From: Mesostigma viride
Taxonomy: Eukaryota > Streptophyta > Mesostigmatophyceae > Mesostigmatales > Mesostigmataceae
Reading direction: 5' to 3'
DNA: 64,000 nt
Assembly (NCBI GenBank): GCA_009746045.1
Contig: RPFO01002347.1
Span: 1-64,000 of the forward strand
The notes below the pieces were generated by a model. It searched no databases and was not told where the DNA came from. It saw only the letters and a list, made by a program, of their open reading frames with translations. The position numbers and the translations under genes were made by a program. Positions 1 through 64,000 of this stretch are shown here, in pieces; within the stretch, counting starts at the first letter, position 1; every line of letters starts with the position of its first letter.

Positions 1-345
1 CAGTGGCTACGGTGGTCGGGTCGCGGTGGTGGTCGAGGCGGAGGCGGTCGTCCGCCGTCATCGGATGGGACTCAGGAGGCGCAGGGCGTGCAAGGCGCGC
101 TGGGCGCACCCACCCCGTCACGCGGTAAATGTTACCTTTGCGACAAGGATGGGCACCTTAGTCGCGAGTGTCCAAGCCGCTGCACGAAGCCGCATGGGGC
201 AGACACGAAGTGGCACCTGATGAACAAGTGTCCAGCCGCGGGCATCAAGACGGTCCACTTCGCCGAGATGGCGGGCAAGACCGACTCGATGGAAGCCCAG
301 GTGGCTGCCATCAAGCATGGTGAGGAGGCGACGGCGCCCCCAACC
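1..345 (+). CDS. Gag C-terminus with CCHC zinc knuckle (partial)
   Basis: This frame is open from the first base. It encodes an Arg/Gly-rich stretch (RGGGRGGGGR, about residues 7-16) and then a retroviral-type zinc knuckle, CYLCDKDGHLSREC (C-x2-C-x4-H-x4-C), around 129-171. Such RGG plus CCHC segments form the nucleocapsid part of Gag and bind the element's RNA. Further Cys/His residues follow (CTKPHG..HLMNKC) but fit no standard knuckle. The frame is left at a run of five C (337-341), where the downstream protease frame takes over. I read this as one gag-pol polyprotein broken by a 1-nt indel, though a genuine gag-pol frameshift cannot be excluded. Confidence 0.8.
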
Positions 346-2312
346 AATTCGCGACGGTGTACCGGGAGGACCCATTCTGGGCGCCCATGCCGGGTGACGT
401 CGAGATCAACGCTGCGGAGGCTACCAAAGGCAAGCAGGCACGCAGCCCGCTTTCTTTTCAGCAGGCACCCATGTTGCCTGCCGGGCAGTTGCCCGCGTCC
501 TTTTCCATGCCGCTGGCTGGGGTGCAATCTGCTTTTGAGCATGCGAACCCTGCTGGGCTGGAGCAGCGTAGGCGATTGGCGCCTGTGTACCCAATGCCGT
601 TCATTGTGGACGTACCCATGTTTTCAGCACGGCAGGTGGTCGACACCTTCGGGCAGAAGGGGGTTGAGTGGCTGGGGTCGGTTGTGTCCGAGATCCAGTT
701 GTTCGCAGATGGGCATGATGTGCGCACCTTGCGCAATTCTGAGTCCGTCACCTACGGGCGTCAGCCGGTAGAAGCCGCAGTGCCCGTGGTGCAAGCGGGA
801 GTGGTCAGCACAAGTAGCCAGCAGCGCACTAGTGCAGTTCCCCAGGTTCCCACGGTGGTTCCATACCCCAATGGTGAGCCGTCCATAGCGTTCCAAGCAG
901 TTGGAGCCTGTGGAGATGTATGGAGCGACATGGTGACATGTCCGTTGGTTGGCGCAGTCAAGCTTGATAGCGGTGCTCAGCCGCTAGTCATCAGCACAGA
1001 CTTGGCCACCATGCTGAACCTGACCTACGAGAACGGTGGCTTAGTAGAAAGCCCCGTGTCTGTGTCAGGTTGGCAGGGTCCGGCTAGTAAGCCGTACGCT
1101 ATGACGGCGGTTAAAGTCAACGTGATTTTCAATCCGTTGCGCGCCTCTAGCATGACCACCGTGTCCGCGTATGCGCTGGTGGTCAACAAGTGTGGATATT
1201 CCGCACTACTCGGGGTGGATGTCCTTGCTCGCGCCATGGTTCAGGTGGACTATAGGGCGGAGGAGGCATCTTACATCCCTGATTGGGATGGGGCTGGCCT
1301 GAAGCGGGCCAGTGTGCCGGTCTCATGCTTCAGTTCTTCAGCCGGGGCTGCACGCCTCAACCCTTCCGCGGCTGCGGGCGTGGTGGAGGTCAGCATGGTG
1401 GAGGTACGGGCGGCGGGCTCATCGGCGTGGGACAAGCATCGGACGGTGCTGCCTCAGCCAACGGCGAGCATTGCCAAGATGCGCACGCAGTGGTCGCTGG
1501 ATGCTGTGACGTCCACGCGGCAGCTGGCTATGCGCAAGCGGGTGACTGAAGCCGTCGTCACCATTCCTCAGATGGCCAGCCATGGCCTCACTTTGGTGCA
1601 ACCGGGTGTCTCGGAGGCCCAAGGTAATTTTTCTGCTGCAATCTTACCGCAGGCCCCTGATTTTGCCAAGGGTGCGGTAGTGTTGGAACTGTTTGCGGGG
1701 ATCGGAGGGGGCATTGCAGGCTTTTTGGCCGCAGGCGGCGTGTGCCGTAAACTCATCGCGGTAGAGCCATCGCACAAGGCGCGTCAGGTGTACTTCAGTC
1801 ACTGTGGCGTGTTGTCGCGAGAGTATCCCGCGCAGTTTCCGCCATCAGCATGGCGTGACCCGTTTGGGGAATGTCCTCAAGATATCCGAGCCATCGGTGA
1901 GGTGCAGGTGCAGCAGTTGTTGCGCAGGCATCATGCCATCGACTTGGTAATTGCGGGTTGGGAGTGCCAGGGCCTGAGCCAGGCAGGGCAAGGGCGGGGG
2001 CTAGCCGATCCGCGTAGCGCGCTGTTCTGGGAACTGTTGCGTGTGGTGGGACTGTTGCAGTCGCGTCAGCCCCATCCGCCTGCGTATCTGTTTGAGAACG
2101 TTGTGGCGGGTGACAGCCCACATCAGGCGGTGCGGGAGGACTGGGCTACAATCGTGGCACTCCTGGGGGAGCCCATCGTGTGTGACAACGCAGGGCTGGG
2201 TGGGCTCACGCATCGTTTGCGTGCCTATTGGACCAACGTGGCGTGTGCGACCGGTGTGCAGGCGGTCTTGGGGCCGTCGCAAGGCAGCATCCGAGTGTGT
2301 CTGCGGAGGTAG
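342..2312 (+). CDS. Pol N-terminal part: retropepsin plus N-terminal two thirds of a C5 DNA methyltransferase
   Basis: The frame is open from about 342 to a stop at 2312. The retropepsin active site is VKLDSGAQ (Asp codon 966-968), with a later ALLGVDVL flap/psi-loop signature. A C5-methyltransferase domain begins near 1677: motif I LELFAGIGGG (SAM binding), motif IV GWECQGLSQAG with the catalytic Cys codon at 1965-1967, motif VI FENVV with Glu at 2094-2096, and motif VIII HRLRAYWTN at 2211-2237. The usual Pro before the catalytic Cys is Glu here. RAYWTN recalls the DNMT3 RYFWGN motif, so a DNMT3-like origin is my inference. The domain continues in another frame after a G-run at about 2270. 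Product activity would be cytosine-5 methylation of DNA. Confidence 0.85.
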   Translation, partial: NQFATVYREDPFWAPMPGDVEINAAEATKGKQARSPLSFQQAPMLPAGQLPASFSMPLAGVQSAFEHANPAGLEQRRRLAPVYPMPFIVDVPMFSARQVVDTFGQKGVEWLGSVVSEIQLFADGHDVRTLRNSESVTYGRQPVEAAVPVVQAGVVSTSSQQRTSAVPQVPTVVPYPNGEPSIAFQAVGACGDVWSDMVTCPLVGAVKLDSGAQPLVISTDLATMLNLTYENGGLVESPVSVSGWQGPASKPYAMTAVKVNVIFNPLRASSMTTVSAYALVVNKCGYSALLGVDVLARAMVQVDYRAEEASYIPDWDGAGLKRASVPVSCFSSSAGAARLNPSAAAGVVEVSMVEVRAAGSSAWDKHRTVLPQPTASIAKMRTQWSLDAVTSTRQLAMRKRVTEAVVTIPQMASHGLTLVQPGVSEAQGNFSAAILPQAPDFAKGAVVLELFAGIGGGIAGFLAAGGVCRKLIAVEPSHKARQVYFSHCGVLSREYPAQFPPSAWRDPFGECPQDIRAIGEVQVQQLLRRHHAIDLVIAGWECQGLSQAGQGRGLADPRSALFWELLRVVGLLQSRQPHPPAYLFENVVAGDSPHQAVREDWATIVALLGEPIVCDNAGLGGLTHRLRAYWTNVACATGVQAVLGPSQGSIRVCLRR

Positions 2313-4530
2313 CATTGCCTTCCCACCTAGTCACGCAGAAGGTGGATAGCGAGGATCGCCCACCGTATGCACGCGTCAACCGGGTCGGGAGCCCCATGTG
2401 TGCACTGCCGACCCTGGTCAGTTACCAAGGGTCGACAGCATACCGTGATCGGGGTAAGGGTCTCGTTTGGGACACTACCACCGGTCTGTTGGTGCAGCCA
2501 CCCGCAGAATTTCGTGAGGCCAGCATGGGTTTTCATGTCGGGGCCTCGGCGCTGCCGGGCGTGCTCGAGAGTGAGCGCTGGTCTTTGATAGGCCAGGCTA
2601 TGTCGGTGTTGCAGGTCGGGTATGTGCTGCTTGCATCGGTTGCCGTGCGCCAGTCTGGGGGGGCGTCCCCAGCCAATCCGCCTCAGCAGGTTGAGGCGCG
2701 CGCCAAACTGAAGCGCCCTGCAGCGACGGGGACTTCATCAGCATGGGGGTGGCGTCTGCGACAGGTGTGGACTATCATTCTCATGACCGCCCTGCTGACC
2801 AGCACCGTGCTGGCCGGCGAGCCCACGCTGCATCGGGTAATACACCGTGCGGCACGCGAGGCTCCGGCGGTGGGTGTCACACCAGGTGTGGCAGCCTTTT
2901 CCTTGTTCCACGACGATGCGGCTAGGGCGCCGCATCTTGAGGCACATGCGGTAGCTGTGGGTGATCCCGCGGATACGCACCCCTGGGCTATTGGCGAACA
3001 CCTTTCTGATGCGCAGCGCTCAGCCATGCTAAAGTGGCTAGGCACTGCAAGGGGGGCCTTCGCTTTCACAAGTGATGAACTGGGGTGTTTCAATGGTGGG
3101 ACCATGCGTGTTCCATTGGACACTGACACTCCTTTGTTCCGACGCCAGCATCGCCTGAGTCAGGCCGAGTTGGATTTTGTAGCCGAGCAATGCAAGGAGT
3201 TAGAGGATGCCGGTATCATCAGGCAATCTTCCTCCAGCTATGCTGCTGCCGTTGTCGTTGCGCCCAAGAAGGACGCTATCACCGGGGCATGGACGGGTAT
3301 GCGCATGGCCACCGATCTGCGGTTGCTGAATGCACACACACCCGTGGACCGTTACCCCATGCCACGTGTGGATGATGTCCTGGATAAGATATCTCCTCAT
3401 GTGAAGTTTGTGTCCTCGCTGGACCTGCGTAGCGGCTTTCATCAGATCGCAGTTGCGCCGGAGGATCAGCGGAAGCTTGCATTCTGGGGGGGCGGCAATT
3501 TGTATGAGTGGGTGCGCATGCCCTTTGGGCACCGCAACGCTAGTGCTGTTTTCCAACGAGCTATGGACAAAGTGCTTGCAGGTCTTCCTTTCGCCGCTTG
3601 TTACATTGATGATGTAATCGTCTTTAGCGCGACATTTGAGGAGCACCTGGCGCACTTGGAGCAGGTTCGCTTGGCTCTCGAGGAGCATAATATGCGGCTG
3701 CACCCTGAGAAGTGCAAGTTCGCCCAGCGGACCCTCTCATTCCTTGGTCATCAGATTGTGCCGGGTGGCCGGACGCCTGATGCCGCCAAGGTCGAATCCA
3801 TTGCGCAGGCCGCCGTACCCACGGATGTCTCAGGGGTGCGGGCGTATTTGGGTTTGGCTGGCTATTACCGAGGTTACATTGAGAACTTCAGCAGCAAGGT
3901 GAAGCCCTTGACCGAGTTACTCAAGAAGGGGTGCGTGTGGGCGTGGGGTCCCGCACAGCAACGCGCCATCGAGACAATCAAGCAGGAGCTCACGTCGGCA
4001 CCGATTCTGCGCGCCCCTGACTATGCTTTGCCATTTGTGTTATATACCGACTGGTCCAAGGTAGGACTGGGTGCGGTCTTGGCGCAAAAGGATGGTGATG
4101 GGCGCGAGCACGTTATTGCTTATGCTAGTCGCAGCAACAACCCAGCGGAGAGCCGGTATTCTTCCTATGAGGGGGAGGCACTGGCTGTGGTGTGGGCCAT
4201 CAAGCACTTTCGCCCGTATTTATTTGGGCGCGTGTTTACTCTGGTGACAGACCACCAGCCGCTTCAGTGGCTAATGACCAACACCAACCTGACGGGTAAG
4301 CTCGCCCGATGGGCCATGATTATCCAGGAGTACCACATGACCATTGTGCATCGGGCCGGCAAGGACCATGTCAACGCCGATGTGCTATCCCGATACGCCA
4401 TGCCTACCACTGTTGACCACACTGGAGCCCGGGCCATGGGTGCCGAGGGCTCGTCTGGTTCTGTGGTCTTTGTGAACGCTGCTGGGTATGCGGCCGACGA
4501 TGAGGAGGAGGGTGGTGGCGCAGTGTCGAG
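2270..4530 (+). CDS. Pol middle: methyltransferase C-terminus, reverse transcriptase and RNase H
   Basis: After the G-run at 2270 this frame continues the methyltransferase: REASMGFHVG (near 2508-2540) resembles motif IX and LIGQAMSVLQVGYVL (near 2587-2632) resembles motif X. A hydrophobic stretch (WTIILMTALLTSTVLA, about 2767-2815) links it to the RT. The RT palm has SSLDLRSG (catalytic Asp codon 3422-3424), a MPFG box, and YIDD at 3602-3613. RNase H follows with YTDWSKVG, EGEALAVVWA and VTDHQPLQWL, ending near NADVLSRY. Reading continues formally to 4663, but the last ~45 residues look out of frame. These enzymes convert element RNA to cDNA. Confidence 0.92.
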
Positions 4531-5310
4531 TACTCTGTGGCGGACTTCGGCATCAGCGACGACCCGGTGCGGCCGTCGCCATTCACGCCATCCAAAGCTG
4601 TGTGCGCTATGGAAGAGGGTAGGTCTCTGTCCTTTGACATTGATCCTTCTCTGCAGCAGCTGATCGCTGTGCAGGCTCTCTTAGCGCGTAGCTCTCTTGC
4701 TGATTGCTACACCGCTGATATCTGGCTAGATGGTCGTGTTGGAGCAAGTGCAGGGTGCTGTCTTGACTCCTACTCCAGTCGATTGGACTCCTGCTCAGAA
4801 GGCGACGGAGTTGAACAGGGTGCAGCACAGGGCTGCAACCTATGGTTGGGAAGATGGGGTTTTGTACAAGCTGTTGGGCAAGCGTAGGGTGGTCGTCCCA
4901 CCGCCTGACAAGCGCGTTGCTATAGTGCAGGCGTACCACGAGCGGTATGGTCACTTGGGTGGCAATCGCACGCTCAGCCTCGTACGGACCAGCTATTGGT
5001 GGAATAACATGCGACACACGGTGGCCCAGGTAGTGGCCAGCTGTGTCCCGTGTGCTCGAACCAAGGCTAACTTTAGCGCAGATCATGGTGCCAAGGAGCT
5101 GATGTCGCTTCCCATCAAGGGCTTGTTTTATCGCTGGCACGTCGATCTGTGCGGGCCGTTTCAGGAGAGCCCTGACGGCAACCTCTATGTCATGGTATGC
5201 GTGGAGAGCTTTAGCAAATGGGTTGAGTTGATCCCCATTGCTGACAAGCATGCCGCTACCACAGCGAAGCATTTTGCGGACATCATACCAGGTTTGGGGC
5301 TCCCGCGGAG
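4531..5310 (+). CDS. Integrase N-terminal half (HHCC zinc domain and first catalytic Asp)
   Basis: A linker is read in one frame from about 4537 to 4725, then integrase in another from about 4730. It contains an H2C2 zinc-binding domain (HERYGHLGG...SCVPCARTK, about 4938-5070) and the first catalytic aspartate in WHVDLCGPF (about 5137-5163). The linker contains the peptide SDDPVRPSPF and has no recognised domain. The frame stops at 5314, just after a TTGGGG run, and the DDE core resumes one frame over. This is the RT-RH-IN order expected of gypsy elements. Confidence 0.85.
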
Positions 5311-5783
5311 GTAGTCACGGACCAGGGTGGTGAGTTCAGGGGTGAGTTCCAGGAGTTGCTGGATGGATGTCTTATTGATCACCGTCGCACTTCTCGGGAG
5401 CATCCTCAGGCCAATGGTTTGGCTGAGAGATTGGTGCAGACCGTCAAGCAGGCGCTGCGCAAGTGGAGCCTGCAGGTGCCGGAGTCGGCCAGGTGGGATC
5501 GCGAGTTGGCATGGATTGCCATGGGTTATCGCATGTCTCCCCAGGAGTCTCTCGCTACCTTCTCCCCGTATTTCCTTCTGTTCGGGCGTAATCCTCTTTT
5601 GCCTACGGAGGCACAGGTTGCGCACCCCGAACCCATGGCCTTCGACAACGCTCAGCAATTTTTGGTTGAGGTGCTGGCCAGGGCAGAGACTTTTAAGAAG
5701 GTCATGCCCATCGCGATGAACAACTTGTTCATTGCTCAGCACAGGGACTCCCTGCGCTACGCTCAGCGCCGGGGGGCACATAC
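5311..5783 (+). CDS. Integrase catalytic core, second half
   Basis: The frame resumes with the second catalytic Asp in EVVTDQGGEF and the Glu in ANGLAERLVQ. By count 34 residues separate them, close to the usual DD35E. A conserved gypsy-like segment follows (RMSPQESLATFSPYFLLFG; P-Y-FLLFGR-P is typical). The frame is lost at a six-G run near 5771-5776, and the C-terminal domain continues one frame over at 5784. It should catalyse strand transfer of cDNA into chromosomal DNA. Confidence 0.85.
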
Positions 5784-6248
5784 ATGGCTCGCCAGCTGCG
5801 GTTTAGGCCAGGGCAGTATGTTTTCCTGCGCACTCAGCTGAAGCACACTTTGGATGTGGAGGCGGGGCCCACCATTTTGCGCATTGTGGCTATCAAACCA
5901 TCGGGAGTGGCAATTTTGGAGGGCGCCGACGGGAGCCGTACGACTGACAACCTCAGCAATCTCAGTCCCTGCTCGCTGCCCAATTTGGTCCACGACCTCC
6001 AACCGCACACGTCTCGCCGAGTCAAGGACGCCCAGTGTCAGGTTTGTCACCGGGTCGATCAGGCGGAGTCCATGTTATTGTGTGATCAGTGTAACTGTGG
6101 TTGGCACATGCAGTGCTTGCAGCCAGTGGTCACCAGCATTCCGGAGGGGGATTGGTTTTGTCCAGTGTGCACCGCTGCGCAGTTTACCTCCCGCAGCTTG
6201 ACTGCGGTCACCGCTGCCCTTGTCTTGGTACGATCGCTGTCTTCGTGA
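5784..6248 (+). CDS. Integrase C-terminal domain with a PHD finger
   Basis: This starts with RFRPGQYVFLRTQ and GPTILRI, a GPY-like SH3 module typical of gypsy integrase tails. It then carries a C4HC3 PHD finger around 6036-6170: CQVC, LLCDQC, GWHMQC, DWFCPVC with the conserved IPEGDW segment. PHD fingers usually read the histone H3 tail. Chromoviral gypsy integrases often carry a chromodomain at this position, so targeting of integration by chromatin state is a reasonable inference. The PHD is followed by about 20 residues and a stop at 6248. Confidence 0.85.
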   Translation: MARQLRFRPGQYVFLRTQLKHTLDVEAGPTILRIVAIKPSGVAILEGADGSRTTDNLSNLSPCSLPNLVHDLQPHTSRRVKDAQCQVCHRVDQAESMLLCDQCNCGWHMQCLQPVVTSIPEGDWFCPVCTAAQFTSRSLTAVTAALVLVRSLSS

Positions 6249-6263
6249 TGGGGCCGGTCGCCA

Positions 6264-6275
6264 GCGAGGGGGGAA
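6264..6275 (+). other. Polypurine tract of gypsy element G
   Basis: GCGAGGGGGGAA lies 16 bp after the pol stop and directly before the sequence shared with the second LTR-like copy at 7663. This is the usual position of the plus-strand primer. Confidence 0.6.
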
Positions 6276-7662
6276 TCATGGGACAGGTCCTCGCCCACCC
6301 CACAGGGCATGCAGTTAAGGCAGGCACGTCAGCTCAGCTCATTTGGGTTTTACCAAATAAGCTGAGTGGCCAGCCGCCATGGTGGCGCCGGAGATTGTGG
6401 CACGCAGACGCGACAGCTGTCACGGACGCGAGCTATGTCATCCGGCGGCGCCCACTATGCACAAGACCGGTGACGTGCGCAAGGAATTTGTTTTCTACGC
6501 ATTTTCGACAAAGGCTAGTGACCGGGGGGGACACTAGCACTTGCAGCATAAGAGCGGACGAAAGTGTACGTGCACGCGCGCCGGGCCAGGCACAGCTGGG
6601 CGCGCAGCACTGACTTGAGCGGACGGCAGCACAAGTGCGCAGCGTCGAGAGGATCATACGCGTGTTAGTGGACAGCTGGAGCTGAAGCTGGACTGCTGGA
6701 CTTCAACAGCGCCGAGGCTATTGACAGGCCAGGTGTCTTTGTGGTGTAGAATAGCGGGTCAACGTTATGAGGACTGGACAGAAAATGGAAAAGGACAATT
6801 TGCGGTGCGGAGCCAGATCGCTGGAATGAATGCGAAATCGCTGGCAGCCCTACAAAGGGATTTCTTCTAGAAAGGAACGATTAGACGCAATGTTTGCTGG
6901 GCCACTCACACGCAAGGTGTGAGCGTGCAGATTGTCTGAAGGATATTATGCTTCGACCTGGACGTGACTCAATGCCGGACATTCCCAGGGACAGAAATGC
7001 CGGAGCCTCTAGGAGATGAGATCGGCAACAGGGTAGCAATTTAGATTTGTCGGGATGCCTTCCTGCTTTTGTTGGCATGTGTGGTAGAAAGCCAGGACGG
7101 CAACTGGAATGCGGTTTCTATTTGCATGGTTCAGGCAGCAAGATAGTTTTGGCATTCCTGGCTGGACTGACAAGTGTGGCGTGTGTCATGCGTGTGGCAT
7201 GACGAATGGTTTGGTTCATAGTCGAAGAGGACTCTCACGCAGCGTGTAGTCTCTTCGAGTCTCTCGTTAGTGGCCTTCGTGTTTCTCCCTTTCCTTGGGA
7301 GCAAGGCCGGTAGCATGTCATGGAGCGCTGCCTAACTGCGGGCTCGTGAGCATGGAGTGCATCGATATTGAGACTATCAACGTGTTGTAATTGTATTAAC
7401 TTTCTCAATAAATTCCGCATGTGCGGCTTCATCATCAGACTGTGCAAAGTGTGTGTTGTGAAAGCATTGTTCTATAGCAGGGGAGGCAAAAGCACCCTCT
7501 TGCACCATCATATTGTCGCAATTAGAGTAGTTGGAGCGTCTAGCTAACGCCCCAGCAAGGATATTCAAACGCGGCACGCGACGGTACACAAGGGGATCAA
7601 GAAGGTGGTCATCAGGCACGAGGGACAGTTCCTTGTCCTCGGCTGAGAGCCCTCTTTTCATT
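6274..7662 (+). repeat. Probable 3' LTR / 3' flank of gypsy element G
   Basis: No significant open frame is present. The start (AATCATGGGACAGG) recurs at 7663, which suggests it is an LTR edge. A CAATAAA at about 7406-7412 could act in 3'-end formation. The right edge is unresolved because the 5' LTR lies outside the window; some of this stretch may be unrelated flank. Confidence 0.5.
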
Positions 7663-7787
7663 AATCATGGGACAGGTCCTCGCCCACCCCACAGGGCATG
7701 TCAGCTCAGCTCATTTGGGTTTTACCAAATTAAGCTGAGTGGCCAGCCGCCATGGTGGCGCCGGAGATTGTGGCACGCAGACGCGAC
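7663..7787 (+). repeat. Truncated second copy of the gypsy G LTR start
   Basis: About 125 bp matches 6274-6415 nearly base for base, except that it lacks a ~15-bp segment after GGGCATG. It breaks off after GCGACA directly into LINE sequence. Likely a fragment left by recombination or truncation. Confidence 0.75.
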
Positions 7788-8470
7788 ATCTTGGTGACGG
7801 CGCCGTCGAGTCGTTGCTCCAGCTCCTGCATCAGTGTCCAGGTCTCGGCGCTGTAGGTCAGGATCGTCAGAATGACGACCTTGAAGAGGTCACGCTTGAC
7901 GATCCGGGGAGGGCGGGGTTGCTCCACCAGCGGCGGTGGTCATGGAGGTGCGCCCACGCCATGCCGATCCGTGTCGTCATGTCATCCTCGCAGTCGGGAA
8001 GCCAACTGCCGAGCAGCTTGAAGCGGCCTGAAGGAGGGTAGTTGACCTCGGCATCGTCTAAGAGCGGAGTGTGGGTGGGGCCCTGCCATGCCGAGGGCCA
8101 GGGCCTCCGTTTTGGGGCTGATTTCTAGACAACCGCCCGAGCCTCGAGCCAGGCAGTCCAGCCAAAGTTGGACAGACTCCGGCTTCTCGATGAGCGTGAT
8201 GTCGTCGGCATAAATGAGGTCAGCTAGTAAATTCTGCTTGTTAGTCGGCCCCCCTTCCCCAATTGCTCGTTCGTGATCCCTAGTCCAGGGGCACGGCCTG
8301 CAATGCTAGCAAAGCGAGCACGTGCCTGGCGCATAACATAATCCACTACAATAATAAACAGGTACGGCGACAGGACGCAACCCTGCCAGATCGACGCCGG
8401 TCTGCAGTGGGCATGGCGGGTAATGCCGTGTTGAGTGCGCACCGAAGTGGTCGACCTGCATAGCATAGCA
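7786..8470 (-). pseudogene. LINE-A reverse transcriptase fragment (ORF2, degenerate)
   Basis: Read on the minus strand, the 8466-8224 part has QGCVLSPYLFIIVVDYVMRQ, the LINE RT 'QG..LSP.LF' motif. IYADDITL follows near 8205-8225 (catalytic FADD/YADD box). After frame breaks comes IVKRDLFKVVILTILTYSAETWTL, typical of the RT thumb end, near 7800-7910. A better-preserved copy sits at 47411-48230. The endonuclease region is missing. The downstream end is cut by the gypsy LTR fragment at 7787. Confidence 0.85.
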
Positions 8471-8640
8471 TGGCTAAATTCTTAGTGCAACATCCATGGG
8501 GTCCCGTTATAGGCATGGCGTGGCTAAATTCTTAAAATGCATCATCCATGGCCATTATGTGCTACATTGACTCCCAACGGAGTGATGTTCCTAATTAATT
8601 AATTAATTAATTAATGGCCATTATGGGCGCGCATGCGCTG
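8471..8640. repeat. Dispersed repeat with (TTAA)n tract
   Basis: Contains 'catggctaaattctta' modules and a TTAATTAATTAATTAATTAA tract (8591-8614). Similar modules occur near 33880-33960 and 34320-34480. I interpret these as remnants of LINE 3' ends with A/T tails; no gene is visible. Confidence 0.5.
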
Positions 8641-8737
8641 GGGGTAGGTCGGCCATAGCTCATGTCGCCGTTGTTGCTGGGCCAGGGTCAGGTCGTCGTC
8701 CAGCGTGAAGTGAGTCCTCGAGAGCTTCTTGCGGTTT
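8641..8737 (-). pseudogene. LINE-A ORF1 C-terminal fragment left of the TTAA insertion
   Basis: Matches the minus-strand ORF1 at about 34640-34736 (encoding LTQQQRRREL and neighbours). It stops exactly at TTAA (8738-8741), where element T is inserted. The same ORF1 resumes at 29746. An uninterrupted paralogue with TTAA at 34733-34736 is the empty site. Confidence 0.75.
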
Positions 8738-8756
8738 TTAACTCGTCGTCTGTCCC

Positions 8757-10175
8757 TGGTCCTCTACGGAGGACTGAGTTGAACTCAGTCCTCTCTGGAG
8801 GACCGAGTTTTTGGGTTTCGTAGAAAATTCGCCCGGTCAGAATGTTTGACAAAAAAATTCTCTCAAAATTTATTCAAATACTACGTGAAAAGATCTTTCT
8901 TGGACGTATTTTTGGGATTTTTTTGGATTTGGTATGGCGGCTAAATGTACGGTCAAAGTACAGGTGGTAAGGGTATTTTCCACGTGAAACGCGAGTTCCG
9001 GAAATGCACGACCTAGCCATGGCGGCTCGCTCTTCGGCGCCCATGCATGCAGTTTACGTTTGCGGACGAGTTAGCTGTCCAAACTCAGGAAATAGATTTA
9101 ACATGCCCTAAAGATGATAAAAATCAATTTTAGCTCGCGGGGATGCGATTTACCCGGTGTCGGCACTGTTCTTGCTGGAAAAAACTGCGATAAGGCAGGT
9201 CGACGGAATTGATGACTGCGCTTGCTTTCCGGCGCAATTTCAATGGCTGATAGGTTTCTTTCTACATTTTAACATGCATGGTATTAGAATAAATTGAGTG
9301 ACAGTATAGATTTGATGATTTCGACCATTCTGTCACATCATGGTCTATGTGCCGCAAAGTGCCACTTTTGCGGCACCGCCTGGGCCAAGGTAACGCCAGC
9401 CGTGCCAGGTAAAGCCGGATAATCGTGCCTCTTCGTTTCTTGATGTTCGTACATGAGTTTAAGCTTGCGAGGCGTTGTCAGGTTCAAGTCTTGATGCTCT
9501 TCTTGACCGTTGCCTGCCCCTCTCTAAAACCCCCTTTTCAGATGATGTTATCAGGCATTTGCCTTAACCCAGTGTAGTTGTGCAGGGTTTTAGGAGCTGT
9601 GCAGGTTTAAACACCTTCATAGATGTTAGTTATTCTTTTGCTACGTTCATACTGCATGATTGTGTGGCACGGGCTGCGTCAAGGGTGCATTCAAGCTTTT
9701 ACGGGTGAGTGAAAAGTCTTGGTGACAAACCACTGCCATCATGTGCCAGCAACTATGTTGGCCACATCATGGCAAGGCAAAACAGTTATAGCCATATCTA
9801 TTGTTGTTAGAAACAATGGAAATATGCTTAACCTACCCATTATATTGGTGGTTGACACTTATAACATAACCCTTTGTTGGTAGGTATCCAAGCCCATTCC
9901 CTACATGCATGCATAGGCTCTCACTACATGATCAGGTATGATATACCTGAAGTATGATGATGCAAGTGTGTTGTCCTGTAATGCTTGAAGGGAAATGAGT
10001 TGATTGGGATGGTTGGTGGCCACGGTGGTGTGTAGTATGACCGCACTTACATGCTAGCAAAGTTAGCAAAAGCCCCATTCCTCTCCTGAGGACTGAGAGT
10101 TTCAGGCAGTTGCAGTGGCCAAATCGAGCCCAGTTTTTTGCCACGTTTCAAGAACTATATTGTTTACATGCCTAT
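8757..10175. other. Non-coding left interior of element T
   Basis: About 1.4 kb, relatively A/T-rich, with no open frame above ~70 codons and no recognisable protein or RNA gene. It contains the left subterminal hairpin sequence (8757-8812). Confidence 0.6.
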
Positions 10176-10301
10176 TAAGATCACTCAGCTCCCAAGAAGA
10201 CCAGCTTTGATTGAATACAATAAGTGGAGCCCTGCACAAATGCAGCAGTTAACAGTGGCCTTAAGGTTTCTCAATCCGCACGCGGAAGCAAGAAGCCTCC
10301 A
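10176..10301 (+). repeat. Q split repeat X1
   Basis: Matches X2 (10928-11055) except for two single-base gaps. Forms the outer left end of element Q and is followed by a G/A-rich spacer 10302-10320. Confidence 0.8.
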
Positions 10302-10320
10302 GGGTGGGAGGGAGGGGAAA

Positions 10321-10927
10321 AAACAATTGCGGATCATTGCCTGCCTAGCTTGCTTAAGGCATGGCCCGCCGACACACAAGCTGACATCATCCTAAATTAA
10401 TTAACACCGGCATGCGTCACACACCGGCCTGAACAGTGCTGAAAACGCCACTACAAACAGCGTGGCCACGCACCCCCAGGCTAGTGCGTTAACCGTACAG
10501 GTAGTTGTACAAGGTTCCCAAGACTGACAAACATAAAACGCGCCCATCGACCCCTTGGGCCGGTCCGAATCCACTATACAATAATTAATCACGACTCACT
10601 AAATAACCCAAATCAGCCAAAGATTCGGTAAGCAACCAGCCGACCCTACAGGTCCCCACCTAACCTCAGCTGGTGCAACCAAACACGAATCTTTGCAAGT
10701 GTAAGTCGTATAAAACCTACAATTAATTTTCTCGGACCGCTAATTAATAGCCACTGACCCTTATAAACAACCGGGTCATCCAAGGAAAATTCGGGCGAGC
10801 AGGAAACCCTTTGTACAGATCGAATTAGTCAGCCCATGTCGCAGACAGCCTTCCACATCCAGGCCAAGGCATGGCGGCCTTATCTTTCTCGCATGCGTTA
10901 ATTAAACTATATTCAGAGAAAACCGAT
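10321..10927 (+). repeat. Q split repeat Y1
   Basis: About 607 bp, repeated at 11892-12443 plus 29415-29466. It ends GAAAACCGATT, directly abutting X2. Confidence 0.8.
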
Positions 10928-11055
10928 TAAGATCACTCAGCTCCCAAGAAGACCAGCATTTGATTGAATACAATAAGTGGAGCCCTGCCACAAATGCAGC
11001 AGTTAACAGTGGCCTTAAGGTTTCTCAATCCGCACGCGGAAGCAAGAAGCCTCCA
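10928..11055 (+). repeat. Q split repeat X2
   Basis: Second copy of X1, contiguous with Y1. The Y1-X2 unit would be the circle-junction equivalent in a DIRS-like element. Confidence 0.8.
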
Positions 11056-11891
11056 CCCAATTACCCCCCCCTGGCGCCAACCCCATTGCGCCGATTAAAC
11101 TCATAACCACCGTGCGCGAAAGAGCGTGTCGCAACATCTTAAATGGCGACTCAGCCCGCGCTAGGCTATATTAACCCCGCAGGGGCCCGCTGGTTACAAT
11201 GCGACACAAGCCGGTGACCACCCAAAAGCAAGCCCTCAAAAAGAGCCAGCATTTCGCAATTCCGGAACCGTCCAAAAAGGAAAGAGGTTTTACGACACCA
11301 TAATAGACTGAGCCGCGCAGCAGGTGCTGAGATGAAAAGGAACGACAAAGGTTTGGCGTAGCCTGCCTCCCTGAGACGCCCTCCCCAACTCGAGTCTCGC
11401 AATAGGGAAATTTCTAGCTTCGGAGCGCAACTCTCGCGCGGCTCCTACTGTCCCCAACCACCCCTCCTCGGCAGGGGCAGCTGGACAACTGACCTGCCGC
11501 CACAAAAATAATTTATTGAAAAAAACAGGCCGTTGCTGACAGGAACCTGGTTCAGGACCTTTTGAGTCCAGGTCACGTCCCACGCACCATCGCAAGGTGG
11601 CAAGCCTGCGATGTGACACTAGAGCTGTTTTAGAAACTTATAAACAGCTCCGCCGAAGCTGGCCAAACCGCCGGAGTAGCGCCCCATCCTTCGCCCATGT
11701 CAAAAAAGACCCGCAGCCGGGGAAAACGACATGGGGGTAAATTTAAATTTTCTTTCCGTTGCACGACCAACTATACTATGCTTGGTCGAACAACTTAGCG
11801 GTTGTGCCACCATCTGCCTCGCTACAAGACAGATGCAACCCGCGCTAGAATGTGCAATTTGCACAGGCGGCCATTGCCGCCATTGTGAAAG
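11056..11891. other. Internal region of element Q, no gene seen
   Basis: No frame resembling a tyrosine recombinase, RT or methyltransferase. A stretch near 11712-11760 (GGGGAAAACGAC then an A/T- and T-rich run) loosely resembles 38594-38640 inside element R, suggesting distant kinship of the two elements. Confidence 0.5.
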
Positions 11892-12443
11892 AAACAATTG
11901 CGGATCATTGCCTGCCTAGCTTGCTTAAGGCATGGCCGCCGACACACAAGCTGACATCATCCTAAATTAATTAACACCGGCATGCGTCACACACCGGCCT
12001 GAACAGTGCTGAAAACGCCACTACAAACAGCGTGGCCACGCACCCCCAGGCTAGTGCGTTAACCGTACAGGTAGTTGTACAAGGTTCCCAAGACTGACAA
12101 ACATAAAACGCACCCATCGACCCCTTGGCCGGTCCGAATCCACTATACAATAATTAATCACGACTCACCAAATAACCCAAATCAGCCAAAGATTCGGTAA
12201 GCAACCAGCCGACCCTACAGGTCCCCACCTAACCTCAGCTGGTGCAACCAAACACGAATCTTTGCAAGTGAAGTCGTATAAAACCTACAATTAATTTTCT
12301 CGGACCGCTAATTAATAGCCACTGACCCTTATAAACAACCGGGTCATCCAAGGAAAATTCGGGCGAGCAGGAAACCCTTTGTACAGATCGAATTAGTCAG
12401 CCCATGTCGCAGACAGCCTTCCACATCCAGGCCAAGGCATGGC
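11892..12443 (+). repeat. Q split repeat Y2, left part
   Basis: Second copy of Y1, interrupted by copia element E1 after ATGGC (12439-12443). The remaining ~52 bp is at 29415-29466. Confidence 0.85.
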
Positions 12444-13092
12444 AGTTAGTGAGCAGCCAGAACTGTGAGTTCCTGGTCTCTCACGCCACACAACGGGATG
12501 AGCCAAAGTTGCAAGGCAGCAACCTTTTAACCCGTGCACCAAGCCACGACCACGGTGAGCGGTTCCACGTCCAATGTGGGAGCCTCGGTTCGTGCTTGCC
12601 AAGATAGCTGGTCATCCCCCATGACCAAGCTATATCCTTTGCGTTGTTCCTCGTTCCCATCGGCGTGACGAGGCACGTGCAGGCAGGCAAGCAAATCCTC
12701 AACGTCCACTGGCATCAGTGCAGAGCCAGGACGAACTGGATTTGCCTAGACTCTGCAACCTAGGAAGTACAGGACCTGTCACAAGCCTGCAAGGCAGTAG
12801 TATCCTTGCAGACCTGTGCCAGTTCCTGTAGTCCACCAGTCACAGGCTGCTGCTCCTCTGGTCTACGTGGACCACAGTCACGTGATAGTCAGGCTAAGCC
12901 TGTGCAGGCACGGCCTGCCACGTGTCCTGTCCACTATACCAGAGGACTGCACCTTAGTCAGCCACGGACGGCTAGGACTTCGGGACCTCATATCTTTCTT
13001 GTCCCTTGTCTGTTTCAGGCGGTCAGCACGGCGTTGGAAAGGTCTTTCCAAACTGCATCCACTTAGCATATTGGTTGCCCAAAATGCTAACT
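12444..13092 (-). repeat. E1 3' LTR
   Basis: 649 bp, matching 28763-29409 with a few small differences (e.g. GCCACACA versus ACACACA near 12483; CAGTAG versus CTAG near 12793). Short terminal inverted repeat AGTTAG/CTAACT. Confidence 0.92.
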
Positions 13093-14105
13093 CCAACCCT
13101 TTCTTCTTTTGGAGCTGGACCAGCTTGAAACAAACCTAACCTTGCTTGTGCCCACTCAGCCACAGACGCTTGGTCCCTTGAGGTTGATCAGACCTTTGAG
13201 GGCCCAGGTTCCTGCCTCCTTTGGGTAACAACATATCTGCCCTTGGACCAGGCTAGGTGTACTGGCCAGTGAATCAGAGGTCACCCCAGGTTATCCCCTG
13301 ACCCCTTGGTCAGCTCCCAACCTTTCCTTGGGAACTTGGTGCTAGATTAAAGTCAAGGCACATTACCTAGTCCAATGGCCGGGATTACAGGATGCCAAGA
13401 ACGTACTATTGTGAGTTCCTGATCTTTCACAGTTATCACAGGCGCCCGTTCTTATGGCGCCCGCCTTGGCCAGCCTTTCCCTTTTATGCTCAAAGAGACT
13501 TAGGTAGCACCTATACAAATACTGCCTTATTGGGGAGCCCATGTCTTCACTGGGTGTTAAGCCCAGGAATCACTCATGCCAGGCTGTGGCTCTGCTGGGG
13601 AATTGAACCCCACCCCAACCTCCAGGTTTATAGGTGACCTGGAACTTTACACAAGAGAAACATTACAACCATGAGAACAACATGAGAATGACATGACATG
13701 ATTATGGTTTATTCAAGCATTATATAACCCAGAATGTGGCCCCCTGGCAACCATGTTCCACATGGTCACACAACCAGGTTCTTTATTAGCAACAGGTTGG
13801 AAACAAGCACTAGAAAACATATGTACAGCAACCTGTAAGAACCAACATTCGGGTTGCCCTTGCATGGCCTAACTGTTTGAGGCCAAAGGCGTCGACTTAA
13901 GTCGACCTGGCGACTCTTCTGAACCCCATGGGGAGGGCCAGGCATGATTCTCAGCTGGTAGGAGTGACATTCCACACCAACTCCTGTCCAGGAGGGTGTA
14001 CCTAACCCTGAAGGACCGGCTGTCAACCAGTAAGCACCAGTCACCACTTGGTACTTTGGTCAAGCAGCCCACTGGGGGCACCCAAGCTGAAGCAAGGCCT
14101 GGTCT
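13093..14105 (-). other. E1 3' untranslated region with polypurine tract
   Basis: About 1 kb between RNase H and the 3' LTR, with no credible gene. On the minus strand the last bases are AAAAGAAGAAAGGGTTGG immediately before the LTR, a good polypurine tract. Nearly the same sequence is found at 62544-63537 in the second copy. Confidence 0.75.
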
Positions 14106-15893
14106 CTATGGCCGCCCGTGTAAGGGGTCCATGAGCCCACGGAGCAGGGGGTACTGCCTCTCCGCCTTCTCCTCCAGCTTGGTGAGGGCATCTGCAGGGT
14201 TGTCCACACCAGGCACATGTTTAATGTGAGCTAGGTAGGACATCTCCTTGAGCAACAAGTAGTCAAGGTCCCTGCTCCTGGCCAGCTGCCTGTGCACAAA
14301 TTGCACCATGCCCATGCTATCAGTCCTCACCAGTGTGTGCAGCTGCAACCTACAGGAAGCCACTTGACATAGCTGGTAGAAGAGCTCCCTCAAGTAAAGA
14401 GCAGTATGCAGCCCTTCACAGATTGCCCTGCACTCAGCAATATCACTGCTGGGTGTAACCCTGTTCTGCAACCGACTGTACCAGGTAACAAGTGAGGTGT
14501 GATCTTGCTCCAGGGTAACTAATGCTGCTGCCCTGCCCCTGACCTCTGTGACCTTCCTATTATCCATAGAACTGTCCACATAGAGGACCATGTCAAGGGG
14601 CTTGTACAAATCCACAGGACCCAGTATGAGAGGGGGAGACATCATGACAGCCTGCACCACACTCTCAGCACCCACCTCAACCAGCTGGGAATCAGTAAGT
14701 CGACTCAGAACCAGCAAGTCAGGGGCACATATACTTGCAAGCCATGCCAGCATGCCTCTGATGGTAGCACACCTAGCCTGCGTGATGGGCTCCTGCAATG
14801 CATCTATAATCTGCTGCGGGTAGTCCTTACCACCCTCCATCCTGATGAACCATGAGCCCTTGGCTTGGAACAACGTGGCCTGCATGCCACAGAAGACCAT
14901 AGGCTCATTCTCCACCATGTGCTGTATCTTACCCAGCTCAAACCGCTTCTGGATCTTAGCCAAGACAGCCTCAACCCAGTCTGGTGGACCTATGAGATGC
15001 AGGTCATCACCATGCAGTGAGGCAAAGACAGGAAGGCCATTGTAGGACCCTTGGAACAAACAGGGATCCACTGGAGACACCGAGAACCCACAAGTATTCT
15101 TCAAGAATTTCTCTAGGCTCTTTCTCCAGATAATGGGACTGGACCTGAGACCTTCCAACCCTTTCAGAATTCTCAGGTACCTGGCCTTTATCTCTGCTCT
15201 CCATACAGCAGGTACAGTCACAAAGAAAGGAGGGATATCTCTCCAAGTCTGCCTAGCCTGATCTTGGTCACCCTTGAGAAAAGCCCTCTTGAAATCAATC
15301 AGCACAGAGCTATAGGGCACACCCTTAACCAGAAAAGACAGAAATATACACAGCAGAATCCTCCACGTGTCATGCAGCATCCCTGGAGTGTAGAGCTCCT
15401 CATCTAACAACTGGCCAGTGCCATGATACTCGGTCACAACTGGTCTGACATGTGGCACCTGGACACCATCAACCTCCTTGAGCTTGAGGACAAACATCAA
15501 TCTGAGCAGCTGGTGAACTTCTGGCAGCTCATCCACAGGTTCTGCACAGTTGGAAACTATCCACTCATGCCCAGAAGCAACAAAGCCAAGAGTCCATGCC
15601 TTAGCCATCTTGGGGCTTTGCATCATCTCGACTAGCTGGCGCCAGGGAATAGGACTGTGAGCAGCTATCTGGTACCTGTTTACCCCTAACTGCCTTGGAT
15701 CAAAGGTGGTTGGGATTATCAACAAGTCCTCAGCTATGGGCTCCTGACTCTGAGGACCCTCAGCTGGCTGACTCCTAACAGCCTTCACCGCCACTGCAAG
15801 ACCCTGGGAATAGTGATATCTTTCAAGGGGGAGGCTGCCCCTGCCTTCTAGTGCCAACTCATCAGAGGTCAAAGTAACCCCTGGCATGCACAA
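14106..15893 (-). CDS. E1 reverse transcriptase and RNase H
   Basis: A 595-residue minus-strand frame. RT palm motif A is LIDFKRAFLKG. The motif C box is SLHGDDLHLIG, i.e. HGDD where canonical copia elements have YVDD. RNase H follows with LYVDSSMDN, SSDIAECRAICEG, RTDSMGMVQF and NPADALTKL, the last being the copia-type ADxLTK ending. The N-terminal ~20 residues (CMPGVTLTSDEL) are the end of the protease domain, whose main part is in an overlapping frame. The copia assignment rests on the RT/RH. Frame intact through RT-RH. Confidence 0.9.
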   Translation of the reverse strand: MCMPGVTLTSDELALEGRGSLPLERYHYSQGLAVAVKAVRSQPAEGPQSQEPIAEDLLIIPTTFDPRQLGVNRYQIAAHSPIPWRQLVEMMQSPKMAKAWTLGFVASGHEWIVSNCAEPVDELPEVHQLLRLMFVLKLKEVDGVQVPHVRPVVTEYHGTGQLLDEELYTPGMLHDTWRILLCIFLSFLVKGVPYSSVLIDFKRAFLKGDQDQARQTWRDIPPFFVTVPAVWRAEIKARYLRILKGLEGLRSSPIIWRKSLEKFLKNTCGFSVSPVDPCLFQGSYNGLPVFASLHGDDLHLIGPPDWVEAVLAKIQKRFELGKIQHMVENEPMVFCGMQATLFQAKGSWFIRMEGGKDYPQQIIDALQEPITQARCATIRGMLAWLASICAPDLLVLSRLTDSQLVEVGAESVVQAVMMSPPLILGPVDLYKPLDMVLYVDSSMDNRKVTEVRGRAAALVTLEQDHTSLVTWYSRLQNRVTPSSDIAECRAICEGLHTALYLRELFYQLCQVASCRLQLHTLVRTDSMGMVQFVHRQLARSRDLDYLLLKEMSYLAHIKHVPGVDNPADALTKLEEKAERQYPLLRGLMDPLHGRP

Positions 15894-16312
15894 GAAGTTT
15901 GTCCCAGAATGGCAGGCCCCTTATAGCCCTCTACCACACAGAACGTGGTGGGCACCCCTAAGATAGGCACACTCACTTCCCCAAGGATCTTCATGGACAC
16001 CTTTCCTGAGAAATCAGACACAGCAAGGCAACTGGGATGGGACATCTGTAAGCCTACAGCATCCTCTTCCCTGATGACAGACACCTGTGAGTTGGTATCT
16101 ACCTCCATTGTAGCTGCCCAGCACGACCCCCACCCCGTGAGCTTGGATACCTTGGGATCATGTTTGCTGCGCATGAGTGCTCGGATGACGTCCGCCATGA
16201 GAGGCCCCCGGGCCTTAGGTGGCTGCCCCGTCCCCTCTGGCCTTGTGACAGTTGCTTCAGCAGCCTCCTCCTGCTCGTCATCTTCCAGCAGGGACAGACC
16301 ATCATCCACCAC
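15869..16312 (-). CDS. E1 retropepsin-like protease, located downstream of integrase
   Basis: Active-site-like motif EVDTNSQVSVI (near 16085-16110) precedes SDFSGKVSMKILGEVSVPILG and PAILGQ, which fits the D-T/S-x-A, beta-strand and psi-psi-G pattern of retropepsins. The Gly after Asp-Thr is Asn here. An acidic segment (LLEDDEQEEAAEA) precedes it. It sits between integrase and RT; canonical copia protease lies upstream of integrase. The domain continues into the RT frame after a frameshift near 15890. Confidence 0.75.
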   Translation of the reverse strand: MVDDGLSLLEDDEQEEAAEATVTRPEGTGQPPKARGPLMADVIRALMRSKHDPKVSKLTGWGSCWAATMEVDTNSQVSVIREEDAVGLQMSHPSCLAVSDFSGKVSMKILGEVSVPILGVPTTFCVVEGYKGPAILGQTSCACQGLL

Positions 16313-16329
16313 AGAGGATTGTTAGCTGC

Positions 16330-17631
16330 TGCTGCCTGGCTCTGGCCTGGCTCCTCAACCCAGCTGGGAGGGCCTGGCCCGTCTGCAGGCCAGATTGCAT
16401 GTGGCCTTCTTTCCTTGACATGAGCCCAGGACAACCTGTACACGTGCCTTGGATCCTTTTCCAAAGCCACCTGGCAAGATCTGTTAGCTTCTTCCACACG
16501 AGTGACAACCCCATCCTGCCACTTCCCCCGCTTGCCTGGAATAGATGGTTCCTTCCACATCCTGACCTTCAGCCCCACCTGAGGCCTCAGCACATTCCAG
16601 TTCTTGTCCTTACGTCTCAGCTGGGCAAATAACCTATCTGCCTTCCTAAGACTGGCCTGCACCACGTTCTCAGGCATCAAGCTATACTGCAGGGCCAGGG
16701 GAGAGACAGCCACACCATCAAAGTAATAATTAACCCTGTGGTTCAGCTGCATGCTCTTCTATCCCCTTACACCAGGCTGCCCTCTCTAAGGCAGATGCCA
16801 CAAGTGGCACTGACTCTGCTGCTAGCACCACTGTCTTCACTTCACGTATGGATCTCTCTACAGCCCCTTGCTGCCCATGACTCTCCCTGGGGACTACTAC
16901 CAGCTTACAAGGCAGCTGGTCCTGATGCTTGAGCAAACAGTCAAACTGCAAGTCTGCCTGCACACTCTTGCACACCCCAAAGCCTGGGATCAGGGCCTTC
17001 ATACCCAACAACAAGTGGTGCTCCTGCATACCAGGCAGAACGTCTATCAGCCTGTATCTGCTGAACCTGTCCACCCCCACCAATATATACAAGCCCCTGA
17101 TATGCTGGATATCCATCTGGATGTCGCCACGCTCCCTAGCAGGCTCCTAGCATGGGACTGAGGTGGGTGAACAGCATTCTCCTGGCAACCACAGTTCTCA
17201 GCAGCAGCCTGGCATGCCTCCCACAAAGGCTCCCTACCTAGCTTCCAAGCAAACATTGCTGCCTGCCCAGAATGCCCAAACATATGATGCAATCTATGGC
17301 CAGCCTCAGCATAGCTCAGCACTCTGTCAGTACTGACCTGGCGAGACGTCTGAACCGTGTGTGGGGACACATGATCCACTCCTGAGGTTCCAGGGCTTCC
17401 CTGCAGGCCATCCTGACGCCCCAAGCCAGGCCCTGCACCCTGGACCGCTCCAGGCCCTTCCAGCAAGGTCCCTTGGCCCTCCAGGCCAGCACCTGCTGGA
17501 GACCCACCACCTGCATGAGGCATAGGGAATTCAGCTGCAGCATTGTTATTGCAATCCAGTGGAAGAACAACATCTTTACACCCTTGGTGCTGCACAAGGG
17601 GCACACCCCCATCCTTATGTACATCCAACAC
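16330..17631 (-). pseudogene. E1 integrase (frame broken at least twice)
   Basis: From right to left on the minus strand, three frames cover the domain. An HHCC-like zinc domain (HRLHHMFGHSG...CQAAAENCGC) lies near 17200-17320. The catalytic core follows with GLYILVGVDRFSRY, VQADLQFD and QQGAVERSIR (16800-17116). By count 31 residues separate the last Asp and Glu, shorter than the usual 35. The C-terminal domain (VGLKVRMWKE, RGKWQDGVVTRV, about 16450-16560) looks like a GPY/SH3 module rather than the copia integrase tail. Confidence 0.75.
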
Positions 17632-17672
17632 ACCTTCCCCAAGGGGTGATTGACTATTTACAGGGGATGATG

Positions 17673-19034
17673 CTAGTCACTGCTGCCCAGACTGGCCTCC
17701 CGCCCCAGCAGGCTTGGCCTTCTGTCAGGACACTCACGACGCCAGTGACCTTCCTTGCCACACACAAAGCATGCTCCACCCTTCTTCCCAGACCCAGCCC
17801 CACCCTTGCCAGGCTTCCCCTGGCCTCCCTGAGACTGTCCACCCTGCTTGCCCTGGTTGCCTTGAGCTTGGCCCTTGCCTTGCCCTTGGCCACCCTTACC
17901 CTGCTGACCACCAGCTTGCTGGCTCCCAACCCCTCCTTGGGAACCTGCACCCTTGCCACCCTGAGCCCCCTGCCTCTGGCGCCTGAAGCGCTTACGCTTG
18001 TTGGGCCTTGCCCCATTACGGGCTGGGTACCCGGGGACATCACCTTGGCCCTGCACAGCGGAGGTGGCATTGCTGCCATGGGACTGGATAGCTTTGCAGG
18101 CAGGATCTGGCTTCCTTATGCTGAGGATTACAAGCTCCAGAGCACGCAAGGAGCCATCAGTCTGGTTAAGAAACATGCGGGCACTGTTCCTCCCATCCAC
18201 ACTCAACCCATACGGTCCAGGAAATAATCTGCCAAGGCCCTATCTGTGACCAGGAAGCCATACTTGGCCCCCTTGTCCCTGATACGGTTGAGCCTAGCCC
18301 ATTCCTCTGCCACAGGACCCACTATCTCAAAGGTGTCATACTGATGTTTATAGTAGTTGGTGAGGTTGAGAACCTTGTCAGAGAAATCCTCCCTCAACCC
18401 ATCCAGGAACTGTGCCCAGGTTAGCTTATCCTTGACACCAGTCCTAGCCTTTTCCCTGACACGCTCTGACGAGTCCCTGTTGCACGTGGACGAGTGAAAC
18501 ACTTGCACTAGGTTGACAGTGGGGTCCACGGAGAGCACAACCAGCTCCATGTCCTCTAGCCACTTGTCTAGAGCTTCCTGTGCTAGTGGTGGGTTAAGAG
18601 GCTTTTGTCCATTCATAAGAGTGACTGCACTCATGTGAGGTCTCGACCCTGGCAGCGCTTTCACCGGCTCCACCACAGTGGGTGTCACAGCAACAACGCC
18701 ACTTGGGCCAGCAAGCACAGGGGAGATCACATCCACATGAAGCCTCTTACCATTGCCGTCAGCGGAGGCGTCCCTCTTACGCTTCTCCACGGCTGGTTGC
18801 CCATTCGCCACCGTTATTGCATCAGATGCCCCTAGCGCCCGCGCCTTGCGCGCCTCCTCCACCGAGTCTTCGTGCCGTCTCTTGCTGCCTGGTCTCTTTC
18901 CCCCATCGCCGTCGCTGGCTGGGATCGCCTCCCCCACCAGCTGCTCCTTGTCTTGTCGAGGCTCCTGGCTCGCCCCAGCCGCCGGGTGCCTCCATCTCGC
19001 CCTTGTCGCCGTCTCCCGGTTTGCCACGAGGCAT
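17673..19034 (-). pseudogene. E1 Gag with zinc knuckle (frameshifted)
   Basis: The likely start is the ATG at 19034 (MPRGKPGDGDKG), switching frame near 18960 to a long frame ending at 18203. A further 1-nt shift in ATGGGTTGAG (about 18205) leads to the nucleocapsid. The middle part (LADYFLDRMG, LTNYYKHQYDTFEIV) looks like a copia Gag alpha-helical domain. The C-terminus is Gly/Gln/Lys-rich with CFVCGKEGHWRREC (C-x2-C-x4-H-x4-C) near 17719-17760. It would package element RNA into virus-like particles. Confidence 0.75.
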
Positions 19035-19087
19035 TATATACAGTGGGATGGCAAAACAAAACAGGCGATAGACAAGGAAGAACAGGC

Positions 19088-19992
19088 TCAAGCGCTGGTG
19101 CTGCCTGAAGAAGCCGCTGGCTGCTCTCCAGCTACTGCCTCCTCCTCACGCTCCTGCGCTGTGCGTGCCACCGGTGTCCCCACGCGTGGAACTGAGCGGA
19201 CCTCCTCCGCGTTGTAAGGACCTAGCACACGGCTCACCGGCCTCCCGGCTGCTGTCTGCTCTACCGGCAGTCTAGGCGCACTGCCACGGCGATACCACTG
19301 AAGATTTCTGACCCAGCGACTACCACCACCTCGTCGGTCGTTCCGCGACCCCCGACCAATCTCACCGAAATCGTGTTCCGGCTCAAAGGGTATGTTTAAC
19401 TCTGCTCTACGCCGAGCTGAGTAGCCCTCGTTGGTGCCGTCACCCTCGTCAATCTGTTGTGACGACCGTGCTATGATGCCCGTTGGTCGGTCCACGAACT
19501 GATCGTGGAACTCCTCGTCGGAGACGTCTCGACCGGTGATGACTGTCACCGTCGGCCCAGTCGCCCCTGGCCTGCTCTGCAACCTCGGAGTGTCCAAGGT
19601 CGACCAAATCCCGGCGGACGCGTAGTGATCACCCAGTGATCGGCGTGACCACGCGCCTCTTGGATCAGAATGTTGACCAGGTGCTCACACGTTTGAGCCA
19701 CCACCTCGGCCGAATCCCACGGGCTATCGGCCTCGCGCGTCTGCGCGTCCCGTATGATGTGTGACGCGTCGGTCCCCTCCCCCAGCGAGCTTGTCGCCAC
19801 CCAGTGATTATACAATCTGGTTCCACCTAAACAGATGGCCACCAGTTGGCCCAGCGTCTCACGCGCTAAGTCAAGCGCCTGGATGGTTACGTGCCCGCCC
19901 TGGTACGCAACTTCTAAACTGTAGATCAACGAAGCAATTTCGTCGCGAATGGCGACGAGGCGCTCCGTGCAGACCCGTCCTGTTTCCCCTGG
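19088..19992 (-). pseudogene. E1 ORF1, downstream part (extra ORF before gag)
   Basis: Continues the frame begun at 28731-28489: 'TTSPG' at the right edge of E2 joins 'ETGRVCTERL' here, using one copy of the CCTGG duplication. A frameshift near 19600 moves to a second frame ending at 19088. The protein is helix-rich (LARETLGQLVAICLGG) then acidic/Arg-rich, with no domain I recognise. It ends ~55 bp before the likely gag ATG, so it is a separate ORF. E2 and E5 also have an ORF at this position. Confidence 0.6.
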
Positions 19993-20447
19993 AGTTGGAT
20001 GGAGACTAGGGACGACGAACAACTGCGAAAGCTGAGAGCGAATGATGATTGTATTACAATAATACAATGAGAGAGCGATGAAAGCTGAGGGCTCAGAATG
20101 GAACTGGGCAGACTCGGGTGCTGTGGCACTCCCCAGTGCTACGCCTATATGCCTATGGCGGTGCTACCTGCAGCACACGACCAGTGGACAAGTGTACACT
20201 GCAATGCCATGCGACCACGTCACTAGCATCCAGCTAAGACTCGGCCCGTCAGGCCCGGCTACACCGGACCTGGCGGGTCGAGCTAGCACCTAGGAACAGT
20301 CTGGCACTAACCGCACATCGGTCCACATGACACCTCAGTACCGTACACCCTGCCGTACTGTACTGAGGTGTCCCGCTCAGCCGCGGTAGGCAATACGCGG
20401 CGCGCAGGCCGGAAATCCGTGTGTCAGCCTAAGCATCTCATCTAACT
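19993..20447 (-). repeat. E2 3' LTR
   Basis: 455 bp, same length as and apparently identical to 28029-28483. Contains an imperfect inverted repeat near 20330-20372 (GACACCTCAGTACCGTAC ... GTACTGTACTGAGGTGTC) that could form a stem. Confidence 0.93.
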
Positions 20448-21512
20448 CCCATTATGTTTTCCTTTCAGGTTGAAGGCTAGCGACTTCAAGCCTGACCCTG
20501 CCCAGCTAGGAGACTGACTCCAAGCTGACTGAGGTGCTGAGCAACTGACACCCATACTGCAACATCTGGACTGAAAAAGATGGGCCCCAGAACTCGTGCA
20601 ATACTTGTGATGGCATCACGTTTAGCTCAACATGCCCGGGGAGTTCCTCCTCCTCGCGAGCTCACAAGGGAGATAGCTATGCCTGTCTGCCTATCCAGGG
20701 AGTGCACCACCAGCCAAGAGAGCCTTGTAAAAAAATGCCAAGGTAACCGTTTAAGAGGTTCCATGTTGTTCCATCATCATCGCCCACTCAGAGAAAAATA
20801 CCCAGCCAGGCTGGGTCAACTGAGCTCAGGTTACCTGCAACCTGAGGAGTGACAGTGGACAGGTTTATTGCACCCTGCACTGTCCATGTTGTACCTGCAC
20901 AACATGTGAGGACCAGCCACCCCTGCCCTGCACAGAGGGGGCTGAAGTCCGAGTGACAGGTGACAGGACTATGACATCCTGGACCTGGCCACATTGCACC
21001 TGCACAACGTGGGAGACCAGCCACCCCTGCCCTGCACATGGGTGACTGAAGTCCTGGTGACAGGTGACAGGAATATTTCATCCTGCACCTGTGCTGAGCA
21101 CGTTGTACTAGACAACATGACAGCACCCATGCCTTACTGCCACTGAACAGTAAGGCCAGGTGGCCCAGGATATCCACAGTGAACTGGGGTCCTGGGTAAC
21201 CACCTGTCAAGGGAGCTTTGACCCTCCACTTGAATGGGGGCACCTGAGCCACTGAGCTCAAGGCCATTCCACCAAGGCATACGCCCTAGGGAATAAAAGG
21301 TGTGAGATACATCCCATGCCCACCTATGAAGGTGTGCATAACGAAATTCCATGGTGTTGAGAAAATCAAAACAGATTTTATTGGGCATAGGGCACGCAGA
21401 TGTATGAAAAACAGACTCCAACCAACCCCCCTTGCTGGAAGCCACAACCTACCCCTTGGACCTGCCCAAGGGGTACTGGGTGACCTAGGCGGCCCTGGTG
21501 AACAGGACCCTG
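20448..21512 (-). other. E2 3' untranslated region
   Basis: Non-coding. Next to the LTR, on the minus strand, is GAAAGGAAAACATAATGGG, the polypurine tract equivalent. An AATAAAAT occurs near 21372-21385. The same region (in plus orientation) ends E3 at about 59110-59961. It also holds several tandem-like ~80-bp segments (CCTGCACAA..., near 20890, 21000, 21080). Confidence 0.7.
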
Positions 21513-22938
21513 CTAGGCGTCCCCCCTATGGGGCAGGGTTGCCTGCTTGCCATAGGGGTTCATCAAGTGGTACAACAGCTGATATTGTTCAGCTGCCTGC
21601 TGAGGCACTTTAGTGAGTGCATCAGCAGCGTTGTGTTTGTCCTCCACGTGACGGGTGGACTCCCAGTAGGTGGACTCCTGTTTCAGGACCACCCAGTCAA
21701 GATCAGTGTGGACAGCATAGGGGTTAGCAAGGAAACTGAGGACTGACTGACTGTCAGTGAGCAAGTGTGCCACCACCCCAGCATTGCTGCCTGCTTGCAT
21801 CTGCAACCAAACCAGCACATGATTCAAGTACCTGGCATGAAGCACTGCTGACACCACTGCCCTGCACTCAGCAGCATTGCTGCTGACAGCCTTGCGTCTA
21901 TGCAACCGGCTGTACCATGAAATGAGAGACAAGGGTGCATCATCATTCTGCACAAAATACAAGCCTGACTCCCTTGCCTGCACTTGGTAATCTGCCTGGA
22001 CTCCATGGAACTATCCATCATAGCTTGGATGTGAATGGTTTTGTGGAGATCCAAGGAGTGCAAGATAAGGGGAGGGCCTCCTGGAGAGTTTTGGTGATGG
22101 CTTTGTGACCTACTTGCATCAAGACATCATCATCAACTCTGCTAACCACAGCCAGGTGAGGTGCACACGTTGAGCACAACCACCCCAGCTTGCCTCTAAT
22201 GGTAGGACAGGCTCCAGGTTTGATTTTTGTTTGCAAAACCTCCAAGCAGCTGTGCATGTAATCATTGGGAGAGTAGAGTGCACACACCCACTGGTTTTGA
22301 TGCTGCTGGAGTTGTAACATTGTGCCACAAAATTTTATGGCAGTGGTGCCCAGCTCTACTTGCTTGCCAATCTCAAAATGCTGTGACACTTGTTGAATAA
22401 AATCATCCACAGCACGCCTTGGCCCAGCAATCAGCTGATCATCCCCATGCCACACAAAGGTGAGAATGCCATGAGGGTGTGGGACCACAAAGAAGCAAGG
22501 GTCTATGTCATCATATCTAGCCCCTAACTTTTCAAACACAGCCTGAGCTGACATCCTGAAAATGCGAGGAGCTGATTGCAGCCCTTCAACACCTATGTTA
22601 GCTTTCAGGTACTGCTGAGGGATGTGTTTTGCCCAAACTCTGGGAGTGGAGACTACGTACACCTGACCATGCCACACTTGTTGTGCTATCTCAGGTGAGC
22701 CTTTCAGGAAAGCCCTTTTAATGTCTGTAGCCTTACAGATATAGTCATCCCCATCATTGAGATGACCCACAAAGACAGACAGCAAGATTTTTAGGGATGT
22801 TTGCTGAATGCCTGGCGTGTACAACTCTGCCTCTGTCAGATCAGTGGTGCCCTTGAACTCTGTCACACAAGGTCTAGCATGAAAGATGACTGACCCATCT
22901 GCTGCTGGCTTATGTTTACACACAAACTTCAGGCGCAA
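21513..22938 (-). pseudogene. E2 reverse transcriptase and RNase H (two frame breaks)
   Basis: RT motif A CKATDIKRAFLKG and box FVWHGDDQLIAGP (HGDD, near 22435-22460) are in the frame 22938-22018. RNase H is read through two short shifts near 21985-22060 (MMDSSMESR) into 21983-21513, with SSNAAECRAVVSA, LLTDSQSVLSFL and NAADALTKV. It overlaps the preceding frame by ten bases. Close relative of the intact E5 enzyme (40275-42758). Confidence 0.85.
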
Positions 22939-25271
22939 GTGCTTGCACCCTGCAGGCTTTTTGTCAATAGGTGTGACAGGGGAGTATGAGAAGGACTAAG
23001 AGGATCTGGCACTACCCATTCTTCCCTGGCCTTGTTAAAGGCCTCCACCCATTTTAGGAATCCTATGTGTGTGCGACAGTCTTGCTCTATCTGTTCATAA
23101 GAAAGAGGAGACATTTTAGCCACATCATGCTTGCCCAATCCAAATGAGTTGGGATGAAGTTTTTGGTTGTGAACCAGGTCTGCCACACAGGGTTCTTGCC
23201 CTGGGGCATACTTGGGTGTAGCAAATTTTACAGAAGCAATGTTGGTGTTAAGAAGTTTTTCAAGAGAAATTTTGAAATGATTCAGATCAACACCACCCAT
23301 GTCCTGGATGGATAGTCTATCACTGGATATGAGGACACCAGGGTAACAGAGAAAAGGATCCCCCAATAAAGCATTCCCTTTATAACCTTCCAAGACCTGA
23401 AAAGGAGTGGGGATACCGAGTATAGTCAACATGACCTGACCTAATACCTTGAGGGATGACTGCCCTGAGAAATCAGCCACATGGTGCCAGGGTGAAGGTT
23501 CCAAAGGCAAATGGGGCACAGCCAGGGCACTGATAATGCTGACCTGGGCTTGTGTGTCCACTGCAACCATAAATGGGCTATTGTCATTCTGCCCAACCTT
23601 CCCCACCTTAGCTGATCCTGCAGCAGTTTGAGCTTTGGCTCTATGAGCTGCTTGTAAAATGCGAACAGCGTCTGCTAGGCTGCGTTTGGAAGGTGCAGCT
23701 AGTGGCTGAGCTATGTTCACACTTGTAGAGGTGATAGGTTGCTGATCACCTGTTTTGCCAATGTGACCCTCTGCTGCAGGGGGCCAATCCTGCAGTGACT
23801 GCCTGCAATCATCAAGGGTGACCTGGGTGTCACAGTGGGTGTGGCTCTCACACTCACCAGTGGGTGTTCCAAACAACCACTCACTGGGCAACGCTGGGAT
23901 GCCAGGCAACTGTACAGGGCTGTCGGCCAACAGCTCTTCCTCCTCTGCCACGTCTGACACAGTTGGAAAATACAATTTCATCCTGTGAGGTGAACACCTG
24001 TGAATTTTTCCCGTGTCATTGTGTTTAACTAACACTGTCCTGCCAGTGGTGTTAAACTTTAGGATGGTGGCTGGCCCATGCCAGGTACCCACCTTGCCTA
24101 GTCCCGACTCCTTGTAGAATAGGACCTGATCCCCTTCTCTGAAGGTGGGACGTGGATGCTTTGCATCCTTGACAGCTAACCTGCTAGCTGTCTGTGCTCG
24201 CTGTGCGTTGTAGAGGGCTAGTACCTCAGGTGGATAAATGCCTGCATGCAATCCATCTGGTGTAATGACCACCCCTTGTGGGGTTTTCATGAGTGGCCTC
24301 CTGTTGAGGACTTGGCACAACCTGGTGGACCACAGAGCTCTGTCAGCATAGGACCCACTGTCAGCCAGCAGATTGCCATCTTCTTTGGCTACAAGGGTTT
24401 TAATGGACCTGATGGCCCTTTCAATAATGCCTTGCCTCTCATGATCTTCTAGCCCAGCCAGATCAATAGCCTCACACCCTGGTTCATTGGCAAGACATGT
24501 GAACTGCTGATCCAGTAACAATGCCTCCACAGGGTAGTACCTGGCCTGAGCAATCAAGAGAGCCCTGAGCAACTGTGTCTTGTCCATTCCAGGTAATGGT
24601 TCAATGGTTGTGTACCTTGACCATGCATCTTTAAGTGCCAAGTAAGATTGTCCTTTGATATGAAAGACATCTCCTACCACCCTGCCCTTGCTCTTAGGTG
24701 GGGTAGCTACATGCCACTTAGGGGGTTTGGGTGCATTGAACTGACAATGCTGGCAGTGGGATCTGACCACCTGGCATGCACGTCTGAGTGCTGCCCCCCC
24801 TATTGCTGCTGCCACCACCTCTGCACTCACTTCATGCCCATAAAGGAAATGCAACTGCAAAGCAAGCTCCTGAAAACTGATCTGAGCATCCTCTGCTGGG
24901 GACACTCTGCACACCTTGGGAACCATAGATGTGAAGGTTGGTTTAGAGACATAATCTTCTGAAACCAGCTGTAGCACCTTTCCAGAACTGCTCACTGCTC
25001 TGACAGTGGGGCATGCAGAAGAAGAAGGTGAAGCAGGCACACTCAAGCCAGCATGAGAGGGAGACTCACACTTCTTGCCGTAAGGAGGCCGCTTGCAGTC
25101 CTTGGGGTCACCGTGGGGCGGCCCGTGGCACTTGTGGCACAGGACGTCCAAATGCCCCAGCTCGTCCACGTTCTTGCGGCAGGTGGGCCGCAGGTGGTAC
25201 TTCATGCCACAGCGGGTGCACCGCTGAGAAGACTTGTCCTCCTTGTCCTGCTTCTTGTTGTTGTTGTTGTT

Positions 25272-25313
<42 letters not shown>

Positions 25314-26347
25314 ACTGTTGTTGTTGTTGTTGCTGGAGCTGCCCCCCTTGGAGGGAGACTGCCCCTTACCCTTGCCCTTGCCCCAGCCCCTGCCCTTGCC
25401 CTTGCCCTTGCCCTTGCCCTTGCCCTTGCCCTTAAACATTTGTCCCAGCAGGGACTTGACTTCTGCCATAGTGACAGGTCTCTTGCTCCTGTCTTCCCTC
25501 TCCCTATCCTCCTCCTCCCTCTCTTCCCCCCTGACCCTCTTTACAGAGGTGCCCATGGCCCCCTGGCTAAGGGGAGCCAAGGCCAGCTTGATATAATCCA
25601 ATGCCTCCTTCATGTCCTCCCAGTACTTTGCCATTCCTGTTGCAAGCATAGCGTAGGTGTTTTTGTCAAGTTTGAGTTTCTCAAGGAAGGAACGCAGCAA
25701 GAACTTGTGATCTAGCTGCTGGACATCAGGACGTGCTTTGATGGCTAGCTCATATTTCTTTGTCTCAGCCACATAGTCCACTGATGTGACCCTGTATTCC
25801 TCTACCCACCTGAATGCCCCATAGATGTCCACAGATGAGGGGGTGGAGAGGAGGTCAGTTAGCTCCTTCATGAAAGCCTCCCAAACTGCCCTAGCCTGCG
25901 TGTCCTGCCACTTGGGATACCTACGCTGGAAGACAAGAATGAGATTCTGAATCTGAGAAGAGGACTGATGGTAAAATCCCCCTGCATGAGAGATCCAAAC
26001 CAATTCTTGACATTCAGTTCCTCCCTAGCCAGCTGCAGAGAGAGAAGTGCATGATTCCCCTGCTCCCTAGTATACCCCTCAGGCAGCCCCCTGACATTAA
26101 TCCTATCCACAGGACGGTTTTCATTGTAAGTGGGCAACCTAGAGGGGGATGCAGGGGGAGAGGGAGAAGATGGTGTTGCTGCTGCAGCATTCACAGGAGA
26201 GACCTGCTGAGAGGGAAGTGCTACTTGAGTGAGCTGAGCAGGATGGGCAAACATGGGCTGTGTAGGAGGGTTAGACAACATAGGGGTGGGCTGGTGGGGG
26301 TGTGAGTGTGTGTCACTTCCCGCCTCCTGCTGCGGGCCTCCTCCCAA
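22929..26347 (-). CDS. E2 Gag-integrase-protease polyprotein
   Basis: A short N-terminal frame (26347-25868: GLPEGYTREQ) shifts into a 1024-residue frame (26003-22929). Domains in order: Gag helical region; Lys/Gly repeats (25365-25437) and a poly-Asn run (25255-25333); zinc knuckle CTRCGMKYHLRPTC; integrase zinc domain (FLYGHE...CQHC); integrase core with VVGDVFHI, LLLDQQFT and ERQGIIERA (Asp-x29-Glu); a GPY-like tail (VGTWHGPATIL); then retropepsin with AVDTQAQVSII (near 23556) and NALLGDPFL. Integrase precedes protease within one uninterrupted frame, so the order is not a frame-assignment artefact. Confidence 0.88.
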
Positions 26348-27984
26348 TCATGGAAGGTGGGAGAGAGGGACACTTCATCGTCAGTAGGGTTAGTAAGATT
26401 GTGATGCAACCAGGTAGGCAGAGTTAGCCACCTACCCGCCCCTCTCAGGATGGCGTTGTGTAGGAGCTCCAGCAAACGCACCAGACGCACCCTGCTGCCC
26501 TGCACCCTCCTCCCTGAGAGGAGAGCCTGCAGGGCAGGCAGCAGGTCGTCGCACACCCTACGTGTGCCCTCTTGGAGGTTGGGCAGGCCCAGGATGTGCG
26601 TGATGATTGCACACACCAGGCTGCCCGCCTCCGCGACGTGCATCTGCTGGCTCCTGTCGGCCAGCCCACGGAAGGAGGCTGTGGCTGTCTGTATGGCACG
26701 CCACACGGCCTCATCACCAGGGTGATGAAGTCGCGACCTTGCAGGTCGCCCTCCAGCAGTGCTGGTTGCTGCCCAGCTGCGGTGGGACCCTGGGCCCCTC
26801 CGGCCCTGCCAGGGACTTGTCCTTGTTGCGGCTAGAGGGGGCCTGCCCCCCAGAGCCGCTGGAGGTGCCCGTGACACCCTCCATGGGGGCTGCATCCCCC
26901 GCCAGCGCCGGAGGCGCCGGCGTCGCTGCCGGGGTCCCTGCGACCCCGGGCGCTTGTGTCGCCGCCGGGGTCCCTGCGACCCCGGTGGCCTCCTCAGCCA
27001 CCTGGCCCCCCACGCTGGGCGGGGGAGCCTGCGGCTGAGGTTGGACCCTCTGACCTGCCAGAGGGTCCTGGGTGGCTTCACCACCCATGGGCGTGTTGGG
27101 GGCGTCTGCCGCCCCGCGCCCCGTCGCAGGCGGCATCGCAGCCGCCTCACGCCTATCCGGGCCCCAGCCAACTGGCGTGACTTGGGGCCACGCTGGCAAC
27201 GGAGTCAGCGCGATCTCTGGTCTGGAGACCACGCGCAGCGCCTCTCTCTGGCGCTGCCTGGACGCCCACTGATCAACAGTGCCGGGGTTGTGCCTCGGCC
27301 GATTGGCGAAACAGTACAGCCAAACCGCCACCTGAACCAGTGGGAGCTGCATCCTAAGACGCCCCTCGATCAGCGTGCACCCGATGAACCTCTATCGCGT
27401 GTATCTCCTCATCTGGAAGCAACTGAAAACGTTGAGCATGATCCGGCCGTTCACCGCAATGAACGCCGGGATGTCGTCCTCCCCAAGGGGGAGAAAATGG
27501 GGTGGGCGCCCGAACATGACCGGGGGCGGAACATGTTCCCCATACCGGTCAATGTCCATGGTGGCCATCTGTCGGCCCACGGAAAGGTTGCCAGACGTCG
27601 CAGGTGTCTGCGACGAAAGCTCAAGCGAAGGCCGAGGCCTCGCAGGCGGCACCTCGCCATCCTCCTCGGAGGAATCACTCCGCTCACGACCCCCGTCACC
27701 TGCGACGGGGGAACGTCGTGCCCGGGGGACCTGCCCCCCAGGTGCCATGGCGGACGAACCGCCAGTGGCAAACGGCCGCCCGCTCGCCATCCCCCGGGCG
27801 CCGGGCCCCACCTGCGGGCCCCGACGCCTGGGTTGGTCAGCGACCACCGTGCGGAAGGGACGTTGGGCGTCACCCTCGCATCGGTGGTGGAGGGCGTGCC
27901 CTCCGGCGAAAGGCGGGGTGAGGTGCGCCTGGCAGGCGCCTTCCCCTTGTTGTTGTTGCCGTTGTTGCCGTTGTTGGAAGCCAT
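26348..27984 (-). pseudogene. E2 ORF1 (frameshifted)
   Basis: Starts at ATG 27984 (MASNNGNNGNNNKGKAPARR) 45 bp inside the 5' LTR. A run of C near 27862 causes a shift; the continuing frame has SSEEDGEVPPARPRPS and DIDRYGEHVP to about 27392. Further frames carry Pro/Ala-rich repeats (GVAGTPAAT, twice) and a helical region (LLPALQALLSGRR) to about 26350. Its N-terminus is homologous to E3 ORF1, where the same stretch is in a single frame. Function unknown. Confidence 0.65.
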
Positions 27985-28018
27985 ATCTTTTTTTTTTGCT
28001 TAAAAAAAATATCGAACT

Positions 28019-28028
28019 TTTCAGTCCA
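28019..28028 (-). promoter_or_regulatory. E2 primer binding site
   Basis: On the minus strand TGGACTGAAA directly follows the 5' LTR end CCAACT. E3 has the same sequence in the same place (55863-55872). The priming tRNA is not identified. Confidence 0.6.
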
Positions 28029-28483
28029 AGTTGGATGGAGACTAGGGACGACGAACAACTGCGAAAGCTGAGAGCGAATGATGATTGTATTACAATAATA
28101 CAATGAGAGAGCGATGAAAGCTGAGGGCTCAGAATGGAACTGGGCAGACTCGGGTGCTGTGGCACTCCCCAGTGCTACGCCTATATGCCTATGGCGGTGC
28201 TACCTGCAGCACACGACCAGTGGACAAGTGTACACTGCAATGCCATGCGACCACGTCACTAGCATCCAGCTAAGACTCGGCCCGTCAGGCCCGGCTACAC
28301 CGGACCTGGCGGGTCGAGCTAGCACCTAGGAACAGTCTGGCACTAACCGCACATCGGTCCACATGACACCTCAGTACCGTACACCCTGCCGTACTGTACT
28401 GAGGTGTCCCGCTCAGCCGCGGTAGGCAATACGCGGCGCGCAGGCCGGAAATCCGTGTGTCAGCCTAAGCATCTCATCTAACT
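28029..28483 (-). repeat. E2 5' LTR
   Basis: 455 bp, apparently identical to 19993-20447; followed by TSD CCTGG. Confidence 0.93.
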
Positions 28484-28488
28484 CCTGG

Positions 28489-28731
28489 CGACGTCGTCGC
28501 CCGAATCCTCATCACCACAGGGTCGTTTGCCGACGGCCCTGCTGCGTTACCGAACACAGCGACCCAACCGCCTTCCGCAAGGCCCCTCGCAACGTAGGCC
28601 GCTTGCACAAATGTAGAAGCGTTGGATTGGTGAGTATAGGGGTAGAATGCGTTTTCGCGCGCCGGCAACTCTGGAGCTGCTTCGCGCCTGGGAGATGACT
28701 CAGGTGTCTCAACCCGAGCCTCGGCCGACAT
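28489..28731 (-). pseudogene. E1 ORF1, N-terminal part, cut by E2
   Basis: Starts at ATG 28731 (MSAEARVETPESSPRR), 32 bp after the E1 5' LTR, and runs to the E2 junction (MRIRATTSPG). The frame continues at 19992 on the other side of E2. No domain recognised. The start is chosen because it is the first ATG after the LTR and leads directly into the frame that crosses the insertion. Confidence 0.7.
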
Positions 28732-28762
28732 GAAACCTTGCAAACAGAAATGCAATAGTACG

Positions 28763-29409
28763 AGTTAGTGAGCAGCCAGAACTGTGAGTTCCTGGTCTCT
28801 CACACACACAACGGGATGAGCCAAAGTTGCAAGGCAGCAACCTTTTAACCCGTGCACCAAGCCACGACCACGGTGAGCGGTTCCACGTCCAATGTGGGAG
28901 CCTCGGTTCGTGCTTGCCAAGATAGCTGGTCATCCCCCATGACCAAGCTATATCCTTTGCGTTGTTCCTCGTTCCCATCGGCGTGACGAGGCACGTGCAG
29001 GCAGGCAAGCAAATCCTCAACGTCCACTGGCATCAGTGCAGAGCCAGGACGAACTGGATTTGCCTAGACTCTGCAACCTAGGAAGTACAGGACCTGTCAC
29101 AAGCCTGCAAGGCCTAGTATCCTTGCAGACCTGTGCCAGTTCCTGTAGTCCACCAGTCACAGGCTGCTGCTCCTCTGGTCTACGTGGACCACAGTCACGT
29201 GATAGTCAGGCTAAGCCTGTGCAGGCACGGCCTGCCACGTGTCCTGTCCACTATACCAGAGGACTGCACCTTAGTCAGCCACGGACGGCTAGGACTTCGG
29301 GACCTCATATCTTTCTTGTCCCTTGTCTGTTTCAGGCGGTCAGCACGGCGTTGGAAAGGTCTTTCCAAACTGCATCCACTTAGCATATTGGTTGCCCAAA
29401 ATGCTAACT
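28763..29409 (-). repeat. E1 5' LTR
   Basis: 647 bp, AGTTAG...CTAACT, matching 12444-13092; followed on the right by TSD ATGGT and the resumed Y2 repeat of element Q (29415-29466). Confidence 0.92.
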
Positions 29410-29466
29410 ATGGTGGCCTTATCTTTCCCGCATGCGTTAATTAAACTATATTCAGAGAAAACCGAT

Positions 29467-29726
29467 ACTTTTTCTTCATGCACCAGGATTTGATTGAATT
29501 TTTCCCACTCGTTCTTATCCCAAAAAATGCAAATTCGCGAGGGGTGCCCAACGTCTGTGTAATTTTCAGGTGTTCGGGTCAAGTTTTCACATATGCAGTA
29601 TTTTTGCCAACAGAATGACATCTAGTACACCCCCGATCCACATCAAAACATTTGGGATGGACCCCTTACCTAGTCGCTACACGCGCTTGAAAATTGTCAA
29701 CTCAGTCCTCCTGTGAGGACTGAGTT
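29467..29726. other. Right interior of element T, no gene
   Basis: About 260 bp between the end of DIRS-like element Q and the right TIR of T, A/T-rich and non-coding. Includes the right subterminal hairpin AACTCAGTCCTCctgtGAGGACTGAGTT (29699-29726). Confidence 0.6.
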
Positions 29727-29745
29727 GGGACAGACGACGAGTTAA

Positions 29746-30787
29746 GAAACAACACCTTGTCCGCCATGTACTTAAAGGTGAGGAGCACGGGTACCGGGCC
29801 AGCCTTATACCCCGCGCGCGGGGGAGGCGAACAGCCGACATGCGCAGCTCACCAGTAATGTGCATGGGGGCAAGAATGTCGCGCTTAAATGCTGTAAGAA
29901 GAGTCGTCGAGTCCTCACCTGCCGGCTGGTCGAAGTGCTTGACGATGACGTTGTGGCTGCGCTGGGTGCGGTCGGCCTCCTCGCGGAGGTCGAGGGCTTG
30001 TTGCTTAAGCTGTGCCGCGATGGTGGAGGTGGTGGAGGTGGCGTGGTGCTTGAGCAGGTCCGGCCAGGTCTGGGTGGGAGGGGCGTCGTCGCCTGGGCCA
30101 CTGAGCGGGGGCTGGCTTGGTGGCGATGTCCCTCACCGCCCTGGCGGTGATGCCGGCGGTGTTCTGCATGCACTCGATGGCTATGGCGGTGTCCTTTAGG
30201 CGTTGGTCGATGTCGAGAAGCTGGGCCTTGAGGGTGGCGGTGGAGGTGGAGGTGGCAGTGGAGGTGGAGGCGAGGAGGGTGGAGGTGGAGGTGACGGTGG
30301 TGGAAATGTGAGGGAGCTCAGCAGCCAGCGTGCCGCCCATTGCCCGGCCACATCTGTGGCAAGGGGGATCACGTGCTGCTCGAAAGCTTACTTAAGGAGG
30401 GTGCGGACGATGGCTTCGGTCGCGACGGTTGGAGGGGGGGCCCAGATCTCGGCATCGGAACGCCCGAGGAGGGAGCAGAGGGCGAAGCGCTGGAGCCGGG
30501 GGCGTTTCATGCGCGGAATGATATCAATGTCATCGGTGGTGGAAGGTAGGCCGTTGGGCCAGCGGCCGCGGTTGTGGGAGATGAGGTGCAAGCACAGGGC
30601 TACAAGCGAGGCGTGCGTGCCGAAAAACACGTCTTCCATAAAGGCTCCCGGGGTTCTAGTCCAGAAGCCAGGTGCGTTGATGTCAAAGGCGATCTCGTCC
30701 CAGTGCGGCTCGGCAGGGCGACTGCGCTTAGGTTCAGGCGATGCAGATGGCGAGGCAAGCCCGGGTGGGGGCTGGGCAACCACCAGT
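29746..30787 (-). pseudogene. LINE-A ORF1, main part
   Basis: Minus-strand ORF1 of a LINE, in several frames. The N-terminal part (30783-30388) is Pro/Ser-rich then helical. A Ser/Thr-rich, probably coiled segment (STATLKAQLLDIDQRLKD) follows near 30100-30340. The C-terminal nucleic-acid-binding region (NVIVKHFDQPAGE, RMSAVRLPRARG) lies near 29820-29960. The latter matches copy B at 34516-35037 and resembles L1-type ORF1 proteins. It is joined in frame to 32558-32670 across element D and cut at TTAA by element T. Confidence 0.75.
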
Positions 30788-32551
30788 GTCTAATCACCAA
30801 GAAAATGTCCTCATATGACGACATTTTTAAGCATGGATACCATTTGTAATAACTCACACATTTCAACATATCCATGGGTACGGCATGGAACCATGTTCAT
30901 TTATGATATGTTCAAGAGTAGCAATGCTTAACATCCATGAAATATGCTCATGGTATAATGGTTTACGATTTATGAATGCAGGGGGGTCGCTACGCGAGTG
31001 ACCAACAAGCACTCAAGTCAACAATATGCCCAGAAAGAAGGTAGGGCCAGGTCATGGCTGGTCCTGAAAATGCACCCAAGGTGCCCACAACATGTCTACA
31101 TTACACCCTCGCTATCCTAGACCCTGCAGCCTGCCGGGGGGGGCACAAAATGTAACTGGCAGCCAGGGACCATGGTGCAGGCCAAATAGCAGGTGTAAAG
31201 CTAGCTCAAAGCTAGCTCAGTCCAAAGAATGAAATAAGAAGCAAATACTTGCCAAGGTTAGGTCCGTGATCGTTATTGGAGGCTTGGCTGCCACCACGGT
31301 GCTCGACGATGATGCTGAAGCCTTCAATCATATATGAAGCAGATACTGCAAAGAGGCACAAATAGCAATACAAGCACAATGTAAGCATGACAAGCTCAAG
31401 TTTCCAAGCCAGTCTAGCTCACTTGGACATGAGGTTAAGCGTTAGAAACATATGGGCAACATCCCAGCAAGCCTTGAAAAAGTTTTCAGCAACAAGGCAG
31501 TATATGTGTTAAATCAAACTACCACATTGCAACTAAGCACAGTGACTTCTACTTGCTGCTGTTTTGACGACGCAAGGCCGTTTACCTTTTCAGTGACACC
31601 ACGGGAAAAGAAAGCATTACCCAGCAAACCCCCAAGTTCCCCGGACATAGGCGTAATCACAACCACGACGTTGGGCATTGAAAAAAACCGGAATCATTAA
31701 GTCTGCGGGGGTTATAAGCTACGATACTCTTGACACGCTTATTTAGAACGATGCGGTTGCGGATGACATCCGGAACCTTGTTCTTGACGTGCGCCCAGGC
31801 CGCCAGCTGCGCGGGACAGCTCAAGAAATATATATTAAAGGACGGTGACGCCCGGGAAGCACCAAGCCTTGCGGCAAAAGTAAAATATGGCTCGCGCTCG
31901 CCGTGGTTTTCGCCAGGCGTGACTGCGATATCACGACGAAAAAATGGAGACTCTTTGACCCATCTAACTGCCCAGGTCCCTCTGTTGCCCGGGTCGCCCA
32001 TTAACCCAGAAGCGTACCATAACCCATACTCGCGATATCCGCAGCTACTGGGCGGAAAAAGAAATTGTAAAACCGAACTGCATACTGACCTATCATGCCA
32101 TCTACGTAGCTTCCAGATTTTCTTCAACGATGCCAAAATCCGTTCATGAACAATATTTTCGACATATACAAAGCACCTGCACGTCAAAAGCAGCATCTTC
32201 GAAATGACTAGATGATGATCTAAAGTTCTGTCTTCATTCGGGGCAAAATAATGGCCTATAACCTTCAGGCAAGCCTCAGACCTGGAACGACCCCATAGCC
32301 GTCACTCGACAAAATGCTCGATTACATTGCAACGTTCTTGCTGTAGTAGGTACTTTTCCTCGCCTCATATTTTCCAGGTACGGTCGGCCCCTGTCGACCC
32401 CGGGGGCTTGGCGCGCTCAGTACCTATCCCAGTTTCGCGCCAAAACCCACCAGGGATCCTCAGGACCAACTTTGGCGCCAAAACCGCCCCCCTGACCCCC
32501 CCGTCTCAAACGAGGACTATGTCCTCAAATGAGGACATTTGGTTTTTGGAC
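30788..32551. mobile_element. TIR element D with 6-bp target duplication, inserted in LINE ORF1
   Basis: ACCAGT flanks both sides (30782-30787 and 32552-32557). Imperfect terminal inverted repeats begin GTCTAATCACCAAG (left) and GTCCAAAAACC (right, complemented), followed by a conserved AATGTCCTCAT.TGA.GACAT palindrome. LINE ORF1 reads through in frame when the element and one ACCAGT are removed. The longest interior frame (minus 32196-31657, 179 codons) has a faint hAT-like stretch (VIRNRIVLNKRVK) but 6 bp is not the hAT duplication length. Superfamily unassigned. Confidence 0.75.
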
Positions 32552-32557
32552 ACCAGT

Positions 32558-32670
32558 GCGCGACTAGTGTCACCGCTACCTTCCGGACCTAAGGGCGAAG
32601 CTGCAGACGTATTTTCATTGCCGAGCGCATTCGTCAGGCTGCGTTGCGTAGAGGAGCGTTTGCTCGTCAT
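32558..32670 (-). pseudogene. LINE-A ORF1 N-terminus
   Basis: ATG at 32670 begins MTSKRSSTQRSLTNALGNEN and continues through DTSRALVVAQPPPG exactly across element D. This fixes both the start of ORF1 and the 6-bp duplication. Too short to be seen as a gene without that join. Confidence 0.7.
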
Positions 32671-33448
32671 AATAGCAGTTCGCGTAATAGCTGCAGGCTG
32701 GTCACAATACTGCGTTACAGCTGTAACCGTTGATAGTAGCAGATGCGCCTAGAAAAGATGCATCGGTTGCAAGTGATCTGACGGAATTTGGGGCTCAGAC
32801 GCAAAAGTTCTGACTGAGCTCTGCCGTCAGCCATGGCTACCTCGTGGCTCGTGGCTTATGGGGCGTATGGCCTATAATCCATTCTAAGCTACTTCCTGCA
32901 ATGATGGGAATGTAAACAACACTTGCTCTAGGTGCACTAGGGCACCTGCACCACCCAGAGTCTCGGGCAACACCCAGCTAAGGGGAGCCCGTCATAGGTG
33001 GGGAAGATCAGCATAGCTATACAAAAGCTAGGGCATGGCTTCTCAGCAGAGAGTGACTCCCTGCATGGGCACTGCATAATTAAATAAAGCTAGGCATCAT
33101 CTGGGGGGTGGCTCATCATAGGCACACATGTACATGTCAGACCAAAAAAGGCTAGGCCTCAACTGAGGGGAACATGGGATTAATTAATTAATGAGGAACA
33201 TAACTCCGTTGGGAGTACATGTAGCACATATCTCTGAGAAGGGGCACATGGCTTTTAATACATTCTGGGCTACTTCATGCAAGGGTGGGAATGTAAGCGA
33301 CACTTGCTCTAGGTGCGCCAGGGCACCTGCACCCCCATGATCTATCAAGCTATGCCCAGCGAAGGATGAGCCTGTCATGGGGGGGCAGGTCTGCGACCAG
33401 CTCAGCCTGGCCGGCACCTCCTGACGTGGGCCGGGCCCAGTGATGTTA
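32671..33448. repeat. Composite LINE-related dispersed repeats, no intact gene
   Basis: Two diverged copies of a module (ACTTGCTCTAGGTGC...GGGCACCTGCACC) at about 32900-32960 and 33295-33340. A third is at 34130-34170. A TTAATTAATTAA tract lies at 33180-33192. No open frame of note. Confidence 0.5.
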
Positions 33449-33646
33449 GACGCCGCAAGGCCCGCACCTTCAAAGAACAGCTAGTAGAGGACATGGGGGG
33501 CCTAGGCCTCTCCGTGATTTGGACGAAACTCAAGATGATGGACAAGGCCAAGTGGGCCCAGGTCATAGAGGACAACGAGCCCCCCCCTGTGGGGAAGCGC
33601 CCGCGTGTGCAAACCCGTGGGAGGCACGCCAGACAGGTCCCCTAGG
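33449..33646 (+). pseudogene. LINE ORF2 C-terminal fragment (plus strand)
   Basis: Read on the plus strand: KARTFKEQLVEDMGGLGLSV, then KMMDKAKWAQVIEDNEPP, ending at a TAG after RHARQVP. Trp/Lys-rich endings of this kind follow the RT in many LINEs. It is followed by a short (CCAT)n tract (33750-33768), the segment CTCCCCAACGGGAGCACGAG and a (TTAA)n tail at 33810-33825. I take these as the LINE 3' end. Confidence 0.55.
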
Positions 33647-33825
33647 GCAGCGTGAGGCTGTCTACATAGATGTTGTAGTAATTAGAATGCTGTTAGATAG
33701 ATGGCGTAGGTAGCGGATGTAGATAGCTTAGACTGGTAGGACTGTTTGCACCCATCCATCCATCCATCGGGGTTAATGCTCCGTGACTCCCCAACGGGAG
33801 CACGAGACTAATTAATTAATTAATG

Positions 33826-34515
33826 GGGGGGAAGATCATCATGGCTAAACAAGAGCTAGGGCATGGCTTCTCAACAGAGAGCCTCTTTCTGCATAGGCAT
33901 AGCATGGCTAGATTCTTAATGCAACATCCATTAATTAATTAATTAATTAATAGACACGTGACTGCGTCACGTGAGCATACAGTAAGTCCTCAGTGGGAGG
34001 GGAACATGGGATGAATTAATTAAAATCATAGCTCCGTGGGGAGCATATGTAACACATAGCCCTGAGAAAGGGGCATCTATGGGTTTGTAATACAATCAGA
34101 GCGACAACCTGCAGGTGTAGGATGTACAACTATCACCTGCTCTGGGTGCACAAGGTGCACCTGCACCGCCATGATGGTTCATGCCTCCTAAACAAGCACA
34201 AGCACACAGGGCGGCTTGAGGAGAGGGCCTAGAAGGCCTGCATGACATATATGGGGTGGAAGGTATCTGGCTAGGCTATAGCGGGTGTACACATGGCATC
34301 TCAGCAGAGAGTAACTCCCTGCATAGGCATAGCATGGCTAAATTCTTACTGCAACATCCATTCATTATTTAATTAATAGACACGTGACTGCAACATCCAT
34401 GGGAGGTCCCATTATAGGTATGGCGTAGCTAAATACTGAAGGCATCATCCATGGGGGCCATTATGGGCGCACATGCGCGTGGGCCACATGCTAGGCTAAG
34501 CCTGACTAATCTACA
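33826..34515. repeat. Dispersed LINE 3'-end modules with CACGTGACTGCGTCACGTG and (TTAA)n tracts
   Basis: Contains TTAATTAA-type tracts at 33930-33952 and 34368-34378, each next to AGACACGTGACTGC..., and repeats of 'catggctaaattctta' modules. The CACGTGACTGCGTCACGTG segment recurs at 39069-39090 and, inverted, at 37118-37140. No gene seen. Confidence 0.5.
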
Positions 34516-35228
34516 CTACTGGTATATATTCCTGGTCTGAGGTGGCAGGAGGTGCCTGCCAGGGCTTTTGTGGTCAACGTGGATGACCGCCCCCCTCCAG
34601 TAGACCGGCTTCCCCCCTGCGCTCTGCCGGAGCTGAAGGTAGGTCGGCCATAGCTCGCGTCGCCGCTGTTGCTGGGTCAGGGTCAAGTCGTCGTCCAGCG
34701 TGAAGCGAGTCTCCGAGAGCTTCTTGCGGCATTTAAGGAACGCCAGCTTGTCCGCCATGTACTTAAAGGTGAGGAGCACGGGTGCCGGGCCAGCCTTCCC
34801 CCGCGCGCGGGGGAGGCGGACAGCCGACATCCGCAGCTCACCAGTGAGTTGCAGGGGGGCAAGAATGTCGCGCTTAAATGCTGTGAGAAGGCTCGTGGGG
34901 GTCTCACCTGCCGGCTGGTCGAAGTGCTTGACGATGACATTGCGGCTGCGCTGGGTGATGTCCGCCTCCTCGCGAAGGTCGAGGGCTTGTTGCTTGAGTT
35001 GTGCCGCGATGGTGGAGGTGGTGGAGGTGGTATTCATGAGTCCGCCCAGGTGGAGGGAACATCACTGGCCGGGCCAGCAGGTGCCGGCTGGGCAGCGATG
35101 TCCTTCACCGCCTGGGCGGTGAGGCCGGCGGTGTCATGCAAGCACTCAAGGGCGGTGGCGGTGGCTTGAAGGCGCTGGTCGAGATGATTCGAGGAGCTGG
35201 GCTTTGATGTCGGCGGTGGAGGCGGATG
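34516..35228 (-). pseudogene. LINE-B ORF1 (C-terminal two thirds)
   Basis: A 173-codon minus-strand frame (35037-34516) with IAAQLKQQALDLREEADITQ (coiled), SRNVIVKHFDQPAGET, ELRMSAVRLPRARGKAG, PVLLTFKYMADKLAFL, RRELWPTYLQLRQ and VYWRGAVIHVD. This arrangement (coiled coil, RRM-like, basic C-terminal domain) is that of LINE ORF1 RNA-binding proteins. The N-terminus degenerates by frameshift and is truncated near 35228. It preserves the uninterrupted TTAA (34733-34736) used by element T in LINE-A. Confidence 0.7.
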
Positions 35229-35232
35229 GGAT

Positions 35233-35732
35233 CGGAATGGATGGTGTAGGCTATCTAGGTCCTAGTTACAGGGGTGTGGGCACCGCGGCCCGAATCGCTA
35301 TGAATGCCATACGCGGTCACACGCGGAGCCCCCACAGACTTGGGGGTGGTCTCCTTCATCACTACTTGCCATCTATCCTTGCGTACCATCTGCCTCCATA
35401 TTACAGACACACCAGGAGGTTGCCCGGGCGTGAGCCCGTCGCGTCTAGTGTAGCACATGTCCATGCCGAGTCTATCACGAAAAGTCCACGGGTGGCGGCC
35501 CTGCCGCGCGCGGCCTGGTGGGGCACGCCAGGTGAGGACATATCGCCCAGGCTGGGCGGGTTTGGTGCCAGCTAGTCTATCTGATGTGTCTACCTGATCT
35601 GTGCGGGCCAGGTGCCCGGCTACATCTAGATCTGTAGGCCCAGGCGCCTGTGCCTAAGAATGTGGGAAACATAATAGGGCAAATCAGCGTACAAATCCTC
35701 ATTACATACTAATGTGCAAACCAAAGGGGATG
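35233..35732 (-). repeat. LINE 3' UTR copy, the empty-site paralogue for E5
   Basis: Matches 39131-39378 joined to 47150-47410. Here the sequence TAGCACATGTCCATGCC (35451-35467) is uninterrupted; in the other copy E5 lies after CATGT. It ends at TTAA (35733-35736), beyond which the LINE match is lost. Confidence 0.8.
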
Positions 35733-35971
35733 TTAACCCTTAAATGGTACTCGGTCCGTTTTGAAGGACTGAGTTTTACTCAGTACGTCCTAATAAACGG
35801 ACCGAATTTGTGGCAGAACTAGCTCAGATTCTAGCTAACTTTTTGAGATTCTGTCTGGACCAGCTTTGAGATCTAGATTTGTAGATTCTTGTGCACCCCT
35901 GGTTTACTACTTTTGGACACCTGGACAGGGACCTATGGTCAAGGAAAGTTGGGGGGGTACCATGGTCAAAC
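35733..35971. other. Possible left end of a TTAA-type element, otherwise nothing
   Basis: After TTAA comes CCCTTAAATGGTACTCGGTCC and an imperfect hairpin (GGTCCGTTTTGAAGGACTGAGT...ACTCAGTACGTCCT...ACGGACC, 35752-35812). CCC next to TTAA is piggyBac-like, but no matching right end was found. No gene. Confidence 0.3.
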
Positions 35972-36846
35972 AGTTGTACAAGCTACTGCTTATACTTTTT
36001 ATGCGCAAACCTTTTAGCTAAGGTTAACGCATATTAAAAGGTTTGCGCATAAAAAGTATAAGCAGTAGCTTGTACAACTTAAAACCTTTGCGCATTGGGG
36101 CGGAATATTAAGCGGCTCCCTAACTAGGGTTTACTTCCGCATCGAATTACTAATTCGATATCGAATTACTGATTGGATTTTAATCCCGGGAAGGTCCGAT
36201 ATCTACCTCGCTAGGCGATTAATTAGGTCCGACCGGTGCCCCGGCGGATCCTCCCAAATAATCCCTACTCGGCACTGTCCCCACGAGGTTTCGAACCCAT
36301 GACTTCCGCGCCGCGCCGGTTCTAAGTTGTACAAGCTACTGCTTATACTTTTTATGCGCAAACCTTTTAGCTGAGGTTAACGCATATTCTTACATCCTGC
36401 GCAGGATGTAAGAATATGCGTTAACCTCAGCTAAAAGGTTTGCGCATAAAAAAGTATAAGCACTAGAACCGGCGCGGCGCGGAAGTCATGGGTTCGAAAC
36501 CTCGTGGGGACAGAGCCGAGCAGGGATTATTTGGGAGGATCTGCCGGGGCACCGGTCGGACCTAATTAATCGCCTAGCGAGGTAGATATCGAACCTTCCC
36601 GGGATTAATATCGAATCAGTAATTCGATATCGAATTAGTAATTCGATGCGGAAGTAAACCCTAGTTAGGGAGCCGCTTAATATTCCGCCCCAACGCGCAA
36701 AGGTTTTAGTGCTTATACTTTTTATGCGCAAACCTTTTAGCTAAGGTTAACGCATATTCTTACATCCTGCGCAGGATGTAAGAATATGCGTTAACCTTAG
36801 CTAAAAGGTTTGCGCATAAAAAGTATAAGCAGTAGCTTGTACAACT
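35972..36846. mobile_element. P2: palindromic inverted-dimer element with B-box-like motifs
   Basis: Flanked by CAAAC on both sides (35967-35971 and 36847-36851). Ends are AGTTGTACAAGC and GCTTGTACAACT. Left hairpin: 44-bp arms 35972-36015 / 36036-36079. Central near-perfect hairpin about 36330-36465, centred on CCTGCGCAGG. Right hairpin about 36709-36846. Between hairpins, a ~240-bp unit (36081-36324) and its reverse complement (36466-36708) each hold GGTTCGAAACC (36287-36297 minus; 36491-36501 plus), matching the Pol III B-box consensus. No open frame. No family recognised. Confidence 0.8.
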
Positions 36847-36851
36847 CAAAC

Positions 36852-37236
36852 GAGGACGATGTGAATAAAAATTATTCACGTCCGCGGCTATGGTGGCACA
36901 AACAACTGACTCAGGGGCGAGAGCATGGCTTGACGTATTCGACTGAAACTTTGTAGGCATCATCCCTAGGTCTTATAAATGCTATTTGCGTAGCCGTGCA
37001 TCATTTACAAATGCCTAGATATTATGTCCCCAGGTTATGTGGCGGCGCAGCAAATAACTAGGACCTAGATAGCTTACACCACCCCTTCCATTCCATGTTC
37101 CCCTCCCACTGAGGGCTTATGCTCAAGTGACGCAGTCACATGTCTATTAATTAATACCGATTTGAATCTGTGCTGGAGCTACTTGAACTTTTGCGTTTTT
37201 CGTGTCCCGGCGCTCGGCAACATTTAACATACTATT
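36852..37236. other. Non-coding; contains a plus-oriented LINE 3'-end fragment
   Basis: 37045-37155 (CTAGATAGCTTACACC...CCCCTCCCACTGAGG...TATTAATTAA) matches, in the opposite orientation, the LINE 3' end at 39045-39165. The remainder shows nothing recognisable. Confidence 0.5.
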
Positions 37237-37358
37237 CTATTCCCACTATTACCAATCCACCAACATTTGATTAAAACAATAAGTGGGCAATTACAGAACC
37301 CATGAGTGAGCCTGCCACGCTGCACCCATTTCATGATTGATTGTAGTTCTCGTTACCC
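37237..37358 (+). repeat. R split repeat X1
   Basis: 122 bp, same as X2 at 37651-37772. Confidence 0.85.
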
Positions 37359-37392
37359 TAGAAACAAACACAAGAAGAGGGAGGGGGGGCGG

Positions 37393-37650
37393 GACAAGAA
37401 AAAGAGACCTAGAACATCGTGCAATTGGCACTTTAGGGCGGCGTAGCCCGGGCTCGCCTCATGAGCCGTCAGCAACAGTAACTTAATTGCTACTTAACTT
37501 AACGAACTAGAAATGGCCATACAAAACTGGCCAACTAATTCTAACTCATGGAACCGGTCCAGCCCAAGGCCCACCGTCCCGTAGTACCACTCACATAGCG
37601 GCGTTCATTCTCATCTGTTATAAAGAAACTACGTTCAGAGAACACCGATT
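37393..37650 (+). repeat. R split repeat Y1
   Basis: 258 bp, repeated at 38772-39028; contiguous with X2. Confidence 0.85.
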
Positions 37651-37772
37651 CTATTCCCACTATTACCAATCCACCAACATTTGATTAAAACAATAAGTGG
37701 GCAATTACAGAACCCATGAGTGAGCCTGCCACGCTGCACCCATTTCATGATTGATTGTAGTTCTCGTTACCC
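37651..37772 (+). repeat. R split repeat X2
   Basis: 122 bp copy of X1. Confidence 0.85.
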
Positions 37773-38771
37773 AACCCCCCTTTCCTGGTGCTTTATCTCC
37801 AAAGCTCCGCCAACCACTTTCGCTCAGTGGCTCTCGAGGCTGCCCTGCCGCAACGGTCACGACCATTACAATCGCCGGCGGCTGTAGCGAGCCTCATGCA
37901 CGATAACCCTTCGCAGGGCCCCCCCAGCCTTCCACCCTCGGCCAGTAAAAGAGGGTGTTGAATGTGCACGCAAAGACAAGGAAGAAGACGCCTCGTTTAA
38001 CGACCACGGACCTCCCTCAAAGGCCAGTGCCGCCCTAACGTGACGACAACTTGTAGGACGTCACCCGATGCCACCATATCTCGATTACTGTCAACGTTGT
38101 CACCTGGGGGAGTAACTTTCCATATTTCAGGTTTTAGTTGATGAGCAGGCTCTCATCACACACCCCAGCGGCCGATAAAGCGCAAGCGCAACTGGGCCGG
38201 CCAAAATATTTGGTCCTGCCCGGCCCAGGTCCGTCTGTTAAACTGGCCCCTTAAGTCTCGGTCTGAATCGAAATATTGCATAATTCCGGAATTCGTCCCC
38301 ACCACATTCCCGAGACCTCACGCACCCATAAGAGCGGATGCTGGTAAATATTTTTCTACTTACGCGAGGGCCGACAGACTTGTCGTCCATCACAATGCCC
38401 ACTGAAAGTAACCCGACCACCCTTCCTTCGGCAGTCAGTAGTCAGGAACTGCAACCCTGCTGCGACATTCCGCAGCAAAGCGGTAGGCACTGCAGCGTGG
38501 CACGGAAATCTTACTCATGGTTTCAGAGTTCCGTACAGGTGCCACGCGCAGGCAAACGCGAAGTATTTTATAGTCTCTCGTCGGCCAAGAACCCAGCTGC
38601 GGGGAGAAAACCGACGAGGGTAATTAATTTCTTTTTCACAGTCACGTGACTGTTCAAGCTATGTCAGTCACGCGCCATCTCTAATCGGCCACCGCCAGCC
38701 AAAAGGCTGACGCGATTAGGGCAGCATTAAATTTCTTGTAATCCGCCATACCCATACCCCATACATCCGAT

Positions 38772-39028
38772 GACAAGAAAAAGAGACCTAGAACATCGTG
38801 CAATTGGCACTTTAGGGCGGCGTAGCCCGGGCTCGCCTCATGAGCCGTCAGCAACAGTAACTTAATTGCTACTTAACTTAACGAACTAGAAATGGCCATA
38901 CAAAACTGGCCAACTAATTCTAACTCATGGAACCGGTCCAGCCCAAGGCCCACCGTCCCGTAGTACCACTCACATAGCGGCGTTCATTCTCATCTGTTAT
39001 AAAGAAACTACGTTCAGAGAACACCGAT
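38772..39028 (+). repeat. R split repeat Y2
   Basis: Copy of Y1 forming the right end of element R. Confidence 0.85.
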
Positions 39029-39044
39029 TTCTTGCGTATGCCTC

Positions 39045-39378
39045 GACAATTAATTGATTAGTTGATTAATTGATTAATAGACACGTGACTGCGTCACGTG
39101 AGCATAAGTCCTCAGTGGGAGGGGAACATGGGATAGAATGGATGGTGTAAGCTATCTAGTAGGTCCTAGTTACAGGGTTGTGCGCACCACGGCCCGAATC
39201 GCTAGCTATGAATGCCATGCGCGGTCACACGCGGAGCCCCCACAGACTTGGGGGTGGTCTCCTTCATCACTACTTGCCATCTACTATCCTTGCGTACCAT
39301 CTGCCTCCATATTACAGACAAACCAGGAGGCTGCCCGGCGGGTGTGAGCCCGTCACGTCTAGTGTAGCATGCACATGT
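39045..39378 (-). repeat. LINE-C 3' UTR and tail, left of E5
   Basis: Minus-strand 3' end of the LINE whose RT lies at 47411-48230. The A/T tail (AATTAATTGATTAG..., 39048-39077) is at the extreme left. The UTR matches 35233-35470. Cut after CATGT (39374-39378) by E5. Confidence 0.7.
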
Positions 39379-39899
39379 AGTTATGGCACTCGTGCAATGG
39401 ATGCGAACGTGTGTTGGATTATGCAATGGCTGGCATAATATCAATCCATGCAAGCTTGCCAAGCTGGATTGCATGGGCACGTAGGTTAGGGTAACCTAGC
39501 TATCCTGCACTAGTGCTAACCAATGAGATGCTGGCTCCGTCCAGCTAGATCTACTCCAGCTAGGACTGATACGATGCCCACAGGAACCGACTGCCTAACA
39601 GCACTACGTGGATGGTCCTGGACCTCCCCTAGGACCTCCGTACAGGACTAGCACTGCAACCACCTTGTGGTCTGCATCACAGCTCATAAACCCTACCACG
39701 TGAATACCCACGTGCGTGTGCCCTACATATCTCAGTGCTAATATCTAGCACCCACGTGCCCAATATGGCACGTGCGGATCTAAACCCTAGTAGAGATATG
39801 TCCAGTGTACTACACCACCGTCCATGTCCGTATCTTACTTGGGAGACGGGGACAACGCCACGTGTACTGATAGTCTAGGCCTGAAGTCCAAGAATAACT
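39379..39899 (-). repeat. E5 3' LTR
   Basis: 521 bp; differs from 46629-47149 at three visible positions (near 39529, 39575 and 39890). Confidence 0.94.
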
Positions 39900-40274
39900 C
39901 CCATTATTACTTTTCTTTGGGGAGTGAGGGGAAGACTCTTCCCACAACCCACTCATATGCCAACCACTACGAATAAGCAAGGTTCCCCACAGGGACAACC
40001 AGGACACTGAAAGAGATGCATTTATAAAAGCGCCCATAGCTCCTCCGTGTTGGATACAACATCCCCACTGGTTGGGTGCCTGTGTTAGGAAAACCATTGT
40101 CAGAAAAATATGACCACACGTTTTATTGACAAAGAACAAGCCATCAATAAAGGAGGACCCTTCTGACCTCAATCTTTAATGACGCAAAGAGAGTCTTACG
40201 GGTGGGACACTTCAGACCCTGCCACCCCATGACCACCCTCCTATCTGGTGCTAATATCCCTAGGCTGAGGCACT
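39900..40274 (-). other. E5 3' UTR and polypurine tract
   Basis: Non-coding. On the minus strand CCCCAAAGAAAAGTAATAATGGG immediately precedes the LTR, in the same position as CATAATGGG in E2 and E3. Confidence 0.7.
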
Positions 40275-42758
40275 TCACCCTCTGCCGTTATATGGGTTCA
40301 TCAGCGTGTATAGGACTCTGTACTGAGGCCCTGCAGCCTGTGGCACTTTTGTGAGTGCATCTGCTGCATTGTCAGGGTCTCGGATGTGAGTCTTGGACTC
40401 CAGATAGGTACACTCCTGCTTGAGGACAATCCAGTCCAAATCGGTGTGCACAGCCAAGGGGTTGTCCAGGAAAGAAAGAAGGGATTGACTGTCAGTCAGC
40501 AGGTGGGATTTGACACCAGCATAACTACCAGCCTGATGCTGCAACCACACCAGCAGATGGTTCAAATACCTGGCATGCAACACAGCTGATACCACAGCAC
40601 GGCATTCTGCTACATTGCTGCTGACTGCCTTGCGCTTGTGGAGTCTGCTGAACCAGGAAACCAAAGATTGCTTGCCAGTGGGGTTAGACAACATAAATAG
40701 CCCTGCCTCTCTGGCTTGTACTTTAGTGACTACCCGTGACTCCATGGAACTGTCCATCATGCATGTGATGTGGATGGGTTGGAACAGATCCAAAGCATGA
40801 AGAATAAGGGGAGGGCCATCATGCAACACCTGTTTAATAGCCCTAGACCCTACCTCCATGAGGACATCATCATCCACTCTGCTGACCACTGCCAGGTGAG
40901 GAGCACAAGTGGCACACAGCCAACCTAGCTTACCCCTAATAGTGGGACAGAGATCAGGAGTGATGTCAGAGGGAAGAACATCTTTGCAAGACATGACATA
41001 CTCAGGGGAGGCTTTGAGAGAACACACCCACTCCTTCTGCTCCTTAAACAGGTTCAGAATGATGCCACAGAACTTGACAGGATCTTTTCCCAGCTCCAGC
41101 TGCTTGCCTAATTCAAAGCTAGCAGACACTTGAGCAACGAAATCCTCCACAGCTGCCCTGGGACCAGTAATGAGCTGATCATCCCCATGCCACACAAACA
41201 TCATCATGCCAGCAGGATGAGGAATGGTGAAGAAACAAGGGTCAATATCATCACACTGGGCCCCCAGCTTCAGGAAGACCTCTTGGGCAGACAGCCTAAA
41301 AATTTTAGGTGCTGACTGAAGCCCTTCTACCCCCAAGTTAGGCCTTAGATGAGGTTCCTTGATGTCCCCAGACCAGACTTTGGGAGTGTTGACCACATAG
41401 ACTTGACCCCTCCACACCTTTTGGGCTATGTCAGGGTTGCCTTTAAGGAAGGCACGCTTAATGTCAGTGGCTTTACACACGTAGTCCTTGCCAGCATTCA
41501 GATGGTGAAGGAAAGTTGCCAACAGGACCTTAAGAGACGTCTGCTGAATACCAGGGGTATACAGTTCAGCCTCTGTTAGCTCAGTGGAGCCCCTGAACTC
41601 CGTGACACAAGGTCTGGCATGAAAAATGGGAGGTGTCCCATCTGCCTGGGGTTTATGCTTGCAGACAAACTTCAGTCTGAGCTTTCTGGCCCCTTGTGGC
41701 AGTGCCTCAATCGGTGTTACAGGTGGTACCTGGGACTTACTACGTGGATCAGGACAAACCCATTCCTCTCTAGCCCTGTTAAAGGCTTCCATCCATTTCA
41801 GAAAACCAATCTGCGTTTGACAGTCTTTGACCACATCATCATAGGACAAGGGAGACATGGACGCAATGTCCCATCTACCAAGCCCAAACGCAGAGGGGTG
41901 TAGCTTCTGGGAATGAATGAGGGAATCAACACAGGGTTCCTGACCTGGGAGGTATTTTATATTGACAGCGTTGATGGCTGCTTCCAGGCCATCACTGATC
42001 TGTGTTAAAGGAATTTTGAAATGGTCCAGGGTGACCTGCCCCACCCCAGTCACACTCAACCTCCCAGCTGAGATGACTACTCCAGGGTATGAGACAAATG
42101 GTTCCCCCAGCAGTGCATTCCCCTTGTAGCCCTCTACTACCTGGAAGGGAGTGGGCACACCCAGAATGGGAATTAGCACTTGGCCTTTGACTGCCATTTT
42201 TGTTTTGCCTGAAAAATCTGACACTCTAGCCCAGCGCGAGCGTTGCAGACTTAGGCCAGATACAGCTTGTGCACTGATGATGCTCACCTGTGCCTGTGTG
42301 TCTACTGCCAGGATACTGGGATCCTGGTTAGATTCACCCACAGCATTGACTTGTGCTGCACCTGCTGCCATTTGTGCCTTGGCAGTGTGTGCTCTATGTA
42401 GAGCTTTTAGAGCCTCAGCAAATTTATTCCTGGGGACAACAGGATCTGCTGCTTCGCGTGGCTGTTCCTGAGATGAGGGAGGAGCGACCTGCTGCTCATC
42501 CAGTGCACGTTCCTCCTGCCCAGTTGGACCAGTGGGCTGTGGTGGGGCTGCACCACTGAGGAACACAGGAGCGTCTATGGTTGTGTTGCTTGCATCAGCT
42601 ATGTCCCTAGCCAATTCACTGGGTGAGACCAACCCACCAGACTGAGGCTCTGAATCCATGTCCAAGAATTCTACCCCTGACACGTCTGCCAAAGGAGGGT
42701 AATAAAGCTTCAGTCTATGCTTGCCAACCATTCGCTCTCTGTGATGCTGAATAGTCAC
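40275..42758 (-). CDS. E5 protease-reverse transcriptase-RNase H
   Basis: An intact 827-codon minus-strand frame. The first ~40 residues (HRERMVGKHRLKLYYPP) are the integrase tail. Retropepsin follows at about residues 150-240: LAVDTQAQVSIIS, SDFSGKTKMAVKGQVLIPIL, NALLGEPFVSYPG. RT: KATDIKRAFLKG, EGLQSAPKIFRL, MMFVWHGDDQLITGP (HGDD). RNase H: MMDSSMESR, NVAECRAVVSAVL, LLTDSQSLLSFL, NAADALTKV near the stop. Protease and RT share one unbroken frame downstream of integrase. The enzyme should process the polyprotein and make cDNA in virus-like particles. Confidence 0.93.
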   Translation of the reverse strand: MTIQHHRERMVGKHRLKLYYPPLADVSGVEFLDMDSEPQSGGLVSPSELARDIADASNTTIDAPVFLSGAAPPQPTGPTGQEERALDEQQVAPPSSQEQPREAADPVVPRNKFAEALKALHRAHTAKAQMAAGAAQVNAVGESNQDPSILAVDTQAQVSIISAQAVSGLSLQRSRWARVSDFSGKTKMAVKGQVLIPILGVPTPFQVVEGYKGNALLGEPFVSYPGVVISAGRLSVTGVGQVTLDHFKIPLTQISDGLEAAINAVNIKYLPGQEPCVDSLIHSQKLHPSAFGLGRWDIASMSPLSYDDVVKDCQTQIGFLKWMEAFNRAREEWVCPDPRSKSQVPPVTPIEALPQGARKLRLKFVCKHKPQADGTPPIFHARPCVTEFRGSTELTEAELYTPGIQQTSLKVLLATFLHHLNAGKDYVCKATDIKRAFLKGNPDIAQKVWRGQVYVVNTPKVWSGDIKEPHLRPNLGVEGLQSAPKIFRLSAQEVFLKLGAQCDDIDPCFFTIPHPAGMMMFVWHGDDQLITGPRAAVEDFVAQVSASFELGKQLELGKDPVKFCGIILNLFKEQKEWVCSLKASPEYVMSCKDVLPSDITPDLCPTIRGKLGWLCATCAPHLAVVSRVDDDVLMEVGSRAIKQVLHDGPPLILHALDLFQPIHITCMMDSSMESRVVTKVQAREAGLFMLSNPTGKQSLVSWFSRLHKRKAVSSNVAECRAVVSAVLHARYLNHLLVWLQHQAGSYAGVKSHLLTDSQSLLSFLDNPLAVHTDLDWIVLKQECTYLESKTHIRDPDNAADALTKVPQAAGPQYRVLYTLMNPYNGRG

Positions 42759-43969
42759 CGTGTCCCTGTTTCTGAGAACCTGATGATTTCAGCTGGACCA
42801 TGCCATCTACCAGAGTGGGCTTTGTTCCCTTCCCCTTCCCTATAGTAGAGTACCTGATCCCCCACTTCAAACACAGGCCTGGCATTACTCTTATCCTTTT
42901 TTGCCAGCAACTTGGCCAAGTGTTGCCTCTGCGTGTTGTAGTGGTCTAGTACCTCCTGAGAGTAGCTGCCTGATTGCAGGCCAATTGGTGTGATTTCACC
43001 AAAAGGAGAAGACATGAGGGACTTGGTGTTCAGAGTTCTGCACACTTCAGCTGCCCACGCTGTCCTATCAGCATAGCTCCCAGACTCTGCTGTCCTGGAC
43101 TCATTTTTCTTTATGAGGTCTCTGATAGCACGCATGGTACGTTCAATCATCCCCTGGCGTTCATGATCTTGAGCCCCAGCAATGTCTATCTTGGGCAGAT
43201 CAGGATAATCTTGTATCCACGTGAACTGCTGATCCAGCATTAATTTTTCCTGAGGATGATACCGTGCTAGTGCAATCAGCAGGGCTCTGTGCAGTTGTTC
43301 ATTGGCCATGCCTGGCAAGGGTTCTATCACCACAAACCTAGACCAGGCATCTTTTAGGACCAAGTAATACACCATGTCCTTCACCAGGTGTATCACATCC
43401 CCTACTAGCTTTCCTCTAGCCAGTGGTGGGGTGGCCACATGCCATCTCTTGGGTTTAGGTGCATGCAGTTGGCACGCTTCACAGTGCTTCCTGACATGCC
43501 TGCACATCTGTTCCAGGTCACGGCCATCAATTTTATTAGCCAGCCTTTCTGCCACTGCCTCATGCCCCATTGCCTTGTGTAGCTGTTGGGCTAACCTGGC
43601 ATAGGATATAACCTTATCTGCTGCTGCATCTAAGGAGGCTATAGTGGGATCTTGGGCCACCTGTGCTAACGTCATGTCATAAGCCAGGTCCCAATCCACT
43701 TCCTCACTGTCAGGCAACACAGAGCAAATAGAAGGTACACGGCCATTGAGAAACCAGGGTACAGGAGACTTACAGTCGTCCTGAGTGCTGGCTTGTTTGT
43801 TGGGGCGCCCCGTTGAGGCTCCCTTCCTGGGCTTGTTGCAGCGTCCCCCTGCAGGTAACGGGTGGCGGGGCTCCCAGCAACCTGGGCATACATCCACATC
43901 AGATCCAAGTTCGGGTTTGCCCTTCCAGCAATCATCCCTCTCATGCCCTTGCATGAGCACCTGGTGCAA
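42755..43969 (-). CDS. E5 zinc knuckle and integrase
   Basis: 404 codons. The zinc knuckle CTRCSCKGHERDDC spans the start of this frame (43925-43965). A second Cys cluster CPGCWEPRHPLPAGGRC follows. Integrase zinc domain: LHKAMGHEA...CRHVRKHCEAC. Core: KLVGDVIHL, KLMLDQQFT, ERQGMIERTMR; 29 residues by count separate the second Asp and the Glu. The tail has VGDQVLYYREG and GRWHGPAEIIRF, a GPY-like module usual in gypsy integrases. The frame ends in a 4-bp overlap with the protease-RT frame, and homology continues across it, so the break is a 1-nt shift. Confidence 0.88.
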   Translation of the reverse strand: MHQVLMQGHERDDCWKGKPELGSDVDVCPGCWEPRHPLPAGGRCNKPRKGASTGRPNKQASTQDDCKSPVPWFLNGRVPSICSVLPDSEEVDWDLAYDMTLAQVAQDPTIASLDAAADKVISYARLAQQLHKAMGHEAVAERLANKIDGRDLEQMCRHVRKHCEACQLHAPKPKRWHVATPPLARGKLVGDVIHLVKDMVYYLVLKDAWSRFVVIEPLPGMANEQLHRALLIALARYHPQEKLMLDQQFTWIQDYPDLPKIDIAGAQDHERQGMIERTMRAIRDLIKKNESRTAESGSYADRTAWAAEVCRTLNTKSLMSSPFGEITPIGLQSGSYSQEVLDHYNTQRQHLAKLLAKKDKSNARPVFEVGDQVLYYREGEGNKAHSGRWHGPAEIIRFSETGTR

Positions 43970-45615
43970 TACAGGGTGGAGTCATGAGGCTTACCTTTCT
44001 GACTAGGCCCTGGGAGGACCCAGCCTTACTGCCTGGGTTCCCCTTTCCCCCCTTGTCTGATTTCCCCTGCTGCTTGGATGACCCCCCTGCCTTCTTACCT
44101 TGCTGGGGACCCTTGAACACCGCCTTGACCTGAGCTACCACCTCCTTGATGAGCTTCTTCCTGCTAGGACCTGCACCGTCCTGACCACCCCCCCTTGGAC
44201 CTTGTTAACCTTGGGTTCCTTGACAGTTGAGAAGGGTTCTAGGCTCTGCTGAATGAACAACATGGCCCCCTAAAATCATCCCACTTGTCTTTAAGGCCAG
44301 CCAGCAGAACTGCATTGGTGTTCTTGTCCAGCTCAGCTTTGGTGAGCCACTGATGGATCAGGTACTTAGAGTTGAGTTTCTTCAACTCCTCGTCCCTGTC
44401 TATGTACAGGACAAACTGTTTGTTATCACGTACGTAGTCAGACTTGTTGACTTTGTACGAGGCCAACCAGTTGAACCCCTTGAGAGCCTGCAGGTGTTCC
44501 CCCTTGGTCAACAGCCCTTTTAGGTCTGCTATGAATTCTGTGAAGATTTGCACCTCCTCTGCCCCAGGTGTGCTGGCCCTCCTCTCATACATCTGAACCA
44601 TTTGTTTGATGCTAGGTGCAGATTGGTGGATCGTGTTAGACACCCTGAGAGCAGGAAACCAATCACGGATGTTATCATGGGACCAGGAATGTTCTATCTT
44701 GAAAAGAAACTCAAGTGCGTCCTCCTGCACATATCCCTCAGCTAGACCTGGGAAGGTAATCCTATCTTCCCTACGGGATGCATCAAACCTGGGTCGCTGT
44801 GGTACAGCGACAGCCGCTTGTGGTTGAGGTTGCTGCTGCTGCTGCTGCTGCTGCGGTTGCTGTTGCTGATGCTGCCGCTGCTGCTGCTGCTGCTGCTGCT
44901 GTTGCTGATGCTGTGGCTGCTGCTGCTGCTGGGTTGCCGCTCCAGCGTTGCTGCCGCCCGCCATACCCTCTGTGCTTGCTGGTGCCCCTCCCCCTGGTGC
45001 TCCCCCGTCCTTCCCCTCGTCACCATCCTCCTCTGGATGCGACCGCTGGGGCGTAGACGATGGTCCACACCCCTCCTGCCACTTTCCTTGGCGGACCCGC
45101 CAAGAAAAGTTTTGGACTGCCCTCAGCAGTTGCTCTACTGCCTCTGCTGCCCGCGCCCGCTTGGTCGGGTTGGCCTCCGCTGCGTCCAGCTCCTGGTGGA
45201 GTAGTGCAGCGATGCGGTCCAGCTCCATGTCCGTGTCGGTCTGCACAGTGTGTTTGGGTGTGGGGGTGGGGTGGGGTGTGTCTGCACCAGCGCGAACACG
45301 CTCACGCGCGTTTAACAAGGCCGCTCCTCGCTGGGCTCTTGCTGGCTGCGGGGTGCGCATGAAGTCCAGTACCGCGTCCTCGGGCAGCGGCTCATGTGGC
45401 GCCAGACCTCGCTCAAAACGGATTGCATCTCCGAATTCTCCCTGCAGAGCCCAGGTCCTGGCCGCCTCCTGATACCTGCGCAGAGCCCGCTCCTCCTTAC
45501 GCATGCGCCTGTCTAGGGCACGTGCGTTCCGCCTGCTCTTCCTCGCCAGCCTGGCCTCCTGCTCCCTCCTCGCCGGGCCCACCATTGCTGCCAGTGCCGC
45601 CTCCGACCTCCTCAT
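43941..45615 (-). CDS. E5 Gag
   Basis: The main frame 45615-44239 (458 codons) starts basic and coiled-coil-like (RRNARALDRRMRKEERALRR). A poly-Gln tract (CAG/CTG repeats 44827-44935) precedes the Gag core (ITFPGLAEGYVQEDALEFLF, KLNSKYLIHQWLTKAELDKN). After a shift near 44235 the Lys/Gly-rich basic region (GPQQGKKAGGSSKQQGKSDK) continues at 44141-43941 towards the zinc knuckle. Related to E2 Gag (HKFLLRSFLEKLKLDKNTYA). The start is uncertain because ORF1 may run into it. Confidence 0.8.
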
Positions 45616-45724
45616 GGCCGCGTCCAGCCGCGCCTGATGCCGCCGGGTCTTCTCCGTGGCATCGTGCGCCTTCGCACGAAGTCGCCGCAGCTCCCGATGC
45701 TGCGCCTCCCTGGCTGCACGCTCC

Positions 45725-46579
45725 CTAGCCGAAACTGTTCTCAGCCATGGACCGCACCATTGCCCGCTTTGCCTTCCGCTGGCAATGCCTGGTGTACTCT
45801 ATCTTGGCCAGTCGCTCGGCCTCGACCATAGCTGGGTCCATCAAAACCAGCTCCTCACCCCGCGCTCCGGGCTGCATCTCCACCGAGGAGTCGGTCTCCT
45901 GCAATACATCCCCAGCCATGCGCCTAAAGGAGCGCGCTGTGCGCCTGTGCGCAAAGGTGAAGAGCTCGTTCTTCTTGCGGAGAACGTATGGGGGCGCCTC
46001 TCGCGCGCCTGTCGGCCCCGCGCGCAAACCCGCCCTCGCCACTCGATCCCGCTCCAACTGCCGCTCCGCAAGCTCCCGGGCTACTCTGTCTATCTCAGTC
46101 TCCGCCCGCAGCTGAGCCTCGCGCTGAGCCTCCAGCTCGCGCTGCTGCTCCAGCTCCTTGCGTAGCTGGGCCTCCTGCCGAATGCGCTCTGCCTCGCGGC
46201 GGAGCAGCTCTTCCCGCTTCTCCCTGTCCTCCGGCAGCTCGAGATCCACCAGGTCCTCGTCCTCGTCGTAGCCATCCGACGGGATATCCCCCAATACGGG
46301 CACCACCCTCCCCGGCCCCGTAACCAGCTCGGGTGCCGTGGGCTGCCCTTCAGCCGGTGGTGCATTGGGACGCCATACATTGTATAGCGGCGGCCTCGCC
46401 GCCAGCTGATCCAGGAACCGCGGGTCCTCGTCCGAAGACGAGCGACCACTGCCGGCATCGCTGCCAGCGTGATCATTCCTACCCTGCCGGCCCCGCACTG
46501 CCGCCCGGTAGTCCAAATCTTCGGACGACGGGGACAGGCTTGACTCCGAAGAGCACTCACGATCAGAAACGTTCGACAT
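45725..46579 (-). CDS. E5 ORF1, acidic/coiled-coil protein before gag
   Basis: 284 codons from ATG 46579 (MSNVSDRECSSESSLSPSSE), 49 bp after the 5' LTR. The first third is Ser/Asp-rich, then DEDEDLVDLELPEDREK, then a long charged helix with heptad character (LLRREAERIRQEAQLRKELE and on). No enzyme motif. It stops ~110 bp before the Gag frame, and an Arg-rich stretch bridges them in another frame. It may therefore be a separate protein or the N-terminus of Gag. E1 and E2 have unrelated-looking ORFs at the same place. Confidence 0.75.
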   Translation of the reverse strand: MSNVSDRECSSESSLSPSSEDLDYRAAVRGRQGRNDHAGSDAGSGRSSSDEDPRFLDQLAARPPLYNVWRPNAPPAEGQPTAPELVTGPGRVVPVLGDIPSDGYDEDEDLVDLELPEDREKREELLRREAERIRQEAQLRKELEQQRELEAQREAQLRAETEIDRVARELAERQLERDRVARAGLRAGPTGAREAPPYVLRKKNELFTFAHRRTARSFRRMAGDVLQETDSSVEMQPGARGEELVLMDPAMVEAERLAKIEYTRHCQRKAKRAMVRSMAENSFG

Positions 46580-46628
46580 TTTAAAATGAGAGAGTAGTAT
46601 TAAAACTGTGAGAGTTTTTATAAATGCA

Positions 46629-47149
46629 AGTTATGGCACTCGTGCAATGGATGCGAACGTGTGTTGGATTATGCAATGGCTGGCATAATATCAATCCATG
46701 CAAGCTTGCCAAGCTGGATTGCATGGGCACGTAGGTTAGGGTAACCTAGCTATCCTGCACTAGTGCTAACCAATGAGATTCTGGCTCCGTCCAGCTAGAT
46801 CTACTCCAGCTAGGACTGATACGATGCCCACAGGCACCGACTGCCTAACAGCACTACGTGGATGGTCCTGGACCTCCCCTAGGACCTCCGTACAGGACTA
46901 GCACTGCAACCACCTTGTGGTCTGCATCACAGCTCATAAACCCTACCACGTGAATACCCACGTGCGTGTGCCCTACATATCTCAGTGCTAATATCTAGCA
47001 CCCACGTGCCCAATATGGCACGTGCGGATCTAAACCCTAGTAGAGATATGTCCAGTGTACTACACCACCGTCCATGTCCGTATCTTACTTGGGAGACGGG
47101 GACAACGCCACGTGTACTGATAGTCTAGGCCTGAAGTCCTAGAATAACT
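46629..47149 (-). repeat. E5 5' LTR
   Basis: 521 bp, AGTT...AACT ends; followed by TSD CATGT and the continuing LINE 3' UTR. Confidence 0.94.
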
Positions 47150-47154
47150 CATGT

Positions 47155-47410
47155 CCATGCCGAGTCTATCACAAAAAGTCCACGGGTGGCGGCCCTGCCG
47201 CGCGCGGCCTGGGGCACGCCAGGTGAGGACATATCGCACAGGCTGGGCGGTCTTGGTACGGTGCCAGCCTGTCTATCTGATGTGTCTACCTGATCTGTGC
47301 GGGCCAGGTGCCCGGCTATAGGCCCAAGCGCCTGTGCCTAAGAATGTGGGAAACATAAGGCAAATCAGCGTACAAATCCTCATTACATACTAATGTGCAA
47401 ACCAAAGGGG
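47155..47410 (-). repeat. LINE-C 3' UTR, right of E5
   Basis: Continues the UTR cut at 39378; matches 35461-35732 and joins directly to the RT fragment at 47411. Confidence 0.75.
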
Positions 47411-48230
47411 TTAAGGGCCTTGCACAGCATCTTGGTGACGTTGCCGTCGAGTCGGTGCTTCATGCAGCTCCTGCGTCAGTGTCCAGGTCTCGGCGCCGTA
47501 GGTCAGGATCGTCAGAATGACGACCTTGAAGAGGTCACGCTTGACGATCCGGGGTAGGGCGGGGTTGCTCCACCAGCGGCGGTGGTCATGGAGGTGCGCC
47601 CACGCCATGCCGATCCGTGTCGTCAGGTCGGCCTCGCAGTCGGGAAGCCAACTGCCGAGCAGCTTGAAGCGGCCTGAAGTAGGGTAGGGGACCTCGGTGT
47701 CGTCTATAAGAGGCGGAGTGTGGGTGCATGGGGGCCCTGCCATGCCGAGGGCCAGGGCCTCCGTTTTAGGGCTGATTTCTAGACCAACCGCCCGAGCCTC
47801 GAGCGCCAGGCAGTCCATGCAGCCAAAGTTGGGCAGACTCCAGCTTCTCGATGAGCGTGATGTCGTCGGCATAAATGAGGTCAGCTAGTAAATTCTGCTT
47901 GTTAGTCGGCCCCCCTTCCCCAAGCTCCTTCGTGATCGCTAGGCCAGGGGCACGGCCTGCAATGCTATAGCAAAGCGAGCACGTGCCTGGCGCATAACCG
48001 ATAATCCACTACAATAATAAACAGGTCCGGCGACAGGACGCAACCCTGCCAGATCGACGCCGGTCTGCAGTGGACATGGCGGGGTAAAGCCGACGGTGTT
48101 GAGAGCGCACCGAAGTGGTCGACCCCTCATACAGCGTGAGGATGACGGTAATCAGGGGAGTGGGGACGCGAGTGACGAGCAAGGACAGCCCATAGAGCGT
48201 CCCAGAGGACAGAATCAAAAGGCCCTGTAT
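47411..48230 (-). pseudogene. LINE-C reverse transcriptase fragment
   Basis: Minus strand, several frames: FDSVLWDALWAVLARHSRP near 48150-48225 (RT motif A), GLSVMRQARARF near 47990, IYADDITL region near 47860-47880 (motif C), EISPKTEALALGMAGPP and IVKRDLFKVVILTILTYGAE near 47480-47560. Same family as LINE-A at 7786-8470 and less damaged. It is 5'-truncated: no endonuclease precedes it. Confidence 0.85.
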
Positions 48231-48337
48231 AGCTTACATCATCCATTCCATCCCATGTTCCCCTCCCACTGAGGACTTATTTATTTATTAATTTTACTCG
48301 TGCTCCCGTTGGGGAACGTCACGAAGAATTATCCCTG
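48231..48337. repeat. LINE 3'-end modules flanking the microsatellite
   Basis: 48231-48290 repeats the CCATTCCATCCCATGTTCCCC module (plus). 48290-48337, on the minus strand, has ACGTTCCCCAACGGGAGCACGAG and an (ATAA)n tail. The latter matches the LINE 3' end at 33770-33825, where it also adjoins a (CCAT)n tract. Confidence 0.6.
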
Positions 48338-48549
48338 ATGGATGGATGGATGGATGGATGGATGGATGGATGGATGGATGGATGGATGGATGGATGGATG
48401 GATGGATGGATGGATGGATGGATGGATGGATGGATGGATGGATGGATGGATGGATGGATGGATGGATGGATGGATGGATGGATGGATGGATGGATGGATG
48501 GATGGATGGATGGATGGATGGATGGATGGATGGATGGATGGATGGATGG

Positions 48550-48550
<1 letters not shown>
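48338..48550. repeat. (ATGG)n microsatellite, about 53 copies
   Basis: Uninterrupted GATG/ATGG tetranucleotides. All three frames are open because the unit shifts frame each copy, producing spurious MDGW repeat 'proteins'. Not coding. Confidence 0.97.
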
Positions 48551-48580
<30 letters not shown>

Positions 48581-48720
48581 TGTATGTATGTATGTATGTA
48601 TGTATGTATGTATGTATGTATGTATGTATGTATGTATGTATGTATGTATGTATGTATGTATGTATGTATGTATGTATGTATGTATGTATGTATGTATGTA
48701 TGTATGTATGTATGTATGTA
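48551..48720. repeat. (ATGT)n microsatellite, about 42 copies
   Basis: Follows directly from the ATGG array by a one-base change in the unit. The spurious MYVC/YIHT frames are not genes. Confidence 0.97.
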
Positions 48721-48722
48721 TT

Positions 48723-49153
48723 CATTGAGAATGATAGATTACGGAGGTGAGATAGGCATGCAACATAAGGAAAAACCCGATAACTGGGAGAATAACCCTG
48801 AAGAAATTAATAGTAATCTGACACAGACATCCAAGGATCACGCCAGCGGCACAAGGTACAACTAACTATACATCACAAAACTACACGCAGCAACAGCTCT
48901 GCCGGCCCACCATGCAGGCCTGGAAGGGATCTAGACCGCAGGGGTCGCGACGAAGTCGGCCCGGGTGCGGCAGAATAACACATCAGCCACGGTGCGAGTG
49001 AGGGCGAGTGACAGGCGCTGCCGCCAATACGAGGACCACGTGCAGTCCGACCACGGGGCGGTCTGACCCTCGAGGTCGAGGCGGTCTTCACGGCGCTGGC
49101 AGCACTCGTGGAAAAACTCCGCTGTCTTGGGGCCCATCATGAACGCAGGCAGG
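48723..49153 (-). pseudogene. Unidentified minus-strand coding remnant, host of E6
   Basis: The frame 49140-48931 (MMGPKTAEFFHECCQRREDR, then DVLFCRTRADF) looks protein-like and ends near a LINE 3' end. It may be a LINE ORF2 remnant, not confirmed. It continues across E6 into 55104-55300. Confidence 0.35.
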
Positions 49154-49158
49154 GAAGA

Positions 49159-49936
49159 TGTTGGGGATCATATACCCACCTGCCCACACTATATTCCAGC
49201 CTGACTTTCTTCTTCTTTGTTTTACTTCACAAGGGCTGAGAATTTGATAGATCTGATAAGTTAGATGAATTGCTCTCAATGAGCTGATCAATGTTCATGT
49301 GCCATAGTCCTATATTTGGCCATAGATCTCTTGTACCTGAGTTGGTCTAGTAGCATCACTTCCATGCTTGACAAGTGGTGTACTTCTTTGGTAGACAAGT
49401 GTCCATTCCATGAGCTGACATGTGTTGGAAGCTCATAGTGACAAGTGTTGCATTCCATTGACTGACAAGTGGATAGACTCATTGGATTACACTTGTCATT
49501 CCAAGTAGAAACCATGTGTCACTTTATTAAGCATTAGATGTGGCACATTGTTCAGAGGACATTTGGCAATCAACTGTCATGCCAGCTCATTAGAACCTTT
49601 CTAGAATGACCTTGGAATGTTCTAGGAATATGCCAGGAATATTCCTGGAATATACTGAGAATATGCTGGGAATATGCTTAGATGTTTCTACAAGCTTCTA
49701 TGATGACATCAGCATCTGATGTCATCCTTCCTAGCTAGAAAGGTATAAAAAGAAACTGGCTCCTAAGGCCAGGTACCTCTTTTCCTAACCTCTCAGCCTA
49801 AGAAATAAAACTCTTTTTCTGGTCTCTCTTCCATTGTCTTCAAGCTCAGTCTTTCATCACCTGCAAGGTGCAAGGGTAACAAGGCCAAGCACAAGGCATT
49901 GTGTAAAACCCATTAGTTTCCTCTACCTTTCCAACA
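49159..49936 (+). repeat. E6 5' LTR
   Basis: 778 bp, TG...CA. A TATAAAAA box at about 49743-49751 and CCTAAGAAATAAAACTC near 49797 fit a promoter and polyadenylation region. Confidence 0.95.
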
Positions 49937-49950
49937 TGGTATCGGAGGAA
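49937..49950 (+). promoter_or_regulatory. E6 primer binding site (initiator tRNA-Met)
   Basis: TGGTATCGGAGGAA directly follows the LTR; TGGTATCxGAGC-type sequences complementary to the 3' end of initiator tRNA-Met are the usual copia primer sites. Confidence 0.8.
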
Positions 49951-49955
49951 TCTTC

Positions 49956-50660
49956 ATGAGCTCCAAGAAGACCACCAAGAAACCCAGCCCAGCTACAAGC
50001 TCCATGGCAAGCGACGTCGACTACACTCCTATGCTGAATGTGTGCTCCAAGATGGTGCTGAAATTCGATGGCACAAGCCTACGTGGCTGGGAGGAGACCA
50101 AGACATCTCTTGAGGGTTTCTGTTCCTTCTATGAGGTTAAGGACGTCCTGCTGGGCACCAGGCAGGACCGCAAGGCTGACCAAGCTGTTGGCCTTGTCAT
50201 CTCAGCTGCACTTGTGGGAGAAGCGAGGCGCATCCTATCGCTCGTGCCAGACCAATCTGGCAGCAAGCTCTACAAGACGCTGAGGGAGGTCTACGAGCAA
50301 CAAAAGCTCACCAAGAGTCACCGCATGGACCTCAGGATTCAGCTTCACCGGCTGCAAATGAAGCCTGGGGAGACCATGGGGCAGTATATCCTACGTGGAT
50401 TGCTGCTGCTGGCGGACTATCGTGCGGTGGGAGGCGTCATGAGCGACCAAGATTTTGCGGCTATTCTCAAGAGCGGCCTGCCTGACCGATATCGCCCTGC
50501 CCTGATTTCAGCGCACTTCAAAGAGGAGGACAGCTTGGAGGAGGTCAAGGCTGCGCTGCTGGAGGCGGAGGACATGCTGCTGGGAGGACGGCCTTCTCAA
50601 GCACCAAGGAGGAGCCAGCCCAAGGTCAAGCTTTCCACACTGCCAACAAGGGTGGTGAGA
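49956..50660 (+). CDS. E6 Gag
   Basis: ATG at 49956 (MSSKKTTKKPSPATSSMASD). The UBN2-like copia Gag core is visible: FDGTSLRGWEETKTSLEGF, LYKTLREVYEQQKLTKSHRM, LHRLQMKPGETMGQYILRG, LKSGLPDRYRPAL, LLEAEDMLLGG. This frame formally stays open to 51107, but homology leaves it near 50600. The zinc knuckle CAYCNRSGHAETQC (about 50669-50710) is in the -1 frame that continues into pol. Confidence 0.9.
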
Positions 50661-53600
50661 GGAAGCACTGCGCCTACTGCAACAGGAGTGGGCATGCGGA
50701 GACCCAGTGCTGGCAAAAGAACTCCCAGCTCAAGCCACGAAGCAAGAACCAAGGACGGCGGGGCAACCAGCGCAGGAGGGGCAACCAAGCGACCAAGAAG
50801 GAGACCTCACCTGGCGGAAGCGTGGCCAACAACACCCAGGAGGCCGCGGAGCTGCCGGAGGGCTTCGTCTTCACCACCATCGCCGAGTCGGCGCCGTCGC
50901 AGGAGGCTGCTGCACTCACGCAGTATAGCCCCAAGCCCCCTGCCTGGGTTCTGGACTCCGCTGCAAGCAGCCACATGTCCCCATGCCGCACTGACTTTGT
51001 GTCCCTCACCCCCACCACTAGGAACATCGTCGGATCAGGAGGACGTCTTCGCGCGACGGGAGTGGGCACGATTCGGCTCAAACTGCCCAACCAGCATGTG
51101 CACCTGAATGGTGCGCTCTTCGTGCCCGGCTTGAGCGCCCGACTGCTATCAGCTGGGCAGCTCGCCAAGGACGGCCACAAAGTCGACCTCACCGAGCAGA
51201 CAGTGGTGCTGGACAACGAGACGCACAAGATTGCGCTGCAGAACAACATCTACGTGTTACCTGCGGAGCGCGACGAGGCGGCAATGGCTGCCACGGCCAT
51301 CGAGCGGCCGGCGAGCCTGCTCTGGCACTGGCGTCTTGGGCATGCTGGCGAAGATCGGATCAAGAGGCTGGCCGCCATTCCGGAGTCTAACCTTTTTTCG
51401 AGGCGCCTGTCATCGCCTGGCTGCCCATCCTGCCCTGCTGGCTTCATCAAGAGGCGCTCATTTTCGCCTGGACAGCTCCGATCGACTGTTCCCCGAGCCA
51501 AGCTTCACAGCGACATTCTCGGGCCGATGCAGCCAGCAATTGGAGGCGCCCGCTACATGCTCGGCTTCACCGACGATGCTACCCGCTGGCGATGGTGCTT
51601 TCCGCTTCGACACAAGGACGAGGCTGTTGACGCCCTACAGCAGCTGCTCGCGCGCGAAATTCGCCCCTTCTACAACGGTTCGATTCTTCTCCGGACCGAC
51701 AACGACGCAGTCTTCACTGGGCAGGCGTGGCGGGCCGTCTGCGCTGAACACCGAGTGCACCAGGAGTTCTCCAGCCCCTACACTCCTGAGCAGAACGGAG
51801 TGGCGGAGCGGCTGTGGGGTCTGGCCATGGGCATGACACTGGCAATGCTCACGCATGCCGGTTTGCCCAAAGGATTCTGGGCACTAGCCTTCAATTGCGC
51901 GGTTTATATACTTAACCGCCTGCCGTCTAGCTCGAATCCTGGAGGTGCCACGCCACACTTCCTGCTCACCGGTCGCAATGCGGATCTCTCGAATCTTCGA
52001 ATTTTCGGCTGCCCTGCCTTCTATCGGGTGGAGGGCCCACGTGGCAAGCTGGAGGCCAAGGCTCTGCCTGGAATCTTCGTCGGCTATGATCTGGAATCGC
52101 CGGCGTACCTCATTTACCGTCCAGAATCCAAGGATGTCATTCGCCGCCTGCATGTCACCTTCAATGAGGCCTGGCGCAATGGGGCCATGCCAACTCCTGC
52201 GCCGCTTCTGGAAAGTTCTGCCGCACTGGAGGAAACTTCACCAACTGATCTTCCGGCTGTAGCAGAAGTTCAGCCAAATTCTCTGGCCGAACCTAGCGGA
52301 CCGGTCACCCGGTCTCAGGCGAGGTTTCTGGACGCCACCAGAAGGGATATTCCTGAGGAGCTTCGCCACGAGGGAGCGGACGCACCAAGTCCTGATGCAG
52401 TCAACGTCCCAAGTCCTAGACCAGTTCCGGAGGCGCTCGACGGTGCTCCAAACTTTTCACAGCCCGTCCTAACTACTGACGACGTCTCCCCAAGTGACGC
52501 ACGGGAGCTGTCTGCTGGTCCACCGGTCACTGCCACTTCAAGTGCTGCTCGACTGCAAAGTACAATCTCTGCGCTGCGACGTAACCCAGCTGGTAATGTC
52601 GCCATGGCAACTGCTGATGAGCTGATGTTTTGCGGTAGCACCCGTGAACCCCTCGCGATGGAGATTACTACCTATGCTCCCCCTGTCACGGTGTCGCCTA
52701 AATGGGCTCGTTTTTTTCCGCATTACCAGTCAGTTCGTGATCTTTTTGACACAGTGCATTTTACTGGCAGTGACGTTTCCCTTCCCGTCTCCTTTACTGA
52801 GGCTAACAACAGTCCAGAGTGGCGGGCTGCGATGTTGAGCGAAATTAATAGCATTCGTGATCATGCAGTATACTCGCTTGTGAGCCCGCGTACTTTGCCC
52901 GCCGGTGCCAAGGTCCTCCCTTCCCGGTGGGTATTTGCTGTCAAGTCCGACGGCCGTCACAAGGCCAGGTTTGTCGTGAAAGGTTTTGCCCAACGTGAAG
53001 GTATCGACTTTAATGAAGTCTTTTCCCCCACTGTTCGTGCGTCCACCGTGCGACTTGCTCTTGCTTTAGCTGTCACGTCTGGCTTTACTGTCAAGCAGCT
53101 CGATGTCCGAACCGCTTTTCTCTATGCTCCCCTACAGGAGGATGTCTTTGTGCGTCCCCCTACTGGCTTTGAAGAGCGGGATGCCAATGGCGATGTGCTT
53201 GTGTGGAAGCTGCACCGCAGCTTGTATGGCATCAAGCAAGCGCCACGCAATTGGCATAAAACGTTCCGTGCACACCTTCTTTCTGACGGCGCCATCCAAA
53301 GCCAAATTGATGCGTGCCTGTATTACTACCCTTCGTCTCGTGGTTTCGTGTTCGTGCACGTCGATGACATTCTTGCTGCTCATCCTTCCCCTTCCTGGCT
53401 GGCATCCTGGTCTCGCCGTTTGGCTAATACTTTTCAAATCACTGAGTCGGACAATCCCTCTCTTTTCCTCGGTGTTTCCCTTACTATCGACCCTGCGTCT
53501 CGTTCCCTTACCATGCACCAACGGCCCTACATTGAAGCTATTGCTGCCCGTTTTGGGCTTTCTACCCCTCACCCTGTGCACACCCCTATAGTGCCTGGTA

Positions 53601-54298
53601 GTCCCCGTCGCGAGGGGGGAATGTGTGATGCCCCAAACCATCAACTCTTTCAGCAGATTGTTGGTGCTCTCATGTACGCCGCGACATGGACGCGCCCAGA
53701 CATTGCTTTTGCTGTCAACCAGCTGGCCCAATGCATGCAGGCACCCACGGAGGGCGACTTGGAGCTGGCCAAGCGATTGGTGCGCTACCTTGTCCACACC
53801 AAGGACTTGGGACTGCGCTATGGTGGCCAAGGGGGGCTGGAGGGGTGGACGGATGCCGATTGGGGGAACTGCCCTGAGACACGCAGATCTGTCTCTGGCA
53901 ATGTAGTGATGTTCAGGGGGGCCGCAGTCGAGTGGTGCAGCCGCAAGCAGCACGTTACCGCCCTGTCTTCCTGCGAGGCGGAGTACATTGCTGCTAGCAG
54001 CGTAACCCAGCTAGTGCTTCCACTGAGGCACATGTTGGGGGAGCTGGGGCATCCAGTTCAGGGGCCCACGCCTGTCTTCTGCGACAACACAGGCGCCGTG
54101 GCACTCGCTCGTGACCCTGTTCATCCCAAGCGCACGAAGCACATTGACGTGCGTTTCCATTTCATCCGGGAGAAGGTGGAGGGGGGACTCATCGCCATGA
54201 AGCATTGTCCTGGGGAGGACATGCTTGCTGATCTTCTGACGAAGGCACTTTCACGTGCCAGGTTCACTGCCCTGCGTGGCAAACTCATGTCAACTTAG
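50605..54298 (+). CDS. E6 Pol: protease, integrase, RT, RNase H
   Basis: The frame is open from before 50605 (zinc knuckle first) to the TAG at 54298; the first GTG is at 50822. Protease WVLDSAASSHMS (Asp 50954-50956). GAG-pre-integrase/zinc domain HWRLGHAGEDRI near 51333. Integrase core HSDILGPM, RTDNDAVF, EQNGVAERL with 35 residues between the last two acids. Copia tail KLEAKALPGIFVGYD. RT KQLDVRTAFLYAPL and FVHVDDILAAHP (VDD box, near 53355-53375). RNase H GWTDADWGNC and LADLLTKAL at the end. No stops or shifts in 1158+ codons. Confidence 0.95.
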
Positions 54299-54318
54299 TC
54301 CTTTGTGTTCAGCTGGCT

Positions 54319-54326
54319 AAGGGGGG
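54319..54326 (+). other. E6 polypurine tract
   Basis: AAGGGGGG immediately upstream of the 3' LTR. Confidence 0.8.
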
Positions 54327-55103
54327 TGTTGGGGATCATATACCCACCTGCCCACACTATATTCCAGCCTGACTTTCTTCTTCTTTGTTTTACTTCACAA
54401 GGGCTGAGAATTTGATAGATTGATAAGTTAGATGAATTGCTCTCAATGAGCTGATCAATGTTCATGTGCCATAGTCCTATATTTGGCCATAGATCTCTTG
54501 TACCTGAGTTGGTCTAGTAGCATCACTTCCATGCTTGACAAGTGGTGTACTTCTTTGGTAGACAAGTGTCCATTCCATGAGCTGACATGTGTTGGAAGCT
54601 CATAGTGACAAGTGTTGCATTCCATTGACTGACAAGTGGATAGACTCATTGGATTACACTTGTCATTCCAAGTAGAAACCATGTGTCACTTTATTAAGCA
54701 TTAGATGTGGCACATTGTTCAGAGGACATTTGGCAATCAACTGTCATGCCAGCTCATTAGAACCTTTCTAGAATGACCTTGGAATGTTCTAGGAATATGC
54801 CAGGAATATTCCTGGAATATACTGAGAATATGCTGGGAATATGCTTAGATGTTTCTACAAGCTTCTATGATGACATCAGCATCTGATGTCATCCTTCCTA
54901 GCTAGAAAGGTATAAAAAGAAACTGGCTCCTAAGGCCAGGTACCTCTTTTCCTAACCTCTCAGCCTAAGAAATAAAACTCTTTTTCTGGTCTCTCTTCCA
55001 TTGTCTTCAAGCTCAGTCTTTCATCACCTGCAAGGTGCAAGGGTAACAAGGCCAAGCACAAGGCATTGTGTAAAACCCATTAGTTTCCTCTACCTTTCCA
55101 ACA
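54327..55103 (+). repeat. E6 3' LTR
   Basis: 777 bp, near-identical to the 5' LTR; followed by TSD GAAGA. Confidence 0.95.
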
Positions 55104-55108
55104 GAAGA

Positions 55109-55301
55109 CACTAGGACTGACGACAGTGGACACGCCGGGCGTGCCCCGGGGCAGGCGACGGTGGACGGCCTGAGCGGGGCGGACGAGGTCGCAAGCCTGC
55201 TGGATCCCGAGGGAAGAATCCTGCACAGCCTGCACAAAGGGGAAGGGGGATGGGGTGACCAAGTCGGGAATGGCGCTGACGGCGCTGGGGACCAACCGGC
55301 A
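55109..55301 (-). pseudogene. Right-hand continuation of the E6 host sequence
   Basis: G/C-rich, open on the minus strand (AIPDLVTPSPFPFVQAVQDS, RLPRGTPGVSTV). No family recognised; would join 49153 when E6 is removed. Confidence 0.3.
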
Positions 55302-55389
55302 TGTATGTATGTATGTATGTATGTATGTATGTATGTATGTATGTATGTATGTATGTATGTATGTATGTATGTATGTATGTATGTATGTA
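55302..55389. repeat. (ATGT)n microsatellite, about 22 copies
   Basis: Same unit as 48551-48720. It abuts a truncated E1-family LTR at 55391. Confidence 0.95.
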
Positions 55390-55432
55390 TACCCACGGTT
55401 CGTGCTTGCCAAGATAGCTGGTCATCCCCCAT

Positions 55433-55862
55433 AGTTAGATGAGATGCTTAGGCTGACACACGGATTTCCGGCCTGCGCGCCGCGTATTGCCTACCGCGGC
55501 TGAGCGGGACACCTCAGCACTGTACGGCACGTCGTACGGTACTGAGGTGTCATGTGGACTGACGTGCAGTAAGTGCCAGACTGTTCCTAGGCTCTAGCTC
55601 GACCCGCCAGATCCGGGTTATCCGGGTCTGACGGGCCGAGTGTAGTTGATGCTAGTGACGTGGTCGCATGGCATTGCAGTGTACAGTTGTCCACTGGTAG
55701 GCGCTGCAGTGGAGCGCTGCCACAGGCATACAGGCGTAGCACTGGGGAGTTTGCCCAGTTCCATTCTGAGCTCTCAGCGTTCGTTGTATTATTTGCTAAT
55801 ACAATCTCCCTCATCATTCTCAGCTTTCATGAGTTGTCTCTCGCATTCTCCACGTTCCAACT
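55433..55862 (+). repeat. E3 5' LTR
   Basis: 430 bp. Lacks a ~15-bp segment (GTGCCACAGCACCCGA) present in the 3' LTR near 61928. Confidence 0.9.
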
Positions 55863-55881
55863 TGGACTGAAATCGTTCGAA

Positions 55882-58800
55882 ATGGCTTCCAACAACAACA
55901 ATGCCGGCAAGAACAATAACAACAAGAAGGGGAATGCGCCGACCAGGCGCACCTCCCCACGCCTCTCGCCGGAGGGTTCGCCCTCCGCCACCGTGCGGGT
56001 GACGCCCAACGTCACCTTTAGCACGGTGGTTGCCGACAACCCGAGGCGTCGGACCCCGCAGGTGGGGGCCGGCGCCCAGGGGCAGGCGAGAGGGCGCACG
56101 CTTGCCACTGGCGGCTCGTCCGCCATGGCACCCGGGGTGCAGGAACCCTGGGCACGTGACACCCCCGTCGCAGGTGGCGGGGGACGTGAGCGCAGCGACT
56201 CCTCCGAGGAGGACGGGGAGGTGCCGCCCGCGAGGCCGCGGCCCTCGGTTGAGCTGTCTGTCAGAAATTCGACACGATACACAGTGCATTGTTCTTAAGA
56301 CTCGTTATATTAAAATTTAATTCATTATGTCGGCATAGCAGCAAACGGCACAGAGTGAGCTTTTTATACCGTTTACAGATTCGTCAGTGATACTTTGAAT
56401 ATGCTATACGAATAGCAATAATTCGAATATGCTATATGAATAGCGATAATTCGAATATGCTAGAAATATACGTGGGATATGCTGGGAATAATGTCACGAC
56501 ATATTCTAGGATGCTTTGGCATATTCTGATAAGTATATATTCTAGAATGCTGTGGCATATTCTGATAAGTATGCTGAACGTGGAAAAATAAATGCTGCTT
56601 TAAACAACAAAACAAATAAACATCAAGCAAAAAACAAACATTTAACAAACAAGACATGCCACCTGCCAATATAAAATATTAAATACTATTCTGGCTAGAG
56701 TAGACACTGGGAATTATAATAAATTCCCAACACCCCCCTTGGTCACATAGCCAGGGGTAGAACACTTCTAACCGTGACAATACTTTGTCCCGTCTTAAAG
56801 TCACCTATCAAGACAGTCAAGCCATTTCTTGTCAGTCCTTGCACGCTGGGCATAGGACCTTTACAGTTAGACTAGGGCAGGTGGATGAAGCACCCTCCCC
56901 CCCCTCAACCACGTGCCCCTATTAACACGTGGGCTAGGCCTTAAGGCAAGAGGCCTACCGGACAATGTGCATTTAAGGAAAAGCACGCAACCCAACACTA
57001 TGCTAGCCAACTACAGAGCTAGCCAAAACGGAGAACTAGCCAACTACGGGGCTAGCAAAAAAAAAGGTTTACTAGCCAACTACAGGGCTAGTCACAAAGG
57101 GACGTCACACGTAAAAGATTAATTATACTATTAGAAACAAAAACCCGGAGGAAGGTCCCCGGCTTCTTGGGTCGCATGCGCCTGGGCCTTGGCAGGGCGC
57201 TTCTCGGGATATTTGGTCCAGCAGTTCGCCTCGCGGTGTCCAGGACGCTGGCAGTGACGACACGGGGGAGGTTGAGTGCGGGTCGCGTACACCCCCCCCG
57301 CCGGTTGCGGAGCCGACGCGGGTGCCGGCGCCTTAGTATGCGTCGCGGCCAACCCGCGGGGGCCGCGCAGCTGGTCCTCCGCCTGAAGGAGGAGAACCTT
57401 GGCCTCCTCGAGAGAAAAATCGTCACGCACGAAAACGGCCGCGAGAAGCGGGCGATATTCGGCGGGCAGGCCGTCGAGTAAATTCTGCACAAATGCCGTC
57501 TCCGCCATGACGCCGCCGAGCTTTAGGTAGTCGCGGTACATTGTCTCGTTGTCGGCCACATACGAGACCATGGCTTGGTTCAGCGCCATGCAGCTCCATG
57601 CGGTGCAGCTTGCGCCGAAGATCTTGCTTGTGAGACCGCGTTTGGCGGGGCTGATCGTACACGGCGTCTACTTTCTTGAACGCCACGCTCCCATACTTCG
57701 GTTCAGCTTGATCCGCAACACTGAGAGCTTGGCCGTCCAGAATCGAGCGCAGGGCGGCAAATAAAATCCGATCTTGCCGAAGTTCAGCCTGGGTTGGATC
57801 AGCATGGTCGACGGGAAGTGACAGGACACTTGTCATACCGAAAGCGGCTGCTATCGATTCAAAACGAATGCGAATTTTTGGCCAGTCTGCTGGCTTGGTG
57901 CCGTCAAAACGAGGAATGCCGCTGCACGCGGCAATAAGGCCAACATCCTTATTATTATTCGCCACTTAATTCAGTACAGTGGGAAATACGAATCAGCTGG
58001 CAAGGCCAATCGTAAAAATTTCCTCTATAAACTGGACGTCGGAAATTTCAAATGTAAAAGTGTCGTCGAGATATGTGATCGTTATAGTGGCAGGTCGAGG
58101 AGCTGCGGCATTAAAATTTAATGCGTCAGGTACTAGAGACGGAGTAGTCTGATCTGGTTCCACGTATTCCCAGCCATACGGGAAACACAGAACAGCATCG
58201 TCATCTAGATTCAGTGCCGGCTCGTCTGGGAATAAAACACTTAAATCCGAGTCAGTAAGCTCCGGGAAAAAATCCGCGAGCATACTGGCCATGCCGGAAT
58301 AGTAATAATAATATGACAGAGGTCGTAGATCGACAATCGCTCCGGTACCATGTCGGAAATTCGACACGATACACAGTGCATTGTTCTTAAGACTCGTTAT
58401 ATTAAAATTTAATTCATTATGTCGGCATAGCAGCAAACGGCACAGAGTGAGCTTTTTATACCGTTTACAGATTCGTCAGTGATACTTTGAATATGCTATA
58501 CGAATAGCAATAATTCGAATATGCTATATGAATAGCGATAATTCGAATATGCTAGAAATATACGTGGGATATGCTGGGAATAATGTCACGACATATTCTA
58601 GGATGCTGTGGCATATTCTGATAAGTATATATTCTAGAATGCTGTGGCATATTCTGATAAGTATGCTGAACGTGGAAAAATAAATGCTGCTTTGAACAAC
58701 AAAACAAATAAACATCAAACAAAAAACAAACAAGCAAAACAAACATTTAACAAACAAGACATGCCACCTGCCAATATAAAATATTAAATACTATTCTGGC

Positions 58801-59245
58801 TAGAGTGGACACTGGGAATTATAATAAATTCCCAACACTGTCTTCTCAGACGCCTGCGACATCGGGCAATCTGTCTGTGGGCCGACAAATGGCCATTATG
58901 GACATTGACCGTTATGGTGCGCATGTCCCGTTACCCGTAGAGTTCGGGATTCAGCCCCACCATCTTCCCCTCGGGGAAGATGATATTCCGGAGTTCATCT
59001 CAGTGACGGGCTGGTGTCTTTGCCAGCGGTTTCAGCTGACTTTTGATGAGCCGGCGACGTCGTTCGACGTTCATCGTGTTCAGGCGACCATCCGGCGCCG
59101 CTTGCAGATGGAGTCTGCGTGCCCTATGCCAATAAAGTCTTTTGATTTTTCACACACCATGGAATTTCGTGCTGCTCACCTTCATAGGTGGAAACACACT
59201 CTTTATCCATTAGGGTTGTCTGCCTTGGTGGATAGTAGGCCTTGA
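55882..59245 (+). CDS. E3 ORF1, interrupted by E4
   Basis: ATG 55882 (MASNNNNAGKNNNNKKGNAP) to 56258, then 58843-59245. Removing E4 and one CTGTC restores ELSSQTPATSGNLSV in frame, the same peptide as in E2. Asn/Lys-rich start, SDSSEEDGEVPPARPRPS, DIDRYGAHVPLPV, LGEDDIPEFIS. After about 59105 the frame runs into former 3' UTR (ACPMPIKSFDF...) to a chance stop at 59245. Intact counterpart of the frameshifted E2 ORF1. No known domain. Confidence 0.75.
56259..56732 (-). repeat. E4 3' LTR
   Basis: 474 bp, TG...CA; contains several ATTCGAATATGCTA and GGCATATTCTGATAAGTAT repeats. Confidence 0.92.
57131..57965 (-). CDS. E4 Gag with zinc knuckle (one frameshift)
   Basis: ATG 57965 (MANNNKDVGLIAACSGIPRF). 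First frame to about 57590: FDGTKPADWPKIRIRFESI, QTRSHKQDLRRKLHRMELHG. Second frame to 57131: MVSYVADNETMYRDYLKLGG, LLDGLPAEYRPLLAA, SLEEAKVLLLQAEDQLRG, then CRHCQRPGHREANC (C-x2-C-x4-H-x4-C) and the terminal DLPPGFCF. The join needs a 1-nt shift near CATGGCGCTG (57583-57592). The same blocks occur in E6 Gag (GLPDRYRPALISAHF; LLEAED). Confidence 0.85.
57993..58291 (-). CDS. E4 small acidic ORF upstream of gag
   Basis: About 99 codons from ATG near 58291 (MASMLADFFPELTDSDLSVL) to a stop at 57993, just before the gag ATG. Strongly acidic (DEPALNLDDDAVL), with TITITYLDDTFTFEISD near the end. It fills the leader of an otherwise gag-only element, which suggests it is a conserved product. I do not recognise the family. 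Confidence 0.55.
58351..58837 (-). repeat. E4 5' LTR
   Basis: 487 bp; differs from the 3' LTR by a ~15-bp indel near 58715-58735 and a few bases. Confidence 0.92.
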
Positions 59246-59961
59246 GCTCAGCGGCTCAAGTGCCTCCCATTCAAGTGAAGGGTCAAACCTCCCTTGACAG
59301 GTGGTTTCCCAGGACCCCAGTTCACTGTGGGCTTTCTGGGCCACCTGGCCTCACTGTTCAGTGGCAGTAAAGGCACGGGTGCTGTCATGTTGTCTAGTAC
59401 AATGTGATCAGCACAGGTCCAGGATGCAATATTCCTGTCACCTGTCACCAGGACTTCAGCCACCACTGTGCAGGGCAGGGGTGGCTGGTCCTCACACGTT
59501 GTGCAGGTGCAACGTGGACAGTTCAGGGTGTCCTAAACCTGGCTACTGTCACTACTCAGGTTGCAGGTGACCTGAGCTCAGTTGCCCCAGCCTGGCTGGG
59601 TGCTATGTTTTCTGAGTGGGCGATGATGATGGAACAACATGGAACCTTTTAAACGGTTTACCTTGGCATTTTTTTTTACAGTGGCTCTCTTGGCTGGTGA
59701 TGCACTCCCTGGATAGGCAGACAGGCATGGCTATCTCCCTTATGAGCTCGCGAGGAGGAGGAACTCCCCGGGCCTGTTGAGCTAAACTTGATGCCACCAG
59801 AAGTATATTGCACGAGTTCTGGGGCCCATCTTTTTCAGTCCAGATGTTGCAGTATGGGTGTCAGCTGCTCAGCACCTCAGTCAGCTTGGAGTCAGTCTCC
59901 TAGCTGGGCAGGATCAGGCTTGAAGTTGCTAGCCTTCAACCTGAAAGGAAAACATAATGGG
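59246..59961 (+). other. E3 3' UTR (E2-type)
   Basis: Matches 20448-21300 in opposite orientation, including GAAAGGAAAACATAATGGG before the 3' LTR. Non-coding. Confidence 0.75.
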
Positions 59962-62057
59962 AGTTAGATGAGATGCTTAGGCTGACACACGGATTTCCGG
60001 CCTGCGCGCCGCGTATTGCCTACCGCGGCTGAGCGGGACACCTCAGCACTGTACGGCACGTCGTACGGTACTGAGGTGTCATGTGGACTGACGTGCAGTC
60101 AGTGCCAGACTGTTCCTAGGCTCTAGCTCGACCCGCCAGATCCGGGTTATCCGGGTCTGACGGGCCGAGTGTAGTTGAAGTTAAGTAATGCGATACGCAT
60201 TACTTTTGCATACTTGCAAGTATGCATCTTAGTTACTTAACTAAGATTGGCGTTCGCTCCTGGGGTACCGGGTTCGAATCCTCTCGGAGGCACGGAAATA
60301 TTTGCGGCGGGTAGGCCTGGGAGGCCGAGTCGAAATATTTGTGGATTTCTATGTTTGGCGGAGGCCGGGTAGGCCAAGTCGAAATAGGAATTACGGCGTG
60401 AGGCTGGGAATAGCCGAGTCGTAATTAATCAAGTCACCTCGGTAACGAGCGGTGTGTGCGGAACGCCGCATTTCCCCACGCGGCCCAATTTTAGTTAAGT
60501 AATGCGATACGCATTACTTTTGCATACTTGCAAGTATGCATCTTAGTTACTTAACTAAGATTGGCGTTCGCTCCTGGGGTACCGGGTTCGAATCCTCTCG
60601 GAGGCACGGAAATATTTGCGGCGGGTAGGCCTGGGAGGCCGAGTCGAAATATTTGTGGATTTCTATGTTTGGCGGAGGCCGGGTAGGCCAAGTCGAAATA
60701 GGAATTACGGCGTGAGGCTGGGAATAGCCGAGTCGTAATTAATCAAGCCACCTCGGTAACGAGCGGTGTGTGCGGAACGCCGGATTTCCCCACGCGGCCC
60801 AATTTTAGTTAAGTAATGCGATACGCATTACTTTTGCATACTTGCAAGTATGCATCTTAGTTACTTAACTAAGATTGGCGTTCGCTCCTGGGGTACCGGG
60901 TTCGAATCCTCTCGGAGGCACGGAAATATTTGCGGCGGGTAGGCCTGGGAGGCCGAGTCGAAATATTTGTGGATTTCTATGTTTGGCGGAGGCCGGGTAG
61001 GCCAAGTCGAAATAGGAATTACGGCGTGAGGCTGGGAATAGCCGAGTCGTAATTAATCAAGTCACCTCGGTAACGAGCGGTGTGTGCGGAACGCCGCATT
61101 TCCCCACGCGGCCCAATTTTAGTTAAGTAATGCGATACGCATTACTTTTGCATACTTGCAAGTATGCATCTTAGTTACTTAACTAAGATTGGCGTTCGCT
61201 CCTGGGGTACCGGGTTCGAATCCTCTCGGAGGCACGGAAATATTTGCGGCGGGTAGGCCTGGGAGGCCGAGTCGAAATATTTGTGGATTTCTATGTTTGG
61301 CGGAGGCCGGGTAGGCCAAGTCGAAATAGGAATTACGGCGCGAGGCTGGGAATAGCCGAGTCGTAATTAATCAAGTCACCTCGGTAACGAGCGGTGTGTG
61401 CGGAACGCCGGATTTCCCCACGCGGCCCAATTTTAGTTAAGTAATGCGATACGCATTACTTTTGCATACTTGCAAGTATGCATCTTAGTTACTTAACTAA
61501 GATTGGCGTTCGCTCCTGGGGTACCGGGTTCGAATCCTCTCGGAGGCACGGAAATATTTGCGGCGGGTAGGCCTGGGAGGCCGAGTCGAAATATTTGTGG
61601 ATTTCTATGTTTGGCGGAGGCCGGGTAGGCCAAGTCGAAATAGGAATTACGGCGTGAGGCTGGGAATAGCCGAGTCGTAATTAATCAAGTCACCTCGGTA
61701 ACGAGCGGTGTGTGCGGAACGCCGGATTTCCCCACGCGGCCCAATTTTAGTTAAGTAATGCGATACGCATTACTTTTGCATACTTGCAAGTATGCAAAAG
61801 TAATGCGTATCGCATTACTTAACTGTTGATGCTAGTGACGTGGTCGCATGGCATTGCAGTGTACAGTTGTCCACTGGTAGGCGCTGCAGTGGAGCGCTGC
61901 CATAGGCATATAGGCGTAGCACTGGGAGTGCCACAGCACCCGAGTTTGCCCAGTTCCATTCTGAGCTCTCAGCGTTCGTTGTATTATTTGCTAATACAAT
62001 CTCCCTCATCATTCTCAGCTTTCGTGAGTTGTCTCTCGCATTCTCCACGTTCCAACT
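59962..62057 (+). repeat. E3 3' LTR, interrupted by P1
   Basis: 59962-60178 and 61825-62057 make one LTR of about 445 bp once P1 and one GTTGA are removed. Confidence 0.9.
60179..61824. mobile_element. P1: five 314-bp tandem units with hairpins, closed by a 76-bp perfect palindrome
   Basis: Flanked by GTTGA (60174-60178 and 61825-61829) inside the E3 3' LTR. Units start at 60179, 60493, 60807, 61121 and 61435, exactly 314 bp apart, with only a few differences. Each opens with nested palindromes (AGTAATGCGATACGCATTACT, TGCATACTTGCAAGTATGCA, ATCTTAGTTACTTAACTAAGAT) and contains GGTTCGAATCC (first copy 60271-60281), a perfect Pol III B-box match. The last segment, 61749-61824, is a 76-bp perfect palindrome ending CTTAACT. 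No open frame. Unit bodies also show repeated GGCCGAGTCG motifs. No known family recognised. Confidence 0.88.
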
Positions 62058-62543
62058 CCCATGACCAAGCTATATATCCTTTGCGTTGTTCCTCGTTCCC
62101 ATCGGCGTGACGAGGCACGTGCAGGCATACAGACAAATCCCTAACGTCCACTGGCATCAGTGCAGAGCCAGGACGAGCTGGATTTGCCTAGACTCCTGCA
62201 ACCTAGGAAGTACAGGACCTGTCACAAGCCTGCAAGGTCTAGTATCCTTGCAGTCCTGCAGTCCTGTGCCAGCTCCAGTACCCCACCAGTCACAGGCTGC
62301 TGCTCCTCCTGGTCTACGTGGACCACAGTCACGTGATGGACAGGCTAAGCCTGTGCAGGCGCGGCCTGCCACGTGTCCTGTCCACTATACCAGAGGACTG
62401 CACCCTAGTCGGCCACGGACGGCTAGGACTTCGGGACCTCATATCTTTCTCGTCCCTTGTCTGTTTCAGGCGGTCAGCACGGCATTGGAAAGGTCTTTCC
62501 AAACTGCATCCACTTAGCATATTGGTTGCCCAAAATGCTAACT
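62058..62543 (-). repeat. E1-B 3' LTR, main part
   Basis: Matches E1 LTR 12617-13092 closely; the left part is at 55394-55432. Confidence 0.88.
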
Positions 62544-63537
62544 CCAACCCTTTCTTCTTTTGGAGCTGGACCAGCTTGAAACAAGCCTAACCTTGCTTGT
62601 GCCCACTCAGCCACAGACCACTTGGTCCCTTGAGGTTGATCAGACCTAGCTGCTAGGGCCCAGGATCCTGCCCCCTTTTGGGTAACAACATATATGCCCT
62701 TGGACCAGGCTAGGTGTACTGGCCAGTGAATCAGAGGTCACCCCAGGTTATCCCCTGACCCCTTGGTCAGCTCCCAACCTTTCCTTGGGAACTTGGTGCT
62801 AGATTAAAGTCAAGGCACATTACCTAGTCCAATGGCTGGGATTAAAGGATGCCAAGAACGTATTATTGTGAGTTCCTGATCTTTCACAGTTATCACAGGG
62901 GCCCGTTCTTATGGCGCCCGCCTTGGCCAGCCTTTCCCTTTTATGCTCAAAGAGACTTAGGTAGCACCATGCAAATACTGCCTTATTGGGGAGCCCATGT
63001 CTTCACTGGGATCACTCATGCCAGGCTGTGGCTCTGCTGGGGAATTGAACCCCACCCCAACCTCCAGGTTTATAGGTGACCTGGAACTTTAACAAGACAA
63101 CATTACAACCATGAGAACAACATGAGAATGACATGATTATTTTTTATTCAAGCAGTATATAACCCAGAATGTGGCTCCCTGGCAACCATGTGCCACATGG
63201 TCACACAACCAGGTTCTTTATTAGCAACAGGTTGGAAACAAGCACTAGAAAACATATATACAGCAACCTGTAAGAACCAGCATTCGGGTTGCCCTTGCAT
63301 GGCCTAACTGTTTGAGGCCAAAGGCGTCGACTTAAGTCCTGGCGACTCTTCTGAACCCCATGGGGAGGGCCAGGCATGATTCTCAGCTGGTAGGAGTGAC
63401 ATTCCACACCAACTCCTGTCCAGGAGGGTGTACCTAACCCTGAAGGACCGGCTGTCAACCAGTAAGCACCAGTCACCACTTGGTACTTTGGTCAAGCAAC
63501 CCACTGGGGGCACCCAAGCTGAAGCAAGGCCTGGTCT
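62544..63537 (-). other. E1-B 3' UTR
   Basis: Same as 13093-14105 with small indels (e.g. the TTAAGTCGACC repeat reduced near 63335); no gene. Confidence 0.8.
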
Positions 63538-64000
63538 CTATGGCCGCCCGTGTAAGGGGTCCATGAGCCCACGGAGCAGGGGGTACTGCCGCTCCGCCTT
63601 CTCCTCCAGCTTGGTGAGGGCATCTGCAGGGTTGTCCACACCAGGCACATGTTCAATGTGAGCTAGGTAGGACATCTCCTTGAGCAGCAAGTAGTCAAGG
63701 TCCCTGCTCCTGGCCAGCTGCCTGTGCACAAATTGCACCATGCCCATGCTATCAGTCCTCACCAGTGTGTGCAGCTGCAACCTACAGGAAGCCACTTGAC
63801 ATAGCTGGTAGAAGAGCTCCCTCAAGTAAAGAGCAGTATGCAGCCCTTCACAGATTGCCCTGCACTCAGCAATATCACTGCTGGGTGTAACCCTGTTCTG
63901 CAACCGACTGTACCAGGTAACAAGTGAGGTGTGATCTTGCTCCAGGGTAACTAATGCTGCTGCCCTGCCCCTGACCTCTGTGACCTTCCTATTGTCCATA
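63538..64000 (-). CDS. E1-B RNase H (partial, runs off the window)
   Basis: 154 codons in one frame, almost identical to the E1 C-terminus: VTWYSRLQNRVTPSSDIAEC, RTDSMGMVQFVHRQL, NPADALTKLEEKAERQ. The upstream RT lies beyond base 64000. Confidence 0.9.
   Translation of the reverse strand, partial: MDNRKVTEVRGRAAALVTLEQDHTSLVTWYSRLQNRVTPSSDIAECRAICEGLHTALYLRELFYQLCQVASCRLQLHTLVRTDSMGMVQFVHRQLARSRDLDYLLLKEMSYLAHIEHVPGVDNPADALTKLEEKAERQYPLLRGLMDPLHGRP

Follow-up and report, generated by a model that had tools for sequence, protein, structure and literature searches.

Three LTR retrotransposons (E2, E5 and E1) in a 64,000-nucleotide window, the whole stretch of DNA analysed here, carry the integrase (IN) upstream of the retropepsin-like domain (PR). 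Their common order is gag, CCHC zinc knuckle, IN, PR, reverse transcriptase (RT) and RNase H (RH). Canonical Copia elements have the order gag-PR-IN-RT-RH, LTR termini TG..CA and a 5-bp target site duplication (TSD), and the Ty3/gypsy order is PR-RT-RH-IN; the order of pol domains is one of the main characters by which LTR retrotransposons are sorted. In our judgement these elements are very probably autonomous LTR retrotransposons, together with decayed or non-autonomous relatives, of a single gag-IN-PR-RT-RH lineage in which the order is inherited. This reading builds on features of the sequence, namely the order itself, the LTRs, the 5-bp TSDs, the recurrence in five families, and the conserved residues of RT, RH and (in four of the five) IN. 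The host, taken for a chlorophyte in an earlier note on this DNA, is the streptophyte alga Mesostigma viride.

In E2, the knuckle and IN and then PR lie in one unbroken frame, as that note had stated. Its frame length requires revision: the 1,024 codons given start at an internal leucine codon, and the frame comprises 1,031 codons from stop to stop. The parts of E2 are as follows.

19993..28483, minus strand: whole LTR element E2, nested in E1; TSD CCTGG; LTRs AGTT..AACT
28029..28483, minus strand: 5' LTR, 455 bp, without a mismatch to the 3' LTR
19993..20447, minus strand: 3' LTR
22932..26024, minus strand: gag-knuckle-IN-PR open frame, 1031 codons, stop to stop
25179..25220, minus strand: CCHC zinc knuckle, CTRCGMKYHLRPTC, pattern read directly
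23955..24899, minus strand: integrase, its HHCC starting near 24851; WHGPA in an SH3-like C-terminal domain; rve 0.0044
23235..23579, minus strand: retropepsin-like domain; VDTQAQVSII at 23561; NALLGDPFL
22018..22995, minus strand: RT frame; RVT_2 1.7e-10; motif HGDD
21552..21986, minus strand: RNase H piece

A Pfam search gave no knuckle match for E2. The catalytic codons of its IN were computed to lie at 24671 (Asp), 24512 (Asp) and 24422 (Glu). A frame change separates the RT from the gag-IN-PR frame, and gag extends further upstream in another frame. Sequencing errors were dropped as the cause of these breaks, because 15 of the 45 scored copies, the window copy included, share both frame limits; for the same reason the breaks have probably been copied, whether by trans-mobilisation, recoding or duplication of a segment.

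What had been claimed for the other two elements was borne out as well: PR and RT of E5 share a frame downstream of IN, and E1 repeats the order from the knuckle (17771) through IN and PR to RT-RH, in broken frames.

39379..47149, minus strand: whole LTR element E5; TSD CATGT; LTRs 521 bp, 3 mismatches
44242..45798, minus strand: E5 gag frame
42758..43981, minus strand: E5 frame with the knuckle end and integrase; rve 2.5e-4
41973..42323, minus strand: E5 retropepsin-like domain; VDTQAQVSII at 42305
40278..42788, minus strand: E5 PR-RT-RH frame, 837 codons
12444..29409, minus strand: LTR element E1, with E2 inside; LTRs 12444-13092 and 28763-29409; TSD ATGGC/ATGGT
17730..17771, minus strand: E1 zinc knuckle, CFVCGKEGHWRREC; zf-CCHC 1.5e-6
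16733..17146, minus strand: E1 integrase core piece
15872..16114, minus strand: E1 retropepsin-like piece, VDTNSQVSVI...AILG, without Pfam match
14109..15920, minus strand: E1 RT-RH frame

A second protease upstream of IN, for which a check had been set beforehand, is ruled out by a motif scan: D[TS][GAQNS][AST] is absent from the knuckle to the first catalytic Asp in the three minus-strand frames of each of E1, E2 and E5.

Given that nested elements fill the window and that the frames of E1, E2 and E5 are broken, the order might be suspected to result merely from elements inserted into one another, from faulty assembly or from damaged frames, but we consider the chance of this to be vanishingly small. 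Locus L009 carries gag-IN-PR-RT-RH in a single frame of 2,110 codons, L039 carries IN-PR-RT-RH in a single frame of 1,224 codons, and dozens of copies on separate contigs show the same order. IN precedes PR in five families of the genome: with the domains on one strand, it comes first in all 15 distinct E5-type/F82 loci examined (54 scored) and in 19 of the 20 P0001-family loci examined (70 scored), while the E2 query, made without RT so that the count covers IN-PR only, found IN and PR within one match in all 45 scored copies, 43 of them without an internal stop. As divergent families share the order at many places, chance, nesting and misassembly can be ruled out. Individual loci vary, with no IN seen in L036, a proper 3' LTR end and TSD lacking from L040, and gag about 4.9 kb away from IN in L016. 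A protein search with the E2 IN-PR scored 7,994 candidates and found none at E<=1, and searches for relatives in viral contigs, in PHROGs and NCBIfam, and for a self-primer on the elements led to nothing.

The termini form a second distinguishing feature; like the protease motif described below, they favour a separate lineage, and neither had been singled out in the earlier note. AGTT..AACT ends, in place of TG..CA, were found in 11 of the 12 elements with LTR pairs, and the 5-bp TSD is perfect in 10 of these 11 (E1 matches at 4 of 5 bases). The canonical Copia element E6, which served as a control from the same window, has the order PR-IN-RT-RH and the ends TGTTGG..CCAACA. Since the lineage is multi-copy in this streptophyte alga, with LTRs that are identical or near-identical, the gag-IN-PR-RT-RH order is suggested to work.

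By sequence comparison the RT-RH is Copia-related. RVT_2 was matched above the cut-off in E2 and E5 (4e-8 in the latter) and below it in E1 (4.6e-5), the P0001 family gave no Pfam match, and RVT_1, the gypsy-type RT, was absent at E<=1 from E1, E2 and E5. The hhalign probability for RT-RH was 96.9 (E 1.8e-10) against canonical Copia E6 vs 2.5 against gypsy, and the catalytic residues of RT and RH are conserved. The RT-RH profile had no match in PDB sequences, and PDB sequence searches with PR-RT-RH, PR and RT-RH gave chance matches or none. In an RT tree of this one genome, which has long branches and in which the 11 canonical rows represent about four families, the five families form one clade (support 99/100), set apart from canonical Copia by a branch 4.6 changes per column long. 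The earlier designation "Copia-like" fits the RT-RH only, as the domain order, the LTR termini and the protease motif are not those of Copia. That we are dealing with a lineage at the superfamily level, sister to or deep beside Copia and marked by gag-IN-PR-RT-RH, AGTT..AACT and a DTQ/DTN retropepsin, has in our view a little less than an even chance.

The IN of E2, E5 and F82 has both the HHCC and the D-D-E core of a DDE retroviral-type integrase. The E1 core piece has the DDE, with an irregular HHCC in another frame, and the P0001 family combines HHCC with D-D-D, the third acid being Asp in all 19 loci with IN; the catalytic residues are thus conserved in four of the five families. P0002, which aligned falsely, was excluded from the alignment of IN. 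Scores of IN fall under the Pfam cut-off (rve), and all 28 matches of the IN profile to PDB sequences were retroviral Pol/integrase chains (E 0.085-1.2, none significant alone). A low-confidence model of IN (pLDDT 47.5, pTM 0.36) gave 36 Foldseek matches at E<=0.001, the best 50 listed being all retroviral integrases, with TM-scores of 0.14-0.26. In this model, made on E2, the C-terminus is an SH3/Tudor fold, and the top VIA rows listed were Tudor/SH3 domains, covering the C-terminal domain only.

The same C-terminus bears on the origin of the block, as the W-H-G-P-A of E2, E5 and F82 resembles the GPY/F module. Together with the SH3/Tudor fold of the E2 model, it recalls another LTR lineage (gypsy- or retrovirus-like), whose IN-PR block could have been joined to a Copia RT-RH. 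Two further observations point the same way: Pol_BBD, gag_pre-integrs and SH3_retrovirus, all found in E6, are unreported for these elements, where divergence may hide them, and PR weakly resembles gag-asp_proteas in Pfam. When the IN and PR profiles were compared with the gypsy and Copia elements of the window, however, the result was not significant either way, and we regard such a chimera as a serious but somewhat improbable explanation.

That the domain following IN might have another fold was also checked, as set beforehand, and a low-confidence model of the E5 copy (mean pLDDT 49.8, pTM 0.47, best Foldseek E 0.18) did not point to one: the best 50 VIA matches listed were all retropepsins or Ddi1, with Asp46 of the model on HIV residue 25. 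The Pfam PR matches are under the cut-off in E5 (0.008) and E2 (0.044) and absent for E1 and P0002, and the PR profile had no match among PDB sequences. The motif is DTQA or DTNS and not DTGA, the DTG glycine being Gln or Asn in all five families and D[T/S]G being found in none, so that activity as a protease is uncertain. This replacement, and the weakness of the model and profile matches, would suit a degenerate, non-catalytic remnant of a retropepsin, with processing by some other protease or by none. We think this unlikely, because V-D-T, the next V-S and the LG of ALLG/AILG do not vary among the five families, in contrast to the drifting IN-PR linker (between E2 and E5, pN is 0.29 in PR and 0.48 in the linker, with pS saturated), and families with the domain have many near-identical copies. 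Moreover, E6, a canonical Copia element whose LTRs are almost identical, has no glycine there either (LDSAASSH), for which reason this residue may be dispensable here.

For the autonomous lineage that we favour, we infer protease activity, polyprotein processing, priming and mobility. An RNA running from LTR to LTR would be translated into a gag-pol polyprotein, which the retropepsin between IN and RT-RH would cut inside gag particles. The Copia-type RT-RH would make the DNA copy, and the three-domain integrase, acting on the AGTT..AACT ends, would insert it at staggered cuts 5 bp apart. The order, as an inherited trait of the lineage, could have arisen if PR and IN changed places in a Copia-like ancestor, or if a retropepsin inserted ahead of RT took the place of the upstream PR.

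Among known systems, Ty1/copia (Pseudoviridae) shares the homologous RT-RH and its position at the 3' end, the IN upstream of RT and the 5-bp TSD, but differs from these elements, which have IN-PR instead of PR-IN, AGTT..AACT instead of TG..CA and a PR that is not detected as Pol_BBD. Unlike Ty3/gypsy, IN here precedes PR-RT-RH and the RT is not gypsy-type. In Petunia vein clearing virus, INT is reported to stand ahead of gag and thus upstream of the protease too. Its INT is upstream of gag according to the available part of Llorens 2009, whereas our elements have IN after gag and before PR, all three sharing a single frame in L009. The same part describes Gmr1 gypsy elements with a Copia-like order as a case where a reshuffled pol order marks a lineage; int is downstream of pr in Gmr1, in contrast to its upstream position, with a Copia-type RT, in our elements. 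Troyka, in the available text of Kojima 2025 (PMC12440569), is likewise a separate LTR lineage flagged by odd termini, proposed to stand next to gypsy and related lineages, but with CG..CG ends and 3-bp TSDs as opposed to AG..CT ends, 5-bp TSDs and a Copia-type RT. The portion of Llorens 2009 at hand gives five positions of the int gene, none between gag and protease, and a limited literature search (partial texts of PMC2774666 and PMC6317226), with recall, found no description of gag-IN-PR-RT-RH. The earlier suggestion that IN-PR-RT is undescribed and may represent a new lineage agrees with this absence and with the clade on the one-genome RT tree.

Lineages with an odd order could be filtered out, since a large plant survey, in its available part, removed elements with an unexpected order as likely mispredictions. 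If the lineage is indeed at the superfamily level, classifiers that assume a fixed order and TG..CA ends would miss such elements. Questions about how pol is rearranged, how IN recognises LTR ends and whether the DTG glycine is needed become testable.

A further element of the window is related to E2 by its LTRs, with no coding match found.

55433..62057, plus strand: E4, with AGTT..AACT ends and TSD CCCAT

E4 is inserted in an E1-type LTR, the uninterrupted form of which is present at 12618 onward.

Integrase (IN) upstream of the retropepsin-like domain (PR) is a real, inherited domain order that is widespread in the Mesostigma viride genome. Nested LTR elements crowd the window; three of them (E1, E2 and E5) have this order, and a canonical Copia element from the same window (E6) serves as internal control:

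12444-29409, LTR element E1, interrupted by E2
19993-28483, minus strand, LTR element E2, inserted into E1
39379-47149, minus strand, LTR element E5
49159-55103, plus strand, canonical Copia element E6

The earlier note had read a zinc knuckle, IN and then PR from one E2 frame of 1024 codons, and this is borne out by a stop-to-stop frame of 1,031 codons with gag, CCHC knuckle, IN and a DTQA domain; reverse transcriptase (RT) continues in another frame. Also as proposed, E5 has PR and RT in one frame downstream of an integrase frame, with RNase H (RH) in the PR-RT frame as well, and E1 repeats the order with its domains in pieces. A second protease between knuckle and IN would speak against this reading, but none was found by motif, a DTG-like motif being absent from the knuckle to the first integrase Asp in all three minus-strand frames. 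E6 has the order PR-IN-RT-RH, TG..CA ends, the expected Pfam modules and LTRs that are 99.9% identical; its protease motif is LDSAASSH, the DTG glycine being missing there too. The insertions of E1, E2 and E5 look young, as their paired LTRs differ little (E2, 0 of 455 positions; E5, 3 of 521; E1, two mismatches and two gap columns over 649).

The order recurs across the assembly (439.9 Mb, 2,243 contigs). With PR-RT-RH of E5 as query, 54 places were scored from 8,647 candidates, and 15 distinct loci were examined, E5 included. They belong to two families, that of E5 and one sharing 82% identity with it (F82). All 15 show the succession IN-PR-RT-RH on a single strand, with gag upstream too in each of the 10 longer stretches; at locus L016, gag is about 4.9 kb from IN. 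At L009, a single frame of 2,110 codons spans gag, IN, PR, RT and RH. The family of protein model P0001 has 70 scored places, 69 of equal score, and the identity printed for all 70 is 100%; for the RT piece by itself the figure is 99.4% in 19 of 20 loci. IN lies upstream of PR in 19 of the 20 loci examined, the exception (L036) having no IN there. L039 has IN-PR-RT-RH in a single frame of 1,224 codons. In the P0001 family (L019-L038), Asp replaces the third catalytic Glu of the other integrases at all 19 loci with IN, yet many nearly identical copies of the family are present.

A search with the E2 gag-IN-PR frame scored 45 copies from 16,674 candidates. IN and PR fall inside one match in every copy, gag is a separate adjoining piece in three, and 43 have no internal stop. 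Both frame limits are common to 15 copies, the window copy (22932-26024) and 14 at other places, and copies bearing these frame changes therefore seem to have multiplied; trans-mobilisation, recoding or segment duplication are possible explanations. Between E2 and E5, pS is saturated (0.69-0.79), while pN is 0.35 for IN, 0.29 for PR, 0.22 for RT, 0.19 for RH and 0.48 for the IN-PR linker. From these sequence comparisons we infer that the PR domain is under selection and the linker drifting.

Among 12 elements with LTR pairs, 11 have AGTT..AACT ends, and 10 of these 11 show perfect 5-bp target-site duplications (in E1, 4 of 5 bases agree); the right end of the twelfth, L040, does not fit. Four further stretches (L009, L014-L016) have no LTR pair. 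E4 (55433-62057), which its LTRs mark as a relative of E2 and for which there is no coding match, sits in an E1-type LTR, and comparison with an uninterrupted LTR of this type (at 12618 and after) confirms both its ends and a 5-bp duplication. Just inside the 5' LTR, the primer-binding side reads TGCATTAAAAACTC in F82, TGCATT(T/A)ATAAAAACTC in the E5 type and TGGACTGAAA in E2 and E4; a search for self-primers in E1, E2 and E5 gave none. Troyka (PMC12440569) is an example of a lineage marked by unusual LTR ends.

In two protein searches (about 8,000 candidates scored in each), all matches were Mesostigma viride models, and a further search returned none. P0001 is 42% identical to E5, and a second model, P0002, is nearly identical to E2 from the end of IN through PR to the start of RT. 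The host, which the earlier note took for a chlorophyte, is a streptophyte alga. An RT tree of this single genome (248 columns; families E1, E2, E5, F82 and P0001, 11 canonical Copia rows that represent some four families, and gypsy as outgroup) places the five new-order families on one side of a branch of length 4.6 with support 99/100, the program warning of long branches. The description "Copia-like" holds for RT-RH, which is Copia-related, but not for order and TG..CA ends, both defining Copia features, and so we do not file these elements as plain Copia members. The IN-PR block may have arisen either by a swap or from another lineage.

Llorens 2009 lists five states for int: it may lie downstream of pr, as in all known Copia and in Gmr1, or downstream of rh; it may be truncated reverse or lost; and in PVCV it lies upstream of gag. 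According to a 2019 plant survey, elements of unexpected order were discarded as likely mispredictions. One M. viride genome paper reports 60,339 LTR retroelements; the word "copia" is absent from the main text of both genome papers.

The window also holds a gypsy-type element (324-4663 and beyond) with a C5 DNA methylase domain (PF00145, 8.3e-12) between protease and RT. Retrotransposons bearing such a domain are reported from dinoflagellates and charophytes (PMC5890265); the word Mesostigma is absent from the main text of that paper. Five tandem units of 314 bp occupy the 3' LTR region of E4 (60179-61796), and an 8-bp tandem repeat array lies at 48289-48721.
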